This document shows, piece after piece, positions 1-64,000 of a stretch of DNA of 64,000 bases. Origin of the DNA: an uncultured Roseobacter sp. (GTDB lineage Bacteria > Pseudomonadota > Alphaproteobacteria > Rhodobacterales > Rhodobacteraceae); assembly GCF_947499265.1 (NCBI RefSeq), contig NZ_CANMNK010000009.1:91314-155313 (forward strand), read 5' to 3'. Both the position numbers and the translations under genes were made by a program. The number at the start of each line of letters is the position of its first letter. The stretch's first letter is position 1. The notes under the pieces were generated by a model. It did no database searches, was not told the origin of the DNA, and saw only the letters and a program-made list of their open reading frames with translations.

Positions 1-49
1 AAACCGGGCGGCTTGTTCTGGTGGATCATTCACCTTTGGGCCATTTATA

Positions 50-2635
50 ATGGCTGGCAGATCAATCAACCGGGTCTTCTGGGGGTTATTGATCGGCAGC
101 TTTGCCTTTGCATTGGTGTTTTCCGCCATTGCGGTCTGGATCACGTCCAAACCGTTTTTGGCGGACACGCAAAAACAAGCAATCATGTCTCAGGCCAAGA
201 GAGAAGCCGCCCGGGTCGATGCCTTGCTCGACCCCAGTGTCTCACTCACCGCGTTTCTCGCGACCGAACCCTCTCTGGTGTCCTTTGTGATGGGCGATCA
301 GGCCCGAGACGACGCGTTTGTCGACCGCTTGAGCAATACAATCCTGCCGCAGGAAGTCACCGAGTTCTTCGTTTTTGATTTCGAAGGGCAACCCATCAGT
401 TTCCACATCGTTTCGCCGCAGGCGCAGTCCATGGAACTTGCCGCCAGTGCCGCTGATCTGGCAGCCTTTGTCCTCAGCACCGGGGAACCAACCGTGCGCA
501 CAATCGACAGCTACCGCGCGGTACAAAGCGGAACCCAGGAGCTGCTGATCGCCGCCCCCATTCGAAATAGGGGGTTTGCGGAAGGGGTCCTTGTCACGGT
601 GGTGTTCATTCCCTTTGAAACCGATACGATCTCCGACGGCACAAGCTCGATGTATGCGCGTATCGTTGATCCGTCCTCGAACTGGGCGCTGGTTTCGGCG
701 GGGCAGGGCGCGATCAATGTTCCCATTGAAGCAACCGGTCTTATTCTATCGGTAAAGTCCGAAGCCAGCCTGTTTCGCCAGATCGGTCAGGCCCTGGTGA
801 TCCAGACAATCTTGTCCATTGCCGCCGCCTTGCTCCTGCCTTTCGCGGTTTTCGGTTGGCTGGGCAAGCAAAGTATCCTGCTGCCGCACGCAGAAATGGA
901 AATGTCCCGTAACAAGCTGAGAGAGCAGCAAAAAGAACTAAAGGAGCTTGCTGCAATTGCTGAACGGGCGGGAGAGGCGATCCTGATCACTGATCTCGAT
1001 TGCCGGATAATGTGGCACAACCCGGCTTTCGAAAACATCTCGGGCTATACGTCCGAGGAAATCAGGGGCCAATTGCCCAGCAAGCTTTTGCAAGGACCCA
1101 ATACCAGCGCCGAAGCCCGTGCCCAAATCCGCGCGGCACTGCAGGCTTTCGAGCCCATCACGATCGAAGTTCTCAACTATCGCCATGGCACGGAAGAATA
1201 CTGGATCCAATTGAGCATCTCGACGATGTTCGATGACGAGGGGCAACCCTATGGCTACATGGCGATTTCTCAGGATGTTTCCGACCGCAAACGCGACGAA
1301 GCCAATTTGCTTGCCACGACATCGGCGATGGAATGGCAGGCATTGCATGATGAACTGACGGGGCTTCCGAACCGGCGCTACTTCAACACGACGTTCGATG
1401 AGATTTGCGCAAACCCCGATAAGACGAGAGTCCTGGCAATTGTCAGGATCGATCTGGATCACTTCAAAAACGTCAATGACACGATGGGCCATGAAGCAGG
1501 CGATCTTGTGTTATGCGAAGTCGCGCGAATACTGCGCGAAGAAATCGGGCCGGATGATGTCCCGGTGCGCGTCGGCGGTGACGAATTTATCGTTTTCATG
1601 ACCGTCGATGGCACGCTGCAAAAAGCGCAGATCCTTGCGACGGCCTTGCTCAAAAGGATTGCAGAGCCAATTGAATACGAGGGAAAATCCCTGCGCTACG
1701 GCGCGAGCTTCGGCATCGCATCGTCAAGCTGCAAACTTGTTGCGCATAGTGAGTTGGTACGGGCTGCGGACGCAGCACTCTATATCGCCAAGGAACGTGG
1801 TCGCAATCAGGTGGTGTGTTACGGCACCGAGGAGCACCAGCAGGTAAATGAAGTCCGCGCGACTGCGGAATTGATCCGAGTGGGTTTGGACCGTGGCGAG
1901 TTCGAGCCGTTTTTTCAACCGCAATTCGATGCGAAAACCCGCCGCATTGTCGGGGCAGAGGTGCTCGCCCGTTGGATCCATCCGCAGAAAGGTGTCGTTT
2001 TACCCTCCGAATTTCTCCAGGTCGCCCAGCAGCTCTCTATGCTGACCATTCTAGATAAGATCGTAATGGAAAAAGCCTTGCGACATGTTGCTGAGCTTGA
2101 AGATTTGGGCCTGACCCTGCCCAGAGTGTCGTTCAACGTGACGGCTGACAGACTCTGTGACCCGGAGCTTCTGATCGCCGTTGACGCTCGCCCGTTTCGC
2201 CATACCAAGATGTCGTTTGAAATCCTTGAGTCTGTCTTCCTGGATGATCAGCCGGAATATCTGGACTTCAATCTTGATCGGCTCCGCGACAAGGGCTTGT
2301 CCATCGAAATCGATGATTTCGGATCCGGGCACGCCTCAATGATCAGCCTGATGCGGGTGCGTCCGGATGTTCTGAAAATCGACCAGCGCCTGGTGTTCGG
2401 TGCACCGCACTCAAGGGTGTGTCGCAACATGGTGCGGTCGATCATCGGGATCGCGGACTCTCTGGATATCGGGGTGACGGCCGAAGGCGTGGAAACACAG
2501 GAACACGCCGACATGATGCAGGAAATGGGATGCGAAACGCTGCAGGGATTTTATTTTTCGGAGCCCATGAGGTTCGAAGACCTATGCGTGTTTTTGTCTG
2601 CGGAACGTCAAAAACACATGCAGATTGCTCAGTGA
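50..2635 (+). CDS. PAS-GGDEF-EAL diguanylate cyclase/phosphodiesterase with N-terminal transmembrane sensor region
   Basis: 861 aa ORF; PAS-like 'AERAGEAILITDLDCRIMWHNPAF', intact 'RVGGDEF', EAL-type 'AEVLARW' and 'EIDDFGSGHASM'. Confidence 0.93.
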   Translation: MAGRSINRVFWGLLIGSFAFALVFSAIAVWITSKPFLADTQKQAIMSQAKREAARVDALLDPSVSLTAFLATEPSLVSFVMGDQARDDAFVDRLSNTILPQEVTEFFVFDFEGQPISFHIVSPQAQSMELAASAADLAAFVLSTGEPTVRTIDSYRAVQSGTQELLIAAPIRNRGFAEGVLVTVVFIPFETDTISDGTSSMYARIVDPSSNWALVSAGQGAINVPIEATGLILSVKSEASLFRQIGQALVIQTILSIAAALLLPFAVFGWLGKQSILLPHAEMEMSRNKLREQQKELKELAAIAERAGEAILITDLDCRIMWHNPAFENISGYTSEEIRGQLPSKLLQGPNTSAEARAQIRAALQAFEPITIEVLNYRHGTEEYWIQLSISTMFDDEGQPYGYMAISQDVSDRKRDEANLLATTSAMEWQALHDELTGLPNRRYFNTTFDEICANPDKTRVLAIVRIDLDHFKNVNDTMGHEAGDLVLCEVARILREEIGPDDVPVRVGGDEFIVFMTVDGTLQKAQILATALLKRIAEPIEYEGKSLRYGASFGIASSSCKLVAHSELVRAADAALYIAKERGRNQVVCYGTEEHQQVNEVRATAELIRVGLDRGEFEPFFQPQFDAKTRRIVGAEVLARWIHPQKGVVLPSEFLQVAQQLSMLTILDKIVMEKALRHVAELEDLGLTLPRVSFNVTADRLCDPELLIAVDARPFRHTKMSFEILESVFLDDQPEYLDFNLDRLRDKGLSIEIDDFGSGHASMISLMRVRPDVLKIDQRLVFGAPHSRVCRNMVRSIIGIADSLDIGVTAEGVETQEHADMMQEMGCETLQGFYFSEPMRFEDLCVFLSAERQKHMQIAQ

Positions 2636-2701
2636 GCCGATCAGAACGTAAAAGCCTATTACAACCGGCGCAAACGGATCGCCGTATCTAAATTGAGGTT
2701 T

Positions 2702-2728
2702 CCCAAGGCAGCAAGTCGCCGCCTTGGG
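2702..2728. terminator. Bidirectional terminator-like hairpin between convergent genes
   Basis: cccaaggc...gccttggg 8-bp stem followed by T-rich sequence between convergent ORFs. Confidence 0.55.
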
Positions 2729-2738
2729 ATTGTTTGCT

Positions 2739-4295
2739 TTAGTGTGCGAACTTCTTGATCTCTCCGGAGGCGAGACGCTCCGAATAGGACCGCAGTTCCT
2801 CACGGACAATCGACATCAGGAAGTAAAGCGCCGTGATGTTGACCACCGCCATGGCAAAGATCGCCGCATCCGAGAAATCAATCACCGGGCCAAGGCTGGC
2901 TGCGGCGCCGATGACGATAAAGATGCAGAAAATGATCTTGAAGGTCAGCTCGGAGGTCTTGCCCTCACCGAAGATATAGGTCCAGCTTTTCAACCCATAG
3001 TACGACCAGGAGATCATGGTGGAGAAGGCAAAGAGCACAACCGCAATGGCCAGAACATAGGGGAACCAGCTGATCCCGGAGGCAAATGCCGCCGATGTCA
3101 GGGCCACACCGCTGTTGCCATCCACTGTTGCAATGGCCGAACCCGCTTCGTTCAATACGTAGTTGCCGGTTTCAGCGTCCAAGATCAGCTGACCGGAGAT
3201 TGTGATCACCAAGGCTGTCATCGTGCAGATGACGACGGTATCGATCAGCGGCTCCAGCAGTGACACGAACCCCTCGGTGATGGGTTCTTTTGTCCGCACG
3301 GCGGAGTGTGCGATCGCTGCCGAACCAACCCCGGCTTCGTTTGAGAAGGCCGCGCGCTTGAACCCCTGGATCAGCGCACCGACAAAGCCACCTGCAACGC
3401 CGAGCCCGGTAAAGGCGCCCGCGAAAATCTGACCGAAGGCCCAGCCGATCTTGTCATAGTTCACCACCAGGATGATCAGCGCCGCACCGACGTAAAGAAT
3501 GCCCATAAAAGGAACGACTTTTTCCGTCACGTTTGCGATCGACTTAATGCCACCGACGATGACGGCAAACACCACGCCTGCGAAGATAAGGCCGGTGATC
3601 CAGCCCGGATAATCCCCAACGATGCCCGAAATCTGCGCATGCGCCTGGTTCGCCTGGAACATGTTCCCGCCGCCAAGTGCGCCGAGGATGCAAAACACCG
3701 AAAACAGGATGGCCAGCGCGCCGCCCCCCGGGATGCCACGTTCCTTGAACCCTTTGGAAATATAGTACATCGGGCCACCCGAAACGGTACCGTCCGGGTA
3801 TTCGTTGCGGTATTTCACGCCCAGCGTACATTCGGTGAATTTGGAGGCCATGCCCAGAAGACCGGCGAGGATCATCCAGAATGTCGCCCCCGGACCGCCA
3901 ATGCCCACGGCCACGGCAACGCCCGCGATGTTCCCCAGGCCGACGGTGCCGGAGAGCGCTGTTGCAAGCGCCTGAAAGTGGCTGACTTCGCCCGCATCGT
4001 CAGGGTCGGAATAGTCGCCTTTCACCAGCGAAACCGCGTGTCCAAAGTAGCGCAGCTGCACAAAAGAAAAGTAGATGGTGAAGATCGACGCGGCCACAAC
4101 CAGCCACAAAACGATCCACGGAAAACTGGTGCCGGGCAGGGGGGCAAAGATCAGGCTGACAAAGGGCCCGGTGAAATTTGCAAAAGCCGTGTTGACTTTT
4201 TCATCCAGGCTCATGGCCTCTTGTGCGTAAGCCGGCAGGGCCGCGCCGGTCGCCGCAGCGGCGAGCAGTGCTCTGTTAATAAATTTCATTTTCAT
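2739..4295 (-). CDS. Alanine/glycine:cation symporter (AGCS) family protein
   Basis: About 520 aa; 'SGTVGLGNIAGVAVAVGIGGPGATFWMILAGLLGMASKFTECTLGVKYR' and 'FSNEAGVGSAAIAHSA' AGCS signatures; start set at MKMKFINR (ORF opens at 4310). Confidence 0.93.
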   Translation of the reverse strand: MKMKFINRALLAAAATGAALPAYAQEAMSLDEKVNTAFANFTGPFVSLIFAPLPGTSFPWIVLWLVVAASIFTIYFSFVQLRYFGHAVSLVKGDYSDPDDAGEVSHFQALATALSGTVGLGNIAGVAVAVGIGGPGATFWMILAGLLGMASKFTECTLGVKYRNEYPDGTVSGGPMYYISKGFKERGIPGGGALAILFSVFCILGALGGGNMFQANQAHAQISGIVGDYPGWITGLIFAGVVFAVIVGGIKSIANVTEKVVPFMGILYVGAALIILVVNYDKIGWAFGQIFAGAFTGLGVAGGFVGALIQGFKRAAFSNEAGVGSAAIAHSAVRTKEPITEGFVSLLEPLIDTVVICTMTALVITISGQLILDAETGNYVLNEAGSAIATVDGNSGVALTSAAFASGISWFPYVLAIAVVLFAFSTMISWSYYGLKSWTYIFGEGKTSELTFKIIFCIFIVIGAAASLGPVIDFSDAAIFAMAVVNITALYFLMSIVREELRSYSERLASGEIKKFAH

Positions 4296-4302
4296 GTCCT
4301 TT

Positions 4303-4740
4303 TCATCCAATGACCGTGACCGGCACAGTTGCGCTCATGACAAGATTTGCGGTCGAACTGCCGAAAATACGCTGTGCAAAGCCGCCCTCAGACGACCGGC
4401 ACACGATGATCTGATGCCCGCCTTCCTTTTCGCAGATGCTGTTGAGCGTGTGGGCAACGTCTCCATGACGCACAATCCCCGACGCGGTCATCCCAGCGCT
4501 TTGCAGAGAGGCGACGGCAGGATCGACAATACGCTCCTTTGCCATCGAGATTTCCTCTTCGCGGCGCTTGTGACGTTGCGCGTTTTCTTCTGCAGTCTGG
4601 AAGGAGTAGGGCGACCATTCGATCACATAAGCAACCAAAAGTTCACAATCTCCAATCCTCTCTGCCAGATCCTTGGCATACGTCAGAGCGCGGTCGCCTG
4701 ACCCTTGCCCGTCCAAGCCAATCACCAGTTTCGTGGTCAT
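4303..4740 (-). CDS. Universal stress protein (UspA family)
   Basis: 145 aa; 'LVIGLDGQGSGDRALTYAKDLA...IFGSSTANLVMSATVPVTVIG'. Confidence 0.88.
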   Translation of the reverse strand: MTTKLVIGLDGQGSGDRALTYAKDLAERIGDCELLVAYVIEWSPYSFQTAEENAQRHKRREEEISMAKERIVDPAVASLQSAGMTASGIVRHGDVAHTLNSICEKEGGHQIIVCRSSEGGFAQRIFGSSTANLVMSATVPVTVIG

Positions 4741-5116
4741 TTTCTGTCCCTTTATTTTATTTTACGAGTCCATCGTGTGGATCAACTTCAACGCATGCGT
4801 GTTTTTCAGCAAACCCAAAGTTGAGCTTGGGCGCGGTACTTCACCGGTCAGCGTTCCGGGTATTTTAGTTAAACTGACTAGATTTTGCGCCCGTAATTCG
4901 TATTTTTACGGATGAATGCTCTTTTTTTGCCTCTTTTGCAGGACAAATGACTTCCTGAACAATTTGCAAAAATGCGCAAACGATTGCCCCTTTATGTCAT
5001 TTTTGTATCAATCAAGGTGCGAGGCCTTGATGTTTTCAGCAAAGCGCGGATGCGGAGACCCGCAAGATCGGTGGTGGCAAACCGTTGCAAAGATCAGCCG
5101 AAAGCCCGTGATTTTT

Positions 5117-5806
5117 TTACGGGCTGAGGTCTTCGGACTGCCAAATTCGTCGCAGGGCTTCCCCGGACATATGAAACGCACCGGAAGTGGGTTTGACGGC
5201 TTGAATGCGATCCAATCTGAAATGACGCAAACCGTCGCGCAGCACGCACCATGCCACCAAGACCACCACATCAATGTAGTAGATCAGCGCAATGGGGTGG
5301 ATGCAGCGGTTGGTGCACCGGCCTGCTTCGTCGCGATAGGTGATCTGCAGTTCGGTTTCTTCGCGGATGTATCGGCGCGCGTCCGCAGGTGACAGCGCCC
5401 CCGCCGGGATCTGATTCCATTCGGACACACGAAAGGTTTCCGGCAATCCCGGCGTCGCTGCAGCGGCATCGGCGATCTTTGCGCTGGCGCGCACCGCGGC
5501 TTTTTCCAGCGCCTGATCACCTGTCCGGCCCAAAAGGGCAAGGCCGACAACAATGGCCTCGCGCTCCTCTTCATCCAGCATGATTGGCGGCAGATCATAT
5601 CCCGCCCGCAGGATGTACCCGACACCCGCCTCGCCATCGATCGGCAGGCCGCTGGCCTGAAGCGAAGCGATGTCGCGGTAGATCGTGCGTTTGGTTACTT
5701 CCAGCGTTTCAGCCATTTGCGCAGCGGTCATCGGCGCGGTGGCCCGGCGCAGCATCTGGATGATTTCAAAGAAACGGGTTGAACGGGTCATACACTTGGG
5801 TAGCAC
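5117..5806 (-). CDS. HTH/WYL-domain transcriptional regulator (YafY family)
   Basis: 229 aa; N-terminal HTH 'TAAQMAETLEVTKRTIYRDIASLQASGLPIDGEAGVGYIL' and a WYL-like C-terminus. Confidence 0.9.
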   Translation of the reverse strand: MLPKCMTRSTRFFEIIQMLRRATAPMTAAQMAETLEVTKRTIYRDIASLQASGLPIDGEAGVGYILRAGYDLPPIMLDEEEREAIVVGLALLGRTGDQALEKAAVRASAKIADAAAATPGLPETFRVSEWNQIPAGALSPADARRYIREETELQITYRDEAGRCTNRCIHPIALIYYIDVVVLVAWCVLRDGLRHFRLDRIQAVKPTSGAFHMSGEALRRIWQSEDLSP

Positions 5807-5878
5807 AACACTGCTGACACATACATGTCAGCAGTGAATTGTTAGACAGGGGCAAGCTCCGCAGTACAGGACGGCCCA

Positions 5879-6346
5879 ATGCTATCAGATTATTCAGCGC
5901 GCTCAGGCCGCTTCGACCCGGTCTTCACCCTGGAAATCCAGACCCTGCCAAAAGAGACCGACCGCCTGCTGGACGCGATCATGCACGTGCACCCGCTGGC
6001 CTATGGGCGCTATGAACGCAATGCCTCCGTTTCAGCGGTTGGCGCGGAGACGACGCAGCCGATGGCGCAGTCCACGACCACAACGCATAAATCGGGCTAC
6101 AGTGCCGGTGCCACCGAGACCTACCCAATGGTTGAGCTCAAGATTTCAATCGCGCGCGACCTCGATGCGCTGGAGCGCGTCATGGATGTGATCCTCGATC
6201 TCCACCACTATGAGCAGCCTGTCATCTACCTGCGCGAAGACTGGGCCAGCCGCGCGGCCTACGATCCGAATAACACAAATCCAAATCGGTGGTGGAACAA
6301 TGGCCGGGGGTTGCCGGACCAGATTTCCCAAGGAGAAGACCAATGA
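5879..6346 (+). CDS. Hypothetical protein, paralogue of 6518-6967 (C-terminal N-P-x-R-W-W-N motif)
   Basis: 155 aa; shares ferredoxin-like N-terminal pattern and 'NPNRWWN' tail with the ORF at 6518; ATGA overlap with next ORF. Confidence 0.8.
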   Translation: MLSDYSARSGRFDPVFTLEIQTLPKETDRLLDAIMHVHPLAYGRYERNASVSAVGAETTQPMAQSTTTTHKSGYSAGATETYPMVELKISIARDLDALERVMDVILDLHHYEQPVIYLREDWASRAAYDPNNTNPNRWWNNGRGLPDQISQGEDQ

Positions 6347-6525
6347 TCAAATACTACTACCCCAACGGCGACACATGCTACCGCGCGCTGCACACGACGC
6401 ATGCGGTGTATCATGCGGCGGATGGTCGATTGATGGCGCGCACGATGAAGCCGGACAACAGCGCGCTTTATGAGTTTGAGATCACTGGCTTTGAACTGCT
6501 CGAAACCGGGGTGAAATATGACTGA
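6343..6525 (+). CDS. Small hypothetical protein (60 aa)
   Basis: MIKYYYPNGDTCYRALHTTHAVYHAADGRLMARTMKPDNSALYEFEITGFELLETGVKYD; overlaps both neighbouring ORFs, suggesting translational coupling. Confidence 0.75.
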   Translation: MIKYYYPNGDTCYRALHTTHAVYHAADGRLMARTMKPDNSALYEFEITGFELLETGVKYD

Positions 6526-6967
6526 GACTTCCATCACATCAGGCGTTTTCGACACGCCCCCGATTGCAATGCTGCCCATGTGGATGGTCGCGTTTCAGGC
6601 GCCACAAGAAGACGTGGACCGGATTTTCGAAGCGGTGACGCAGGTTGCCCCGTTGGTGCAGGGCAAGACCGACCAAAATGGCTACCGTGCCCTGAGCGGT
6701 GTTGAGTATTACCGCCCGCGTGAAGGAACGCCGACAGGCGCCGAAGATGACATACGTCGTCGACCGGACGTGGATGAGATGCGCTTTTTCCTGCCCCGCG
6801 ATCAGGACCAGCTGAGATCGGTGATCGAGGCGATTTACGAGGTGCACAGCTATTACGAGCCGGTCATCACCGTCACGGATGTGCTGCGCAGCCAATGCAA
6901 GGGGCTCGATGACGAGGACAACCCGCATCGCTGGTGGAACAAGCAGGGTGATTGGAAACAGGCTTAG
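6518..6967 (+). CDS. Hypothetical protein, paralogue of 5879-6346
   Basis: 149 aa; 'DEDNPHRWWNKQGD' tail matches 'NPNRWWNNGRG' of the upstream paralogue. Confidence 0.8.
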   Translation: MTETSITSGVFDTPPIAMLPMWMVAFQAPQEDVDRIFEAVTQVAPLVQGKTDQNGYRALSGVEYYRPREGTPTGAEDDIRRRPDVDEMRFFLPRDQDQLRSVIEAIYEVHSYYEPVITVTDVLRSQCKGLDDEDNPHRWWNKQGDWKQA

Positions 6968-6991
6968 GCGACGAAAATTCGCCGAGCGTGG

Positions 6992-7924
6992 CTATCCGTT
7001 CGGTTTGGTTTCGGGCAGCAGGGCCTGCAGGAGGCGTTCCAATAGCGCAATTGAAAACCGCACCGAATAGCCGCCGAAGAAGGCCGCGACCGATCCCACC
7101 GCGAGACCCGCTTCGAGGTCCAGCGCCGAGCTTGTCATCAAGATCCAGGGCACAACGAAACCAAACATGCCACCGAGCAACAAACGCGGCCAGACCTTGC
7201 GTTCCTCGCTCAGCTCGAAGGTTTTCATGCGGGTGGCCGTCAGCGCGTGGTTCAGCAGATGGACCAGTGCGCCGACGCAGCCAAAGGCAATCCAGGACGC
7301 CCATTGGATGAAATCGGTGTCTTTGCCGACCTGCCATTCCTGCGGGACCAGCGAATTCCAAAGCGAATAGACCGCAAACAGCAGCAGCAGGATGAGCAGC
7401 GTGTAGCTCACATAACGCGTCACGCGTTGCACAAAGCGACCCGCGGCAGAACTGGTGCGATCATTGGGGTCGGTGCGCCGCGTCGCCAGCAGCGAGTTGA
7501 CCGTGACGGGCAGCGCTTCGCGCGACAGGGCTTCGGTCACCTGATTATAGCAAAACTCCGATTTTTCGCGGGCCGTCAGGGAGTTGAAAAAACGCGGGAT
7601 GCCGTTGATCACCTCCGGGCTGTCCAGCTCATTGGGGTTATCGCCGGCGTAATGCTCCGCGATCGTATAGAGAATATGGACGCTCTCCGTGACCTTTCGT
7701 TCTGAAGCGATGCAGTAGTTATAGAGCAGCCGCGCCTTGGTCTGTGCATCGGGGTGTCCGGACAGAATGGGTTCATGGCTCTGCGGGGCCTCAAGGCCGA
7801 GCATATTGGGAAGTGACAGCATCGTTTCTGCGTTGGACTCGCTTTGTGGCGGCACCGCTTGGGCGGTTTTGCTGTCTTCACTTGCTGCCTCAGGGGGCTT
7901 CTTTTCCATGGTTTTTTCGGTCAT
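6992..7924 (-). CDS. Hypothetical membrane protein
   Basis: About 310 aa with several C-terminal hydrophobic segments; start at MTEKTMEKKPPE. Confidence 0.7.
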   Translation of the reverse strand: MTEKTMEKKPPEAASEDSKTAQAVPPQSESNAETMLSLPNMLGLEAPQSHEPILSGHPDAQTKARLLYNYCIASERKVTESVHILYTIAEHYAGDNPNELDSPEVINGIPRFFNSLTAREKSEFCYNQVTEALSREALPVTVNSLLATRRTDPNDRTSSAAGRFVQRVTRYVSYTLLILLLLFAVYSLWNSLVPQEWQVGKDTDFIQWASWIAFGCVGALVHLLNHALTATRMKTFELSEERKVWPRLLLGGMFGFVVPWILMTSSALDLEAGLAVGSVAAFFGGYSVRFSIALLERLLQALLPETKPNG

Positions 7925-8067
7925 GGCGCGCTCCAATCAACTCAAAATTCTCTCGTAGCGCATTGAATTATATTAAAAATAACTTCTGGAATCTTCAATT
8001 TGGTATTTTTCAAATGCAGCTAAACAACCAAAGGTTATGCCATGACGGGCTTTCGGCCAAGCGGTTT

Positions 8068-8097
8068 AGGGGTTTGGCTGCTTCAAGCCAAACCCCT
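8068..8097. other. Perfect 12-bp stem hairpin in the puc upstream region
   Basis: aggggtttggct-gcttca-agccaaacccct. Confidence 0.7.
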
Positions 8098-8259
8098 CGG
8101 GCGCGCGTGAAAGCGATTTGCGTCCAAAGCCCTGCATCCACTCAGGGTCCGCGCAGTCGCCTTTCAGGCACGGTCGGCCCAGGGGCTTGCACATCTCTCT
8201 TCTCAGACGATGCGTCGCTAGAGATCATCCTCTCGACCAGCGATCAGATCACATTAAGC

Positions 8260-8277
8260 TGTCTAGTCAAATTTACA
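8260..8277 (+). promoter_or_regulatory. Putative PpsR/CrtJ box 1 (TGT-N12-ACA)
   Basis: TGTCTAGTCAAATTTACA upstream of pucB. Confidence 0.75.
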
Positions 8278-8285
8278 GTTGTGAT

Positions 8286-8303
8286 TGTAATCTATCCGTG
8301 ACA
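8286..8303 (+). promoter_or_regulatory. Putative PpsR/CrtJ box 2 (TGT-N12-ACA), 8 bp after box 1
   Basis: TGTAATCTATCCGTGACA; tandem with box 1. Confidence 0.75.
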
Positions 8304-8401
8304 CATTGATTAATACAGTGTGCGTTCTTTCAAGTAAGGTGTCCCGGACGGCAAAAATATCCCGGGTGCGGCTTCTTACGTCAATTAACGGAGGACGGAA
8401 A

Positions 8402-8557
8402 ATGGCGGAAAGTGAAGACAAAGTCTGGCCAACAGGCCTGACGCTTGAGGAAGCGGAGGAAGTGCACAGCTATCTTATCGATGGCACGCGCGTCTTTGGC
8501 GCGATTGCGCTGCTTGCTCACATTCTGGTTGCGTTTGCGACCCCCTGGCTCGGATAA
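8402..8557 (+). CDS. pucB: Light-harvesting complex 2 beta subunit
   Basis: 51 aa; '[40 protein letters not shown]' with the two His and single TM typical of LH beta; start after GGAGG. Confidence 0.95.
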
Positions 8558-8569
8558 AGGAGGCACATC

Positions 8570-8923
8570 ATGAACAATGCAAAGATGTGGCTTGTCGTTA
8601 AGCCAACCGTCGGTGTTCCGCTTTTTCTAAGCGCTGTCGCCATCGGATCCTTCGCAGTCCATGTGGCTGTTTTGACCAATACATCCTGGGTGTCTGACTT
8701 CCTGTCAGGCCAGGAGCTGGGATCTGGGGATCAAACAGCCGCCGCGGCGATGCTGAATGAGACGGACACGGCCAAGGCCACCTATGTCGTACCATCAGGT
8801 GAGCACGCGGGCGAGGTGACGATCATCCTGTCGGACGGCACACCGGTAAAGGCGATCTTACAACCGCCGGAGGTACATGCCACGGCAGGTGCGTCGGGAT
8901 CGCATTCGGTCATAACCCAATAG
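8570..8923 (+). CDS. pucA: Light-harvesting complex 2 alpha subunit with long C-terminal extension
   Basis: 117 aa; 'MNNAKMWLVVKPTVGVPLFLSAVAIGSFAVHVAVLTNTSWV' LH2 alpha core; about 70 aa extra C-terminal sequence. Confidence 0.92.
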   Translation: MNNAKMWLVVKPTVGVPLFLSAVAIGSFAVHVAVLTNTSWVSDFLSGQELGSGDQTAAAAMLNETDTAKATYVVPSGEHAGEVTIILSDGTPVKAILQPPEVHATAGASGSHSVITQ

Positions 8924-8929
8924 AAGATC

Positions 8930-8957
8930 GGGCCCGTGGCGCATTGCCAGCGGGCCC
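8930..8957 (+). promoter_or_regulatory. Intercistronic hairpin between pucA and pucC
   Basis: gggcccgtggc-gcatt-gccagcgggccc, near-perfect stem just after the pucA stop. Confidence 0.65.
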
Positions 8958-8981
8958 AATCATTTTCTCTGACGAGAACCT

Positions 8982-10484
8982 ATGTGCTGCGGTTTGCGGC
9001 ATGTTCGGGAATTGATCAAAGACATGTTTGACTATCGATCTTTCGCCACGCGCAAACTGGCGGCCATCGGCCCCAAATACCTGCCGTTTGCGGATGTGGC
9101 CACTGCGGAGGTGCCGCTGAGCCGATTGCTGCGGCTGTCGCTGTTTCAGGTCACCGTGGGCATGGCGCTGGTGCTTTTGGTGGGCACGCTCAACCGGGTG
9201 ATGATCGTTGAATTGGCAGTGCCTGCCTCGCTGGTGGCATTGATGCTGGCGCTTCCCCTCGTTTTCGCACCCTTTCGGACCCTGATCGGTTTCAAATCGG
9301 ATGTGCATGTCTCAGCACTGGGACTGCGCCGGGTGCCCTACATCTGGAAGGGCACGCTTTATCAATTCGGTGGTTTTGCCATTATGCCCTTCGCGTTGCT
9401 GGTGCTCTCTGGCTATGGCGAGGCGGTGGATGCCCCGCGCTGGGTCGGGTATAGCTCCGCGGCCCTTTCCTTTTTGCTCGTGGGCGCTGGCGTTCACATC
9501 GTGCAAACCGTAGGGCTCGCACTGGCAACAGATCTTGTTGCCGAAGAAGACCAGCCCAAGGTGGTTGGCCTGATGTATGTCATGTTGCTGGTCGGCATGG
9601 TGGTCAGTGCATTGGTGTTTGGCGCTTTGCTTGAAAACTACACGCCCGGACGGCTGATACAGGTCATTCAGGGCGCAGCGGTGGTGACAGCCGCGTTGAA
9701 CCTCTTTGCCATGTGGCAGCAGGAGGCGCGCGACCGGGACCGCGCCCGCGCCATGAAAGCCGCCCGTCCCATGCAATTTTCCGAGGCCTGGCGATTGCTG
9801 ATGCAAGCTGACGGCATGCTGCGGCTGCTGATCGTGATCGGGCTGGGGACCTTCGGTTTCGGCATGGCGGACGTGCTGCTGGAGCCCTACGGCGGTCAGG
9901 CGCTTGGTCTGTCCGTGGCCAGCACCACCAAACTGACGGCGCTTTTTGCGGCAGGCACGCTATTGGGGTTTGCCGTGGCCTCGCGCGGGCTGGCCCAAGG
10001 CGGGGCGCCCGCACGGTTTGCCGTGATCGGGGCCTGCATCGGCGTGCCGGGGTTTGCCGGCATCATTGTTTCATCGATGGGCATCGGCGTGGCCGTCTTC
10101 CTGGCAGGCGTTTTTGCCACCGGGCTCGGCGCGGGTCTTTTCGGTCACGCGACGCTGACGGCGACCATCAGGGCGGCACCCAAAGAGCGGATCGGTCTGG
10201 CGTTGGGGGCCTGGGGCGCTGTGCAGGCCACGGCGGCGGGCATCGGTATCGCGCTGGCGGGGATCGTGCGGGATTTGATCGTCGGTCTGCAAGGCGCGGC
10301 TGGAAGTGCTGCGCAAACGCCCTACAATGTCGTATTCACAATCGAGATCGTGTTCTTGATCATGGCGGTTGTCGTCGCAATGCCATTTCTCAAAAACACC
10401 AAGAGACAAAGACTTCAGCCGGAGACGCGCGCACCTGGTCCTGAGCTTTCGAACGCAAACACAAACCCGGTGGAGGTATCATGA
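8982..10484 (+). CDS. pucC: PucC-type MFS protein (LH2 assembly)
   Basis: 12-TM ORF downstream of pucBA; 'PFRTLIGFKSDVHVSALGLRRVPYIWKGTLYQFGGFAIMPFALLVL' typical of PucC/LhaA; start may be 9024. Confidence 0.93.
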   Translation: MCCGLRHVRELIKDMFDYRSFATRKLAAIGPKYLPFADVATAEVPLSRLLRLSLFQVTVGMALVLLVGTLNRVMIVELAVPASLVALMLALPLVFAPFRTLIGFKSDVHVSALGLRRVPYIWKGTLYQFGGFAIMPFALLVLSGYGEAVDAPRWVGYSSAALSFLLVGAGVHIVQTVGLALATDLVAEEDQPKVVGLMYVMLLVGMVVSALVFGALLENYTPGRLIQVIQGAAVVTAALNLFAMWQQEARDRDRARAMKAARPMQFSEAWRLLMQADGMLRLLIVIGLGTFGFGMADVLLEPYGGQALGLSVASTTKLTALFAAGTLLGFAVASRGLAQGGAPARFAVIGACIGVPGFAGIIVSSMGIGVAVFLAGVFATGLGAGLFGHATLTATIRAAPKERIGLALGAWGAVQATAAGIGIALAGIVRDLIVGLQGAAGSAAQTPYNVVFTIEIVFLIMAVVVAMPFLKNTKRQRLQPETRAPGPELSNANTNPVEVS

Positions 10485-11530
10485 CACAGGTAATCACGCG
10501 GTATTTCGACAGCGTAGAACAAGCCCGTCTGGTCAGACAGGAACTCGTATATCGGAGACGGTTCAATCAGAAAATCCTGCGCCTTTACGACGATGCGAAA
10601 GGCGCGGCGGATGCTCTTGTTGCCGCCGATGTCGCGGCGGAGACGGCGGAGGCCTATCAAAAGCGTCTGGCAAAAGGCGGCGCCGTGCTGATGGTGCGCG
10701 CGGGTTTCAAACCGCTTAGCGTGGCCCAGACCGCGCGGAACGTCACGGCGGCGATGGGGGCCGTTGATCTGGGTGATCTGGTCGAAGAGGTCTATGTCAA
10801 GGACGCACTGAAACCGTCGCTCAGCATCCTGCAAGACCATCCGCTGATGTTCACCCGGCCCAGGGATCCCTATGCCACGAACTTCCACATGGCGGACTGG
10901 CCGATCCCGCTGATCAGCCGACGCAAGCCATTTGCGGAAATGCTGTTCTCGCCCCATGCACGGATGGCCGACTTCCCGATCCCGCTGATCAGCCGCCGAA
11001 AACCTTACACGGGGTCCGCGATCCAACCCCACGCACGGATGGCCAATTTTCCGATCCCGCTGATCAGCCGCCGTGAGCCGTTTACCGGCTCGATATTCCC
11101 GCGTCATGCCCGGATGGCGAATTTCCCGATCCCCTTGATCAGCCGCAGAAAGCCCTACACAGGGTCGCTGATCCCGCGCCATCAGCGGATGGCAAACTGG
11201 CCGTTCCCGCATCTCATCAATGGCAAGACCGGCACAAACTCCCTAATCCCGGGGGGGCCACGGATGGCCAATTTCCCGATCTCACTGCTGAGCGGTCGCA
11301 AGCCCTTCGACAAATCCATCTTCAAGCGTCACGCAAGGATGGCTAGTTTCCCGATTTCGCTGATCAGCCGCCGTAAGCCCTTCACCGGGTCAATGTTCCC
11401 ACGTCATGCGCGGATGGCCGATGTCCTGCTGCCCTTGGTGATCAAACATGGCGACGATGCACCGCGAAATGCAAATAAGGGCTTCTCGTTCTCGAAGTTC
11501 TTTGGCCTGCCAACGTTGATCAAACGCTAA
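10481..11530 (+). CDS. puc-operon tandem-repeat protein of unknown function
   Basis: 349 aa; ATGA overlap with pucC stop; N-terminal globular region (about 130 aa) then about 8 copies of a 25-aa repeat 'PHARMANFPIPLISRRKPFTGSIFP'. Confidence 0.9.
   Translation: MTQVITRYFDSVEQARLVRQELVYRRRFNQKILRLYDDAKGAADALVAADVAAETAEAYQKRLAKGGAVLMVRAGFKPLSVAQTARNVTAAMGAVDLGDLVEEVYVKDALKPSLSILQDHPLMFTRPRDPYATNFHMADWPIPLISRRKPFAEMLFSPHARMADFPIPLISRRKPYTGSAIQPHARMANFPIPLISRREPFTGSIFPRHARMANFPIPLISRRKPYTGSLIPRHQRMANWPFPHLINGKTGTNSLIPGGPRMANFPISLLSGRKPFDKSIFKRHARMASFPISLISRRKPFTGSMFPRHARMADVLLPLVIKHGDDAPRNANKGFSFSKFFGLPTLIKR
10889..11450 (+). repeat. 75-bp in-frame tandem repeats encoding the 25-aa repeat
   Basis: Start of unit ATGGC(G/C)(A/G)A at 10889 and 10964 (75 bp apart), continuing to about 11430. 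Confidence 0.9.
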
Positions 11531-11768
11531 CGCGCTGGAATAACGAACGATTTCTGCTTCACCTGAAGATCGGGCCACCCAAATATGCGCCCGGTCGCTT
11601 CATGTAGCCCTTCTAGATTCTGGCAAAACCTGTCCGTTTGATTTGCTTTTCCGGACAGCTTGTATCGCTTACGGCCTGCATTTCTGAGACTAATGCGGAC
11701 CCCACCGCCATTCAAAACCGCAATACATGGCACTCAAACGCGGCCCGAAGCTGTTCTTGAAACAGGCC

Positions 11769-11784
11769 AGTGGCGGAGAGACAG
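11769..11784 (+). repeat. Putative att repeat: 16-bp copy of the tRNA-Ser 3' end
   Basis: agtggcggagagacag identical to 37990-38005, which covers the acceptor 3' end and CCA of the tRNA-Ser. Confidence 0.65.
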
Positions 11785-12192
11785 TCCGTCTTATTAAGTT
11801 TTTAATGTGTTGTATTTAAATATAATTATTTTACACTATAGAAATGGTACCACATAAAGTACCACCAGAGATCTGCGATGACCGGACTCGCGACGACAAT
11901 TAGGTACTCAGAAGTGGTTCAAAGGTACTGTTTGCAACAAACTGATCAAATTACTGCTCCCGGCCCGAAGCGGACGTTGGTTCGCGGTGCCTGTTGGCAG
12001 CAATGCGGACAAAAGCTGCCTTTCGCTGTGTCTGCTCCAATGAGCGCTTTTACAGTGAAAAGGTCCAACTATGTAGACGATACCTTATCGAAGAAGTCTT
12101 TTCGACTGCTAGCAAAGAGGCGTGTTTAGGGCGACGCTGTGTTGCGTTCGAGGTGCGGTGTTATGGGTCGAGACTAGTCCAGTTAAAAGGCC

Positions 12193-12474
12193 TCAGAATT
12201 CATCAAATTCTGGAACATTGCCAAGCCTTACAAGGAAACTTGGTGATCCGACTTCGCCGCTGTTCGGGTCTTCGCTGACTGTGTAGGCATCGACACCCGC
12301 GCACTTTTCGGATCGGACTTCTCTTTCCGCTCTGTTTTGCGCTTCCGATGCTGTCGAATGCTCAAATTGCTTGTCAATTTTCAGGGTTACTTGACCATCG
12401 CGCCCTACTGCCTTCTCAACATATGTCTGGCAGATGTAGTGAACCTTTACTGCGCTCTTGTCTGAATCTGTCAT
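12193..12474 (-). CDS. Hypothetical protein
   Basis: 93 aa from MTDSDKSAVKVHYICQTYVEKAVG. Confidence 0.5.
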   Translation of the reverse strand: MTDSDKSAVKVHYICQTYVEKAVGRDGQVTLKIDKQFEHSTASEAQNRAEREVRSEKCAGVDAYTVSEDPNSGEVGSPSFLVRLGNVPEFDEF

Positions 12475-12617
12475 AGATACTTCCTCGGAAAGAGTGGGAA
12501 CGGTTGCGAAGGTTGGGAGAGACATGAGGCGGAAACGTATTTGTCTGCTTCTCGCATAACCAGATCATGAATTGCCAGGTTTGGTGGCAAACAGAAAACA
12601 GGGAATCAGTGTTGGTA

Positions 12618-12851
12618 TCATCCCTTTTTGACGGCTTTGGATGCGTTTTTTTTCTTCGTTGCAGAGGCGGCGTCGGTAGGGGTGTTCGCTTCCCTCTCGA
12701 GCCTAGCAGTGCGAAGCCGGGCGATCTTAACTTGTCGTTGCTGTGCTTCTTCGTCGATTATTTCCCTGACGACACGCGTTGTCTTGTCCATCGCCGTTTC
12801 CGGCTGGGGATCAAGTGCTTTAAACAGGCTAGTTTTTGTCGGCTTGGGCAA
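12618..12851 (-). CDS. Small basic hypothetical protein
   Basis: 77 aa, charged/Lys-rich: 'MPKPTKTSLFKALDPQPETAMDKTTRVVREIIDEEAQQRQVKIARLRTARL'. Confidence 0.5.
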   Translation of the reverse strand: MPKPTKTSLFKALDPQPETAMDKTTRVVREIIDEEAQQRQVKIARLRTARLEREANTPTDAASATKKKNASKAVKKG

Positions 12852-12900
12852 TGGTCAATCTCCTTAGGGACTTCATATTCACATTTTTGAGCGAGGCGCT

Positions 12901-14022
12901 TCAAACCAACGTCAGGTCTTTGATTGCACCTTGGATCTTTCGCGACCGCTTTGGGGACCGGTTCGAGAGCAGCTTTGTTTCCACGTCGGGTGCGGCCATG
13001 GCCTGCATCAACGCGCTATAGTTTATCTGAAATCTCATCTCGGTTCCGACCGGTAGCGATGAGCGGTTCGTGCAAATGACAAGATGATCGCTAGTTGCGC
13101 CGACAAATGAGTGTCCGGAAGGCATCGAAAGCCCCGAAACATCCGTGTCCTGATGCCCAATTGCGAGGAGCAGACGTGTGGTGTAACCACTGTTCGGGAC
13201 AAGGCGAAGTCTTACCAAAACCGGATCGACACAGTTGGTAGGTGTAAATACCGGCTTTGTATCGGTCTCAATAACTTCAGCGACCAGTGTGAATGCATCC
13301 TTATAGAGGCCGCCTATCTGATCTCCTGTAACCGGATTAACGCCTAGAAGTATGGCTTCCCCCAGCCTCAGATCGTTGATCCGCCCAGTCGATTGCCCGC
13401 CGAGCGCCCAGGGCAAACTAGCGGAACCGCCACCAGATACCGTTTTGAGGAAAGGGCCACATGCTCCTTCGGTTTCCGTCGCCAGATCGCAGAGAGCTGC
13501 CATCTTGCTTGCATTGGGGGCCATTCCACTGAGGCAGGCAAAGTTCGACCCGATACCTTTCAACGCAACACCGGGCATATTCATGACGTGCCGTGCAATT
13601 GTGGCCAGGTTCTCTCGCAGTATCCCTTCACGCAGATCGCCCATCTCGACCATCAGGATAATGCCATGGGTCGTGTTTTCCCGGATCGCAGCAGCGGCCA
13701 AGGCTGCGATCACAACTGGCTCTGTGTTGTAGCTTGCCTCGCAGAGTTGGACGACCTCGTTGGCTTGGCTCAGCAGGGGTGTTCGGATCAAAGTAATGGG
13801 GTTTGTTAGACCAGCTGCGCGCAACCTCTGCACGTTACTGAGACGCGCATCTGCAAGACCCAGAGCGCCACCGTCCAGCATGGCCTGAGCGACGGCAGGA
13901 TGTCCACACACTGCTTTGGTCACGCCAGTGACACTGATGCCACGCGTCCTCAGCCGTCCGACAACTGTCTGAGTGTTGTGGCGTATCTTGCTCAGATCCA
14001 CTTCTATGCGAGGAGTGCTCAT
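12901..14022 (-). CDS. PLP-dependent alanine-racemase-fold amino acid racemase
   Basis: 373 aa; 'PRIEVDLSKIRHNTQTVVGRLRTRGISVTGVTKAVCGHP' (PLP Lys region) and 'SGGGSASLPWAL'; 4-bp overlap with upstream DUF1611 ORF. Confidence 0.88.
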   Translation of the reverse strand: MSTPRIEVDLSKIRHNTQTVVGRLRTRGISVTGVTKAVCGHPAVAQAMLDGGALGLADARLSNVQRLRAAGLTNPITLIRTPLLSQANEVVQLCEASYNTEPVVIAALAAAAIRENTTHGIILMVEMGDLREGILRENLATIARHVMNMPGVALKGIGSNFACLSGMAPNASKMAALCDLATETEGACGPFLKTVSGGGSASLPWALGGQSTGRINDLRLGEAILLGVNPVTGDQIGGLYKDAFTLVAEVIETDTKPVFTPTNCVDPVLVRLRLVPNSGYTTRLLLAIGHQDTDVSGLSMPSGHSFVGATSDHLVICTNRSSLPVGTEMRFQINYSALMQAMAAPDVETKLLSNRSPKRSRKIQGAIKDLTLV

Positions 14023-15218
14023 ACCGCAGCCACAGGCGTTTTTTCCTGCAGGTCCGGATACGCGGCAACGAGCATGGCGAGCAAATGCGCTGCCGGTCGG
14101 CTTAACGCATCGGTCACAGGCAATCCAAGTTTTTGAGATTGTGCTGCAATAGCGTCCGTAATTTCGGCTTCGGACATCCCTTCATGATTGAGTGTGACGC
14201 CGATAACCTTCGTATCGGCAAACGCTTCGATAAGAGCAATCTCACGCGCAGGGGTGGGCATCGGCATATTCGGAAAATCGCAGCGATGCGCGCGTTTGGG
14301 CGCGTGCTGAAGGATGACCGCATCGGGTTGGCTGCCCCGCAATATAAAAGCGGAGGTGCAAAATGCCGGGTGGCTTAGCGCGCCCTGACCCTCGATCAGG
14401 ATCACGTCAGGCCGTTCACCGTCCGAGGCGGCAACAATCGCACCCTCAAGCTCGCCACAGCAGAACTGCGGCGGCACCGCGTCCATTGCCACACCGTATT
14501 TTGCGCCCTGCATCAAACCCGTCTGGCCCGTGCCGACAAGCACAGTCTTGATCCCTTTTGCGTTCAGCGCACGTGCCAGCACTGTCGCTGTCGTCCGCTT
14601 GCCAATGGCGCAATCGGTCCCGAGAACCGCAATACGCAGAGCTTCCACCCCTGCTACGCTGCCATCAAACAGTCGCATGTCTTTGCTTGGCTTGGGTTTT
14701 CGTATGTCGCGAATGGTGACATCCCGTTGGGAAGCGGCGGTAGCGATTTCAGGGTCGTCGCTCAAATATTCATGCAAACCACTGACGATGTTCAAACCAA
14801 GTGCTATGGCATCCAGAATGACGCTCCGATCAGATGGTGAGATTTTCCCAGTCGAGGGTGCCATCCCGTAGATGAGCGTATCGGGGATCAGCGCCTCATG
14901 GACGAGAGCCGCATTCAGATCATTGAAGACCGGTATGTTGTTCATCGCATCGTCAAGAACCAACCCGCTGTCCTGCCCACCGTGGTTGCTGTCAATGACA
15001 GATTGGATCCGGTAGGCTTCTGAATGACGCACGAGGCCGTTTGCCGTCTTGCCATCAATTTTGGCGAAGTTGCCCTCGCAATAGATGATGGCGCTTGGGG
15101 GAATGATCGGCTGGGTTACGGTCTTGGATTGGGTGCTATCGTTTTGAACTGATGGAGACACTTGCGCGCCACTGTCATTCCGCTGGATGCTATCGATGGT
15201 CTTAAGGTCGGGTTCCAT
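14019..15218 (-). CDS. DUF1611-family protein (DgcN-like, putative N-acetyltransferase/ligase)
   Basis: P-loop-like 'VLGTDCAIGKRTTATVLARALNAKGIKTVLVGTGQTGLMQGAKYGVAMDAVP' and 'ILIEGQGALSHPA'; start at MEPDLKTIDS (ORF opens at 15329). Confidence 0.82.
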   Translation of the reverse strand: MEPDLKTIDSIQRNDSGAQVSPSVQNDSTQSKTVTQPIIPPSAIIYCEGNFAKIDGKTANGLVRHSEAYRIQSVIDSNHGGQDSGLVLDDAMNNIPVFNDLNAALVHEALIPDTLIYGMAPSTGKISPSDRSVILDAIALGLNIVSGLHEYLSDDPEIATAASQRDVTIRDIRKPKPSKDMRLFDGSVAGVEALRIAVLGTDCAIGKRTTATVLARALNAKGIKTVLVGTGQTGLMQGAKYGVAMDAVPPQFCCGELEGAIVAASDGERPDVILIEGQGALSHPAFCTSAFILRGSQPDAVILQHAPKRAHRCDFPNMPMPTPAREIALIEAFADTKVIGVTLNHEGMSEAEITDAIAAQSQKLGLPVTDALSRPAAHLLAMLVAAYPDLQEKTPVAAV

Positions 15219-15312
15219 GTTTGGGTCCTTTGGATGACTGGCACAAATGGCATCACTGCCATCGGTGCCGAGATTTGAAGCCGGAGTAGTCGTGGTCCTG
15301 CGCGGTGCGCGC

Positions 15313-16095
15313 TCAGTCGTCGAGCACACACAAGCCTTTTGATTTGCGGAAGTTCTTGTTGCATCCCCAACGGTTTCCGGATCGGTCGAGATGAGCGTTC
15401 GCGGGAACCTCTATGGTTTTGCACCCCTCGCCAGACGCGGCATATCCTCGTTCGCACTTCCACCCCTGGCCGTACGCCGCATCATCGAAGTAGGCATGCT
15501 CGGGAACCACCACGGCCACGCACAGACCATCCAGTTCGAAAAAGCCCCGCTCACATGTCCAGGGTTGGCCGTAGCTAGATGTATTCAGGTAGGCGTTAGG
15601 CGGAACCGCAATGGCGCTACATGCGTCTCCATCGGCCCGAAACCCACGTTCGCAAAGCCATTTGGGCCCATAAGATGTATCTGCCAGATAGGAGTTTGCG
15701 GGAAGGACAATCTCTTGGCAGGTGTCGTCGAGTTTGAAAAATCCGCGCAGGCAGTGCCAGCGTTCACCCGATGGGTCCAGAAACCCGCCCTCGGGGACAA
15801 TCACTTCAACACAGGCATCTTCATGGCTCCTGCTAAAGCCGTGGAAACACTCCCAACCTAGACCATATGTGTGGTTGGTCTCATAAGCATTTTCCGGCAC
15901 AATCACTGCCGCACAGGCATCGCCATTCAGTCTATACCCCTTATTGCATTGCCACCCATCCCCGTAGCTTTTTGCGCTGGCGTTCTCGGGCATCGGCTGC
16001 CCGGTGGATTGGGCCAATGCAGGCATCGCAAAGAGAAGCAAAGCGAAGATTGAGACGACAAATAAAGCCAAAATGGTTTGAACGGCTGTCGACAT
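15313..16095 (-). CDS. Secreted Cys-repeat (EGF-like pattern) protein, 7 repeats
   Basis: Signal peptide 'MSTAVQTILALFVVSIFALLLFAMPALAQ'; repeats 'P.NAYLN.SSYG..W.CERGF......C..I.V'. Confidence 0.8.
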   Translation of the reverse strand: MSTAVQTILALFVVSIFALLLFAMPALAQSTGQPMPENASAKSYGDGWQCNKGYRLNGDACAAVIVPENAYETNHTYGLGWECFHGFSRSHEDACVEVIVPEGGFLDPSGERWHCLRGFFKLDDTCQEIVLPANSYLADTSYGPKWLCERGFRADGDACSAIAVPPNAYLNTSSYGQPWTCERGFFELDGLCVAVVVPEHAYFDDAAYGQGWKCERGYAASGEGCKTIEVPANAHLDRSGNRWGCNKNFRKSKGLCVLDD

Positions 16096-16141
16096 ACGTG
16101 TCCCGCAAGCTGCCTGCGGCGGTCGCAGCATTAGGTCGGAC

Positions 16142-16495
16142 CTATGATCCATCCAGCTCAAGCCCCGCGAGACAAGCCGCTGCGAGCTCCCGGTTTGGCG
16201 TGTCGGAGCCCGGTGGCGTCGCCCAGCCCGTATCCATCATAGCCTTGCGGCGGTTGAACCCAGAGGCCTCCCGAAGGACGACCAGTTTTTCTGCGCTTTC
16301 CGGGTCAGTCGCTGACATATCCAGGCAGACTGGCACCATCGCCAGTGTCACTTCTTCGCCTGCAAGTTTCTGCGCCATGTCCTGAGCATTGCCGCTGGTT
16401 GTCCAGCCACCCCAGGTAAAGCCGAGGATAGAGACCGCAATCGCACCGGTTAAAGCACCGTAAATACCTGGTTTCGTCCATTCTGGAAAAGTCAT
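16142..16495 (-). CDS. Hypothetical membrane-anchored protein
   Basis: 117 aa with one N-terminal TM 'GIYGALTGAIAVSILGFTWGGW'. Confidence 0.7.
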   Translation of the reverse strand: MTFPEWTKPGIYGALTGAIAVSILGFTWGGWTTSGNAQDMAQKLAGEEVTLAMVPVCLDMSATDPESAEKLVVLREASGFNRRKAMMDTGWATPPGSDTPNRELAAACLAGLELDGS

Positions 16496-16558
16496 TTCAT
16501 ATCCCTTGACGGAGAAAGCGCCGCCTCACTGTTTTGTTTGTTTTTGTCCAGCTCTGAT

Positions 16559-16795
16559 TTACGTCAGGGCCATTTCTAAGTCGCGGTGATCGTTAAAGCG
16601 CAATCGGCATCCGCCGGTGACCCGACGGATCGGCAGATGCGTTAAGGTCTTTCGCTCCGCCACCATGCTGTGACTTTGCGTAAATTCATCTCCCTCAAAG
16701 AACTCACAACTGCCTGGCGGCGAGTCATCGGGAGAACCGGCCACCACAAACGGATGGGCAAATGTCACAAGTGATGTGGTCGTGCGCGACAACAT
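16559..16795 (-). CDS. Hypothetical protein
   Basis: 'TFAHPFVVAGSPDDSPPGSCEFFEGDEF' segment; start uncertain. Confidence 0.45.
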   Translation of the reverse strand: MLSRTTTSLVTFAHPFVVAGSPDDSPPGSCEFFEGDEFTQSHSMVAERKTLTHLPIRRVTGGCRLRFNDHRDLEMALT

Positions 16796-17458
16796 CGGCA
16801 AACTTCTCAAACATCAGATCCCTTTCAGAGGACGTGACAGCTGAATTTTAATGGTGGAAGATTGTAGTCCGCTCTGGCAGAGCGATGGGCCTAGACCTCA
16901 GAAAACCACATCTCTTGGACCCTCTATGTAGTCTCTTGGCGTCGCAATTACAATGTTATCTGACCTGGCTCTGTTTCTAAGTCCGCCAATACCCTTGAAA
17001 GTAATGAGAGTTAGAAAGCCTTCACCTTTTGTATCGGCAAAACCCTCGCCAGTTACGTCACTTTTTTTGGTATGCTACCCAGATGCCGACCTTCGCTGCA
17101 TTCCAGAAAATCTACAAGATGGGCTCAATCGAGACCTTAGCCGCAGCGTGCAACGATGATCGCTAAGCGGACTCTGCAGTCATTCAATTTCTCACTATCG
17201 CTGACGCAGCAAATACTTGCGAACGCGGTACATCGTTCGCTGTATCGCAGCCGAGTTTACCCATTCCGCCATATAGAGCGTGGAGTTGACCAAAGAGCTC
17301 GCTTCAGCACCGGAATACGATACGTTTCGTCTGCAGGTCTTGCTCGATACGGCAAAACGGAAAAGAACCATTAACCAATTTCCTACAAATCACGACCTGG
17401 TTTTAAGTTCTTTTACTTCTTCACGGCATTTCTTCAGCACTTTTTGAAGAGGTAAACC

Positions 17459-18343
17459 ATGTCTTTGCGCATACTTGTCACGTTTGTTTTTCTGATCAGT
17501 GCTGCTGTCCAAGCTGCCGCTGAAGGGTGGGAACTCCAGCGCGCGGATGGGAACGTTCGCATTTCAGTCGATGGGAAGACCTGGAGCCGTGCAAAGGACG
17601 GGACGACCCTGTCCAGCGGGACCTGGATCCGAACTGGCCCGCGCAGCCGCGCGATCCTCGGTCGCGGAGTTGAGCGGATCATTTACCGTGCGAATACACT
17701 CGCGGCGGTCTCCGTTTCTCAGCCGACGGGTCAAACCACGCAGGTCACTCACCAGCGTGGATCTGTCTTTTTGTCTGTGGTTACCAAGCAGCGCAAACGC
17801 ACCAGCGTTGTCACACCGCACCTGGCCGCCGTCATTAAGGGGACGGTTTTGGAGGTTACCACGGACGAGCAAAGCGCATCCGTTCGGGTCGACAAGGGCG
17901 TTGTCGAGGTCCGCAGCGATGAACGCAGCGTTGATGTCGAAGCGGGTCGTGAGGCCGTCTCCGATGGTCAATCTCTGAGCGTCGCTGCTGCAGAAGTGAC
18001 CAGTCAAGTTCCTGGTGCACCGAATACCTTCAGCACCGATTTGCGAGAAGTTCCCGCGTCGAACAGTCAGAACAATGGGGGCGCGACAGGACCTGCCAAT
18101 ACCGGCAACAACGGCGTTGGTAACGGCAACGGCGGCGGGAACGGCAACGGTGGCGGGAATGGTAACGGTGGCGGGAATGGCAACGGTGGCGGGAACGGCA
18201 ACGGTGGCGGGAATGGCAACGGTGGCGGGAATGGCAACGGCAACAATGGGAATGGAAACGGCAACGGTGGCGGGAACGGTAACGGCGGCGGGAACGGCAA
18301 CGGCAACAACGGGAATGGAAACGGCAATGGAGGCGGAAACTGA
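17459..18343 (+). CDS. FecR-domain protein with signal peptide and Gly/Asn-rich repeat tail
   Basis: FecR-like 'VRISVDGKTWSRAKDGTTLSSGTWIRTGPRSRAILGRG...AVIKGTVLEVTTDEQSASVRVDKGVVEVRS'; C-terminal (NGNGGG)n. Confidence 0.88.
   Translation: MSLRILVTFVFLISAAVQAAAEGWELQRADGNVRISVDGKTWSRAKDGTTLSSGTWIRTGPRSRAILGRGVERIIYRANTLAAVSVSQPTGQTTQVTHQRGSVFLSVVTKQRKRTSVVTPHLAAVIKGTVLEVTTDEQSASVRVDKGVVEVRSDERSVDVEAGREAVSDGQSLSVAAAEVTSQVPGAPNTFSTDLREVPASNSQNNGGATGPANTGNNGVGNGNGGGNGNGGGNGNGGGNGNGGGNGNGGGNGNGGGNGNGNNGNGNGNGGGNGNGGGNGNGNNGNGNGNGGGN
18115..18340 (+). repeat. 18-bp minisatellite-like coding repeat (GGNGNG)
   Basis: Recurring aacggtggcgggaatggc units within the FecR protein tail. Confidence 0.9.
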
Positions 18344-18360
18344 CACCCTCCTCCCATGTC

Positions 18361-21087
18361 ATGCGGCATTTGCTTGTCGTACATTTGATTGTCGCCGCGA
18401 TCCTCCTGGCTGATCGCGGCGGCTTTTTACGTGGGCTGAATGACCGCGTGGAAGACATCAGGTCAGGTCTACTCGACCGCAGCGCGTCCGGCGATTTTGT
18501 GTTTGTGGCGATTGACGCAGACTCCATCCGCGCTGTGGGCACCTGGCCCTGGTCTCGTCAGGTACATGCCGACATCCTCGAAAACCTGTCCAGAGCAGGC
18601 GCTATTGATGTCTTTTTTGACATCGACTTTGCATTCCCTGCCGATCCGGCTGGTGATGCGGCCTTTGCAGCAGCTCTGGACAGATCGGGGAGCGCCTATT
18701 TGCCTGTCTTTCAACAGCTTAGCCGCACGAACAGCAGCGAGGAAATCATCAATTGGCCCATGGAGGATTTTGCGCAGCGAAGCTGGCCCGCACTGGTCAA
18801 CGTTTTCGGCGATACGCAGGGGGCAATCCGCTTCTATCCGTACGGCGCGGTAATCGCGGAAGAGTATATCCCATCAGCCGCTGCTTTGATCACCGGCACG
18901 TTTTCGGAGCGATCCGGCAGCTTTCCGATCAACTACGCCATTCGACCGGACAGCGTACCGGTTTTGTCTGCGGTCGACGTCGCTGAAGGCAGGTTTGAAG
19001 CGGATATGATCGCTGGGCGTTCAATCGTCGTAGGGGCTTCCGCTATTGAGTTGGGCGATCTCTTTGCGGTTCCTGTCCACGGAATTATCCCAGGACCACT
19101 TGTGCATGTCTTGGCAGCCGAGACCCTGGCGGGTGGTATCGTCCCAGCGACCCTTGCGACAGGTTGGATTTTGCTGGGCTTGCTTGTGCTGTTGCTTTTG
19201 TTCCAGATGCGGGCGTTCCGAAAGCCGACGGCTTTGATCACCGCCGCTGGGCTGGCCCTCGTTGCGAGCGAGGTTGCAGCTTTCGGGGTCTTCGCGCAGC
19301 ATGCCATCGTGGTTCCCACAGCACCTCTGTACCCAGGCCTGCTTGTCTTTTGCAGTTGGTCGCTCCTCTGGCGGTTGAAGATCAACAGAACAATCATAGC
19401 CAGGCAACGGCAGGAGGTCGCCAACACCTCAGCTCTTTTGCGGCAGGTTTTCGAGGACAGCTTCGATGCCATCGCCATCCTCGATGAAACGGGCAGAGTG
19501 CGGATGCACAGCGATTCCGCAGCGCGTCTGTTCGATTATTCCGACACACAAGACCTGATGCTTCCTGCGCGGCTAAAAACCGAAGCTATGACGGCGATGC
19601 GGGCAGGCGGCGATGGGGCAATGCGCACCTACGAGTCCCTCGGCAACGGCACCGCCCTGCACCTGGAGTATACGGTCACGCCGTCGGAGACCGTGACCTT
19701 CGATCAAAACAAAGAGCAGACGGTTCAGATTGCCACGCTGTCGATGCGCGACGTCACAAAGATCAAGCAGCAAGAACGCGATATCGCCTATCTTTCCAGC
19801 TACGACGCACTCACGGGCGCCCTCCGGCGCAGCGTTTTTCTCGATTTCATCAAGCTCCGTGCAGAGGCAGGCGAGTGTTTCGCGATCTTTGTATTCAATT
19901 TGAGCCGCTTCAAAACCGTGAACGTCGTTTTGGGCCGGGATGTCGGGGACGCTCTTCTGCGACATGTCGTCAAGCGTTTGGAAGAAGCAGAGTTGAACAT
20001 CTCTGCTGCTGCACGCCTTGGCGGAGACACGTTCGCATGCTTCACCGAGTTCGCGGTGGATGACACCGACGCGCAAGACCTGGCGCATCGCCTTTGCGAG
20101 ATCATCGGCAAGCCTTACGAGCTTGAAGACTCCAACGCCCGCGTCGGCCTGAAACTTGGTTATTCCATCATTGATCCCGGCACCGATGTTTCGGCTTCGG
20201 ATGCGCTGTCCCAGGCCGAGGAGGCATTGGATGCTGCCAAGCTGGCCGGAAACGATGCCCCTCATCCTTACAACCCCGCGATGTCAAAGAAGCAGTTCCG
20301 GTCCCGGGCGATAGAGCGTGCGATGGGTCGCGCTTTGGACCGCGAAGAGTTCGAGGTCTGGTATCAGCCACAGCATCGCGTTGATGACCTCAAGCTCATA
20401 GGCTCCGAAGCTCTCTTGCGCTGGAAATCCGATACGCTTGGACAGGTCTACCCTGACGAATTCATCGAAATCGCGGAATCAACGGGTTTCATCAACGAAT
20501 TGGGGGCGTGGGTTCTGGACAAGGCGGTGCGTGACACGATGCGCTTGCCCCCTCACATGAGCGTTGCCGTAAATGTCTCAGGCGTTCAGATGACTTCGGA
20601 GAACATCGTCAGCGACATCAACAGGCTGTTGCAAGAGACCCAATTCCCCGCCACGCGCCTCTGTCTTGAACTTACAGAGACGGTTTTGTTCGATGGGACA
20701 GGGGAACTGGTGGAAATGATGCGCGATATCCAGTTTCGAGGTGTCTGCTGGGCCTTGGATGATTTCGGAACGGGCTATTCGTCGCTGGGGTACCTGTCGC
20801 AGCTTCCAATCGAAAAACTGAAGGTCGACAAATCCTTCATGCTTGGCCTCGGCACCGACCCAGCCGCAGAGCCGATACTGACTGCGGTCGGAGATCTGTG
20901 TCGTGGTCTTGGCATGACTCTGCTGTGCGAAGGCGTGGAAACCGACGAGCACCTGAAATTCCTCCAAACCAGAGAAGTTGCCGAGGCTCAAGGATACCTC
21001 TTTGGCAAGCCGATGCCGTTTTCCGACTTTCAAGCATATGCGACCGACTGCGCGACATCGAACCGGCGCGGCAAGGCCAACAGTTAG
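18361..21087 (+). CDS. CHASE2-PAS-GGDEF(degenerate)-EAL protein
   Basis: 908 aa; 'FVFVAIDADSIRAVGTWPWSRQVHADILENLSRAGAIDVFFDIDFA' CHASE2; 'RLGGDTF' degenerate GGDEF; 'SEALLRW' and 'ALDDFGTGYSSLGYL' EAL. Confidence 0.92.
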   Translation: MRHLLVVHLIVAAILLADRGGFLRGLNDRVEDIRSGLLDRSASGDFVFVAIDADSIRAVGTWPWSRQVHADILENLSRAGAIDVFFDIDFAFPADPAGDAAFAAALDRSGSAYLPVFQQLSRTNSSEEIINWPMEDFAQRSWPALVNVFGDTQGAIRFYPYGAVIAEEYIPSAAALITGTFSERSGSFPINYAIRPDSVPVLSAVDVAEGRFEADMIAGRSIVVGASAIELGDLFAVPVHGIIPGPLVHVLAAETLAGGIVPATLATGWILLGLLVLLLLFQMRAFRKPTALITAAGLALVASEVAAFGVFAQHAIVVPTAPLYPGLLVFCSWSLLWRLKINRTIIARQRQEVANTSALLRQVFEDSFDAIAILDETGRVRMHSDSAARLFDYSDTQDLMLPARLKTEAMTAMRAGGDGAMRTYESLGNGTALHLEYTVTPSETVTFDQNKEQTVQIATLSMRDVTKIKQQERDIAYLSSYDALTGALRRSVFLDFIKLRAEAGECFAIFVFNLSRFKTVNVVLGRDVGDALLRHVVKRLEEAELNISAAARLGGDTFACFTEFAVDDTDAQDLAHRLCEIIGKPYELEDSNARVGLKLGYSIIDPGTDVSASDALSQAEEALDAAKLAGNDAPHPYNPAMSKKQFRSRAIERAMGRALDREEFEVWYQPQHRVDDLKLIGSEALLRWKSDTLGQVYPDEFIEIAESTGFINELGAWVLDKAVRDTMRLPPHMSVAVNVSGVQMTSENIVSDINRLLQETQFPATRLCLELTETVLFDGTGELVEMMRDIQFRGVCWALDDFGTGYSSLGYLSQLPIEKLKVDKSFMLGLGTDPAAEPILTAVGDLCRGLGMTLLCEGVETDEHLKFLQTREVAEAQGYLFGKPMPFSDFQAYATDCATSNRRGKANS

Positions 21088-21464
21088 GGGCTAGCCGATA
21101 GGGGATGCACTGACGCGCTGCTTTGGCAGAAGCGCTTTGCCGCAGCGATCAGCCTGCCGCATATTACAAGCCATGCAGCAGCAAACAGCGATTGGAAACA
21201 AGCCTGATTTTGCCTGCTTCTTGTGAAGCGCCAGTGCCAAGTCTGCTGCAGGCCGCACCAATGACCAGTTGTCCCGCTGCTGAACTGCGGCAACTCTTGG
21301 ATCACCACAGCAACTCTCCCGGCGAAGTGCACCCACAGCAAAAAAACGAAATAACGGGTTGGGCTCACAGCAGACTTCCGACGGTTTCGGTCAGTTGACG
21401 GGTGGCAGCCCAAAGCCGACCTTCAATTCCACACTAGAAAGCAGTGCCATTCGCGGCAGAGTGT

Positions 21465-22679
21465 TTACAGTCCGACAAAAAAGCGGATTGCGAAGGCGTT
21501 GGCGAGGTCCACGAAAAACGCGGATACCAGCGGCAACACAATGAAAGCCAATGGCGCTGCCCCGTACCGTTTTGTAACTGAGGACATGTTTGCGATGGCT
21601 GTAGGCGTCGCCCCAAGCGCAAATCCCGCGAAGCCTGCACTGAGGACAGCGGCAAGGTATCCGCGCCCGATCACACGGAACACCACAAATAGGATAAAGG
21701 CCACCGTCATAACCACCTGCATCAGCAGAACAGCGATGAGTGGCCCACCCAGTTCCGCGAGTGTCCAAAGCTTCATGCTCATCAACGACATCGCCAGGAA
21801 CACCGACAGCGCATAGTCGGACAGGACAGCCAACGCCTTGCTTCCCGCAGGCCAAGTCAATGAACTGAGGACGTACGGGATCGTGTTCGACATCAGGATT
21901 CCCATCAGAAGGCAAGGAACAAAGAGCGGCAGCTTCAGGCCCATCTCGCCGATAAACTGATGTGCGACCCAGCCCAGCAGAATGGCAATATGCGCCGCCA
22001 GTGTCGCACGCATCAGACTGACGTGGTTCACGCTTTCTCCGGTATCATTGTCATAGCTCAGGCCAACCACTGGTGTCTGATCTGTCTCGCCTGAGAGGTG
22101 GTGGCGGTCGATGAGCCATTTGGCAATCGGACCCCCAATCAATGCGGCTAGAACGAGACCGAGCGTGGCGGTCGCAATACCCACTTCAGCGGCCGCATTG
22201 AATCCGGTCATTTCTCCAATCTGTGGTCCCCAGGCAATGGCAGTTCCGTGCCCGCCGATGAGTGACGCGGATCCAAGAAGCACCGATACAGCATTGGGCA
22301 GGCCGAAAAAGGTCACTCCCAGCAACCCAACAAGATTTTGGAGAAGCATGAAGCCAACGGTCAGAACGAGTAAAATAAAAAGGAGTCTTCCGCCTCTGAG
22401 CAAATCGGCAATTCGTGCGTTCAAGCCGATGGTGGCAAAAAACAAAACCAGTAGATAGTCCCGAACGTCCATTTCAAACACGATCTCGCGCCCCGTGAGG
22501 GAAAACCAGATCCACGTCAGAAAGGCGACAGCGATGCCTCCTGAAACCGGTTCTGGTATGTTGTAGTTCTTCAGGAAAGAAACCCGCCGCGTAAGAAGTG
22601 CTCCGAGGAAGAAGACGATGAAACCCAGCGTTGCTGCAATAAAGGCAGGGACAATGATCGTGGCGGCTTGATCTGCCAT
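21465..22679 (-). CDS. gltS: Sodium/glutamate symporter GltS
   Basis: 'YNIPEPVSGGIAVAF', 'SASLIGGHGTAIAWGP', 'ATPTAIANMSSVTKRYGAAPLAFIVLPLVSAFFVDLANAFAI'; start at MADQAATI. Confidence 0.93.
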   Translation of the reverse strand: MADQAATIIVPAFIAATLGFIVFFLGALLTRRVSFLKNYNIPEPVSGGIAVAFLTWIWFSLTGREIVFEMDVRDYLLVLFFATIGLNARIADLLRGGRLLFILLVLTVGFMLLQNLVGLLGVTFFGLPNAVSVLLGSASLIGGHGTAIAWGPQIGEMTGFNAAAEVGIATATLGLVLAALIGGPIAKWLIDRHHLSGETDQTPVVGLSYDNDTGESVNHVSLMRATLAAHIAILLGWVAHQFIGEMGLKLPLFVPCLLMGILMSNTIPYVLSSLTWPAGSKALAVLSDYALSVFLAMSLMSMKLWTLAELGGPLIAVLLMQVVMTVAFILFVVFRVIGRGYLAAVLSAGFAGFALGATPTAIANMSSVTKRYGAAPLAFIVLPLVSAFFVDLANAFAIRFFVGL

Positions 22680-23001
22680 GTGGGTGCTGCCTTGAGTGTT
22701 TCTATCGAGCAGTTTCTCCAATCAAGGTCGCAGAGGTCGATACTGAGTGCAATGGGGGACGAGCGGTATCCGACCTAGTGACGGATTTACCGCTAGGCAG
22801 CCCAAAGCTGACATTGGCTCCGGACGCCCCAGGAAGCAAGTCGCGGACTAAGCCGCCTGATGCTCATACAGCAAGATCGGCCTTAGCGCGGCAACAACCT
22901 TTCGAATTAGGTCGCGGCAGTGCAGCGCGATGTTCTCGAATGCGGTCAATGAAGGTTGTCAAATAGGGCCAGTTTGGAACCGGTCGTTCGCCGTGTCGGT
23001 G

Positions 23002-23880
23002 TCAAACATTGTCCCAGCGCTTCAACAGCCAGTACCACTGTTCCGGATTGGCCATTATCCGTGAAGACAAACTGTCGTTAAAGGCGTGTGTCATGGTGAC
23101 TGGATCTGTGGGCGGAACCGGAGCTTCGAAGATTACGTTAAACGCATTCCCATCCTCGATACGAATGCCAAAGGCCGGTATCATTGGCAGGTCGTATTTC
23201 AGGGCCATTTGGGCTGCCGAAAGAGACGTGAGAGCATCGTGACCAAGAAACGGTATCCGCACACCTTCAGAATACTTCTCATCAAGTAGGATGGAGATAA
23301 TGCCGCCCTGTCTTAGGTGGCGGACGAGAGCCCGTGTTCCAACTTGGCCGGTCGCCAAAATCGGTTTACCCCCGGCTTGAATGGCAGTGAATATCCTGCG
23401 TTCGTAATGTCGGTTTTTGTTTGGACGGTAAATGGCGCCGCTTTCCAATCCATGCAATTTGATCGCGGCTCGGATCGCTTCCCACTGCCCGAAGTGCCCC
23501 GAAACGACGATTCCACCTTTACCAGCTACATTTGCTTCTTTGAGAGCCTCAATCCCGGGGCCAGATATTCTGAATTTGTGATGCTGGGTCTGAAGCTCGG
23601 TGTCATGATAAATCTCGAAAAGTGTCCTTCCCATTTGACGGCCCATTTCCTCACCTAGCTTTGCACGCAAACCAGGCTTCATATCAGGAAAAACGCGTCT
23701 GATTTCTCGGTCGAACCGGCGTCTCGCTGGCGGGAAAATGCGCATGACCACCCCCAGAGTTGTCCCGAGGCCCTGGGAGCGTGCATCAAATGAACGCCAA
23801 CGCGACGCTGTCAGCGCCAACCATAGAGGGAAGTACTGGGCGTGGTGCACGAATGATTTAAGCGATTTAGGAAACACCAT
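23002..23880 (-). CDS. Lysophospholipid/lipid A lauroyl acyltransferase (LpxL/HtrB family)
   Basis: 292 aa; 'VVSGHFGQWEAIRAAIKLHG' HX4-type motif region, 'WYWLLKRWDN' C-terminus. Confidence 0.88.
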   Translation of the reverse strand: MVFPKSLKSFVHHAQYFPLWLALTASRWRSFDARSQGLGTTLGVVMRIFPPARRRFDREIRRVFPDMKPGLRAKLGEEMGRQMGRTLFEIYHDTELQTQHHKFRISGPGIEALKEANVAGKGGIVVSGHFGQWEAIRAAIKLHGLESGAIYRPNKNRHYERRIFTAIQAGGKPILATGQVGTRALVRHLRQGGIISILLDEKYSEGVRIPFLGHDALTSLSAAQMALKYDLPMIPAFGIRIEDGNAFNVIFEAPVPPTDPVTMTHAFNDSLSSRIMANPEQWYWLLKRWDNV

Positions 23881-24122
23881 CCCATATGAACGGGATGTTC
23901 ATCGATGCCAACCGAATATGGTGAGAAAAGCACAAAATAATAAGCATTGGGAAGTAGATTCGTCCGCTTCGCGCTCAAGGCGGAAATGAACTTCTTTCTA
24001 TGAAGCCTCGAAGTTCGGGTGCCATTAGCGAAATCTAGTCTTCAGGGCACTATCGGGATTTTGCCCTTGCTGCTTTTGAAACGGTGCTGGTCTATTGTCC
24101 ATAACTCGTCCATTGTTCGTCA

Positions 24123-24371
24123 ATGTTGGAAAAGCTGAACGTCTCAATTGACAAAATTCGCGTTCCGTCCAAGCGCGCGAAAGCCCTTGACGAAAAAAAG
24201 CTGGAATTGATTGCCGAAGATATGATTGAGAAAGGTCAAACTACGCCAATCCAAGTGAGGATTGATGGTGATGGCTATGTTCTCATAGAAGGCTTGCACA
24301 GGCTCGAAGCTCTTAGGGCGCTTGGTGAGGCGAATGTCGAAGCTTACATTGTACGAGCTCGCTTGCATTAA
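24123..24371 (+). CDS. Stand-alone ParB/Srx-type domain protein
   Basis: 82 aa; 'KLELIAEDMIEKGQTTPIQVRIDGDGYVLIEGLHRLEALRALGEANVEAYIV'. Confidence 0.8.
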   Translation: MLEKLNVSIDKIRVPSKRAKALDEKKLELIAEDMIEKGQTTPIQVRIDGDGYVLIEGLHRLEALRALGEANVEAYIVRARLH

Positions 24372-24706
24372 ACTGCGATCGGTGGGCCTATCCGGTGCGT
24401 CGAAAGCGACTTAATTACAAGGGCCTGTTTTTGAGAAGCCGACTTGGCGGTACGGTATCAGGTCCCAAGTGCGGTCGTTCCAAAGAGTCAAAACGGTTGA
24501 AATCTGAACTAAATGTTCGCTGCGTCATTCATGGATGCTTAAGTTGGGATGAAGGTTATACAGCCGCATTTGCGAGAAAGACCTCTTGAGGTTTAAGTCA
24601 ATTGGGTAGCCGACAAGCACGTCAACTTGGAGCAATCTTTGAACTATGTTGATCCTCCCCCAATTGAAGTAGTCCTCCGCTATTTTTAGGAAAACGGAGG
24701 AAACAC

Positions 24707-24856
24707 ATGGCCAACAAACGACCAAAGCCGGAAGAGATTGTCACGAAGTTACGGCAGGTTGAGGTACTGACAGGGCAAGGCATGCCACGTCTGGATGCTA
24801 TCCGGCAGATCGGTGTGACTGAACAGACGTATTACCGCTGGAGTGCAGGCGGATAG
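24707..24856 (+). pseudogene. Truncated IS3-family orfA (transposase) remnant
   Basis: MANKRPKPEEIVTKLRQVEVLTGQGMPRLDAIRQIGVTEQTYYRWSAGG*, then stop; no orfB follows. Confidence 0.85.
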
Positions 24857-25176
24857 GCCCGCATTCTGATCACCGGTGAGTGAGAATGACCAAAGAAGCG
24901 ATGATTGACACTAAGGACCTTCGCGGCGCGCCTCATCAACAGGAACAACGCGGACAAAACGGCCGTTCAACTTCTTCCAGTAAGGGTCCGCTTTGCATGC
25001 TTCGCGAACGTAGAAATCACGCCGAAGAACATCCATATCTCGCGTGAAGGGCGGACACAAAGCCATGGGAGTCCCAGTCGCGACGGTCTGCCATCGATCA
25101 CTTCGCCGGCTTCCGGTGCTGTCTACCTGTCGGACCGTGAGAGGTATCGTTAGTGTGATAAGCGACTGGCGGGATT

Positions 25177-25749
25177 CTATCCCTTCCAACCGTCAATGGT
25201 CTCAACTGCCACCTGTGCCATCGGCGCCGCTGCAATGGTCGAGCCCATAAGGCGGATCTGGCTGAGCGCACCCCAAAGCAGCCCGAGAAGGAACTCCGCT
25301 TTGCCACGCGGATCGCTCACGCCGTCCGCTTCAGCGGCGGCGCGGAAGGCATCGAACCACATCGTTCGGTAGGCCTCGACAGCCTCGCGAATTTTCGGGC
25401 TCGCACGACCCAGCTCGAAGACCGTGTTGACCATCAGGCATCCACAGTTCGTCACGTCTTCCTCGTTCTCCGTCGGCTGCGCGAGGCCCTGAAACATCAT
25501 CTGCGCAGCTTCCAAGCGTGGCGGGTCGAAGACCTGCCCGATCACCCCGCGGGCCATCTCGCTATAGGTAGCGAGCACCCGCAGGAAGATATCCTCCTTG
25601 TCGCCAAAGACATTGGCGATGCCGCGCACGCCGATGCCAGTTGCTTCCTCCAGCATTCGCGTGGTGGTCGCGTCATAGCCGTGGCGCCAGAACACCTGCA
25701 CCATCTTTTGCAAGGCTTCGTCTTCGTCGAAATTCCGGGGTCTGGCCAT
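25177..25749 (-). CDS. TetR-family regulator (module 1)
   Basis: 'MARPRNFDEDEALQKMVQVFWRHGYDATTTRMLEEATGIGVRGIANVFGDKEDIFLRVL'. Confidence 0.92.
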   Translation of the reverse strand: MARPRNFDEDEALQKMVQVFWRHGYDATTTRMLEEATGIGVRGIANVFGDKEDIFLRVLATYSEMARGVIGQVFDPPRLEAAQMMFQGLAQPTENEEDVTNCGCLMVNTVFELGRASPKIREAVEAYRTMWFDAFRAAAEADGVSDPRGKAEFLLGLLWGALSQIRLMGSTIAAAPMAQVAVETIDGWKG

Positions 25750-25764
25750 TATTTTACATCAACT

Positions 25765-25808
25765 GTTGCATTATGCATCACCTCATGCAATATACATCGC
25801 ACGATGCA
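25765..25808. promoter_or_regulatory. Putative TetR operator region (inverted repeats)
   Basis: TGCATTATGCA (25767-25777) and CATCGCACGATG (25795-25806) in the divergent intergenic region. Confidence 0.45.
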
Positions 25809-25844
25809 AAAAACCATACCCATCGTGAGCCAAAGGAGAAAACT

Positions 25845-26042
25845 ATGCCAACCATCCGTGTCACCGTCCCGAAAGCCGCTTGGTCAAAGGACGAGAAAGC
25901 CCAGATCGTCGCCAAGCTGACCGACGGGCTCAACGCCGTCGCCAGCGATGCCGGCAAGGGCGACATCAAACCATACATCAACGTCCATATCGAAGAGACC
26001 GCCGAGGGCGGCTACGCGATGGGCGGTAACGTGGTCGCCTGA
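25845..26042 (+). CDS. 4-oxalocrotonate tautomerase-like protein
   Basis: 65 aa beginning MPTIRVTVPKAAWSKDEKAQIVAKLTDGLNAVA; N-terminal Pro of tautomerases. Confidence 0.85.
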   Translation: MPTIRVTVPKAAWSKDEKAQIVAKLTDGLNAVASDAGKGDIKPYINVHIEETAEGGYAMGGNVVA

Positions 26043-26092
26043 GCCTGTACGGTGGCCTATCTGGCCACCGCGTTTCTCAAAGGAGCAAGACT

Positions 26093-26614
26093 ATGAAGAT
26101 CAAGAAAACACTGACCGTCAACGCCCCGCCCGATGCGGTGTGGGATATCTTGGGGCCGAACTACGTCCGCGCGGGCGACTGGGCTTCGAGCGTCTATGTC
26201 TCTGGCGCGCGGCCCGGCACGCCCAAGATCGCGGGCGCACCTGCGGCGGGGCGGACCTGCGAAACCTCGCTTGGACCCTTCACGGAGACCATCGAAGCCT
26301 ATGACGAAGCGCGCCGCCATGTGGCCTATTCGGCCACCGGCGACAAGATGCCTAGCTTTATGAAAGGTCTGCGCAATGCCTGGACGGTGCGACCGAAAGG
26401 CGGCGTCAGCGAGGTCGAAATGGAGTTGAACGCGGACATCGCCTTCCCTTTCAACATCCTGATGGCCCCCATGATGAAGATGCAATTCGGCAAGGTTCTG
26501 CGCGAGGCAACCGAAGAGCTGAAGCACTATGCGGAAACCGGAAAACCGCACCCGCGCAAGCTGAAGGCCGACAGCAGCAAGAAGGCGGTCGCCGCACGCG
26601 CCGCCACCGCCTGA
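26093..26614 (+). CDS. SRPBCC (START/Bet v1-like) family protein
   Basis: 'MKIKKTLTVNAPPDAVWDILGPNYVRAGDWASSVYVS...'. Confidence 0.88.
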   Translation: MKIKKTLTVNAPPDAVWDILGPNYVRAGDWASSVYVSGARPGTPKIAGAPAAGRTCETSLGPFTETIEAYDEARRHVAYSATGDKMPSFMKGLRNAWTVRPKGGVSEVEMELNADIAFPFNILMAPMMKMQFGKVLREATEELKHYAETGKPHPRKLKADSSKKAVAARAATA

Positions 26615-26638
26615 CACCCCAACCCCAAAGGAAAAGTC

Positions 26639-27700
26639 ATGAAACATCTTTCGACTGTGGCTTCGGCCGCACTGATCTCGCTCGCCCTGGCGCAAGGTGC
26701 CGTGGCCCAGGACATGCCACCGCGCGCCATCGGTTCGCTCGACGTCGATGCGGCCACGACAGCGCCGCTGCAAGTAACGCGCAGCGTTCATCTCGACGCC
26801 GCCCCCGAAACGATCTTTGCTACGATTGCCGACAATGAGAACTGGGTAAGTTGGTTCGATAGCCTTGAGAGCGTCGAGGGGCAGGACGGCTCTCGCACCT
26901 TTACCTTTACCGGCGGTCAGGGGGCGCTGACCGAGAACATCGTCGCCTTCGACGAGCCGAGCGTGTTTGCCTGGTCGATCAGCGAGGGCAATCCGCTGGG
27001 ACTCGAAAACCATCTTGGTGCGCTGCATGTGATGCCCGACGCGGAGGACGGCGAAGGCTCGGTCGTGAGCCTTTCGGTCTTCTACAACCATCCCGACCTT
27101 GCGGGGATCGCGCCGGTGACCGAAGGCGGCGGAGCGACGATCACTGATGCGCTGGTTTCCGTTCATGGTGGTTCGGTCACGCAAGAGGTCTTTGGCACCG
27201 ACAAGATCACCATCCGCACGACTCGCGTGACCGATGCCAGCGTGGCTGAGCTTTGGGGCGTGATGGTCGATGGCTTCGGCGATGTGGCCCAGTGGTCCAG
27301 CGTGATCTCGGAGGCGACACTCTTCGGCGAGACGGGCACGTCGAATGACGGTCTGCTGGGCGTCGGGCGGAAGTGTTTCATTCCAGGCTTCGGTTCCGAG
27401 GTGGAAGAACGCGTGGTCGAGGTCAATCGTGAGGCGGGTCGATTTGCCTACGAGGTGCTGGCCGGTCTTCCGCCCTTTGCCTCCAACGGGCTCAGCCAGT
27501 GGGAGTTCGAGGACCTTGGGGATGGTACGACGCGTGTAACCTCGACCATCACGATGGATATCGCCGAGGGAACACCGGGCATGGCTCTGGGCATGACCAA
27601 GGCGCAGTTCGGCCAGTTGATGACCATGAGCATCGACGAGTTCGTGCACTTCGTCCGGACCGGCGAGCCGCATCCCCGCGAACTGGCAAGCCGTTCGTGA
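26639..27700 (+). CDS. Secreted protein with two SRPBCC domains
   Basis: Signal peptide ending 'GAVAQ'; 'SVHLDAAPETIFATIADNENWVSWFDSL' and 'RVTDASVAELWGVMVDGFGDVAQWSSVI'. Confidence 0.82.
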   Translation: MKHLSTVASAALISLALAQGAVAQDMPPRAIGSLDVDAATTAPLQVTRSVHLDAAPETIFATIADNENWVSWFDSLESVEGQDGSRTFTFTGGQGALTENIVAFDEPSVFAWSISEGNPLGLENHLGALHVMPDAEDGEGSVVSLSVFYNHPDLAGIAPVTEGGGATITDALVSVHGGSVTQEVFGTDKITIRTTRVTDASVAELWGVMVDGFGDVAQWSSVISEATLFGETGTSNDGLLGVGRKCFIPGFGSEVEERVVEVNREAGRFAYEVLAGLPPFASNGLSQWEFEDLGDGTTRVTSTITMDIAEGTPGMALGMTKAQFGQLMTMSIDEFVHFVRTGEPHPRELASRS

Positions 27701-27701
27701 C

Positions 27702-28427
27702 ATGCGGGTCGTGACGCTCGCGGTGACGAGCCTTCTTGCGGCGCTTTCGGGCGCCGCAAGCCGTGCCGAGACGGTGGCGATCCCGGATGCAAGAGAGGCC
27801 GTCGTTCAGGTGATCTCGCGCGGGGAAGGGGCCGATCCTGCGCTCATCGTAGGCCTGCATGGATACGGGGCCAGCGAGCCGCAGATCGCGACGCTGCTGC
27901 CGGTCGAGCTCGATTTTCCGCATGTCTATGTTGCGGTTCGGGCGCCGCTCGCGCTGGAGGACGGTGGCTATGCCTGGTTCCGCTTTGCGGCGGAAGCGGG
28001 CGGGATCGTCATAGCACCAGGCGCGGTCGAGCGCGCGGTGGATGATCTCGCAACCCTGCTGCCGCGGATCGCGGAGGCCACTGGAGCAGCCTCGGACGAT
28101 ATCCATGTCGTCGGATACTCCCAAGGCGGAACGCTCGCCCTGGCGCTTGCGCTGGACCGACCCGAAGCTGTGGCCAGCGTGGCGGCCTTCGCGGGGGCAC
28201 TGCCAAGTGACCTCGCCACACCACAAGCCACCGCGCCGCTGCCAGTTCTCGCAGCGCACGGGCGACTGGATCCCCTGATCTCCGAACAAGACATCGCGCT
28301 GACCCGGGCCATGCTTGCCGCGGCCGGGCGGCGGGTCACCCCGTTTGACGAGGGCGTGCCCCATGTCGTTGGAAACGCGGGCCGGCTGCGGCTGCAGATT
28401 TGGCTGGCAGACCGTCTGGCGGACTGA
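27702..28427 (+). CDS. Secreted phospholipase/carboxylesterase-type alpha/beta hydrolase
   Basis: Signal peptide; 'VGLHGYGASEPQIATLLP', nucleophile elbow 'GYSQGG', 'AAHGRLDPLI'. Confidence 0.88.
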   Translation: MRVVTLAVTSLLAALSGAASRAETVAIPDAREAVVQVISRGEGADPALIVGLHGYGASEPQIATLLPVELDFPHVYVAVRAPLALEDGGYAWFRFAAEAGGIVIAPGAVERAVDDLATLLPRIAEATGAASDDIHVVGYSQGGTLALALALDRPEAVASVAAFAGALPSDLATPQATAPLPVLAAHGRLDPLISEQDIALTRAMLAAAGRRVTPFDEGVPHVVGNAGRLRLQIWLADRLAD

Positions 28428-28455
28428 GCAAAACGCCACCCGTGAGGCGGGGCGC

Positions 28456-29052
28456 TCAACCCGCGGCCCAGCCCTCCACGGTCCGAACCGCCTCGCGCAT
28501 AAACGAGTTCCCGCCCGAGGCGTCGCCCGCTGCCCGGTTGAGCACCATTGCCGCCATCACGGCGCCCTTGACGAACTCCGCTGCGGAGGCCGGATCGACA
28601 TCATCCCGCACCGTTCCGGTCGCGCGGCCCCGGATCAACAACGCCGCGACTTCGTCCCTCAGCGTGTCGAAATGCCGGTCGGTCGCTTCGCGGAGTGGGC
28701 CGCTGTCGAGCGATACGTTCTCGATGGTAGTGTTGACCATAAGACAGCCCAGGTGCCTCAGCGTCTCGGGGTGCGGCGCGACCATGCCTTCGAGAACCTC
28801 GACGATGGCTTGAGGATCGTCACGCTTGCGAAGGACGTCATAGACATAGGTTTCGGTGTCGCCGGAATAGGACGAGAGCGCTTCAAGCATCAGCCCTTCT
28901 TTACCGCCGAATTCGGTGCGGATCGCAAAGCGCCCGAGGCCGGTCTCCTCCTCGATGGCGCGAATGCCAAGCCCCTGATAGCCGTGCTTCCAGAACAGAT
29001 TGCGCACGCGCTCGACAACCTCTGCACGGTCATAACTTTTTGGACGCGCCAT
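28456..29052 (-). CDS. TetR-family regulator (module 2)
   Basis: 198 aa from MARPKSYDRAEVVERVRNLFWKHGYQGLGIRAIEEETGLGRFAIRTEFGGKEGLMLEAL. Confidence 0.92.
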   Translation of the reverse strand: MARPKSYDRAEVVERVRNLFWKHGYQGLGIRAIEEETGLGRFAIRTEFGGKEGLMLEALSSYSGDTETYVYDVLRKRDDPQAIVEVLEGMVAPHPETLRHLGCLMVNTTIENVSLDSGPLREATDRHFDTLRDEVAALLIRGRATGTVRDDVDPASAAEFVKGAVMAAMVLNRAAGDASGGNSFMREAVRTVEGWAAG

Positions 29053-29714
29053 CAGAGACCCTCCACAATGTCTTTCAAGCCCATCGCAAGTCCAGTTCCT
29101 GCGACGCGATTGCCATGCGCCGGAAAAAGCTGCGTCGGCTGGTCCCGCTCGATCTGCGCGAGCGCCCAGGCCTTGTAGCGCGGCGGATCGCCAAGGCACA
29201 TTGTGGCAAAGGCTCCCCGCGCCTTGGGCTCCGTGGCGGGCGCGTCGTCCGTGCCCGCCGGCCCCGCGAACGCGTCGCAGACGGCCCACGCGACGCCGTC
29301 CGCCGTTTCCGCGCGGAGCCAGACCTCCGGTGCCTTCAGACCCTCGGGAAAGAGAAACGCAGCACCATCGACGAGTGACGGCATCTTTGCTGATGGTCGA
29401 ACACCCAGACGTTTCTCCAGCCGGTCGCAGGCACCCTCGGGTGCACAGAGCGATGCCTCTGGAAAAGCATCCATCCATGCCGCGATGCCGAGATGATGAT
29501 AAGGCGACGGCGCGATGATGGCCGCGACCCCGCCGCGCGCACGGGCCGCGTCGACAGCCTCCGAATCGGGCGCAGGGACAGGCGAGTAAAGCGCCAGCGC
29601 GCCGTCGGCCAGACGCGCCGCCATCATCCGGGCAGCCCCTCGGCGCGCGGTGAAAAGGTTGGACGATCCGGGCACCAGGCTCAATGGATCAAGGGGTTTG
29701 ACGGGCAAGGGCAA
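29052..29714 (-). CDS. DUF4336/metallo-beta-lactamase-fold-like protein lacking a canonical HxHxDH
   Basis: 'AIIAPSPYHHLGIAAWMDAFPEASLCAPEGACDRLEKRLG'; overlaps start of TetR (module 2). Confidence 0.6.
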   Translation of the reverse strand: MPLPVKPLDPLSLVPGSSNLFTARRGAARMMAARLADGALALYSPVPAPDSEAVDAARARGGVAAIIAPSPYHHLGIAAWMDAFPEASLCAPEGACDRLEKRLGVRPSAKMPSLVDGAAFLFPEGLKAPEVWLRAETADGVAWAVCDAFAGPAGTDDAPATEPKARGAFATMCLGDPPRYKAWALAQIERDQPTQLFPAHGNRVAGTGLAMGLKDIVEGL

Positions 29715-29745
29715 CCTCTTTTGGATTCTGCGTTGACAATCATTT

Positions 29746-29783
29746 CACTTCATACGTAGTGTTATAGCACTTCACTTGTAGTG
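29746..29783. promoter_or_regulatory. Two 16-bp palindromic operator-like sites
   Basis: CACTTCATACGTAGTG (29746-29761) and CACTTCACTTGTAGTG (29768-29783), 22 bp apart. Confidence 0.65.
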
Positions 29784-29819
29784 ATACACAGACTTCACCC
29801 TTCCGACCAGAGGAAATCC

Positions 29820-30776
29820 ATGAAACATCTTCTTCTTTCGACCGTGCTCTTGTTCGTGGCAGGGCAGCCCGCCTGGGCTGAAACCCCACGGGAAGCCCAT
29901 CGCGCAACGCTCGAACGCGCGGACATTGGCGGGCACGGCATTGCCTATCTTGATCTCGGCGACCCTGCCGATCCTGCTGTCATGCTGCTGCACGGTATCC
30001 CGACTTCGTCCTACCTCTATCGGGACGTCGCCCCACAGATCGCCGCTGCGGGTTACCGTGTCATCGCGCCTGACCTTCTGGGCCACGGGGCGTCCGACAG
30101 GCCGGACGATATGGCCGCCTACGCGACCGACGCCCGCGCCGTGCGGATGTTCGCGCTGGCCGACATGCTCGGGATCGAGAACTTCGCGCTGGTCCTCCAC
30201 GACGTTGGCGGCATGACCGGGTGGGCCATGGTCGGGCAGGCACCCGAACGGCTGTCAGCGGTCGTCGCGACCAACACGCTGGCCGGTCTCGATGGCGTCA
30301 CGCCTGCGCCGCTCGTGATGCAGATGATGGCCGGTCAGGTCTCGCCCACGGACGCCTTCGCGGATCTCGATGACCCGGCTGCGGCGCGAGACATGGCGCA
30401 GATGTGGATGGATCAGGGCTATTCCGGCCCCGGCACCGCACCCGCCGAGGAGGTCGATGCCTATGGCGCGGATCTTGTGGGTGCAAGCACCGCCTACGCC
30501 GCATTTTTCGGCATGGCCGTCCCAGCTTTCATGCAGGGTGGTGAGGCGCTTACCACTGATCTTGCCGCCTATGACGGACCCACCGCCATCATCTTTGGCG
30601 AACAGGATGGCTTCTTTGCAGCCGACATCGTGATCGCCGATCTCGCGGCGAAACTCGGCACGAACGCTGGCGATATCACCCGCCTGCCGGAGACTGGACA
30701 CTTCCTGCAAGCGCAGGCGCCTGCGGCTTACGTCGCCGCCCTCACTGACTTCCTGAACACTAATCTGGAGAACTAA
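29820..30776 (+). CDS. Secreted alpha/beta hydrolase (haloalkane dehalogenase/epoxide hydrolase-like)
   Basis: Signal peptide 'MKHLLLSTVLLFVAGQPAWA'; 'LLHGIPTSSYLYRDVAP', Asp at nucleophile elbow 'LHDVGG', 'LPETGHFLQ'. Confidence 0.88.
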   Translation: MKHLLLSTVLLFVAGQPAWAETPREAHRATLERADIGGHGIAYLDLGDPADPAVMLLHGIPTSSYLYRDVAPQIAAAGYRVIAPDLLGHGASDRPDDMAAYATDARAVRMFALADMLGIENFALVLHDVGGMTGWAMVGQAPERLSAVVATNTLAGLDGVTPAPLVMQMMAGQVSPTDAFADLDDPAAARDMAQMWMDQGYSGPGTAPAEEVDAYGADLVGASTAYAAFFGMAVPAFMQGGEALTTDLAAYDGPTAIIFGEQDGFFAADIVIADLAAKLGTNAGDITRLPETGHFLQAQAPAAYVAALTDFLNTNLEN

Positions 30777-30779
30777 CCC

Positions 30780-31238
30780 ATGGCAAAAGTCACCACCCGC
30801 CGCAAAATTGATGCCCCCGCGTCCGAGGTCTGGAAAAGCCTCGACGATTACGGCGGCATCGCGAAATGGAACGAAAACCTCGCCGCTTCGCGCATCCTGC
30901 CAGGCAGCGCGGAAACCGGCCTCGGCGCGAAGCGCCAGTGCGATCTCAACGCGGACGGCAGCCAATACCTGCGCGAAACCATCAACCAGTACGAGCCGGG
31001 GCGGAAACTCGGCCTCGTCATCGACGACACGACCATGCCGATGAAAGGCGCGACCTGCCTGTTCGAAGTGCGCGAGTTGGGCCCGAACCGGAGCGAGTTG
31101 ATCTTCACCATGGACTTCAAGCCGCCCATGGGCCCAATCGGCATGCTGATGCTGCCGATGATGAAACCCATGCTGCGCGGCAAGATGGCCAAGGCGCTGG
31201 ATGGCAACGCGCGTCACGTCGAAGGCGTGATGGCCTGA
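30780..31238 (+). CDS. SRPBCC family protein
   Basis: 'MAKVTTRRKIDAPASEVWKSLDDYGGIAKWNENLAASRIL'. Confidence 0.87.
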   Translation: MAKVTTRRKIDAPASEVWKSLDDYGGIAKWNENLAASRILPGSAETGLGAKRQCDLNADGSQYLRETINQYEPGRKLGLVIDDTTMPMKGATCLFEVRELGPNRSELIFTMDFKPPMGPIGMLMLPMMKPMLRGKMAKALDGNARHVEGVMA

Positions 31239-31273
31239 TCGACCGAAATCTCAATACAGATAGGACTGAAAAA

Positions 31274-31720
31274 ATGACCAAGACATCCGCCTCCGTGAGC
31301 CTTGCAACCCACATCGACGCACCGCTCGACGCCGTGCGCGCCGCCGTGCACGATCCGGCCTGGAGCAAATGGGTTCCGTTCCTGAAATCCGACACCTGCG
31401 AGGGGGACGCCGCCGGATCGGCGCGCGTTTGCGTCATGGCGCATCCCGACCCGCAGCTTGATGGCTACGAATTGCAGGAGACGATCACCGAGAACGACCG
31501 CGATGCGGGGCGCTTCGGCTACGCCATTGCCAACCCGCCGTTCCCGGTGGAGAACCTCGGCGGCACCGTCACCACGGAGCAGACCGACGACGGCGTGCTT
31601 GCGATCTGGACGGCACATTTCGACGCCGAGCCAGAAGTGCTGGAGGAGGTCCGGCCGATGATGCTGCACTCCTACCATGCGGCCTTTCAGGGCCTCGAGG
31701 CCCACGCGACGGTAGGGTGA
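31274..31720 (+). CDS. SRPBCC family protein
   Basis: 'ATHIDAPLDAVRAAVHDPAWSKWVPFLKSD'. Confidence 0.85.
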   Translation: MTKTSASVSLATHIDAPLDAVRAAVHDPAWSKWVPFLKSDTCEGDAAGSARVCVMAHPDPQLDGYELQETITENDRDAGRFGYAIANPPFPVENLGGTVTTEQTDDGVLAIWTAHFDAEPEVLEEVRPMMLHSYHAAFQGLEAHATVG

Positions 31721-32099
31721 CTTGATCAGGGGCCAGCATCATCGCTGGCCTCAATCGAGGTCCTCTAGAGAACCTTGTTCCGGCAATCCAAGCAGCCCGA
31801 TTGCCATACTCTCTATTGTAGACTGATTTCGCTAGAGGATTATCTGAGACTACTCCCCATCACCGCTTACTGGCCGCAAACCTCCCAAGACTTAGATGTC
31901 GGCTCGTGGCGCATTGCCGCTATTTGAGCAGAGCGCAGCATTCGGGAGGTATGGGCTCTTCGCCGACCTTAGCCGCGCGACGCATCAACGGCAGCGGGCA
32001 GCCCGAAGCAGACATCGACGTTGCGCCCACTAACCATCGGAAGTACTTTCCCAGATGAATAGACTAGCAAGGCCCAACACCCCGTGGAACTGAGGTAAA

Positions 32100-33185
32100 G
32101 TGAGCGTGACCGCCAATAGTGAAGTCGAGATTGAGTACTTGACGGATGATGACACTGAGACATCCAGTGTTGAATTCAATATCGTTGTGACATCAAGCGA
32201 TTGGACGCTTGAGCTACTGGCTAACAAGTTTAAAAGTGGCGACATCATTATTCCCGACTACCAGAGAAAATATGTTTGGGACATCCGTAGAGCATCAACT
32301 CTGATAGAGAGTTTCGCAATCGGACTCCCTGTTCCTCAAGTCTTTTTCTATGAGAATAGCGATGGCCAGCTTGAAGTGATTGACGGACAGCAACGCATTA
32401 CCTCCATAGCGTATTTCTTCGAAGGTTTCTTCGGCGAGGAAGATGCGAACGGAAATAGGAAAGTATTTAAGCTAAAGGGCCTCGAACAACGGAAAGACTT
32501 AGAAGGCAAGTCATTCAATGAACTTGACGAGCGAACAAAACGCAGGATCAAAAATGCCAGTTTACGTGGCGTAACTGTCAAACAACTGACCCCTGAGGAA
32601 GAACAACCAGAAAGTGTCTATCATATCTTTGAAAGACTGAATACCGGTGGGCAACCGCTCAATGCACAAGAGATACGGAACGCTGTGTATCGGGGAAAGC
32701 TACTAACCGAACTCGAACGACTGAATGGTGATGAAAACTGGCGAACCATATATGGCAAGCCCGACCCTGACCCTAAACAACGAGACGTTGAGCTAATCCT
32801 GAGACTTCTGGCGTTCTACAAAAACACGTCCAACTATGTGCCTCCGATGAAGGACTTCCTTTCCACGGAAATGTCTAAGAACAGGAACTATGCTTCCGAT
32901 CGCGCCCAAGAATTTAGCGCGACTTTTTCGCGGGCTACAGAGGCCATAGTCGCCGTGCTGGACAAACCGTTTCGTCCACGGGGACTTCTGAACGCAGCTA
33001 CTTTGGAAGCTGTAATGGTGTCATTGATGGAGCAAGGTCCAGATGCCGAGTTTACGAAGGACAAATACGATGAGCTCATTGGCAACCAAGAATTCAAGGA
33101 TGTGATATTCTCGAACACTTCGAACATTGATAACGTGAAGTCGCGGAGTAGAATCGCGAACCAAATCCTGTTTGGACATGAGTGA
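32100..33185 (+). CDS. DUF262 (GmrS-like) domain protein
   Basis: 'IIPDYQRKYVWDIRRASTLIESFAIGLPVPQVFFYE', 'VIDGQQRITSI', 'IFERLNTGGQPLNAQEIRNAVY'; GTG start. Confidence 0.9.
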   Translation: MSVTANSEVEIEYLTDDDTETSSVEFNIVVTSSDWTLELLANKFKSGDIIIPDYQRKYVWDIRRASTLIESFAIGLPVPQVFFYENSDGQLEVIDGQQRITSIAYFFEGFFGEEDANGNRKVFKLKGLEQRKDLEGKSFNELDERTKRRIKNASLRGVTVKQLTPEEEQPESVYHIFERLNTGGQPLNAQEIRNAVYRGKLLTELERLNGDENWRTIYGKPDPDPKQRDVELILRLLAFYKNTSNYVPPMKDFLSTEMSKNRNYASDRAQEFSATFSRATEAIVAVLDKPFRPRGLLNAATLEAVMVSLMEQGPDAEFTKDKYDELIGNQEFKDVIFSNTSNIDNVKSRSRIANQILFGHE

Positions 33186-33717
33186 ACGTCTAGACGAGAG
33201 CTTTCTACATATTCGTAACTTGGCTCGCGACATTGACGAAAAACTGAGCGGCACGTCTAGTGCTGAGCAGCGGTTACGAAACGAAATTGCTGGCATGTTT
33301 GCCGTCACGATTGCCGCCTCATATGAGGGGATCGTGAAGGAGACTCTGGTGGAGTATGCAGGTAAATTTCACACCAAGTATCAAGCTCATGTTGAGAAGG
33401 ATTTTGAAAGACTAAACGCGCGCATTTCCATAAACGATCTAAAGTCATATTCGCGTCGATTTGGTCTTGCTGAATGGACGGGCCACGGCGTCAAGAAAAA
33501 CTCGACGACATTCCACAAAGTGTTGGCCGAAAAAGAGAAGGTGGTTGAGCGACGGTTTCGAACTGATCTTCAAAAAAGCTACGACAGCATCTTTATTTGG
33601 AGAAATTCATACGCTCATGAGCGTTCGACCACAGCGACTTTCAATGACGTATACAGGGCGCACAGAGTTGCTCAATACGTCGTTCGATCCTTTGTTACCG
33701 CATTTGAATTGGGGTGA
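33178..33717 (+). CDS. HEPN-domain protein (putative RNase) coupled to DUF262
   Basis: 'FIWRNSYAHERS' matches the R-x4-H HEPN motif; 8-bp overlap with the DUF262 gene. Confidence 0.75.
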   Translation: MSERLDESFLHIRNLARDIDEKLSGTSSAEQRLRNEIAGMFAVTIAASYEGIVKETLVEYAGKFHTKYQAHVEKDFERLNARISINDLKSYSRRFGLAEWTGHGVKKNSTTFHKVLAEKEKVVERRFRTDLQKSYDSIFIWRNSYAHERSTTATFNDVYRAHRVAQYVVRSFVTAFELG

Positions 33718-33847
33718 AGTCTTGCAGTGGACATGAAACGCTGCTGAGTCCGCAAGGTACACAAAAGTTTGCAAATTTGCAATGTCCGCTTCCTGCGCTT
33801 TGCTGTCTTTTGAACAGGCTGCAACAAAGGCTCAGAACCCCTCCACA

Positions 33848-34867
33848 CTACCTCGCCATCCCCTTGATCAATTCCGCCTGCCTTTGCCGTGACACCGGCA
33901 TGTAGGACCCGACAGTTACCGCCATGCTGTCGTGGCCCATGTTCATCGACCACGCTTTGAATTGCTCCATGTCGTTGCACATCTCCTTGCCAAGCATGGC
34001 AAGCGTCGTGCGGAAGCTGTGGGGCGTGTATTCCGGCAACTGCACCATAGCAAAGGCGTTGCGGATGATGGCGTTGAGTTTGCTGCCGTTGCTGTAGGGA
34101 TCGCGCGAAAGACCCAGATTGACAAAACCACCGCCCTCAGAAAAGCCTCTCTCAGGCTTGGGAAAGAGCGCGTCCTGGCCCCCGAACAGCTTTTCGTGGC
34201 GCAGATACTCAACCCATGCAGTGAAGCACGCCAGATAGGCCGGATCGACAGGGTAAAATGTCGTGTCGATGGTCTTCGAGAACTTGGTATTCACATCGCG
34301 CCCGTCTTGCAAAACCTTGCCGTGAAAGAGGTCAATGTGCTTCAGGCGCAGGGACGCAACGGCACCGACACGCGCGCCTGTGAGCATAAAGAAGGCAAAG
34401 AGCGCCTTATCGCGTTTCTCAAAATCGGACCCGTCCGGCATCGCCTGAAAGGCATGGTATGCTGCCTCAACGCTTGGGTATTCCTTGTCACGTTTAGCGT
34501 GGGCCGCGCGCGCCGCCTTCAGACTGTTTTTGAAGTATGCTGTGTCGCTGTAAGTGATCTTGGACTTGTAGCCTTGCTGCCCCGCCAGCCATTCAAAGAA
34601 GCCGCGCACCAATGCCAGGGTGGCGTCGATGGTGGACCCGCTCAAAGGGTTGCCGGTCCTGCCTTTGGCCTTCGCCAAATCAGTTTTGAACTTGGCGGGT
34701 TGCTCGATATGGAACCGCTTGAACGGCTTGAACCCGGTTGATTGTTCGAACTTCAACAGGGCCGACAACACCTTGTCTGTGGACTTTTCATCCAGCCCTT
34801 TTGCCTGCTCCAGATAATGCACGTAGGCCCGTTTCGCCCGCTCGTTTGCTTCGACTGTTTTCCGCAT
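33848..34867 (-). CDS. Tyrosine recombinase/phage integrase
   Basis: 'FFMLTGARVGAVASLRLKHIDL' (Arg box), 'HSFRTTLAMLGKEM', 'NMGHDSMAVTVGSYMP'. Confidence 0.9.
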   Translation of the reverse strand: MRKTVEANERAKRAYVHYLEQAKGLDEKSTDKVLSALLKFEQSTGFKPFKRFHIEQPAKFKTDLAKAKGRTGNPLSGSTIDATLALVRGFFEWLAGQQGYKSKITYSDTAYFKNSLKAARAAHAKRDKEYPSVEAAYHAFQAMPDGSDFEKRDKALFAFFMLTGARVGAVASLRLKHIDLFHGKVLQDGRDVNTKFSKTIDTTFYPVDPAYLACFTAWVEYLRHEKLFGGQDALFPKPERGFSEGGGFVNLGLSRDPYSNGSKLNAIIRNAFAMVQLPEYTPHSFRTTLAMLGKEMCNDMEQFKAWSMNMGHDSMAVTVGSYMPVSRQRQAELIKGMAR

Positions 34868-34964
34868 TGGGAAACTCCTTTTTGACCGCTCAAGTGATGT
34901 ATTTTTCAGATGGGTTGCCCGTAGCCCTCGAAGTGATGGTTCACGTTAGGTTTGTGAGGTTCGA

Positions 34965-35390
34965 CTAGGCTTGCGACCCACTGCGTCTATCAATGGCGAA
35001 TACTTCGCTCAAAGCCGCCAAACTGGCCTCGGCACTGAACTTCTGACATGGGCGTTCGCAGGTCTCACAAAGCGCTTCGAGACGACCTCTTGTCTGGTTG
35101 ATCGGCACATAGTCCACCATCATGCCAAATGGCTTTTTTGGCGCTCGGCATTTGAAGCAATAGAATTGATCTGCGGCCAATGTGATCGTGCGCTTTTGCT
35201 GTCGTTTCGCCACGAACTCGATCAACGCCTCGCCGAGAATGTAGTGGGGCCGACCTTGATCGAGAACCTTCAACCCTTCGCCTTTCCACGCCCGCACCGT
35301 TTGGACAGATAGACCCAAAATACAGGCGGCGTCCTCATAGGTATAATGCCGGTGTTTCTTGATCCCGCGCGTTGAGACGCGTTTACCCAT
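34965..35390 (-). CDS. HTH (MerR/excisionase-like) domain protein with C-terminal Cys pairs
   Basis: 'YTYEDAACILGLSVQTVRAWKGEGLKVLDQGRPHYILGEALIEFV' plus 'CFKC..CETC'. Confidence 0.75.
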   Translation of the reverse strand: MGKRVSTRGIKKHRHYTYEDAACILGLSVQTVRAWKGEGLKVLDQGRPHYILGEALIEFVAKRQQKRTITLAADQFYCFKCRAPKKPFGMMVDYVPINQTRGRLEALCETCERPCQKFSAEASLAALSEVFAIDRRSGSQA

Positions 35391-35602
35391 CAGGCCGCCC
35401 CCTCTTTCGAGGGATCGACCCGGCTTGCCTCTGCCCATGTGTTGAGATCAGCGCCGCGATAGATGATCTTGCGGCCCAGCTTGTAGAACGCCGGACCCAT
35501 GCCTTTGTGCCGCCATTGCGCCAGCTTGTCCCGGTCGCCGATGAGGTTGAGTTCCTCATCGCCAAGAACGTAGTTTCGGTTTTGCTCGAATAGGTTTGCC
35601 AT
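35390..35602 (-). CDS. AlpA/excisionase-like HTH protein
   Basis: 70 aa; 'LIGDRDKLAQWRHKGMGPAFYKLGRKIIYRGADLNTWAEA'. Confidence 0.78.
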   Translation of the reverse strand: MANLFEQNRNYVLGDEELNLIGDRDKLAQWRHKGMGPAFYKLGRKIIYRGADLNTWAEASRVDPSKEGAA

Positions 35603-35721
35603 GTGTAAGCCGCTTTTAGTGGTTTCGGATTATTAAGGGCTACTCTCAGCAAATTTCGCTTACACCTCTGAAATACGTACTAGCCTATGGTTTATTCAGC
35701 GCATGCATTTCCCATCGGGAT

Positions 35722-36651
35722 TTACGTCTTGAGTCGGCCACTTAAGAAACGCGCGACTGTTGCAACATCGATCAATTCAGTCCCTTGCGGCTTATTTTTT
35801 GACCTTTTTCCAAGATATGATCGACGAATTTTAGAATCGTGCGGCATCCGTTCAACAGCGGACAATATCTGCCCTCCAATGGCTGACCAATTGCCGTACT
35901 TTCGTTGATCTTGTGCAAGGATTTCTTGAGCCATGACTTCGCAATGTGCTTTCCAATCCTCGCTTCGCTTAATCAGAGTTTCCGTCGCTTTTCCACTCTG
36001 GCCTCTAAGCCTTTCGACTTGCTCCTGTCGCTTCATCAGTTCGACACTATGGGTAATCTTCTGGCGCAATTGTTCCCATAAAACACCGATGAGAAACAAA
36101 CTGCCCCCTTCACCACTTGCAGTGAACTCTCTCATTATTCTCGCAGCGTACCACGTTGGCCGGAACAATTGCCCGTTGTCGCAAAGGTATTTTTCAACCT
36201 CCTTAAAGATTGCATGTGTGTTCTTGATCGCTGGCTTTAGGTCATAGAATTCACCAAACTCATTTTGTGCCGACTGCTTTTCAGCGACCCATTTCCTGAG
36301 GTGCCGCTGCGGTTCTGGGACATCATCACGGCTATCGAATATCTCATCGAACTCGACTGAATTGCCGTCATTGCACCAATAGTCGGCCTCAAAACTGAAG
36401 AACCCGGCATAAATAAGCAGGTCAACACAAAAGCCTATTGTTTCTTCTTGATCGGCACGCAGGGCAAATGAAAATGCCATATCTGAGACAGTTTTCTCAT
36501 CTCCAACAAGGAGATCATTGATTATGCTTTCGCCAAGAGAAACATCTTCTTCGAAAACTGCCCTTATCATTTGTTTTTCTGCGAGATAGATCGAGCGTCG
36601 TATCCCGCTCACTCCTTTGTCAGAAGGCGGTTCGCTTTCATCGTGACTCAT
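35722..36651 (-). CDS. Hypothetical protein
   Basis: 309 aa; stop overlaps integrase region (ATGA-like coupling at 36648-36651). Confidence 0.7.
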   Translation of the reverse strand: MSHDESEPPSDKGVSGIRRSIYLAEKQMIRAVFEEDVSLGESIINDLLVGDEKTVSDMAFSFALRADQEETIGFCVDLLIYAGFFSFEADYWCNDGNSVEFDEIFDSRDDVPEPQRHLRKWVAEKQSAQNEFGEFYDLKPAIKNTHAIFKEVEKYLCDNGQLFRPTWYAARIMREFTASGEGGSLFLIGVLWEQLRQKITHSVELMKRQEQVERLRGQSGKATETLIKRSEDWKAHCEVMAQEILAQDQRKYGNWSAIGGQILSAVERMPHDSKIRRSYLGKRSKNKPQGTELIDVATVARFLSGRLKT

Positions 36652-37841
36652 GCTAGCTTGAGTACGTTGTGATCATTGGCGGCCACATATCCCGACCACC
36701 GCTCCATCAGCAGCCTGCGCTTGTCCAGTAGATCCGACCGCGCATAGGCCCGTTCCACGTCTGACCCAACCTGATGCGCCAAGCTCATTTCCGCCACTTC
36801 ACGTGGTGCGTTTGCGACCTCTGAGGCCCAATCGCGGAAGGTAGAGCGGAAACCGTGGACCGTGACCCCCTCAACCTTCATTCGGCGCAAGAGCATGAGC
36901 ATCGACATATTGGACAGCGGCTTGTGGCGTTTCTGGCCTTCGAACACGTACTCAGATTGCATCGCTTGCAGCGGCTCGATGATCGACAGCATTTCATCCG
37001 TCAGCGGCACGCGGTGATCCGCACCTGTTTTCATACGCACCGCCGGGCAGGTCCACACCCGCGCCTCCAGATCGACCTCGCCCCACTGCATACCCAAGAC
37101 TTCACCCGTGCGCGATCCGGTCAAACACGTAAACATCAGCGCTTTAGCGGCCATCGCGTTGCGGGTTTTCAGATCAGCGTAGAACGCGGGCACGTCACGC
37201 CAGTGCATCGCCTTGTGGTGTTTGACCTTGGCTTTCACTTTAGGCAAGGCCTGCGCATCCTTGATCGCCGTGACGGGGTTTTCGCCAGACCGGAATCCTT
37301 TGGAGCGCGCCACATCCAGCACCGTCTTGATCCGCTGCGCCAGCCGTTTCGCAGTTTCGTGCTTTTCCGTCCAGATCGGGGCGAGACACATCATCACTTC
37401 GGGCTGGTCAACACTGTCAATCGGCATCCGGCCAATCTTGGGAAAGGCATAGTCGCGCAGTGTATTGATCCATTGTTGACCATGCTTGGCGTTTTTCCAC
37501 GTGGGCAATCGGTCAATGTGGACCTGTTTGGCGAACTCTTCGAAGGTGGGAATGTCACGCGTGGCATTGAAACGCGGGTTCAGGCCGGTCTTGGCCATGC
37601 GCCGATATTCCAGCGCCCGCTCCCGCGCTTGGTTGATCGTAACGATATCCGCGCCCCCCAAACCAAAGTCCGTCCGCAGCGGCGCGCCCTTCTTGTTCTT
37701 CTGGCCCTTGACCACCACCCGCACGATCCAGCGCCGCGCACCAGACGGATCGACCACAAGGTAAAGGCCGTTCCCGTCGCCATGCCGCCCGGGGCCAAGG
37801 TTTTCCACCAGCTTCTTTGTCAGCTTGCCGGACAGGGCCAT
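36648..37841 (-). CDS. DUF4102-type tyrosine integrase
   Basis: 'LTKKLVENLGPGRHGDGNGLYLVVDPSGARRWIVRVVV', 'TGSRTGEVLGMQWGEVDL', 'HGFRSTFRDWASEV'; adjacent to tRNA-Ser 3' end; start set at MALSGKL. Confidence 0.93.
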   Translation of the reverse strand: MALSGKLTKKLVENLGPGRHGDGNGLYLVVDPSGARRWIVRVVVKGQKNKKGAPLRTDFGLGGADIVTINQARERALEYRRMAKTGLNPRFNATRDIPTFEEFAKQVHIDRLPTWKNAKHGQQWINTLRDYAFPKIGRMPIDSVDQPEVMMCLAPIWTEKHETAKRLAQRIKTVLDVARSKGFRSGENPVTAIKDAQALPKVKAKVKHHKAMHWRDVPAFYADLKTRNAMAAKALMFTCLTGSRTGEVLGMQWGEVDLEARVWTCPAVRMKTGADHRVPLTDEMLSIIEPLQAMQSEYVFEGQKRHKPLSNMSMLMLLRRMKVEGVTVHGFRSTFRDWASEVANAPREVAEMSLAHQVGSDVERAYARSDLLDKRRLLMERWSGYVAANDHNVLKLA

Positions 37842-37991
37842 TCCTAAAATACCACATTCTCTACCACTCAAGGAAAGAATAAAGACACCATCGAAAGAAA
37901 CTCAAGGAAATGATGAAACAGCGCAACCGCTTATCAAACAAAGAAAAAAGCCGCCCAAGGTAGCTCATTCAAATTCAGAAAAATGTGGTAG

Positions 37992-38081
37992 TGGCGGAGA
38001 GACAGGGATTCGAACCCTGGGTGGGCTTGCACCCACAACGGTTTTCGAGACCGCCCCGTTCGACCACTCCGGCACCTCTCC
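37992..38081 (-). tRNA. tRNA-Ser (CGA)
   Basis: 90-nt class II tRNA; anticodon loop CTCGAAA, long variable arm, TTCGAAT T-loop and encoded CCA. Confidence 0.95.
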
Positions 38082-38084
38082 GCG
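38039..38084 (+). repeat. 46-bp direct repeat, copy 1 (inside intact tRNA-Ser)
   Basis: Identical to 45469-45514. Confidence 0.95.
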
Positions 38085-38094
38085 TTTGATTTCA

Positions 38095-38298
38095 TTACGC
38101 TTTTCCTTTTTGGCCTGCAAGGCCCTTCGTCGGTTTTAAAACCGGTTTTAAGGTTTCACGTTCTGGTCTGTTTTTGTTCCGTTCTTTTTGTGCGCGCTTG
38201 GCCTCAGCTTTTCGCATCTCAGCGCCAGCGTACTTTTGGAACATTGCTTCTGTCAGGTACCCTGTCACTGACATCCTTCTATTTTTCTGAGATTTCAC
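38095..38298 (-). CDS. Small basic hypothetical protein
   Basis: 67 aa, Lys/Arg-rich; overlaps the next upstream ORF. Confidence 0.45.
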   Translation of the reverse strand: MKSQKNRRMSVTGYLTEAMFQKYAGAEMRKAEAKRAQKERNKNRPERETLKPVLKPTKGLAGQKGKA

Positions 38299-38488
38299 AC
38301 CCCAAGAGGCGACACAAAATGGCCGCTAGCTCCGGGTCCTGCGGAACAAAAATCCGGTCAGTTTCTCCGATCTGATCGAACGCCACGAGCTGGACATTTT
38401 TCGCTTCCATGAAGCGACGGCCTCTGGCGGCGCGCTCGCGCTTTTCTTTGATCTCTGCGGCTCGCTCCAGTATCTCATCGTCAGTCAT
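38279..38488 (-). CDS. Small hypothetical protein
   Basis: 69 aa 'MTDDEILERAAEIKEKRERAARGRRFMEAKNVQLVAFDQIGETDRIFVPQDPELAAIL'. Confidence 0.55.
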   Translation of the reverse strand: MTDDEILERAAEIKEKRERAARGRRFMEAKNVQLVAFDQIGETDRIFVPQDPELAAILCRLLGCEISEK

Positions 38489-38609
38489 GCTCGATCCTTT
38501 TCGATAAAATAGATCGTGTAATAATTACCTAACTATTACACTTACCGAAGTCAAGCAAATGAGCAAATAGTTCTTGTAATAATTATTTTCGCCTGCCATG
38601 TAAGATTTC

Positions 38610-39284
38610 ATGCAAGAGCAGAAAGAATTCACAGGGGCGAAGTACGGTTACGTCAGGGTCTCGACAGAAGAGCAGACCGATCAGATGCAGCGAGATGCTT
38701 TGATTGAGTACGGCGTTTCGCCCGGCATGATCTTCGGCGACAAGATGACAGGTGCGCATATGCAGCGGCCTGGCTTGTTGGGTGTGTTGAACCTGTGTCG
38801 GCCAGGGGACATGCTGGTTGTCTGGAAACTCGATAGGCTAGGGCGCACGGTTAAGGGTGTTCTTGAGGTGATAGAAAACCTCAACGAAAAGAACATCGAG
38901 TTGAAATCGATCACTGAGGAAATCAACACCACCACACCCATGGGCCGCATGATCATGACGATACTGTTGGCGCTGGCCCAGATGGAGCGTGAGTTGATTT
39001 CGGAGCGTACCGCAGCGGGAATTGCCTCTAAGCAAGCGACTGGATGGAAGCCGGGACCAAAGCATCGGATACGCGATTACCCGAAGCGTTTGGCCAAGTT
39101 CACTGAATTGCTGATGGACGATAAGCTCAAGGATATGACGGCTGCTGAAATCATCCAGACGATGAACGACGCAGATCCAAAAGCACCAAAGATCAACGCG
39201 CCGCAGATGTACTACAATTGGAAGCGTGAAGGGTTTCCCGGCCTTGAGCTGAGCGATCCGCCGCTTGAAGGTGACGATGAATAG
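38610..39284 (+). CDS. Serine recombinase (resolvase/invertase family)
   Basis: 'KYGYVRVSTEEQTDQMQRDALIEYGV', 'GDMLVVWKLDRLGRTVKGVLEVIENL', 'MGRMIMTILLALAQMERELISERT'. Confidence 0.93.
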   Translation: MQEQKEFTGAKYGYVRVSTEEQTDQMQRDALIEYGVSPGMIFGDKMTGAHMQRPGLLGVLNLCRPGDMLVVWKLDRLGRTVKGVLEVIENLNEKNIELKSITEEINTTTPMGRMIMTILLALAQMERELISERTAAGIASKQATGWKPGPKHRIRDYPKRLAKFTELLMDDKLKDMTAAEIIQTMNDADPKAPKINAPQMYYNWKREGFPGLELSDPPLEGDDE

Positions 39285-39340
39285 GGGATGAAGTGCGAGA
39301 TTTATTTGAGCATGCCAGTGCAGGAGGTAACGAGTAATCA

Positions 39341-40147
39341 ATGCGAGCGATGGAAAGACTGACCTTACCTAGGTTGGCTGGTCTTGATGACCTTTTTACT
39401 CTGTTTCGAGAGAAGTCATCTTCAAGGGACATGCTGTTTCGTGGGCAGTCTGATGCGGATTGGGAACTTGTTCCAAGCCTTTACCGTCAAGGTATTGGGG
39501 GAATCAACGTAGGGCGTGGGCCGCGGCACAACGAAAGAGCTTACGATGCCGTAGAGAAGAGAATCTCCAATCGGTTCTTCTCGGAGGGATATCCGTTTCT
39601 CACTACAATCGAGCGTTCGACTCGCAACGACTTAGCGATAATGCAGCACTTCGGCTGTCCAACTAGGCTGTTGGATTGGTCACGGGATCCGCTGGTCGCG
39701 CTTTATTTCGCGCTGTATTCTTCTAAAGAAAATACTGATGCTGCGCTTTATTTAATCTCACCTACTGGTCAAATTGGCACAACAATTGATGGACCGTATC
39801 CGGCGGGATTGCCTCACAGGGGTAGGTTGATGATGATTGCGCCATCTACAATTGATAGGCGCGTAATCGCGCAAAAGTCGATGTTTACTATCCAGTCGTT
39901 TGGAGAGAACGAACTGGAATTCACGCCTCTTGATCGTCGGGAGATCTTAAGGGAGACACCGGTTAATCCCACTGACCCTCATGAGCAAACTACCGCTTTT
40001 GTCAAATTCATAATTCCCAACGGGCGAAAGTGGTATCTTATGGATCGACTGCTCAGCATGGGAGTAAACCATGCGACACTGTTTCCCGGTCTTGAAGGGA
40101 TCGGTTCCTCGATAGCCCACGCGGTGCGTCATAGGCATCTCGTTTGA
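39341..40147 (+). CDS. FRG-domain protein
   Basis: 'LFRGQSDADWELVPSLYR' and 'LAIMQHFGCPTRLLDWSRDPLVALYFALY'. Confidence 0.88.
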   Translation: MRAMERLTLPRLAGLDDLFTLFREKSSSRDMLFRGQSDADWELVPSLYRQGIGGINVGRGPRHNERAYDAVEKRISNRFFSEGYPFLTTIERSTRNDLAIMQHFGCPTRLLDWSRDPLVALYFALYSSKENTDAALYLISPTGQIGTTIDGPYPAGLPHRGRLMMIAPSTIDRRVIAQKSMFTIQSFGENELEFTPLDRREILRETPVNPTDPHEQTTAFVKFIIPNGRKWYLMDRLLSMGVNHATLFPGLEGIGSSIAHAVRHRHLV

Positions 40148-40393
40148 GAATCGATCAACCGAGAGATCTTTGGAACGATGGATGAGAGAATAGGAGCCAA
40201 TGTCTGCTGTGAGCCCGAACCTCGCGTATGCTGCGCGTCGCACGAACGTCCGCCTTGTCAAACCGAATTCCTTACCAGAATCGGCAATGCTGCAATCTAC
40301 ATCACTCTTCCAAATAGAGGTTATTGCGCTATGGTTTTACCTTAGTGACAGCCCACATTCTGCGACTACAGATTTCGATGAGTGGATTTGAAA

Positions 40394-41395
40394 ATGGATT
40401 ACGCCAGTACATATGGTTTGTTGGGGATCCCGGATGGAGTCGCAACCGCTTTCGTTCTGATTTCGTTGAGCCTCTTGCTAACGCCTTGGTTTGGAGGCCT
40501 TGAGATTGGTCCGCTCAAAGTGCCAAAGCCAAGAGAACACCAAGCTCTACTACTGAAGCGTTCTACCCCTATTGTCTTTCTGATTACTCTGGCACTTTTT
40601 TATCCTGTTTGGCCAAAGGATGACGGAACAAAATCGGCAGATACTCTCAACGAATTAGCATTGCGTTGGTTGGAGGAAGAACTAGGGCGGACCAGTTGGA
40701 ATGGAGGAGAGCAATGGGGTGAGGTCGTATTTGAAGACTCTGGCCGAGCGGCGCGATACTCTAATGCGCCGGGCCGTTCGAAGGGTTCCATCAGAATTAT
40801 TGGCGGCGATTTCAGCGGGTCTGGATTCATCGTCTTCTCAGGGGCTTGGTTCCAAGACGATGGTCGTGAGGGTGAACTGGAGCTGATCCCAGGTTACGAA
40901 AACGAAATCCAAGTCCGCTGGGGACCCGAGAATAAGATATTTTCTGAATGGGTGAAACTAAATTTGGAAGGACCATTGACAGATGATCCGGAATTGCCGG
41001 TTCTTCGGTGGGCAGCACTTGAGCAAAGTGCGTCCTCCTTTGGGCCGATATTTGTTGACTCGCTAAAGGTGCAAGCGGCCGGTACGGGCGGACGAACCGT
41101 GCAGAGAGTTGTCGAATTAGATGCAGGGAGTGGCCGCGCATTCCTCCCAGGCAGCATCGACTTCGAAGAATTTTCGAGAAGCGGAGGTGGGCGAATAGAA
41201 GCACGCTTCCTAGAAGACAGGTTCCAGTATATAGAATTGAACGTGGAGATTGATGGAGATACCAAAATCGTCCGTTTGCCCCAGAAAATTTACATATCTC
41301 TGTATGCAGAGACTGGTTCAGGAGCAGGAAATTTCAATAGAGGCGCATGGATAAATGGAAACGTCACGGCTCGCATTGTAGAGGTCCCGAGTTAG
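40394..41395 (+). CDS. Hypothetical membrane-anchored protein
   Basis: About 333 aa with two N-terminal hydrophobic segments; start MDYASTYG. Confidence 0.7.
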   Translation: MDYASTYGLLGIPDGVATAFVLISLSLLLTPWFGGLEIGPLKVPKPREHQALLLKRSTPIVFLITLALFYPVWPKDDGTKSADTLNELALRWLEEELGRTSWNGGEQWGEVVFEDSGRAARYSNAPGRSKGSIRIIGGDFSGSGFIVFSGAWFQDDGREGELELIPGYENEIQVRWGPENKIFSEWVKLNLEGPLTDDPELPVLRWAALEQSASSFGPIFVDSLKVQAAGTGGRTVQRVVELDAGSGRAFLPGSIDFEEFSRSGGGRIEARFLEDRFQYIELNVEIDGDTKIVRLPQKIYISLYAETGSGAGNFNRGAWINGNVTARIVEVPS

Positions 41396-41509
41396 TAGGA
41401 CAGGTTCCCAATCGTTCACCGGAAAAGCAGACACTGATTTCGCTTCTTTGAATGTCCGCTTCGTCCGCCTTGCCGACATCGGAAGATGAAATATTAGGAG
41501 GCCTTCGCA

Positions 41510-41725
41510 TTGGACGGATTTTTCTTGATCGGGTATTTGCTTGCGCTGGCCATTGCGATTTGGCTCTACTTTGTTGTCCCCGCCCAGATGGCACAGGCAC
41601 GTAACCGAAGCCGGTTGATCTGGGTTTTGATCAGTCTTGTCGGATCGCCGTTGCTGGCAATACTCTTGCTTTATGCGCTTGGTGAGGCACGTGAAAACGG
41701 CCTAGACCAGTCGTTGAAATATTAG
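41510..41725 (+). CDS. Small two-TM membrane protein
   Basis: 71 aa 'MDGFFLIGYLLALAIAIWLYFVVPAQMAQARNRSRLIWVLISLVGSPLLAILLLYAL'; first codon TTG. Confidence 0.65.
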   Translation: MDGFFLIGYLLALAIAIWLYFVVPAQMAQARNRSRLIWVLISLVGSPLLAILLLYALGEARENGLDQSLKY

Positions 41726-41962
41726 GAGCCAAAGGTCGCCTCCAAGTCCGAGTTTGTCAGTGCTGGCCCTTCACGGTACGGCAGCTAAGCGCAGAAACCG
41801 GACCTTGCAAAGTCCGGACCGTTTCCCGAAAGCGGATTTTCGAAGGTGCATTTAGCGAGTTTCTGCACGGAGCTCCTAGCGGAGTTGAATTCAAAAATAT
41901 GTTTCAATTGGGACCGAAGGAGGGCACTGTGAATGAGTTTCGAACGAGAGAGTTTTACGGTC

Positions 41963-43579
41963 ATGAAAAGCAAGGTTTTGAGTTCAGTTTTGGTATGTGT
42001 TGCGTCTCCTTTGTTCTGCGAGACATACGTTGTAACAAGCGCGCCTAGCTCGGTGATAGTGTATACTGAAGGCGCCAAGGTGACTCGCAATTTGACCGTT
42101 GAGTTGCCCGTTGGACGGCACGATGTTATTCTTCCAGACTTGCCGCCCGAATTGGAGTATCAAATTCCGCAAGTCACCGTGACCAACGCAGTCTTGGGAC
42201 CGGTGTCGGTACGGAAAGATGCATTGCCCCCTCTCTCTGAAGAGGAAACAGACGACGTTGTAACGGCGCGCGAGCAATTGATGGTTGCCCAGAAGAGCTT
42301 GGCCGATCACGAGGACCAAGAAGCGCGCGTAATGTCAGCGGCGGAAGCCGCCAAATTGCAGATAGAGTTTCTCAAAGCGCTGGCTAGGAATGAAGGTTTA
42401 TCATCGGACGCCGGCGACTTGAATGAAGTTGCAGTTATGGTCGGAGAACAAACCCAGAGCGCACGGCTACAGATACTAGATGCGGAAAAAACCGTCCGCG
42501 GCATGCGAGAGACACGAGAAAGCCTGGAACAAGCACTCGAAGAGGCGGAGGAAGCTCTAGCAGCCTTGCTGACATCGGACGAGGATCGTTTTCAAGCGGC
42601 CATCACTTTGTCGACGGACACAGCTGCAACTGCAGAACTCTCCGTTTCTTATTTCGTTTCCGCCAGCTGGGAGCCGCTCTACGATGTGACCCTTTCGACG
42701 GCAAAAACAGCACAGATTGGCATTCGGCGAGGAGCCGCTATAGAGCAGTCCAGTGGAGAGGATTGGAACGATGTAGAAGTACGCTTGTCTACACTGACGG
42801 TGTCGGAAAAACTGAAACCCTCTTCGGTTTTTCCACGAAAGCTTGTGGCGGTGGATCCCGCACCACCTTTGCAGTCACTTGACCGCGGCTCAGTGCAGTT
42901 AGCAGAGCCGATTGTCGAGGCACCTGTTATCGTAGAAGAAGCTGCAGCTGCAACCTATGATGGACCAGGAGTTACCTACGATGTGCCTGCACGCATCACG
43001 GTTGCAAACGATGTGGACGCGGCTCGGATCGCTCTGGATACGATCACATTGCCTGCGGTCGTGTTCGCGAGAGCGGTCCCACTCAGAGACGAAACGGCGT
43101 ACCTGATGGCGCGATTCAAGAACACGACCGACGAGCCTTTCCTTTCGTCAAACGAGACCCTATTTTCAGTGGAAAATCAATTCGTTGGGCTGTCTGACAT
43201 GCCTGAGATCCTTGCCGGTGATGAAGGTATCCTCGCTTTCGGGCCAATAGAAGACCTTAGACTGGATCTGAAGGTTCTCGACCGAAGCGACGGCGACAGT
43301 GGCATTCTAAATCGCTCCAATGTTCGAGACGAAGAAACCCTGATCACTGTGAAGAATCTGGGCGACCAGTCTTATTCTTTGGAACTGATTGGCCAGGTTC
43401 CTTACAGCGAACAAGAAGAGCTTCAGATTACATTCACAGCTGATCCCGAACCATCGGAAGAGAACTACGATTTCATGAGAGGTGTCCTGAAGTGGGACCT
43501 CGAAGTTAGACCGAATGAAGAGATAGTCGTTTCAGTGAGCCAAAGCATTCGCTGGCCTGAAGATAAGTCACTTGAGTAG
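41963..43579 (+). CDS. Mucoidy inhibitor MuiA-type (DUF4139/DUF4140) protein
   Basis: 'SSVIVYTEGAKVTRNLTVELPVGRHDVILPDLPPEL', 'LSVSYFVSASWEPLYDVTLST...SSGEDWNDVEVRLST'. Confidence 0.88.
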   Translation: MKSKVLSSVLVCVASPLFCETYVVTSAPSSVIVYTEGAKVTRNLTVELPVGRHDVILPDLPPELEYQIPQVTVTNAVLGPVSVRKDALPPLSEEETDDVVTAREQLMVAQKSLADHEDQEARVMSAAEAAKLQIEFLKALARNEGLSSDAGDLNEVAVMVGEQTQSARLQILDAEKTVRGMRETRESLEQALEEAEEALAALLTSDEDRFQAAITLSTDTAATAELSVSYFVSASWEPLYDVTLSTAKTAQIGIRRGAAIEQSSGEDWNDVEVRLSTLTVSEKLKPSSVFPRKLVAVDPAPPLQSLDRGSVQLAEPIVEAPVIVEEAAAATYDGPGVTYDVPARITVANDVDAARIALDTITLPAVVFARAVPLRDETAYLMARFKNTTDEPFLSSNETLFSVENQFVGLSDMPEILAGDEGILAFGPIEDLRLDLKVLDRSDGDSGILNRSNVRDEETLITVKNLGDQSYSLELIGQVPYSEQEELQITFTADPEPSEENYDFMRGVLKWDLEVRPNEEIVVSVSQSIRWPEDKSLE

Positions 43580-43895
43580 GAATTGAATTCCGATTTCTGG
43601 GGACCCGACACTTCGGAATTGACCGTAGAGCACTCGTGCGCAATCTTTAGGTCGTTGCTCCGAAGCGAATGGCGGCAAAGTTCGCTTACGTAGTATCGGG
43701 GCTACAAATCCAATGACCGCTTTGGGCTGCCGCGGTTCAACTGACTAAAACTCTCGGATGACGCCTATAGCCCGGCAGCTAGGAGGAGCGCCCAGACCTT
43801 TGCAAAGTCAGGTGCAAGGCTCTAATGACCTTAGAAACCATCTTCGTAATATGAGGCGTGCCCCCTACTAATTTAGGTCTGAGGAGTGATTGGCT

Positions 43896-44342
43896 ATGGA
43901 GATTTCTACGGAGCTTGTGACGAAGTTGGTGGTACTCGCAACCGCGTTGGTTGGACTCTACAAAGTTGCTGGCGCGGACGTGCATGACCCAATGGGCGAA
44001 CGCATCCGCGAGGCAATTGGTATCGTCATTGTTCCTGCCGCCATGCTGGTGCTGCTTTGGCTGTTTACGAGCGTGCTACCCTCGATCACAATTTACGAAC
44101 CGACTCCGATCAATCACGAGGCGGACGATGCCGAGCAGATGCTCGCCATCACTGAGCGGTTCTGGAAACAGGACATGCGGCAGGATGCCCTTAGGTTGAC
44201 GATAGAGCATGCTCTCGCAACAGGCCGCTATGACATAGCTGTGAAAGCTGCCGCGGACCTGAACCCAACTGGTCCGGCCGATGATGTGCGGATGAGAGCC
44301 GTAAAAGCGCTCGCGGAGAAGCAAAAACACTCGCTGCCGTAA
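43896..44342 (+). CDS. Hypothetical membrane protein
   Basis: 149 aa with TM 'EAIGIVIVPAAMLVLLWLFTSVLPSI'. Confidence 0.65.
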   Translation: MEISTELVTKLVVLATALVGLYKVAGADVHDPMGERIREAIGIVIVPAAMLVLLWLFTSVLPSITIYEPTPINHEADDAEQMLAITERFWKQDMRQDALRLTIEHALATGRYDIAVKAAADLNPTGPADDVRMRAVKALAEKQKHSLP

Positions 44343-44548
44343 GAGTAGCGTATGATGCGGAACAGAAGGTGGGGTCAACGCCGCGCTTCCAATCTAATTA
44401 GCCTTAAGAACGTCAAGAGACGAAGCGGACTTTACATTGAGTACACTTAATCGCCGTAAAGTCCTGCGATACTGTCATCGACCGCTCAAAACGAAGGTCC
44501 GCTTTGGGCTGCGAGCCGTCACTAGGATATGAAAGAATCGGAGCCGTT

Positions 44549-45241
44549 TCAAACCAGTTTTTCAATCGGTTCGATAAGCTCCGGGCCATCGTCATCACGG
44601 CCAATATTATTGACTTCGTGGTACTTGAAACGCCCCTCCCATCCCATACCAAGTGAATTTTTGGCGACGGTTGTGGTGATTTCGCCTCTGATCCAGCCGT
44701 TCAGTTCGTCCTGCGTCATCAGCACAGTCATTCGGTTATGAATGTGAGCGATCTGCTCGGATGGCTCTCGCGTCAGAAGGGTGCAGGTTTTCGTTCCGTC
44801 TGGCAATGTCGAGTGCAGCCCTGCGAAGAAGAGCACCGGTGCGTTTGTTTGGATGGTGATGTAGTTTGGTCGCCGGTCGTTCTTCGGACCCGTCCACTCA
44901 TAGTATCCGATTGCTAGAATAGCGCATCGCGCATGATTCCAAGCCGTTTTGAATGTGGGTTTGTCGGCAGCGGTCTCAATGCGAGCGTTGAATGTGGTCT
45001 GTTTTCAATCTTTCACATCGTGCTTGAACCAATGTGGCACAAACCACCGGCGGGCGGTGGTGAGAAGGTACCCTTCGTCTTTCTGACGGATCATGCTAAC
45101 CGATTGTGTTGGCTTGATGTTCCACCCGGTGGCCGGTTGGCGCGCGTTGTCGTCAAGCGAAGCCTTCTCGTAGAGGAAGTCCTCGATGATCTCTAGCATC
45201 TGGGCTTGCGTTAGGTTCCCACCGACTAATCTTCCACACAT
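44549..45241 (-). pseudogene. SOS response-associated peptidase (SRAP/YedK family) interrupted by one in-frame TGA
   Basis: 'MCGR...WFKHDVKD*KQTTFNARIETAADKPTFKTAWNHARCAILAIGYYEWTG...HNRMTV'; stop at 45005-45007, both halves in the same frame. Confidence 0.9.
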
Positions 45242-45468
45242 GTTGGAAGCTTAGGAGGCGATCCTGAGGCAGACAATAGATGATTTATTGTGCTGAATCG
45301 TAGAGCGTGGGTGGGCTGTTGGTTCGGTGTCGAGAATGGGTTGCTTTGATGGTTTTTAATAACTGCCTTGGTTCTGGTGAAAAGCGGGGTTTCAAGGATT
45401 CCCGAAATGTTCTCTATTCATTCCAATTGCGTTTTAATCCTACATCATTGAATTAAAGCGCAATATTG

Positions 45469-45514
45469 CGGTTTTCGAGACCGCCCCGTTCGACCACTCC
45501 GGCACCTCTCCGCG
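45469..45514 (+). repeat. 46-bp direct repeat, copy 2 (tRNA-Ser 5' half only)
   Basis: Identical to 38039-38084. Confidence 0.95.
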
Positions 45515-45671
45515 GGGGTCTGGTGGACAGTATTTATGCGCCTTTTGATGCTGTGACAAGGGGAGATTGGCCAGCGACCGCTGCACATGGGGAATTTCAT
45601 TGCCCCGAGACACAATTCCCCTAGACTCTCGCCCAACATCGAACAGATACCAATAATCACAGGAGACCGAC

Positions 45672-46511
45672 ATGACCGCCCTGATCCGAAATTATGCTCT
45701 GGTGCTGATGGTTGCGCTGATGGGCGTGGCAGCCGCAACCGGGGTGCGTGCGTCAAATCTGGACCGCCTCGAAGCTTTCATGGAAGTGACCGGGTTTGAT
45801 GTCGCGCTGGAAAGCATCCGGCTGTCGGCGGAGACAGCACCCAATATGATCGGGCTGGAGGCGGATGATTTCGGCACGGAATGGACGCGGCTGGTGGAGG
45901 AAGTCTTCGACACCGAGCAGATGCATTCAATGGCCATCGACATCCTGTCCCAAACGCTTGACGAGGAGAATTTGAATCACGCGGTCGAATTCTATGCCTC
46001 CGCCCTCGGACAACGCCTCGTGCTCGCTGAAAACGCCTCTCACATGAAAGAGGACGAACAGCTGAAGACCGAGAGCGGCGAGGCCATTGTCGCCGGGCTA
46101 TTGCAGCTTGGCTCCCCCCGTCTTGAGGAGCTGAAACGCCTGAACAATGCCACCGGGTCCGAGGACGCCTCCATCCGGGCCATTCAGGAGGTGCAGGTGC
46201 GGTTCCTCATGGCGGCGGCTTCGGCCGGCGTGATCGATCTGCGCATGGATGAGGAAGACCTGCGCGAAAGCCTGAAATCGCAGGAAGGCGAGATGCGGCT
46301 CAGCATGCAGCGCTCCGCCTTGTCCGGATCGGCCTATACCTATCAGGCGTTTTCAGATGACGAAATCACGGCCTACGCGGATGCCCTGGAAAATCCGAAG
46401 ATGCGGCAGGTCTATGAATTGATGAACGCCGTGCAGTTCGAGATCATGGCGAACCGATATGAGGCCGTGGCCCAGCGGATGCAGTCGTTGCGGCCAAGCC
46501 AAGACCTCTGA
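45672..46511 (+). CDS. DUF2059-like secreted protein
   Basis: 279 aa, signal peptide; 'HAVEFYASALGQRLVLAENASHM...FSDDEITAYADALENPKMRQVYELMNA'. Confidence 0.75.
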   Translation: MTALIRNYALVLMVALMGVAAATGVRASNLDRLEAFMEVTGFDVALESIRLSAETAPNMIGLEADDFGTEWTRLVEEVFDTEQMHSMAIDILSQTLDEENLNHAVEFYASALGQRLVLAENASHMKEDEQLKTESGEAIVAGLLQLGSPRLEELKRLNNATGSEDASIRAIQEVQVRFLMAAASAGVIDLRMDEEDLRESLKSQEGEMRLSMQRSALSGSAYTYQAFSDDEITAYADALENPKMRQVYELMNAVQFEIMANRYEAVAQRMQSLRPSQDL

Positions 46512-46514
46512 CCC

Positions 46515-47324
46515 ATGCGCGTAATCGCTCTTGTCATCACGTTTTGTCTGACGGCGATACCGCTGTGGGCGGATGCGCGGGTGACCATCTTGATGGATGC
46601 GCTGCGGTTGCCGGATCTGGTCCAGACGATCCGCGCGGAAGGTTTGCGCGACGCGCAGGCGATTAATGAGGACATGCTGGACGGGCAGGGCGGCCCCTTC
46701 TGGGAGGCGCAGGTTCATGCGCTCTATGATCCGGTGGTGATGACGGATGTGCTGTTTCGTGCCCTGCGGCAGGGCCTGGACGATGACGCGCTTGATGCCG
46801 CGGTGACGTTCTTTGACAGCCTGCGCGGTCAACGGATCATGGAGATGGAAATCGCCGCCCGTCAGGCCATGATGGACGAAGCGGTGCAGGAGGCATCGAT
46901 TGAAGCCTATGATACGCTGGCCGCATCTGACGACCCGCATGCGGCACTGGTGGCGCAATTCGTGCAGACCAATGATCTGCTGGAACTCAACGTGGCCGTC
47001 GCCATGAGCAGCAGTTACCAATTTTATCGCGGCATGGCGGATGGTGGTCTTCTGAAAAGCTCCGAGAGCGATATACTCTCCGACGTCTGGGCCTCGGAGG
47101 GCACGGTGCGCAATGAGGCGCGCGATTGGCTCTTTGGCTATTTCATGCTGGCCTATCAGCCCTTGGATCTTGCTGATCTGCAGGCTTATCTCGCCTTCTC
47201 CGAAAGCCCTGCGGGCCAGGCGCTGAATACCGCGCTGATTTTCGGATCGGAAACCATGTTCAAGGATATTGCCTACGGTCTGGGGCGGGCTGTCGCGATG
47301 AATGCCGTGGGCAACGACATCTGA
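46515..47324 (+). CDS. DUF2059-like secreted protein (paralogue)
   Basis: 269 aa; 'AAVTFFDSLRGQRIMEMEIAARQAM'; starts 3 bp after previous stop. Confidence 0.75.
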   Translation: MRVIALVITFCLTAIPLWADARVTILMDALRLPDLVQTIRAEGLRDAQAINEDMLDGQGGPFWEAQVHALYDPVVMTDVLFRALRQGLDDDALDAAVTFFDSLRGQRIMEMEIAARQAMMDEAVQEASIEAYDTLAASDDPHAALVAQFVQTNDLLELNVAVAMSSSYQFYRGMADGGLLKSSESDILSDVWASEGTVRNEARDWLFGYFMLAYQPLDLADLQAYLAFSESPAGQALNTALIFGSETMFKDIAYGLGRAVAMNAVGNDI

Positions 47325-47510
47325 TCCATTCACGCTTGACATAAGCGCCCGGGTGGTGCATCTGGCGGCTTCGTAAAGCAGGTCCGGTTCGCCGGGCCTT
47401 GTTGTCTTATAAATGAACACTCCGACCGGAGTGCGCTGTTCGAGGTGGCCATCAGGCCAAAACGCCCGAGATCGGGGACCACAGGACGCGGGTAATGCGA
47501 AGGAAACGCG

Positions 47511-48185
47511 ATGTTTGCAGTCCTCAAGACTGGCGGCAAGCAGTACAAGGTTCAATCGGGCGATATGCTCCGCGTTGAAAAACTGGCTGCCGATGCGGGT
47601 GAAACCGTTCAATTCAATGATATTCTGATGCTGGGGGGCGACAAGACCGTTGTCGGCGCACCCTTCGTCAAGGACGCCGGCGTTCAGGCCGAGGTCGTCG
47701 ATCAGGTCAAGGGCGAGAAGGTCATCAACTTCGTCAAGCGTCGCCGGAAGCACTCTTCCAAGCGCACGAAGGGCCACCGCCAGAAACTGACCCTGATCAA
47801 GGTCACCGATATTCTGGCCTCCGGCGCAGATAAGTCCGGCGTGAAAGCGGCCATGGGCGCAGGCTCCGTTTCCGCAAAAGCGGTCGAAGCGGCAGCCCCC
47901 AAGAAAGCGGCCCCGAAGAAAGCCGAAGCCAAGGCCGACGCGCCGAAGGCAAAGGCGGCTCCTAAGGCGGCCAAAGCCGACGCGGGTGCGGACGATCTGA
48001 AAAAGCTGTCCGGCGTTGGTCCGGCGCTTGAGAAAAAGCTGATCGAAGGCGGCGTGACCTCCTTTGCTCAGATTGCGGCATGGACGGAAGAGGACGTTGC
48101 TGCTATGGACGAGAAACTGTCGTTCAAAGGCCGGATCGAGCGCGAAGGCTGGATCGAACAGGCCAAAGAACTGGCTAAAGGCTAA
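47511..48185 (+). CDS. rplU: 50S ribosomal protein L21 with C-terminal Ala/Lys-rich linker and helix-hairpin-helix-like domain
   Basis: '[25 protein letters not shown]...[23 protein letters not shown]', then '[36 protein letters not shown]'. Confidence 0.97.
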
Positions 48186-48196
48186 GGAGAGACCAA

Positions 48197-48466
48197 ATGG
48201 CACATAAAAAAGCAGGTGGTTCATCCCGGAACGGTCGCGACTCAGCGGGCCGTCGTCTTGGCGTGAAACTCTACGGTGGTCAGGCGGCCATCCCCGGCAA
48301 CATCATCGTACGTCAGCGCGGCACCAAGTTCTGGCCGGGTGAAGGCGTGGGCATGGGCAAGGATCACACGATCTTTGCAACTGTCGATGGCGCCGTGACC
48401 TTCCACAAGGGTCTCAAGAACCGTACGTTTATTTCGGTCCTGCCGGTGGCGGAGGCCGCTGAATAA
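48197..48466 (+). CDS. rpmA: 50S ribosomal protein L27
   Basis: '[48 protein letters not shown]'. Confidence 0.98.
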
Positions 48467-48495
48467 GCCCTTTCCCAAGGACATGACACATTCAG

Positions 48496-48528
48496 GGGGA
48501 TCGGCGACACCGCCGGTCCCCTTTCTCA
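48496..48528 (+). terminator. Rho-independent terminator after rpmA
   Basis: ggggatcggcg-acac-cgccggtcccc followed by tttctcattttc. Confidence 0.7.
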
Positions 48529-48557
48529 TTTTCGCCATACCGAAATGTTAGGCTCAC

Positions 48558-49061
48558 ATGATGTCGAAGAGCATCCACACCGAACGGCTGACGCTGCGTC
48601 CTTACCGGGATGAGGACGCGACCGTTGTGGCTGAGCTGATTGGCAACCTGTCGGTATCGCGCTGGCTGACCCGCGTGCCGCATCCCTATACGCTACAGGA
48701 TGCGCTGAGCTATTTCGAGCTTTCCTCAGGCGCGGAAAACGTGCTGGCCATCACGCTTGAGGATGATGTGATCGGCGGCTGCGCAATCGAGACTGAGCTT
48801 GGCTACTGGCTGGGAGAACCCTACTGGGGCAAGGGCTATGCGTCGGAGGCCGCGGCCGCGCTTGTGGACCGCCACTTTCGCACAAACACCACGACATTGC
48901 GGTCTGGCTACATGCCGGGCAACAATGCGTCAGCGCGCGTGCTGTCCAAGCTGGGGTTCGAGCCTGCGGATGTTCAGGACGCGGAATGCCGCGCGTTGCA
49001 CACCACGGTGAGCCTGCAGAAAATGAGGTTGTCGGTTGAGAGCTGGAGGGCGCGGTCATGA
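48558..49061 (+). CDS. GNAT acetyltransferase (RimJ/RimL-like)
   Basis: 'TERLTLRPYRDEDATVVAELIGNLSVSRWLTRVPHPY' and 'GYMPGNNASARVLSKLGFE'. Confidence 0.9.
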   Translation: MMSKSIHTERLTLRPYRDEDATVVAELIGNLSVSRWLTRVPHPYTLQDALSYFELSSGAENVLAITLEDDVIGGCAIETELGYWLGEPYWGKGYASEAAAALVDRHFRTNTTTLRSGYMPGNNASARVLSKLGFEPADVQDAECRALHTTVSLQKMRLSVESWRARS

Positions 49062-49660
49062 GCGTCGCTGTCGCCAGTTTCGCCATCTTTGCCGCCTCTC
49101 AGGTCGGCACGCCAGGCCCTGCCAATATGGCCCTGATGGCCACCGGCGCGCGCTACGGGTTTCGTGCGGCATTGCCTTTTGTTGCAGGGGTGGCTCTGGG
49201 CAAACAGCTGGTGATCTGGCCTGTCGGTTTTGGCCTGATGGAACTGGCCGACAGAGCGCCATGGGTGTTCGAGGCGCTGAAGTATGCCTCTGCCGCCTAT
49301 ATCATCTGGCTTGCCTGGAAAGTCGCAAACCTGCGCTTGACCGCCACACAAGATGCCCAGAGCGCGCCCGGATTTGCCGCCGGTCTTATCGTACACCCGC
49401 TGAACCCCAAGGCCTGGGCGATGATTGTCGGTGGATTTACAGCTTTTGTGGCGCCCGGCACGCCTGCCATTACCGCAACAGCAACCATTGCTGCGGTATT
49501 GCTCAGCTGCCAGATTCTGTTGCATCCGCTTTGGACACTTGCCGGTGAGGCAATCGCCAAGACCGTAGCAGGAACGGCAATGGAACCTTATCTCATGTGG
49601 ACCCTCGCGGCGTTGACCGTCGCGTCGGTGTTATTCGTATTGTTCGGAGGAGGGACATGA
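49058..49660 (+). CDS. LysE-family translocator
   Basis: 'AASQVGTPGPANMALMATGARYGFRAALPFVAGVALG'; ATGA overlaps both sides. Confidence 0.9.
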   Translation: MSVAVASFAIFAASQVGTPGPANMALMATGARYGFRAALPFVAGVALGKQLVIWPVGFGLMELADRAPWVFEALKYASAAYIIWLAWKVANLRLTATQDAQSAPGFAAGLIVHPLNPKAWAMIVGGFTAFVAPGTPAITATATIAAVLLSCQILLHPLWTLAGEAIAKTVAGTAMEPYLMWTLAALTVASVLFVLFGGGT

Positions 49661-50199
49661 CGGTGGAAATGAAAAAGATAATCGCGCAGCCCACGGTGGA
49701 AACCGATCGCTTTGTGCTGCGGCCCCTGCGTAAATCTGACATGGGCCTCATCGACCTTTATGGCGGTGACGAACGCGTGGCGCGCATGACCACCTCCATT
49801 CCACACCCCGTGCCGCCGGGCATGACCGAGGCGTTTGTGGCCCGCGCGATGTCCGATGAGCGTGATGAGGACGTCTGGGCGATGGATGGGACTCTCTCGG
49901 ATGGCTCTGAACTGATGGGCCTGATTTCGCTGGAGCGGATGGACCGCGACCAATCCGAAGTGAGCTATTGGGTGGCACCGCCCTATTGGAACACCGGCCT
50001 CGCATCAGATGCGGTTCAGGCTCTGGTGAGCGCCAATCCGTTGCGCAACAAGACCATGTTCGCCAGCGTGTTTCAGGACAACCCGGCCTCGGCGCGGGTG
50101 CTGACCCATTGCGGGTTCGAATACCTTGGCGATGCGGAAAGCTTCAGCGTGGCACGTGATACCACGGTGCCCACCTGGACCTATTTGCGAAAACTGTGA
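49657..50199 (+). CDS. GNAT acetyltransferase
   Basis: 'VETDRFVLRPLRKSDMGLIDLYGGDERVARMTTSIPHP', 'FQDNPASARVLTHCGFEYLG'. Confidence 0.9.
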   Translation: MTVEMKKIIAQPTVETDRFVLRPLRKSDMGLIDLYGGDERVARMTTSIPHPVPPGMTEAFVARAMSDERDEDVWAMDGTLSDGSELMGLISLERMDRDQSEVSYWVAPPYWNTGLASDAVQALVSANPLRNKTMFASVFQDNPASARVLTHCGFEYLGDAESFSVARDTTVPTWTYLRKL

Positions 50200-50225
50200 T
50201 TGAGGGCAGCGCCCCTTAAGGCTAG

Positions 50226-52363
<2,138 letters not shown>

Positions 52364-52421
52364 ACCGTGACGTGGAAAACGGCATGGTCGATCTCCAACA
52401 TGAAGTACAGGGCGCAACACA

Positions 52422-53687
52422 ATGAAAGATCTTGAAAATATTCCTGAATTGATGGCGGATATCGGCGCGCGTGCACAGGCGGCGGCCGCCCAGCTGGGCT
52501 TTGCCAGTGCAGAGCGGAAACATGCGGCGCTGATTTCAGCGGCCGAATACGTGTGGAAAGACAGGGCAAGCATTCTGGAGGCGAATGAGAAAGACCTCGC
52601 CTACGGACGCGAAAAGGGACTTTCCGACGCGATGATGGACCGGCTGGCGCTGGATGAGGATCGGTTGCGCGGGATTATCGACGGTCTGCGCGCGGTGGCA
52701 GAGCAGGCAGATCCTGTGGGTGAGGTGATCGCCGATTGGACCCAGCCCAGCGGGTTGCACATACAGCGGGTCAGAACGCCCTTGGGCGTTGTCGGCGTGA
52801 TCTATGAAAGCCGCCCCAATGTCACCGCGGATGCCGGTGCCTTATGTCTGAAGGCGGGCAATGCGGTGATCCTGCGCGGTGGTTCCGAAAGCTTTCATTC
52901 CTCCAGCGCGCTGCACGCCTGTCTGGTGCAGGGGCTGCGCGATGCCAATCTTCCCGAAGATGCCATCCAACTGGTGCCCACGCGGGATCGTGCGGCGGTT
53001 TCGGAAATGTTGACCATGACCGACACCATTGATGTGATCGTCCCGCGCGGCGGTAAAGGGTTGGTCGGCCTGGTACAGCGTGAAGCGCGCGTGCCCGTTT
53101 TTGCCCATCTGGAGGGGATCGTGCACATCTACATCGATGCGGACGCCGACTCTGAAAAAGTGCTCAAGGTCGTGCTGAACGCAAAAACGCGGCGCACCGG
53201 CATATGTGGCTCGGCGGAGTGTCTTTTGATCCACCGGGATGCGGTGCAGACGCTCGGGTGCGGTGTTATCCGCGCGCTCATCGACGCCGGCGTTGAAGTG
53301 CGCACCGATGACGCGCTGCGCGACATCGAAGGCACGGTTGCCGCGACCGAAGAAGATTGGGGGCGCGAATATCTCGATATGATCATCGCCGCGCGGGTGG
53401 TGCCCGATCTTGATGCCGCCATGGCGCATATCCGCACCTATGGATCGAACCATACCGATTGTGTTCTGACCGAAAACGCCGAAGTGGCGCGCCGGTTCAT
53501 GACGGAACTGGATTCCGCGATCCTGATGCACAATGCGTCAACTCAGTTCGCCGATGGCGGCGAATTCGGCATGGGGGCGGAAATCGGGATCGCGACGGGC
53601 AAGATGCATGCGCGCGGACCCGTGGGCGCGGCCCAATTGACGAGCTTCAAATATCTGGTGACCGGGCAGGGGACCGTGCGGGCTTAA
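52422..53687 (+). CDS. proA: Glutamate-5-semialdehyde dehydrogenase
   Basis: '[38 protein letters not shown]', '[13 protein letters not shown]'. Confidence 0.98.
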
Positions 53688-54280
53688 AACCGCAGCTTGA
53701 CGTCCGTTTCGGACATTTCGCTGACGATGCGGCGATTGTCGTCCGCCGCGACCGTGGGCAGGAGCGCAAACTGCACCTGCGCCGGGCGCAGATCCTGTGG
53801 TGCCTCTTTGGTAGCGAGGATCGCCCATAACGGCTCGTCGATGTTCAGCTTGTCCGCCCGTCCGTGCAGCAGCCAGCTGCCATCGTCGTGGCTGATTTCA
53901 ATCCGGCCCCCATAGGGCATAGCGTTTTCCAGGCATTGCAGGGCCAGAAATGCCATGCGCACCCCTGCGCGCGGCTGCGGATCGAGTGGGCCCCAGGCAA
54001 CGTCAAGGCGGCTTGCCTCCATCAGATCATCGAGAATCGAAATGACCTCGGCCCGGCCCATCATCTGTTCCCCCGCCGCCCCGAAAGCGATGCGAAAAAA
54101 GCGAATGCGGGCGCTGGCATTTCCGACGCTTTCCTGGATCAGATCGATCTCCGGTCCGGGCGTGGCACCGGCCATGCCCAAAAGCTCCAACCCATTGTTG
54201 ATTGCCCCGATTGGCGATATGAGATCATGGCAGATGCGGCTGCCGATTAACGCGGCAAGGTTAACGTTGCTCTGGCCCAT
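53684..54280 (-). CDS. chpT: Histidine phosphotransferase ChpT
   Basis: '[29 protein letters not shown]' His motif; convergent with proA. Confidence 0.88.
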
Positions 54281-54308
54281 CTACTGTCTCCTGCTCAAAA
54301 AGGGTTCT

Positions 54309-54491
54309 ATGGAAGATCTGAATGCCATCCTGTCACCCGGTATGTTGGTGCAGCACCCTGATCGCCCCGAGTGGGGTACCGGGCAGGTGCAAAGTAACGT
54401 AAATGCCCGTGTCACCGTGAATTTTCGGGACGAAGGAAAGATCGTCATTGATAGCACCCGCGTTGCATTGCTTCCGGTATTTGATGGCTGA
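54309..54491 (+). CDS. DUF3553-family protein
   Basis: 60 aa 'MEDLNAILSPGMLVQHPDRPEWGTGQVQSNVNARVTVNFRDEGKIVID'. Confidence 0.85.
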   Translation: MEDLNAILSPGMLVQHPDRPEWGTGQVQSNVNARVTVNFRDEGKIVIDSTRVALLPVFDG

Positions 54492-54595
54492 AGAACCTTG
54501 CCAAAAGGTTAACGCGCCCATTTGCTTTGTAAACCCGGCGAACGTGTCACGTTGCAAGCAGGAGTAGAATTAACTATGTCCAATGGGCATTTGAC

Positions 54596-55384
54596 ATGAT
54601 CACCGCGGACCCCGCCAAAATGGACGCAAAGCCTCAGACGACGTTTTCGATCAAGCTCGCTGAAACCCAAGGCGAGCTCGAAGCGGCGCAGCGTTTGCGA
54701 TACAATGTTTTCGTCGAAGAGCTGGGCGGGGGGGGCACCATGGTGGACCACGCCGCACGGTTGGAGATCGACCGGTTTGATCCCTATTTCGACCATCTGT
54801 TGCTGACCGACAGCGCGCGCGGCGAGGTTGTCGGGGTCTATCGGATCATGCGGCGGGATCAGGCAGCGGCGGCCGGGCAATTCTATTCAGCGGATGAATA
54901 TGATCTCAGCATTTTGCTGAATTCGAACCGCAACGTCCTTGAACTCGGGCGTTCCTGTCTACACCCGGCCTACCGGGGCGGCATGGCGATGTTTCACCTT
55001 TGGAACGGGCTGGCGCGATACATCGCAGATCACGACATCGAAATTCTGTTTGGCGTGGCAAGCTTTCACGGCACGGATATCGCCAAGCTTTCGGAAGCGC
55101 TGTCCTTGCTGCATCACCGGCATCTGGCGCCACAGGACCTCAGGGTCAGGGCGCAACCCGCCGCATTTCAGCGCATGGACCTGATTGCAGAGGATCGGCT
55201 GGACACCCGCGCGGCGATGCTGGCGGTCCCCGCGCTGATCAAGGCTTATTTGCGCCTGGGCGGCTTTGTCGGGGAGGGGGCCTATATCGATCATGCGTTC
55301 AATACCACGGATGTCTGCCTGATCCTCGACACCGCACGGATGAACGCGCGACAGGCAAAGCTCTACCAGGGCCCGGCTGCATGA
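54596..55384 (+). CDS. olsB: L-ornithine N-alpha-acyltransferase (OlsB)
   Basis: 'LAETQGELEAAQRLRYNVFVEELG', 'NVLELGRSCLHPAYRGG'; followed by overlapping acyltransferase gene. Confidence 0.88.
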   Translation: MITADPAKMDAKPQTTFSIKLAETQGELEAAQRLRYNVFVEELGGGGTMVDHAARLEIDRFDPYFDHLLLTDSARGEVVGVYRIMRRDQAAAAGQFYSADEYDLSILLNSNRNVLELGRSCLHPAYRGGMAMFHLWNGLARYIADHDIEILFGVASFHGTDIAKLSEALSLLHHRHLAPQDLRVRAQPAAFQRMDLIAEDRLDTRAAMLAVPALIKAYLRLGGFVGEGAYIDHAFNTTDVCLILDTARMNARQAKLYQGPAA

Positions 55385-56199
55385 GTGCGACCTGGTACGG
55401 CGACGCGCCGCCGCCAGAAGCCCGGATCAGCGCGCTGGGGTGGGGGCTGGTGATCCTGCGCGGGGTGCCGCTGGCGTTTCTGGTCTTTGGTGGCCTGCTG
55501 CTGTTGCTGCTGATCCGCATTTTCGAGCGCCCCTTATGTGGCGCGGCGCGTCCGCTCACGCCGTTCATCACCGTTTTTGTCTGCCGTACCGCGTTGCGGA
55601 TCATGGGGATCGGCTTTGATGTGGTCGGGCAGCCGATGACGGGGCAGGGCGCGGTGGTGGCCAATCACTCCAGCTGGCTGGACATCTTCGTGCTGAATGC
55701 CCGCAAGCGGATCTATTTTGTCTCCAAATCCGAAGTGGCCGCCTGGCCGGGCATCGGCTGGCTGGCCCGGGCAACCGGCACGGTTTTCATCGAGCGCAAT
55801 CGGGCCCGCGCCGCCGAACAGGCCGAGGTGTTCCAAGCCAGATTGCACGCCGGGCACCGGCTCTTGTTCTTTCCCGAAGGCACCAGCAGCGATGGAAAAC
55901 GTGTCCTGCCCTTCAAGAGCACGTTGTTTGCCGCCTTTTTCACACCGGAACTGCGCGATGTGCTGTCAGTACAACCCGTGAGCCTGCACTATCATGCGCC
56001 CCCCGGGGCGGACTCGCGGTTTTACGGCTGGTGGGGCGACATGGATTTTGGCAGCCACATGCTGCGCCTTCTCGCGTCCGCAAAGCAGGGCCGCGTCACC
56101 GTTGTCTATGGCGCGCCCCTCAAAGTTGCAGACTATGGGGATCGTAAAGCGCTCGCCGCCGCGTGCGAAGCGCAGGTGCGCGCGGGGCACCAACAGTGA
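55381..56199 (+). CDS. olsA: Lyso-ornithine lipid O-acyltransferase (OlsA/PlsC family)
   Basis: 'VVANHSSWLDIFVLNA' HX4D, 'FFPEGTSSDGKRVLPFKSTLFAA'. Confidence 0.88.
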   Translation: MSATWYGDAPPPEARISALGWGLVILRGVPLAFLVFGGLLLLLLIRIFERPLCGAARPLTPFITVFVCRTALRIMGIGFDVVGQPMTGQGAVVANHSSWLDIFVLNARKRIYFVSKSEVAAWPGIGWLARATGTVFIERNRARAAEQAEVFQARLHAGHRLLFFPEGTSSDGKRVLPFKSTLFAAFFTPELRDVLSVQPVSLHYHAPPGADSRFYGWWGDMDFGSHMLRLLASAKQGRVTVVYGAPLKVADYGDRKALAAACEAQVRAGHQQ

Positions 56200-56232
56200 G
56201 CGCAAGAGGCGGTCTCACCCGCGCGCCTTGAT

Positions 56233-56817
56233 TCAGTGGAAAAAGGCGCTGTCCGGAACCAATTCCAGCCCGTCACTGTCCGGTCCCCATTCCATCATCA
56301 GACAGGCTGTGCCCTTGCGCTGAAAATAGGTGGCCTGCAACGGGTAGTAGCCCGCTGACGGGACATCGACCTCGATTTCGCCCGCGTAGCCACAGGCATG
56401 CACCTGATCGTAGTCGCCAACGACGTGACCGCCGATGCTGATCTCCAACCCGTCGTTGTTCAGGAAATCCAGCACATAGGTGCCCGGCGCATCGAATTTG
56501 ATGTAGCCCGAAATATCCGCCGCCACCTTCATCGCCTTGCCGGAGGTCAGCGTGGCATCCCCTTCTTTCGTGTCATCATAGGAAAGGCCGGCCAGCGGGG
56601 TGCCCGCCTCGCTCTTGCGTTTCAGCGCCTTGCGCGCGCTTTGTACGTTGCGCACGTCATTGGGAAACGCATAGGACACCGCCAGTCCGGGGCTCAGCGC
56701 GTCGGCACTGGGTTGCGGGTCTGCGGGGTTGAGGGTCAGCGGCGCAGCCAGGGTCAGGCCCGGCATCAGCAAGGCGACCGCCACGCAGGCGGATTTCACA
56801 GGTATCGTCATGGTCAC
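56233..56817 (-). CDS. Secreted PA14-like domain protein
   Basis: Signal peptide; 'YIKFDAPGTYVLDFLNNDGLEISIGGHVVGDYDQVHACGYAGEIEVDVPSAGYYPLQATYFQRKGTACLMMEW'. Confidence 0.72.
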   Translation of the reverse strand: MTMTIPVKSACVAVALLMPGLTLAAPLTLNPADPQPSADALSPGLAVSYAFPNDVRNVQSARKALKRKSEAGTPLAGLSYDDTKEGDATLTSGKAMKVAADISGYIKFDAPGTYVLDFLNNDGLEISIGGHVVGDYDQVHACGYAGEIEVDVPSAGYYPLQATYFQRKGTACLMMEWGPDSDGLELVPDSAFFH

Positions 56818-57113
56818 TCCCGGTTGTCGATCATTGGATCAATGGCCCTCTGCGGGGCCTGTCAGGCGATACTAAGATGGGTTTTTGCGTGGAGACAAGC
56901 ATTCCGGCGCAAATTGCGGTCACATATTGCGCGATTCACGTGGTTACAGGCTTGCGATCCCACAATGGCTGGCCTATACGGCGGCCACTGAAACCCACAG
57001 GCGGGGTTTGGGCTTATTGGGGGAGACATCCTCAAAGGTCCGCCGGTTGGCACTGAAACACAACAAACAGTGTCATGCCCCCGCCGAGGATAAAACCGGA
57101 AAGGTAAACACAC

Positions 57114-57920
57114 ATGGCTCTTCCAGAGTTCACCATGCGCCAATTGCTTGAAGCAGGCGTACACTTCGGCCACCAGACGCAGCGTTGGAACCCCCGCATG
57201 GGCCCGTTCATCTACGGCGCGCGCAATGGCATTCACATCATGGACCTCACGCAAACCGTTCCCATGCTGGACCAGGCGCTGAACGTGATCCGTGAAACCG
57301 TCGCCAAGGGCGGCAGCATTCTCTTCGTTGGCACCAAGCGTCAGGCGCAGCAGCCGATTGCCGATGCCGCAGAGAAATGCGCACAGTATTACATGAACCA
57401 CCGTTGGCTCGGCGGCACGCTGACCAACTGGCAGACCGTGTCGCAGTCGATCAACCGCCTCAAGCAGATTGACGAGCAATCCGAGCGCGGCTTTGAAGGT
57501 CTGACCAAGAAAGAGCGGCTGGGCATGGAACGGGACCAGGGCAAGCTGCAGGCCTCTCTGGGCGGCATCCGCGAAATGGGCGGGCGTCCGGACCTGATCT
57601 TTGTCATCGACGTGAAAAAAGAAGCGCTGGCCGTGGCCGAAGCCAACAAGCTGGGCATCCCGGTTGTGGCCGTGGTCGACACCAACTGCCCGCCCGATGG
57701 CATCGATTACATCATTCCGGGCAATGATGACGCCGCCCGCGCCATCTCGCTCTATTGCGATCTGGCCGCGCGCGCGGCCCTCGACGGCATGTCCGCGCAA
57801 CTGGGGGCAGCAGGCGTTGACCTTGGTGCGATGGAAGAAGCACCGGTTGAAGAGGCCGTAGCGGAAGAGGCAGTTGGAGCCCCAGCCGCCGAGGCGCCTG
57901 CGGAAGAAGCGCAGGCCTGA
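57114..57920 (+). CDS. rpsB: 30S ribosomal protein S2
   Basis: '[45 protein letters not shown]'. Confidence 0.99.
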
Positions 57921-58046
57921 ACGGCGTCACACGCATGACACATGGGGCGGGGAAAACCTGCCCCAACACGACATGATTTTAGGCGGGCCGTTGGTCCGTG
58001 TGTATGGCGGACATCTGGTCCGACGATTCCAAAAGGAGAACCTCAG

Positions 58047-58922
58047 ATGGCAATCACAGCATCTATGGTCAAAGAGCTGCGCGACAGCACCGGCGCAGGC
58101 ATGATGGACGCGAAAAAGGCCCTGACCGAAAGCGATGGCGATATGGAAGCCGCCGTGGACTGGCTGCGCACCAAGGGTCTGGCCAAGGCGGCCAAGAAAT
58201 CCGGTCGTACTGCGGCCGAAGGTCTGGTGGCTGTTAAGGTCAACGGCGGACACGGTGTTGCGGTTGAAGTGAACTCGGAAACCGATTTCGTCGGCAAAAA
58301 CGCGGAGTTCCAGGAAATGGTCGCCGGCATCGCGGATGTCGCACTTGGCGTGTCCGACGTGGACGCACTGAACGCGGCCGACATGGGTGGCAAATCGGTT
58401 GCAACCGTCGTGACAGACAAGATCGCCACCATTGGCGAAAACATGTCCGTGCGCCGGATGTCCGCCATCGATGGCGACACTGTTGTGTCCTACGTGCATA
58501 ATGCGGCGGCACCGGGTATGGGTAAAATCGGCGTTCTGGTCGCATTGACCGGTGGCGACGAGGCCTTTGGCAAGCAGGTTGCAATGCACATTGCGGCGGT
58601 AAACCCTGCTTCCTTGTCCGAAGACGATCTCGACCCGGCGGTCGTTGAGAAGGAAAAGCAGGTTCAGATGGACATTGCACGCGAAAGCGGCAAGCCCGAA
58701 GCGGTTATCGAAAAGATGATCATCGGACGGATGAAGAAATACATGTCCGAAGTGACCCTGTTGAACCAGTCCTTCGTGGTGAACCCCGACCTGACCGTCG
58801 GTGACGCGGCAAAAGAAGCCGGTGCAACGATCACCGGGTTTGTGCGTCTGGAAGTGGGCGAAGGCATCGAAGTGGTCAAGGAAGACTTCGCGGCTGAAGT
58901 TGCGAAAGCCGCCAAAGGCTGA
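58047..58922 (+). CDS. tsf: Elongation factor Ts
   Basis: '[44 protein letters not shown]'. Confidence 0.99.
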
Positions 58923-58950
58923 GACAGACCAACATCTTTGAGATCTAAGG

Positions 58951-58975
58951 AGGGCGCAGCACTGCGCCCTTTTTC
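58951..58975 (+). terminator. Rho-independent terminator after tsf
   Basis: agggcgcag-ca-ctgcgccct followed by ttttc. Confidence 0.85.
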
Positions 58976-59055
58976 ATTTAAAAGCAGGATTACGCAGTTT
59001 CACAAGCGATCAGTCTGAGAATTACTATTTAAAAGCAGACTACTACAAGTCGAAC

Positions 59056-59493
59056 TTAACCTTTCACATGTGCATGCATTGCATCCAGAGCCATGATGTA
59101 TCCGCGCGCGCCAAACCCGCAGATGATCCCAATCGACACTTTCGCGATATAGGACACATGCCGGAAATCTTCGCGCGCGTGCACGTTGCTCAGATGTAAT
59201 TCAATCGCGGGCAGGTCAACCGATGCAATGGCGTCCATCAATGCCACAGAGGTATGTGTATAGGCGCCAGCGTTGAGAACGATGCCGTCCGATACACCGC
59301 GCGCGGCATGAATATGATCGATCAGCGCACCTTCGTGGTTGGACTGTGCAAAACTGACCGTGCAACCGTTGGCATCGGCCCAATCGGCGCACATCTTCTC
59401 GATGTCCGCAAGCGTGGTCGCGCCATAGACCTCAGGTTGCCGCGACCCGAGCAGATTGATGTTGGGACCGTTCAGGACAAGGATAGAGGTCAT
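59056..59493 (-). CDS. aroQ: Type II 3-dehydroquinate dehydratase
   Basis: 'ILVLNGPNINLLGSRQPEVYGATTLADI', 'FAQSNHEGALIDHIH', 'NAGAYTHTSVAL'. Confidence 0.97.
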   Translation of the reverse strand: MTSILVLNGPNINLLGSRQPEVYGATTLADIEKMCADWADANGCTVSFAQSNHEGALIDHIHAARGVSDGIVLNAGAYTHTSVALMDAIASVDLPAIELHLSNVHAREDFRHVSYIAKVSIGIICGFGARGYIMALDAMHAHVKG

Positions 59494-59696
59494 AAGGTGC
59501 TCACTTGAAAGGATTGGCCATGCATAGACGCATGTTGCGCGATCTGTCCAGAGCAAGGGCAGGGGTGCCTTGTCAGATCTTGTTTTGAGGAGACCAAAGC
59601 TTCTGCGGTGATGGCAGGCTATTTTCGAAGATTACGACCAAGGAGGATGATCCTGCTCAATCACCCCCATGAGCGTTCCCAGACAAAACACGAAGG

Positions 59697-60920
59697 TCAG
59701 TCCTCCGCCCGCTTGCTCTCCGGCTTCAGCCGCCCAACCAATGCGCCGCAGGTCTCGATGATGGCTTTCAACCGCTCTTCCAGCCGGGTCATTTCGAGCG
59801 TCGATGACTTCAGCGTTTCGCTTTGATCCCCCAGATCCGCAAGGCTGGTATAAATCGTCTCGCTGGTCGTCGTTTGAGCTTCGGCATTTGCAACGACCTG
59901 CCGCAGGGTTTCCAGCAAATCTGTCGCAGCGGCGGTATCCTCAACCTTGGTCAGCGCCCCATCCAGTGCGGCGATGGATCCTCGTACAGCATCAAACCAT
60001 TCGTTTGACAGGCGCGGTTCCTGTTTTGCGCTGAGCATTGCCTGCCGCTCTAACCGTCGGACACCGGATACAACATCGTCCACTGTATCGCGCAAGGCCC
60101 CCTGCACGGCGATGATGTCATCATTGGCGGTCACAACCTTGGCCAGAACCGTGTCGAGTTCGGCCACGATGCCGGTGATGCGATCCAGAAAAAGATTTAG
60201 ATCGCGCGCCAGAACGCCAAATTCGTCAGAGGTTCGGATTTCCGCGCGATGATCCAGACGACCGTAAGCCCGCGCAAGGTTGCTGATGACGGATCTGAGT
60301 TCCATCAGGGGTTTCAGGCGCGCGCGCAGGATCAGAAACAACAGCAGTGAATGCAAAACGATCTTTCCGGCGGCAAGAATGCCTGTCAATTGCACGTCCT
60401 TCAGCCAAAGGGCGAAATCCCGGTAGAGGTAATTGCGCACCGTGACCGTCCCCAGCACATCACCGACTGCGGCCTGAGTATGGCAGGCAAGACAGAATTC
60501 TTCGGCAAGGATATCGGTTTTGAAAGTCTGGAAACGGCCTTCGGGCCAGTCTTCTGCGGGGATGCCACGCGGCGTAAATCCAAACCCCTCTTCTATGGAG
60601 GCCACCGTCACAGGCGCGGGTTCGATGGCGATGACATAGCCCAGGTCGGACCAGTTTTCCTCAAGTATTGGATACATCGTCCGGGCGGCCACCGGGCCGC
60701 CTTCGTTCCGCATGATGGACCGGACGTTCTCCGCAAGATCTTCGGCGACGATTTCGGCTTCGTCTGTGCCGTCGAAGTAATAATTGTAGTAGACCAATGC
60801 CGCTTTGAGCGAGAATTCGACAACGGTTACGATGACCAGAACCAGAAAGAAGTCGCGGATCATGTGCACAAGAAATGACTTGTCGAACCGGCCGATGGAG
60901 GGACTGTTCTGATCAATCAT
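59697..60920 (-). CDS. Membrane sensor with periplasmic CxxCH (DUF3365-like heme) domain, HAMP-like region and coiled coil
   Basis: 407 aa; 'ILAEEFCLACHTQAAVGDVLGTVTVRNYL', two TM segments, no MCP hairpin or kinase domain recognised. Confidence 0.75.
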   Translation of the reverse strand: MIDQNSPSIGRFDKSFLVHMIRDFFLVLVIVTVVEFSLKAALVYYNYYFDGTDEAEIVAEDLAENVRSIMRNEGGPVAARTMYPILEENWSDLGYVIAIEPAPVTVASIEEGFGFTPRGIPAEDWPEGRFQTFKTDILAEEFCLACHTQAAVGDVLGTVTVRNYLYRDFALWLKDVQLTGILAAGKIVLHSLLLFLILRARLKPLMELRSVISNLARAYGRLDHRAEIRTSDEFGVLARDLNLFLDRITGIVAELDTVLAKVVTANDDIIAVQGALRDTVDDVVSGVRRLERQAMLSAKQEPRLSNEWFDAVRGSIAALDGALTKVEDTAAATDLLETLRQVVANAEAQTTTSETIYTSLADLGDQSETLKSSTLEMTRLEERLKAIIETCGALVGRLKPESKRAED

Positions 60921-61288
60921 GCATTTGTCCGACGCTGCATCTGAGGAGACAGGTAGAGCGGCAAGACCTCATTTAAAGGCTCAAGGCTCGGAGCATCAGA
61001 TTCGAATAATGCGTTTTGTCTCTTCCAAATGGATCGGTGGAGGAGGGCGGTCGCACAAAAGGGGCCGTGGGAAATCGCGGAAAAGATCGGTCTCAGGCGC
61101 CAATGCGATGTGAGCGCGCTTACCTTTCGCTTCCGGCATACAATCGCGGAGGCTTGCGGTTTTTCATTGATCGCGTGGCATTTGAGCTATCTTCAAGTTT
61201 AATGCAATGGGTGTGATGAAGCCGCTCCGGGCGGCTCTGACACCAACAATGGCCACGCGATCCTTTCACACGAACAGATGGGAATTTT

Positions 61289-62929
61289 ATGACCTTTTCC
61301 GACACCGTCCACCCTGCCGCACGTGATTACGCCAAAGAAGTTGCCGCGGGGACCCTGTCGCGGCGCGAATTCCTGACCCGGGCCACATCTCTGGGTGCCA
61401 GCGCCGCAGCTGCCTATGGGTTGCTGGGGTTGTCGCAACCGGTCAAGGCCGCAGCACATGCGCAAACCGGCGGGACCCTTCGGATCGAATCTCTGGTGAA
61501 GGCGCTCAAGGATCCACGCACCTATGACTGGCCGCAAATGTCGAATTACACGCGCGGCTACCTCGAATATCTGGTGGAGTACCAAATCGACGGCAGCTTG
61601 ACGCCAATGCTGCTGGAAGGGTGGGAAATCAATGAAGATGCGACCGAATACACGCTGTCGGTGCGTCCCGGCGTGACCTGGAACAACGGCGATGCCTTCA
61701 CGGCCGAGGACGTCGCCTTCAACATCGCGCGCTGGTGCGACAAGGGTGTGGAGGGTAACTCAATGGCCTCCCGGATGGGATCGCTGGTGGATGACGCGAC
61801 CGGGCAGGCGCGCGAGGGCGCCCTCACCGTGGTCGACGACACCACGCTGCGCCTGACGCTGGGCCAGCCGGATATCACATTGATTGCCGGTTTCTCCGAT
61901 TATCCTGCGGCCATCGTGCATCAAAGCTTTAACGGCGACCCGCTGGACAACCCGATCGGCACCGGCCCCTATCTGCCCGAGGACTTCGAGGTCGGCATCC
62001 GCGCGGTCCTGGTCAAGAACGCGGATCACAACTGGTGGGGGGAGGGCGCCCACCTGGACCGGATCGAATACCTTGATTTCGGCACCGATCAGGCGGCCAT
62101 CGTCTCTGCCGTGGACGCCGATGAGGTGGACATGGTCTACGAATCCATTGGCGATTTCATCTTCCTGCTGGATGATATCGGCTGGACCAAATCCGAGGCT
62201 GTGACGGCCAACACGGTTGTTTTGCGCCCCAATCAAATTGCGGAAGTGGGCGGGGTGCAACCCTATGCCGACGCCCGGGTGCGGCGCGCTCTGGCGATGG
62301 CCGTGGACAATCGCGTGCTGCTTGAGCTGGGTTTTTCCGACAATGGGCGGGTGGCCGAAAACCACCACGTCTCGCCGTTGCATCCCGAATATGCCGAATT
62401 GCCGGCGCCTGTCTTTGATCCCGCGGCGGCCAAGGCGTTGATGGATGAGGCCGGCATGGGCGATTTCGAGCACGAATTGATCTCGATTGACGACACGTGG
62501 CGCAAGAACACAACCGATGCGGCCGCAGCAATGCTGCGCGATGCGGGCTTCAACGTGAAGCGTACGGTTCTGCCGGGCGCGACCTTTTGGAACGATTGGG
62601 TGAAATACCCGCTGTCGACAACCGATTGGGCGCAACGACCATTGGGCGTGCAGGTGCTCGCACTGGCCTATCGATCAGGCGAGCCCTGGAATGAGAGCGC
62701 CTTTTCCAACACGGAATTTGACGCGCTGTTGGCGGATGCGCTGGCCATCGCGGACGCGGATCAGCGCCGCGAGGTGATGGCCAAGCTGCAGAAGATCATG
62801 CAGGATGAGGGTGTGGTGATCCAACCCTATTGGCGTTCGGTTTATCGCCATCACAAGGAAAGCGTCGTCGGTGCGGAGATGCACCCCACGTTCGAGATAC
62901 ATGTTTCCAAGTTGGGATATGCCGCCTAG
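61289..62929 (+). CDS. ABC transporter substrate-binding protein (SBP_bac_5, peptide/nickel type)
   Basis: 'LSRREFLTRATSLGASAAAAYGLLGLSQPVKA' Tat-like signal; 'LEGWEINEDATEYTLSVRPGVTWNNGDAFTAEDVAFNIARW'. Confidence 0.95.
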   Translation: MTFSDTVHPAARDYAKEVAAGTLSRREFLTRATSLGASAAAAYGLLGLSQPVKAAAHAQTGGTLRIESLVKALKDPRTYDWPQMSNYTRGYLEYLVEYQIDGSLTPMLLEGWEINEDATEYTLSVRPGVTWNNGDAFTAEDVAFNIARWCDKGVEGNSMASRMGSLVDDATGQAREGALTVVDDTTLRLTLGQPDITLIAGFSDYPAAIVHQSFNGDPLDNPIGTGPYLPEDFEVGIRAVLVKNADHNWWGEGAHLDRIEYLDFGTDQAAIVSAVDADEVDMVYESIGDFIFLLDDIGWTKSEAVTANTVVLRPNQIAEVGGVQPYADARVRRALAMAVDNRVLLELGFSDNGRVAENHHVSPLHPEYAELPAPVFDPAAAKALMDEAGMGDFEHELISIDDTWRKNTTDAAAAMLRDAGFNVKRTVLPGATFWNDWVKYPLSTTDWAQRPLGVQVLALAYRSGEPWNESAFSNTEFDALLADALAIADADQRREVMAKLQKIMQDEGVVIQPYWRSVYRHHKESVVGAEMHPTFEIHVSKLGYAA

Positions 62930-63189
62930 CGATTGTGGCGGGATTTGACGTCGCTCGCTTGGAATATGCACGCGAGGCGACGTCCTCAATGCGATCATAG
63001 GTATTCTCAGTTGATTGCTGGCCCATTTAGTCCATGACGCACGCGAACCACTGGCATCCAGGGTAGGGAGCTTAGTACCTTCCTCTCAGGGCATTAAGGC
63101 AGCAGTGTCCTTGGATTGCTCAATCGTCGGGAATAGTTTTGAACACCGCCCGTTGTCTTTGTGAACTCACAGTGTCAACGGAGCATACA

Positions 63190-63573
63190 ATGACATCGGC
63201 AAATCTGCACAATGAAGCGTCCGGTCAGTTGAATCGCCAGGATCAACCTCCTCCTACGCTATGGACGAGCCAGATCAGAGGTCGGGCCGAAAGCGCGCTG
63301 GATTGTGAAACATCGGTTTCATTAGCATGCCACCTCAATCCCATCTTTGAAATGGCCGAGGATTGGGCCGTTCTGATTCAGTCTCTGAAAAAACAGTATT
63401 TCAGCCTTGTCTTTAAGGAAGGCCAGTTGACGTTGTTCAATGATGTAACAGGGACCGATCTCTGTACTTGTGCGTCACTGGGAATTGAGTTTGCTACATT
63501 GAAGGATCGGTTAGGCAAGCCCAGCGTTCGGGCGCCGTCTGGCAGGTTTATCTCCAAAAAATACCGATCATAG
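63190..63573 (+). CDS. Hypothetical protein
   Basis: About 127 aa from MTSANLHNEASGQL; no recognised domain. Confidence 0.45.
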   Translation: MTSANLHNEASGQLNRQDQPPPTLWTSQIRGRAESALDCETSVSLACHLNPIFEMAEDWAVLIQSLKKQYFSLVFKEGQLTLFNDVTGTDLCTCASLGIEFATLKDRLGKPSVRAPSGRFISKKYRS

Positions 63574-64000
63574 CAGGCCTGCCAGCTCACATTTCCTACG
63601 TTCACTCAATCTATGCCAATCCATCAGTTCCCGCGCAGTTCGTCGCTTCGCGTCAGGCGTCTGCTGTTTCTATGGCGTCACAGACTTGGATTACTTCACG
63701 TTGGAGACTAGCAAGAGAGATGACAAAGATCAGAATTCGCTATGACTTTGTTTTCTCCAGATAGGGAATCTCAACAAAGCGGCCTCTTCATATGACAATC
63801 CGACATCAACTGTCCGATTTTTTTTGTTAGTGAGACTGCGAGATATGAAAAAAACATTTGCTTAGCATTTTGAAATGTTGAGATTCACATTTCGCTGAGT
63901 TTTTGGATGTTTGAGGATCTTGTCTAACGTCAGCACCAATGGGACAGTTTAGGCTAATTTGATAAGAGAGGGTTTCTGGCACATCGTAACCACCAAGGCG

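Follow-up and report, generated by a model that had tools for sequence, protein, structure and literature searches.

A mobile Roseobacter cassette encoding two CifR-like TetR regulators, SRPBCC proteins and predicted exported hydrolases

What is the role of a compact gene set in which two TetR regulators, five SRPBCC domains and predicted exported hydrolases stand side by side? The set lies at positions 25177-31720 of the window (the whole stretch of DNA analyzed in this study, 64,000 nucleotides from an uncultured Roseobacter sp.), and no published description of this gene combination was found in the literature searched. We see about an even chance that this is a mobile set of two inducible operons with which the cell responds to a reactive or hydrophobic small molecule, along the lines of a CifR-Cif system supplemented with binding proteins. 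The chief rival to such an inducible response is catabolism of one compound.

Gene content of the two modules

The ten genes form two divergent modules. In module 1, a TetR regulator on the minus strand (TetR1; 25177..25749; TetR_N in Pfam) faces four plus-strand genes, encoding a 4-oxalocrotonate-tautomerase-like protein (25845..26042; Pfam Tautomerase, with the proline after the methionine kept), an SRPBCC protein without a leader (SRP1; 26093..26614; PF10604, 3e-14), a predicted exported double-SRPBCC protein (26639..27700; PF10604 over two stretches) and a predicted exported hydrolase of the phospholipase/carboxylesterase family, hereafter the esterase (27702..28427). Module 2 comprises a second TetR regulator (TetR2; 28456..29052; TetR_N in Pfam) and a DUF4336-related, metallo-beta-lactamase-like protein (29052..29714), both on the minus strand, facing a predicted exported alpha/beta hydrolase of the haloalkane dehalogenase/epoxide hydrolase group (29820..30776; Abhydrolase_1) and two SRPBCC proteins, SRP2 (30780..31238; PF10604, 2.9e-19) and SRP3 (31274..31720; PF10604, 5.1e-17), on the plus strand. 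The DUF4336-related gene is situated between TetR2 and the intergenic stretch of module 2, with the hydrolase gene divergent on the far side. The Sec-type leaders of the double-SRPBCC protein, the esterase and the alpha/beta hydrolase were called by eye. All genes named in an earlier, sequence-only reading of this DNA were recovered at their coordinates and strands, and every gene label except the DUF4336-related one is backed by Pfam.

The five SRPBCC domains counted in that reading are present as well, one each in SRP1, SRP2 and SRP3 and two in the secreted protein, all with significant matches to Polyketide_cyc2 (PF10604). AHSA1-type stress genes, which the same reading had named as the case that would speak against it, were dropped as an identity, since all SRPBCC proteins match PF10604 instead and no AHSA1 profile is found among their Pfam matches at E 0.01. 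An Rv0910-type toxin was likewise rejected for SRP2 (NCBIfam score 21.6, cut-off 100). The SRPBCC proteins of the cluster are only distantly alike among themselves. The double-SRPBCC protein, whose structure model has a pLDDT of 42, has a paralogue in its own genome and an orthologue at locus L008 of genome G969. To our knowledge, little is known about the function of exported SRPBCC proteins. The name of PF10604 refers to polyketide cyclases and lipid transport, which would agree with the modification or maturation of an endogenous lipid or secondary metabolite, the SRPBCC proteins being cyclases or carriers; we consider this improbable, as PKS, NRPS and terpene genes are absent among the neighbours scanned and the block is sparse and recently acquired.

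The Pfam score of the tautomerase is barely over its cut-off and no solved structure matches it at E 0.01; partners that are 78-84% identical adjoin SRP1 in four other genomes. The esterase (Abhydrolase_2, PF02230, 1.3e-15) retains its serine (GYSQGG), Asp and His motifs. For the DUF4336-related gene, labelled ‘MBL-like’ in the sequence-only reading, profile comparison relates the N-terminal half of its family to DUF4336, but no Pfam match lies above cut-off and the HxHxDH metal motif of the metallo-beta-lactamase fold is absent from the alignment as read by eye.

The closest sequence kin of the alpha/beta hydrolase are haloalkane dehalogenases (NCBIfam scores under cut-off), with which it shares overall sequence and the Asp-Asp-His catalytic residues (nucleophile D128, acid D263 and H294, assigned by motif). 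Haloalkane dehalogenases need two halide-stabilising residues, a Trp plus an Asn or Trp (PMC10503415), whereas the window hydrolase has Ile60 (in HGIP) and Val129 (directly after the nucleophile, HDV) at these positions. Because both halide-stabilising residues are missing, it does not qualify as a canonical haloalkane dehalogenase, and this identity was rejected. The structure model has a modest pLDDT of 61 and finds its matches among epoxide hydrolases, fluoroacetate dehalogenases and Cfl1/Cfl2. In the lid, the seat of a test for the His-Tyr ring-opening pair, the pLDDT is below 50 at 155-177 and 199-244.

Regulators and putative operators

The best solved-structure match for both TetR1 and TetR2 is CifR (E 9e-11 and 6e-13, respectively), the matches being partial and of low identity. 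Cys104 of TetR1 and Cys103 of TetR2, each within GCLMVNT, align with a position at which a second CifR entry carries a Cys to Ser change. Since this cysteine is common in the TetR subfamily, it need not be the sensor here. Many compounds may act on TetRs of the CifR type.

The sequence-only reading had proposed that the two modules arose by duplication, pointing to the ‘CLMVNT’ segment of both regulators. TetR1 and TetR2 are only 31% identical and fall in separate supported clades of the tree, each with other genera; a GC[LF] motif occurs in the TetRs compared, so that ‘CLMVNT’ is a signature of the subfamily and no sign of duplication. Together with the low identity among the SRPBCC proteins, the tree leads us to reject module duplication.

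Both intergenic stretches contain a pair of palindromic sites. In module 2, two CACTTC-N4-GTAGTG sites (29746..29783; 22 bp start to start) have no mismatch and are the sole such sites in the window. The pair is also found in G172, a genome from another Rhodobacteraceae genus, at identical spacing and with 0 and 1 mismatch, and the intergenic identity to G172 is 39/46 within the site block versus 33/58 outside it. The two TTGCAT-N6-ATGCAA-type sites of module 1 (25773-25790 and 25792-25809) are statistically weak and not significant by themselves in the window; the same pair lies between TetR1 and the tautomerase on contig C5 of genome G673. We infer that these site pairs between the divergent genes act as putative operators of TetR1 and TetR2. 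A scan for sigma-70 promoters gave no finds in the block.

TetR2 also weakly matches the ScbR butyrolactone-receptor family. This match, along with the predicted export of both esterase and hydrolase, would suit the sensing or quenching of a lactone or other diffusible signal that the exported hydrolases would open. Such a role appears very unlikely to us: the ScbR score is 28 against a cut-off of 150, and the closest solved structure to TetR2 is CifR.

Movement and conservation of the cassette

The block from 24953 to 31958 is 99.7% identical to locus L007 of another Roseobacter genome (G973), whereas the 14 kb to its left (10415-24700) match G973 in pieces only, the long ones at about 69-89%. 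Its part from 28120 to 31958 is 99.6% identical to a sequence in a third genus (G673), where SRP3 is 100% identical, the match is cut inside the esterase and an integrase adjoins the block. At the right boundary, the sequences of the window, L007 and G673 diverge within a few bases of one another. The GC content of the block is 0.63-0.65 versus 0.48-0.54 on either side, and its GC3 is above that of the immediate neighbours. Just left of the cassette lies a truncated insertion-sequence remnant, the start of an IS3-type transposase orfA (24647..24842, plus strand), which matches a dozen places in G973, several of them at contig ends; the open reading frame 24707-24856 was read by eye as a transposase N-terminus. 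The block is a seven-kilobase cassette recently acquired by horizontal transfer. A plasmid or phage home was rejected: the plasmid collection holds no near match of the block, and the only phage match was a weak, partial one for the hydrolase. No attachment repeat of the tRNA-Ser end was found near the block, the best other match in the window being 17/25 bases.

The unit is rare, yet spread between genera as a cassette. SRP1 relatives occur in only 5/298 family genomes sampled. The module 2 core was found in four genomes (G000, G973, G673 and G172), all four of which also hold the tautomerase-SRP1 pair; as two of them share one cassette, they do not all represent independent events. In G172 (L034), both module cores lie about 1 kb apart, with shared proteins 63-83% identical (SRP2, adjoining the hydrolase, 69%): tautomerase-SRP1 is found beside a LysR gene, past which SRP2-hydrolase is divergent from the DUF4336-related gene and TetR2. 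G673 encodes TetR1-tautomerase-SRP1 at L025 and module 2 at a separate place. In G969 (L008), the tautomerase, SRP1, double SRPBCC and esterase stand beside a LysR gene, and two genes of dehalogenase type come next. In G063, a LysR gene accompanies SRP1-tautomerase, and another site in this genome pairs a TetR2-type gene with a DUF4336-related one; two such genes are also close together in G920. Because tautomerase-SRP1 adjoins a LysR gene in G969, G063 and G172, the TetR gene is not essential to module 1, a point against the CifR-Cif-like reading. A LysR gene also accompanies a second double SRPBCC-esterase pair, located in the window's own genome. The gene order thus recurs in other genera, which contradicts the possibility, raised in the sequence-only reading, that the neighbourhood is conserved nowhere. 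The cluster genes are under purifying selection (dN/dS 0.08-0.36 versus other genomes by a simple method, with several dS values near saturation).

A chance gathering of unrelated genes within a hypervariable island would agree with the integrases, resolvase and defence-type genes adjoining the block, and with the modules moving apart in G673. It is already contradicted by the dN/dS values and by the conservation in G172, where the same gene pairs and both module cores occur together; the putative operator pair is conserved as well, and we consider such a gathering highly improbable.

Catabolic genes are often carried on mobile cassettes, which is one point in favour of a catabolic cluster, in which the hydrolases, tautomerase and SRPBCC proteins would carry out steps of a pathway by which the cell feeds on a particular halogenated or aromatic xenobiotic or algal compound. 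Genes of tautomerase, esterase and dehalogenase type do recur together, and the L008 and G172 hydrolases hold the full HGN...DW dehalogenase residues. However, the window hydrolase lacks the halide residues, and genes for an oxygenase, a CoA ligase, ring cleavage or a transporter are absent from the block, leaving catabolism an unlikely explanation in our judgment. Related clusters add genes for a zinc-type (quinone-reductase-like) dehydrogenase, MAPEG, CMD/AhpD-type, GFA and YceI proteins and dehalogenase-type hydrolases, and these extra genes fit detoxification of reactive compounds.

Three of the related loci show further features. The G172 locus (L034; contig C3, 1-20000) contains a 19 kb run on the same theme at a larger scale, with TetR/LysR, several SRPBCC (some exported), MAPEG, CMD, YceI, GFA and dehalogenase-type genes. 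At 7594-8730 of L008, the esterase is fused to an apparent LysR C-terminus (read by eye) and SRP1 of that locus holds a stop, a case of decay after recombination. In the window's own genome (contig C4; L046, 9435-14099), the esterase that accompanies the second double SRPBCC carries a fused DsbA-like domain, and the two open reading frames that follow (11905-14099) resemble ergothioneine-type genes by eye.

Proposed function and genomic surroundings

CifR keeps the cif operon, which encodes a secreted epoxide hydrolase, repressed, and epoxides relieve this repression (PMC8244358). The window cassette resembles the CifR-Cif system of Pseudomonas aeruginosa and relatives (PMC8244358) in its CifR-related TetR with a cysteine at the same aligned place, in the divergent, predicted exported alpha/beta hydrolase of the epoxide hydrolase/dehalogenase group in module 2, and in the regulator sites (putative here) in the intergenic stretch. 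It differs in lacking morB and MFS transporter genes, which are likewise missing beside cfl1/cfl2 (PMC8244358), and in adding SRPBCC proteins, a tautomerase, an esterase and a DUF4336-related protein; moreover, the window hydrolase has the motifs HGIP and HDV, and the match between its TetRs and CifR is a partial one at low identity. By their description, the electrophile-responsive NemR/AltR circuits (PMC13178969) are similar in that a TetR repressor with an important conserved cysteine controls stress-tolerance genes through inverted-repeat operators, but their enzymes differ from those of the cassette. The secreted BcnA-type lipocalin, which captures hydrophobic compounds (PMC9113575, PMC5350466), is a further parallel, in that a ligand-binding fold is exported and proposed to retain a compound outside the cytoplasm; the window protein is an SRPBCC protein instead, and its capture role is a proposal.

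In the inducible response to a small molecule, a CifR-type TetR repressor would be bound, in each module, to the palindromic operator pair between the divergent genes. By analogy with CifR, an electrophile, possibly an epoxide, might react at the conserved cysteine or fill the pocket, and the repressor would be released. Module 1 would then supply a tautomerase and an SRPBCC protein to the cytoplasm and a double-SRPBCC binder and an esterase to the periplasm; module 2 would supply a periplasmic epoxide-hydrolase-type alpha/beta hydrolase, two SRPBCC proteins and the DUF4336-related protein. The exported SRPBCC protein might retain the hydrophobic compound within the periplasm, where the hydrolases would convert it, and the cytoplasmic SRPBCC, tautomerase and DUF4336-related proteins could handle what enters the cell. 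The genes present, their conservation and transfer, the kinship of the regulators and the paired sites are shown here; we infer the export of the proteins, the ligand, induction and catalysis. The system for capturing and converting a hydrophobic molecule envisaged in the sequence-only reading agrees with this picture as far as a small-molecule-responsive system is concerned, with proteins for hydrophobic ligands and with hydrolases on both sides of the inner membrane or beyond it; its duplicated modules do not, and capture and conversion stay putative.

We tentatively raise a more specific and rather doubtful version, in which the exported double-SRPBCC proteins may be soluble receptors that bind a reactive hydrophobic compound ahead of its passage through the inner membrane and hand it on to their partner hydrolases under twin electrophile-sensing repressors, the whole unit being a cassette that travels among species of the Roseobacter group. 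Recent transfer between genera together with purifying selection suggests a compound of the Roseobacter habitat that cells profit from handling. Because the cysteines and putative operator pairs are conserved, candidate inducers can be tested directly in reporter assays.

A defence function for the cluster itself was dropped, as PADLOC gave zero matches for the five cluster proteins tested. To the right of the block (32100-33717), a GmrSD N-terminal domain gene, NsnA-like and PD-T4-2_A-like in PADLOC, is followed by a HEPN-type gene in a stretch of low GC with an adjoining integrase, likely representing a phage-defence pair. The region 33848-40147 is a defence-type genomic island with two integrases, an HTH gene, a tRNA-Ser(cga) (37992-38081), a resolvase and an FRG-domain gene that resembles PADLOC PDC-S15. 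Dispersed short repeats around GGCAGCCCGAAGCAGACATC occur in both orientations at 21404, 22796, 31997, 33781, 40193, 41451, 43705 and 44487.
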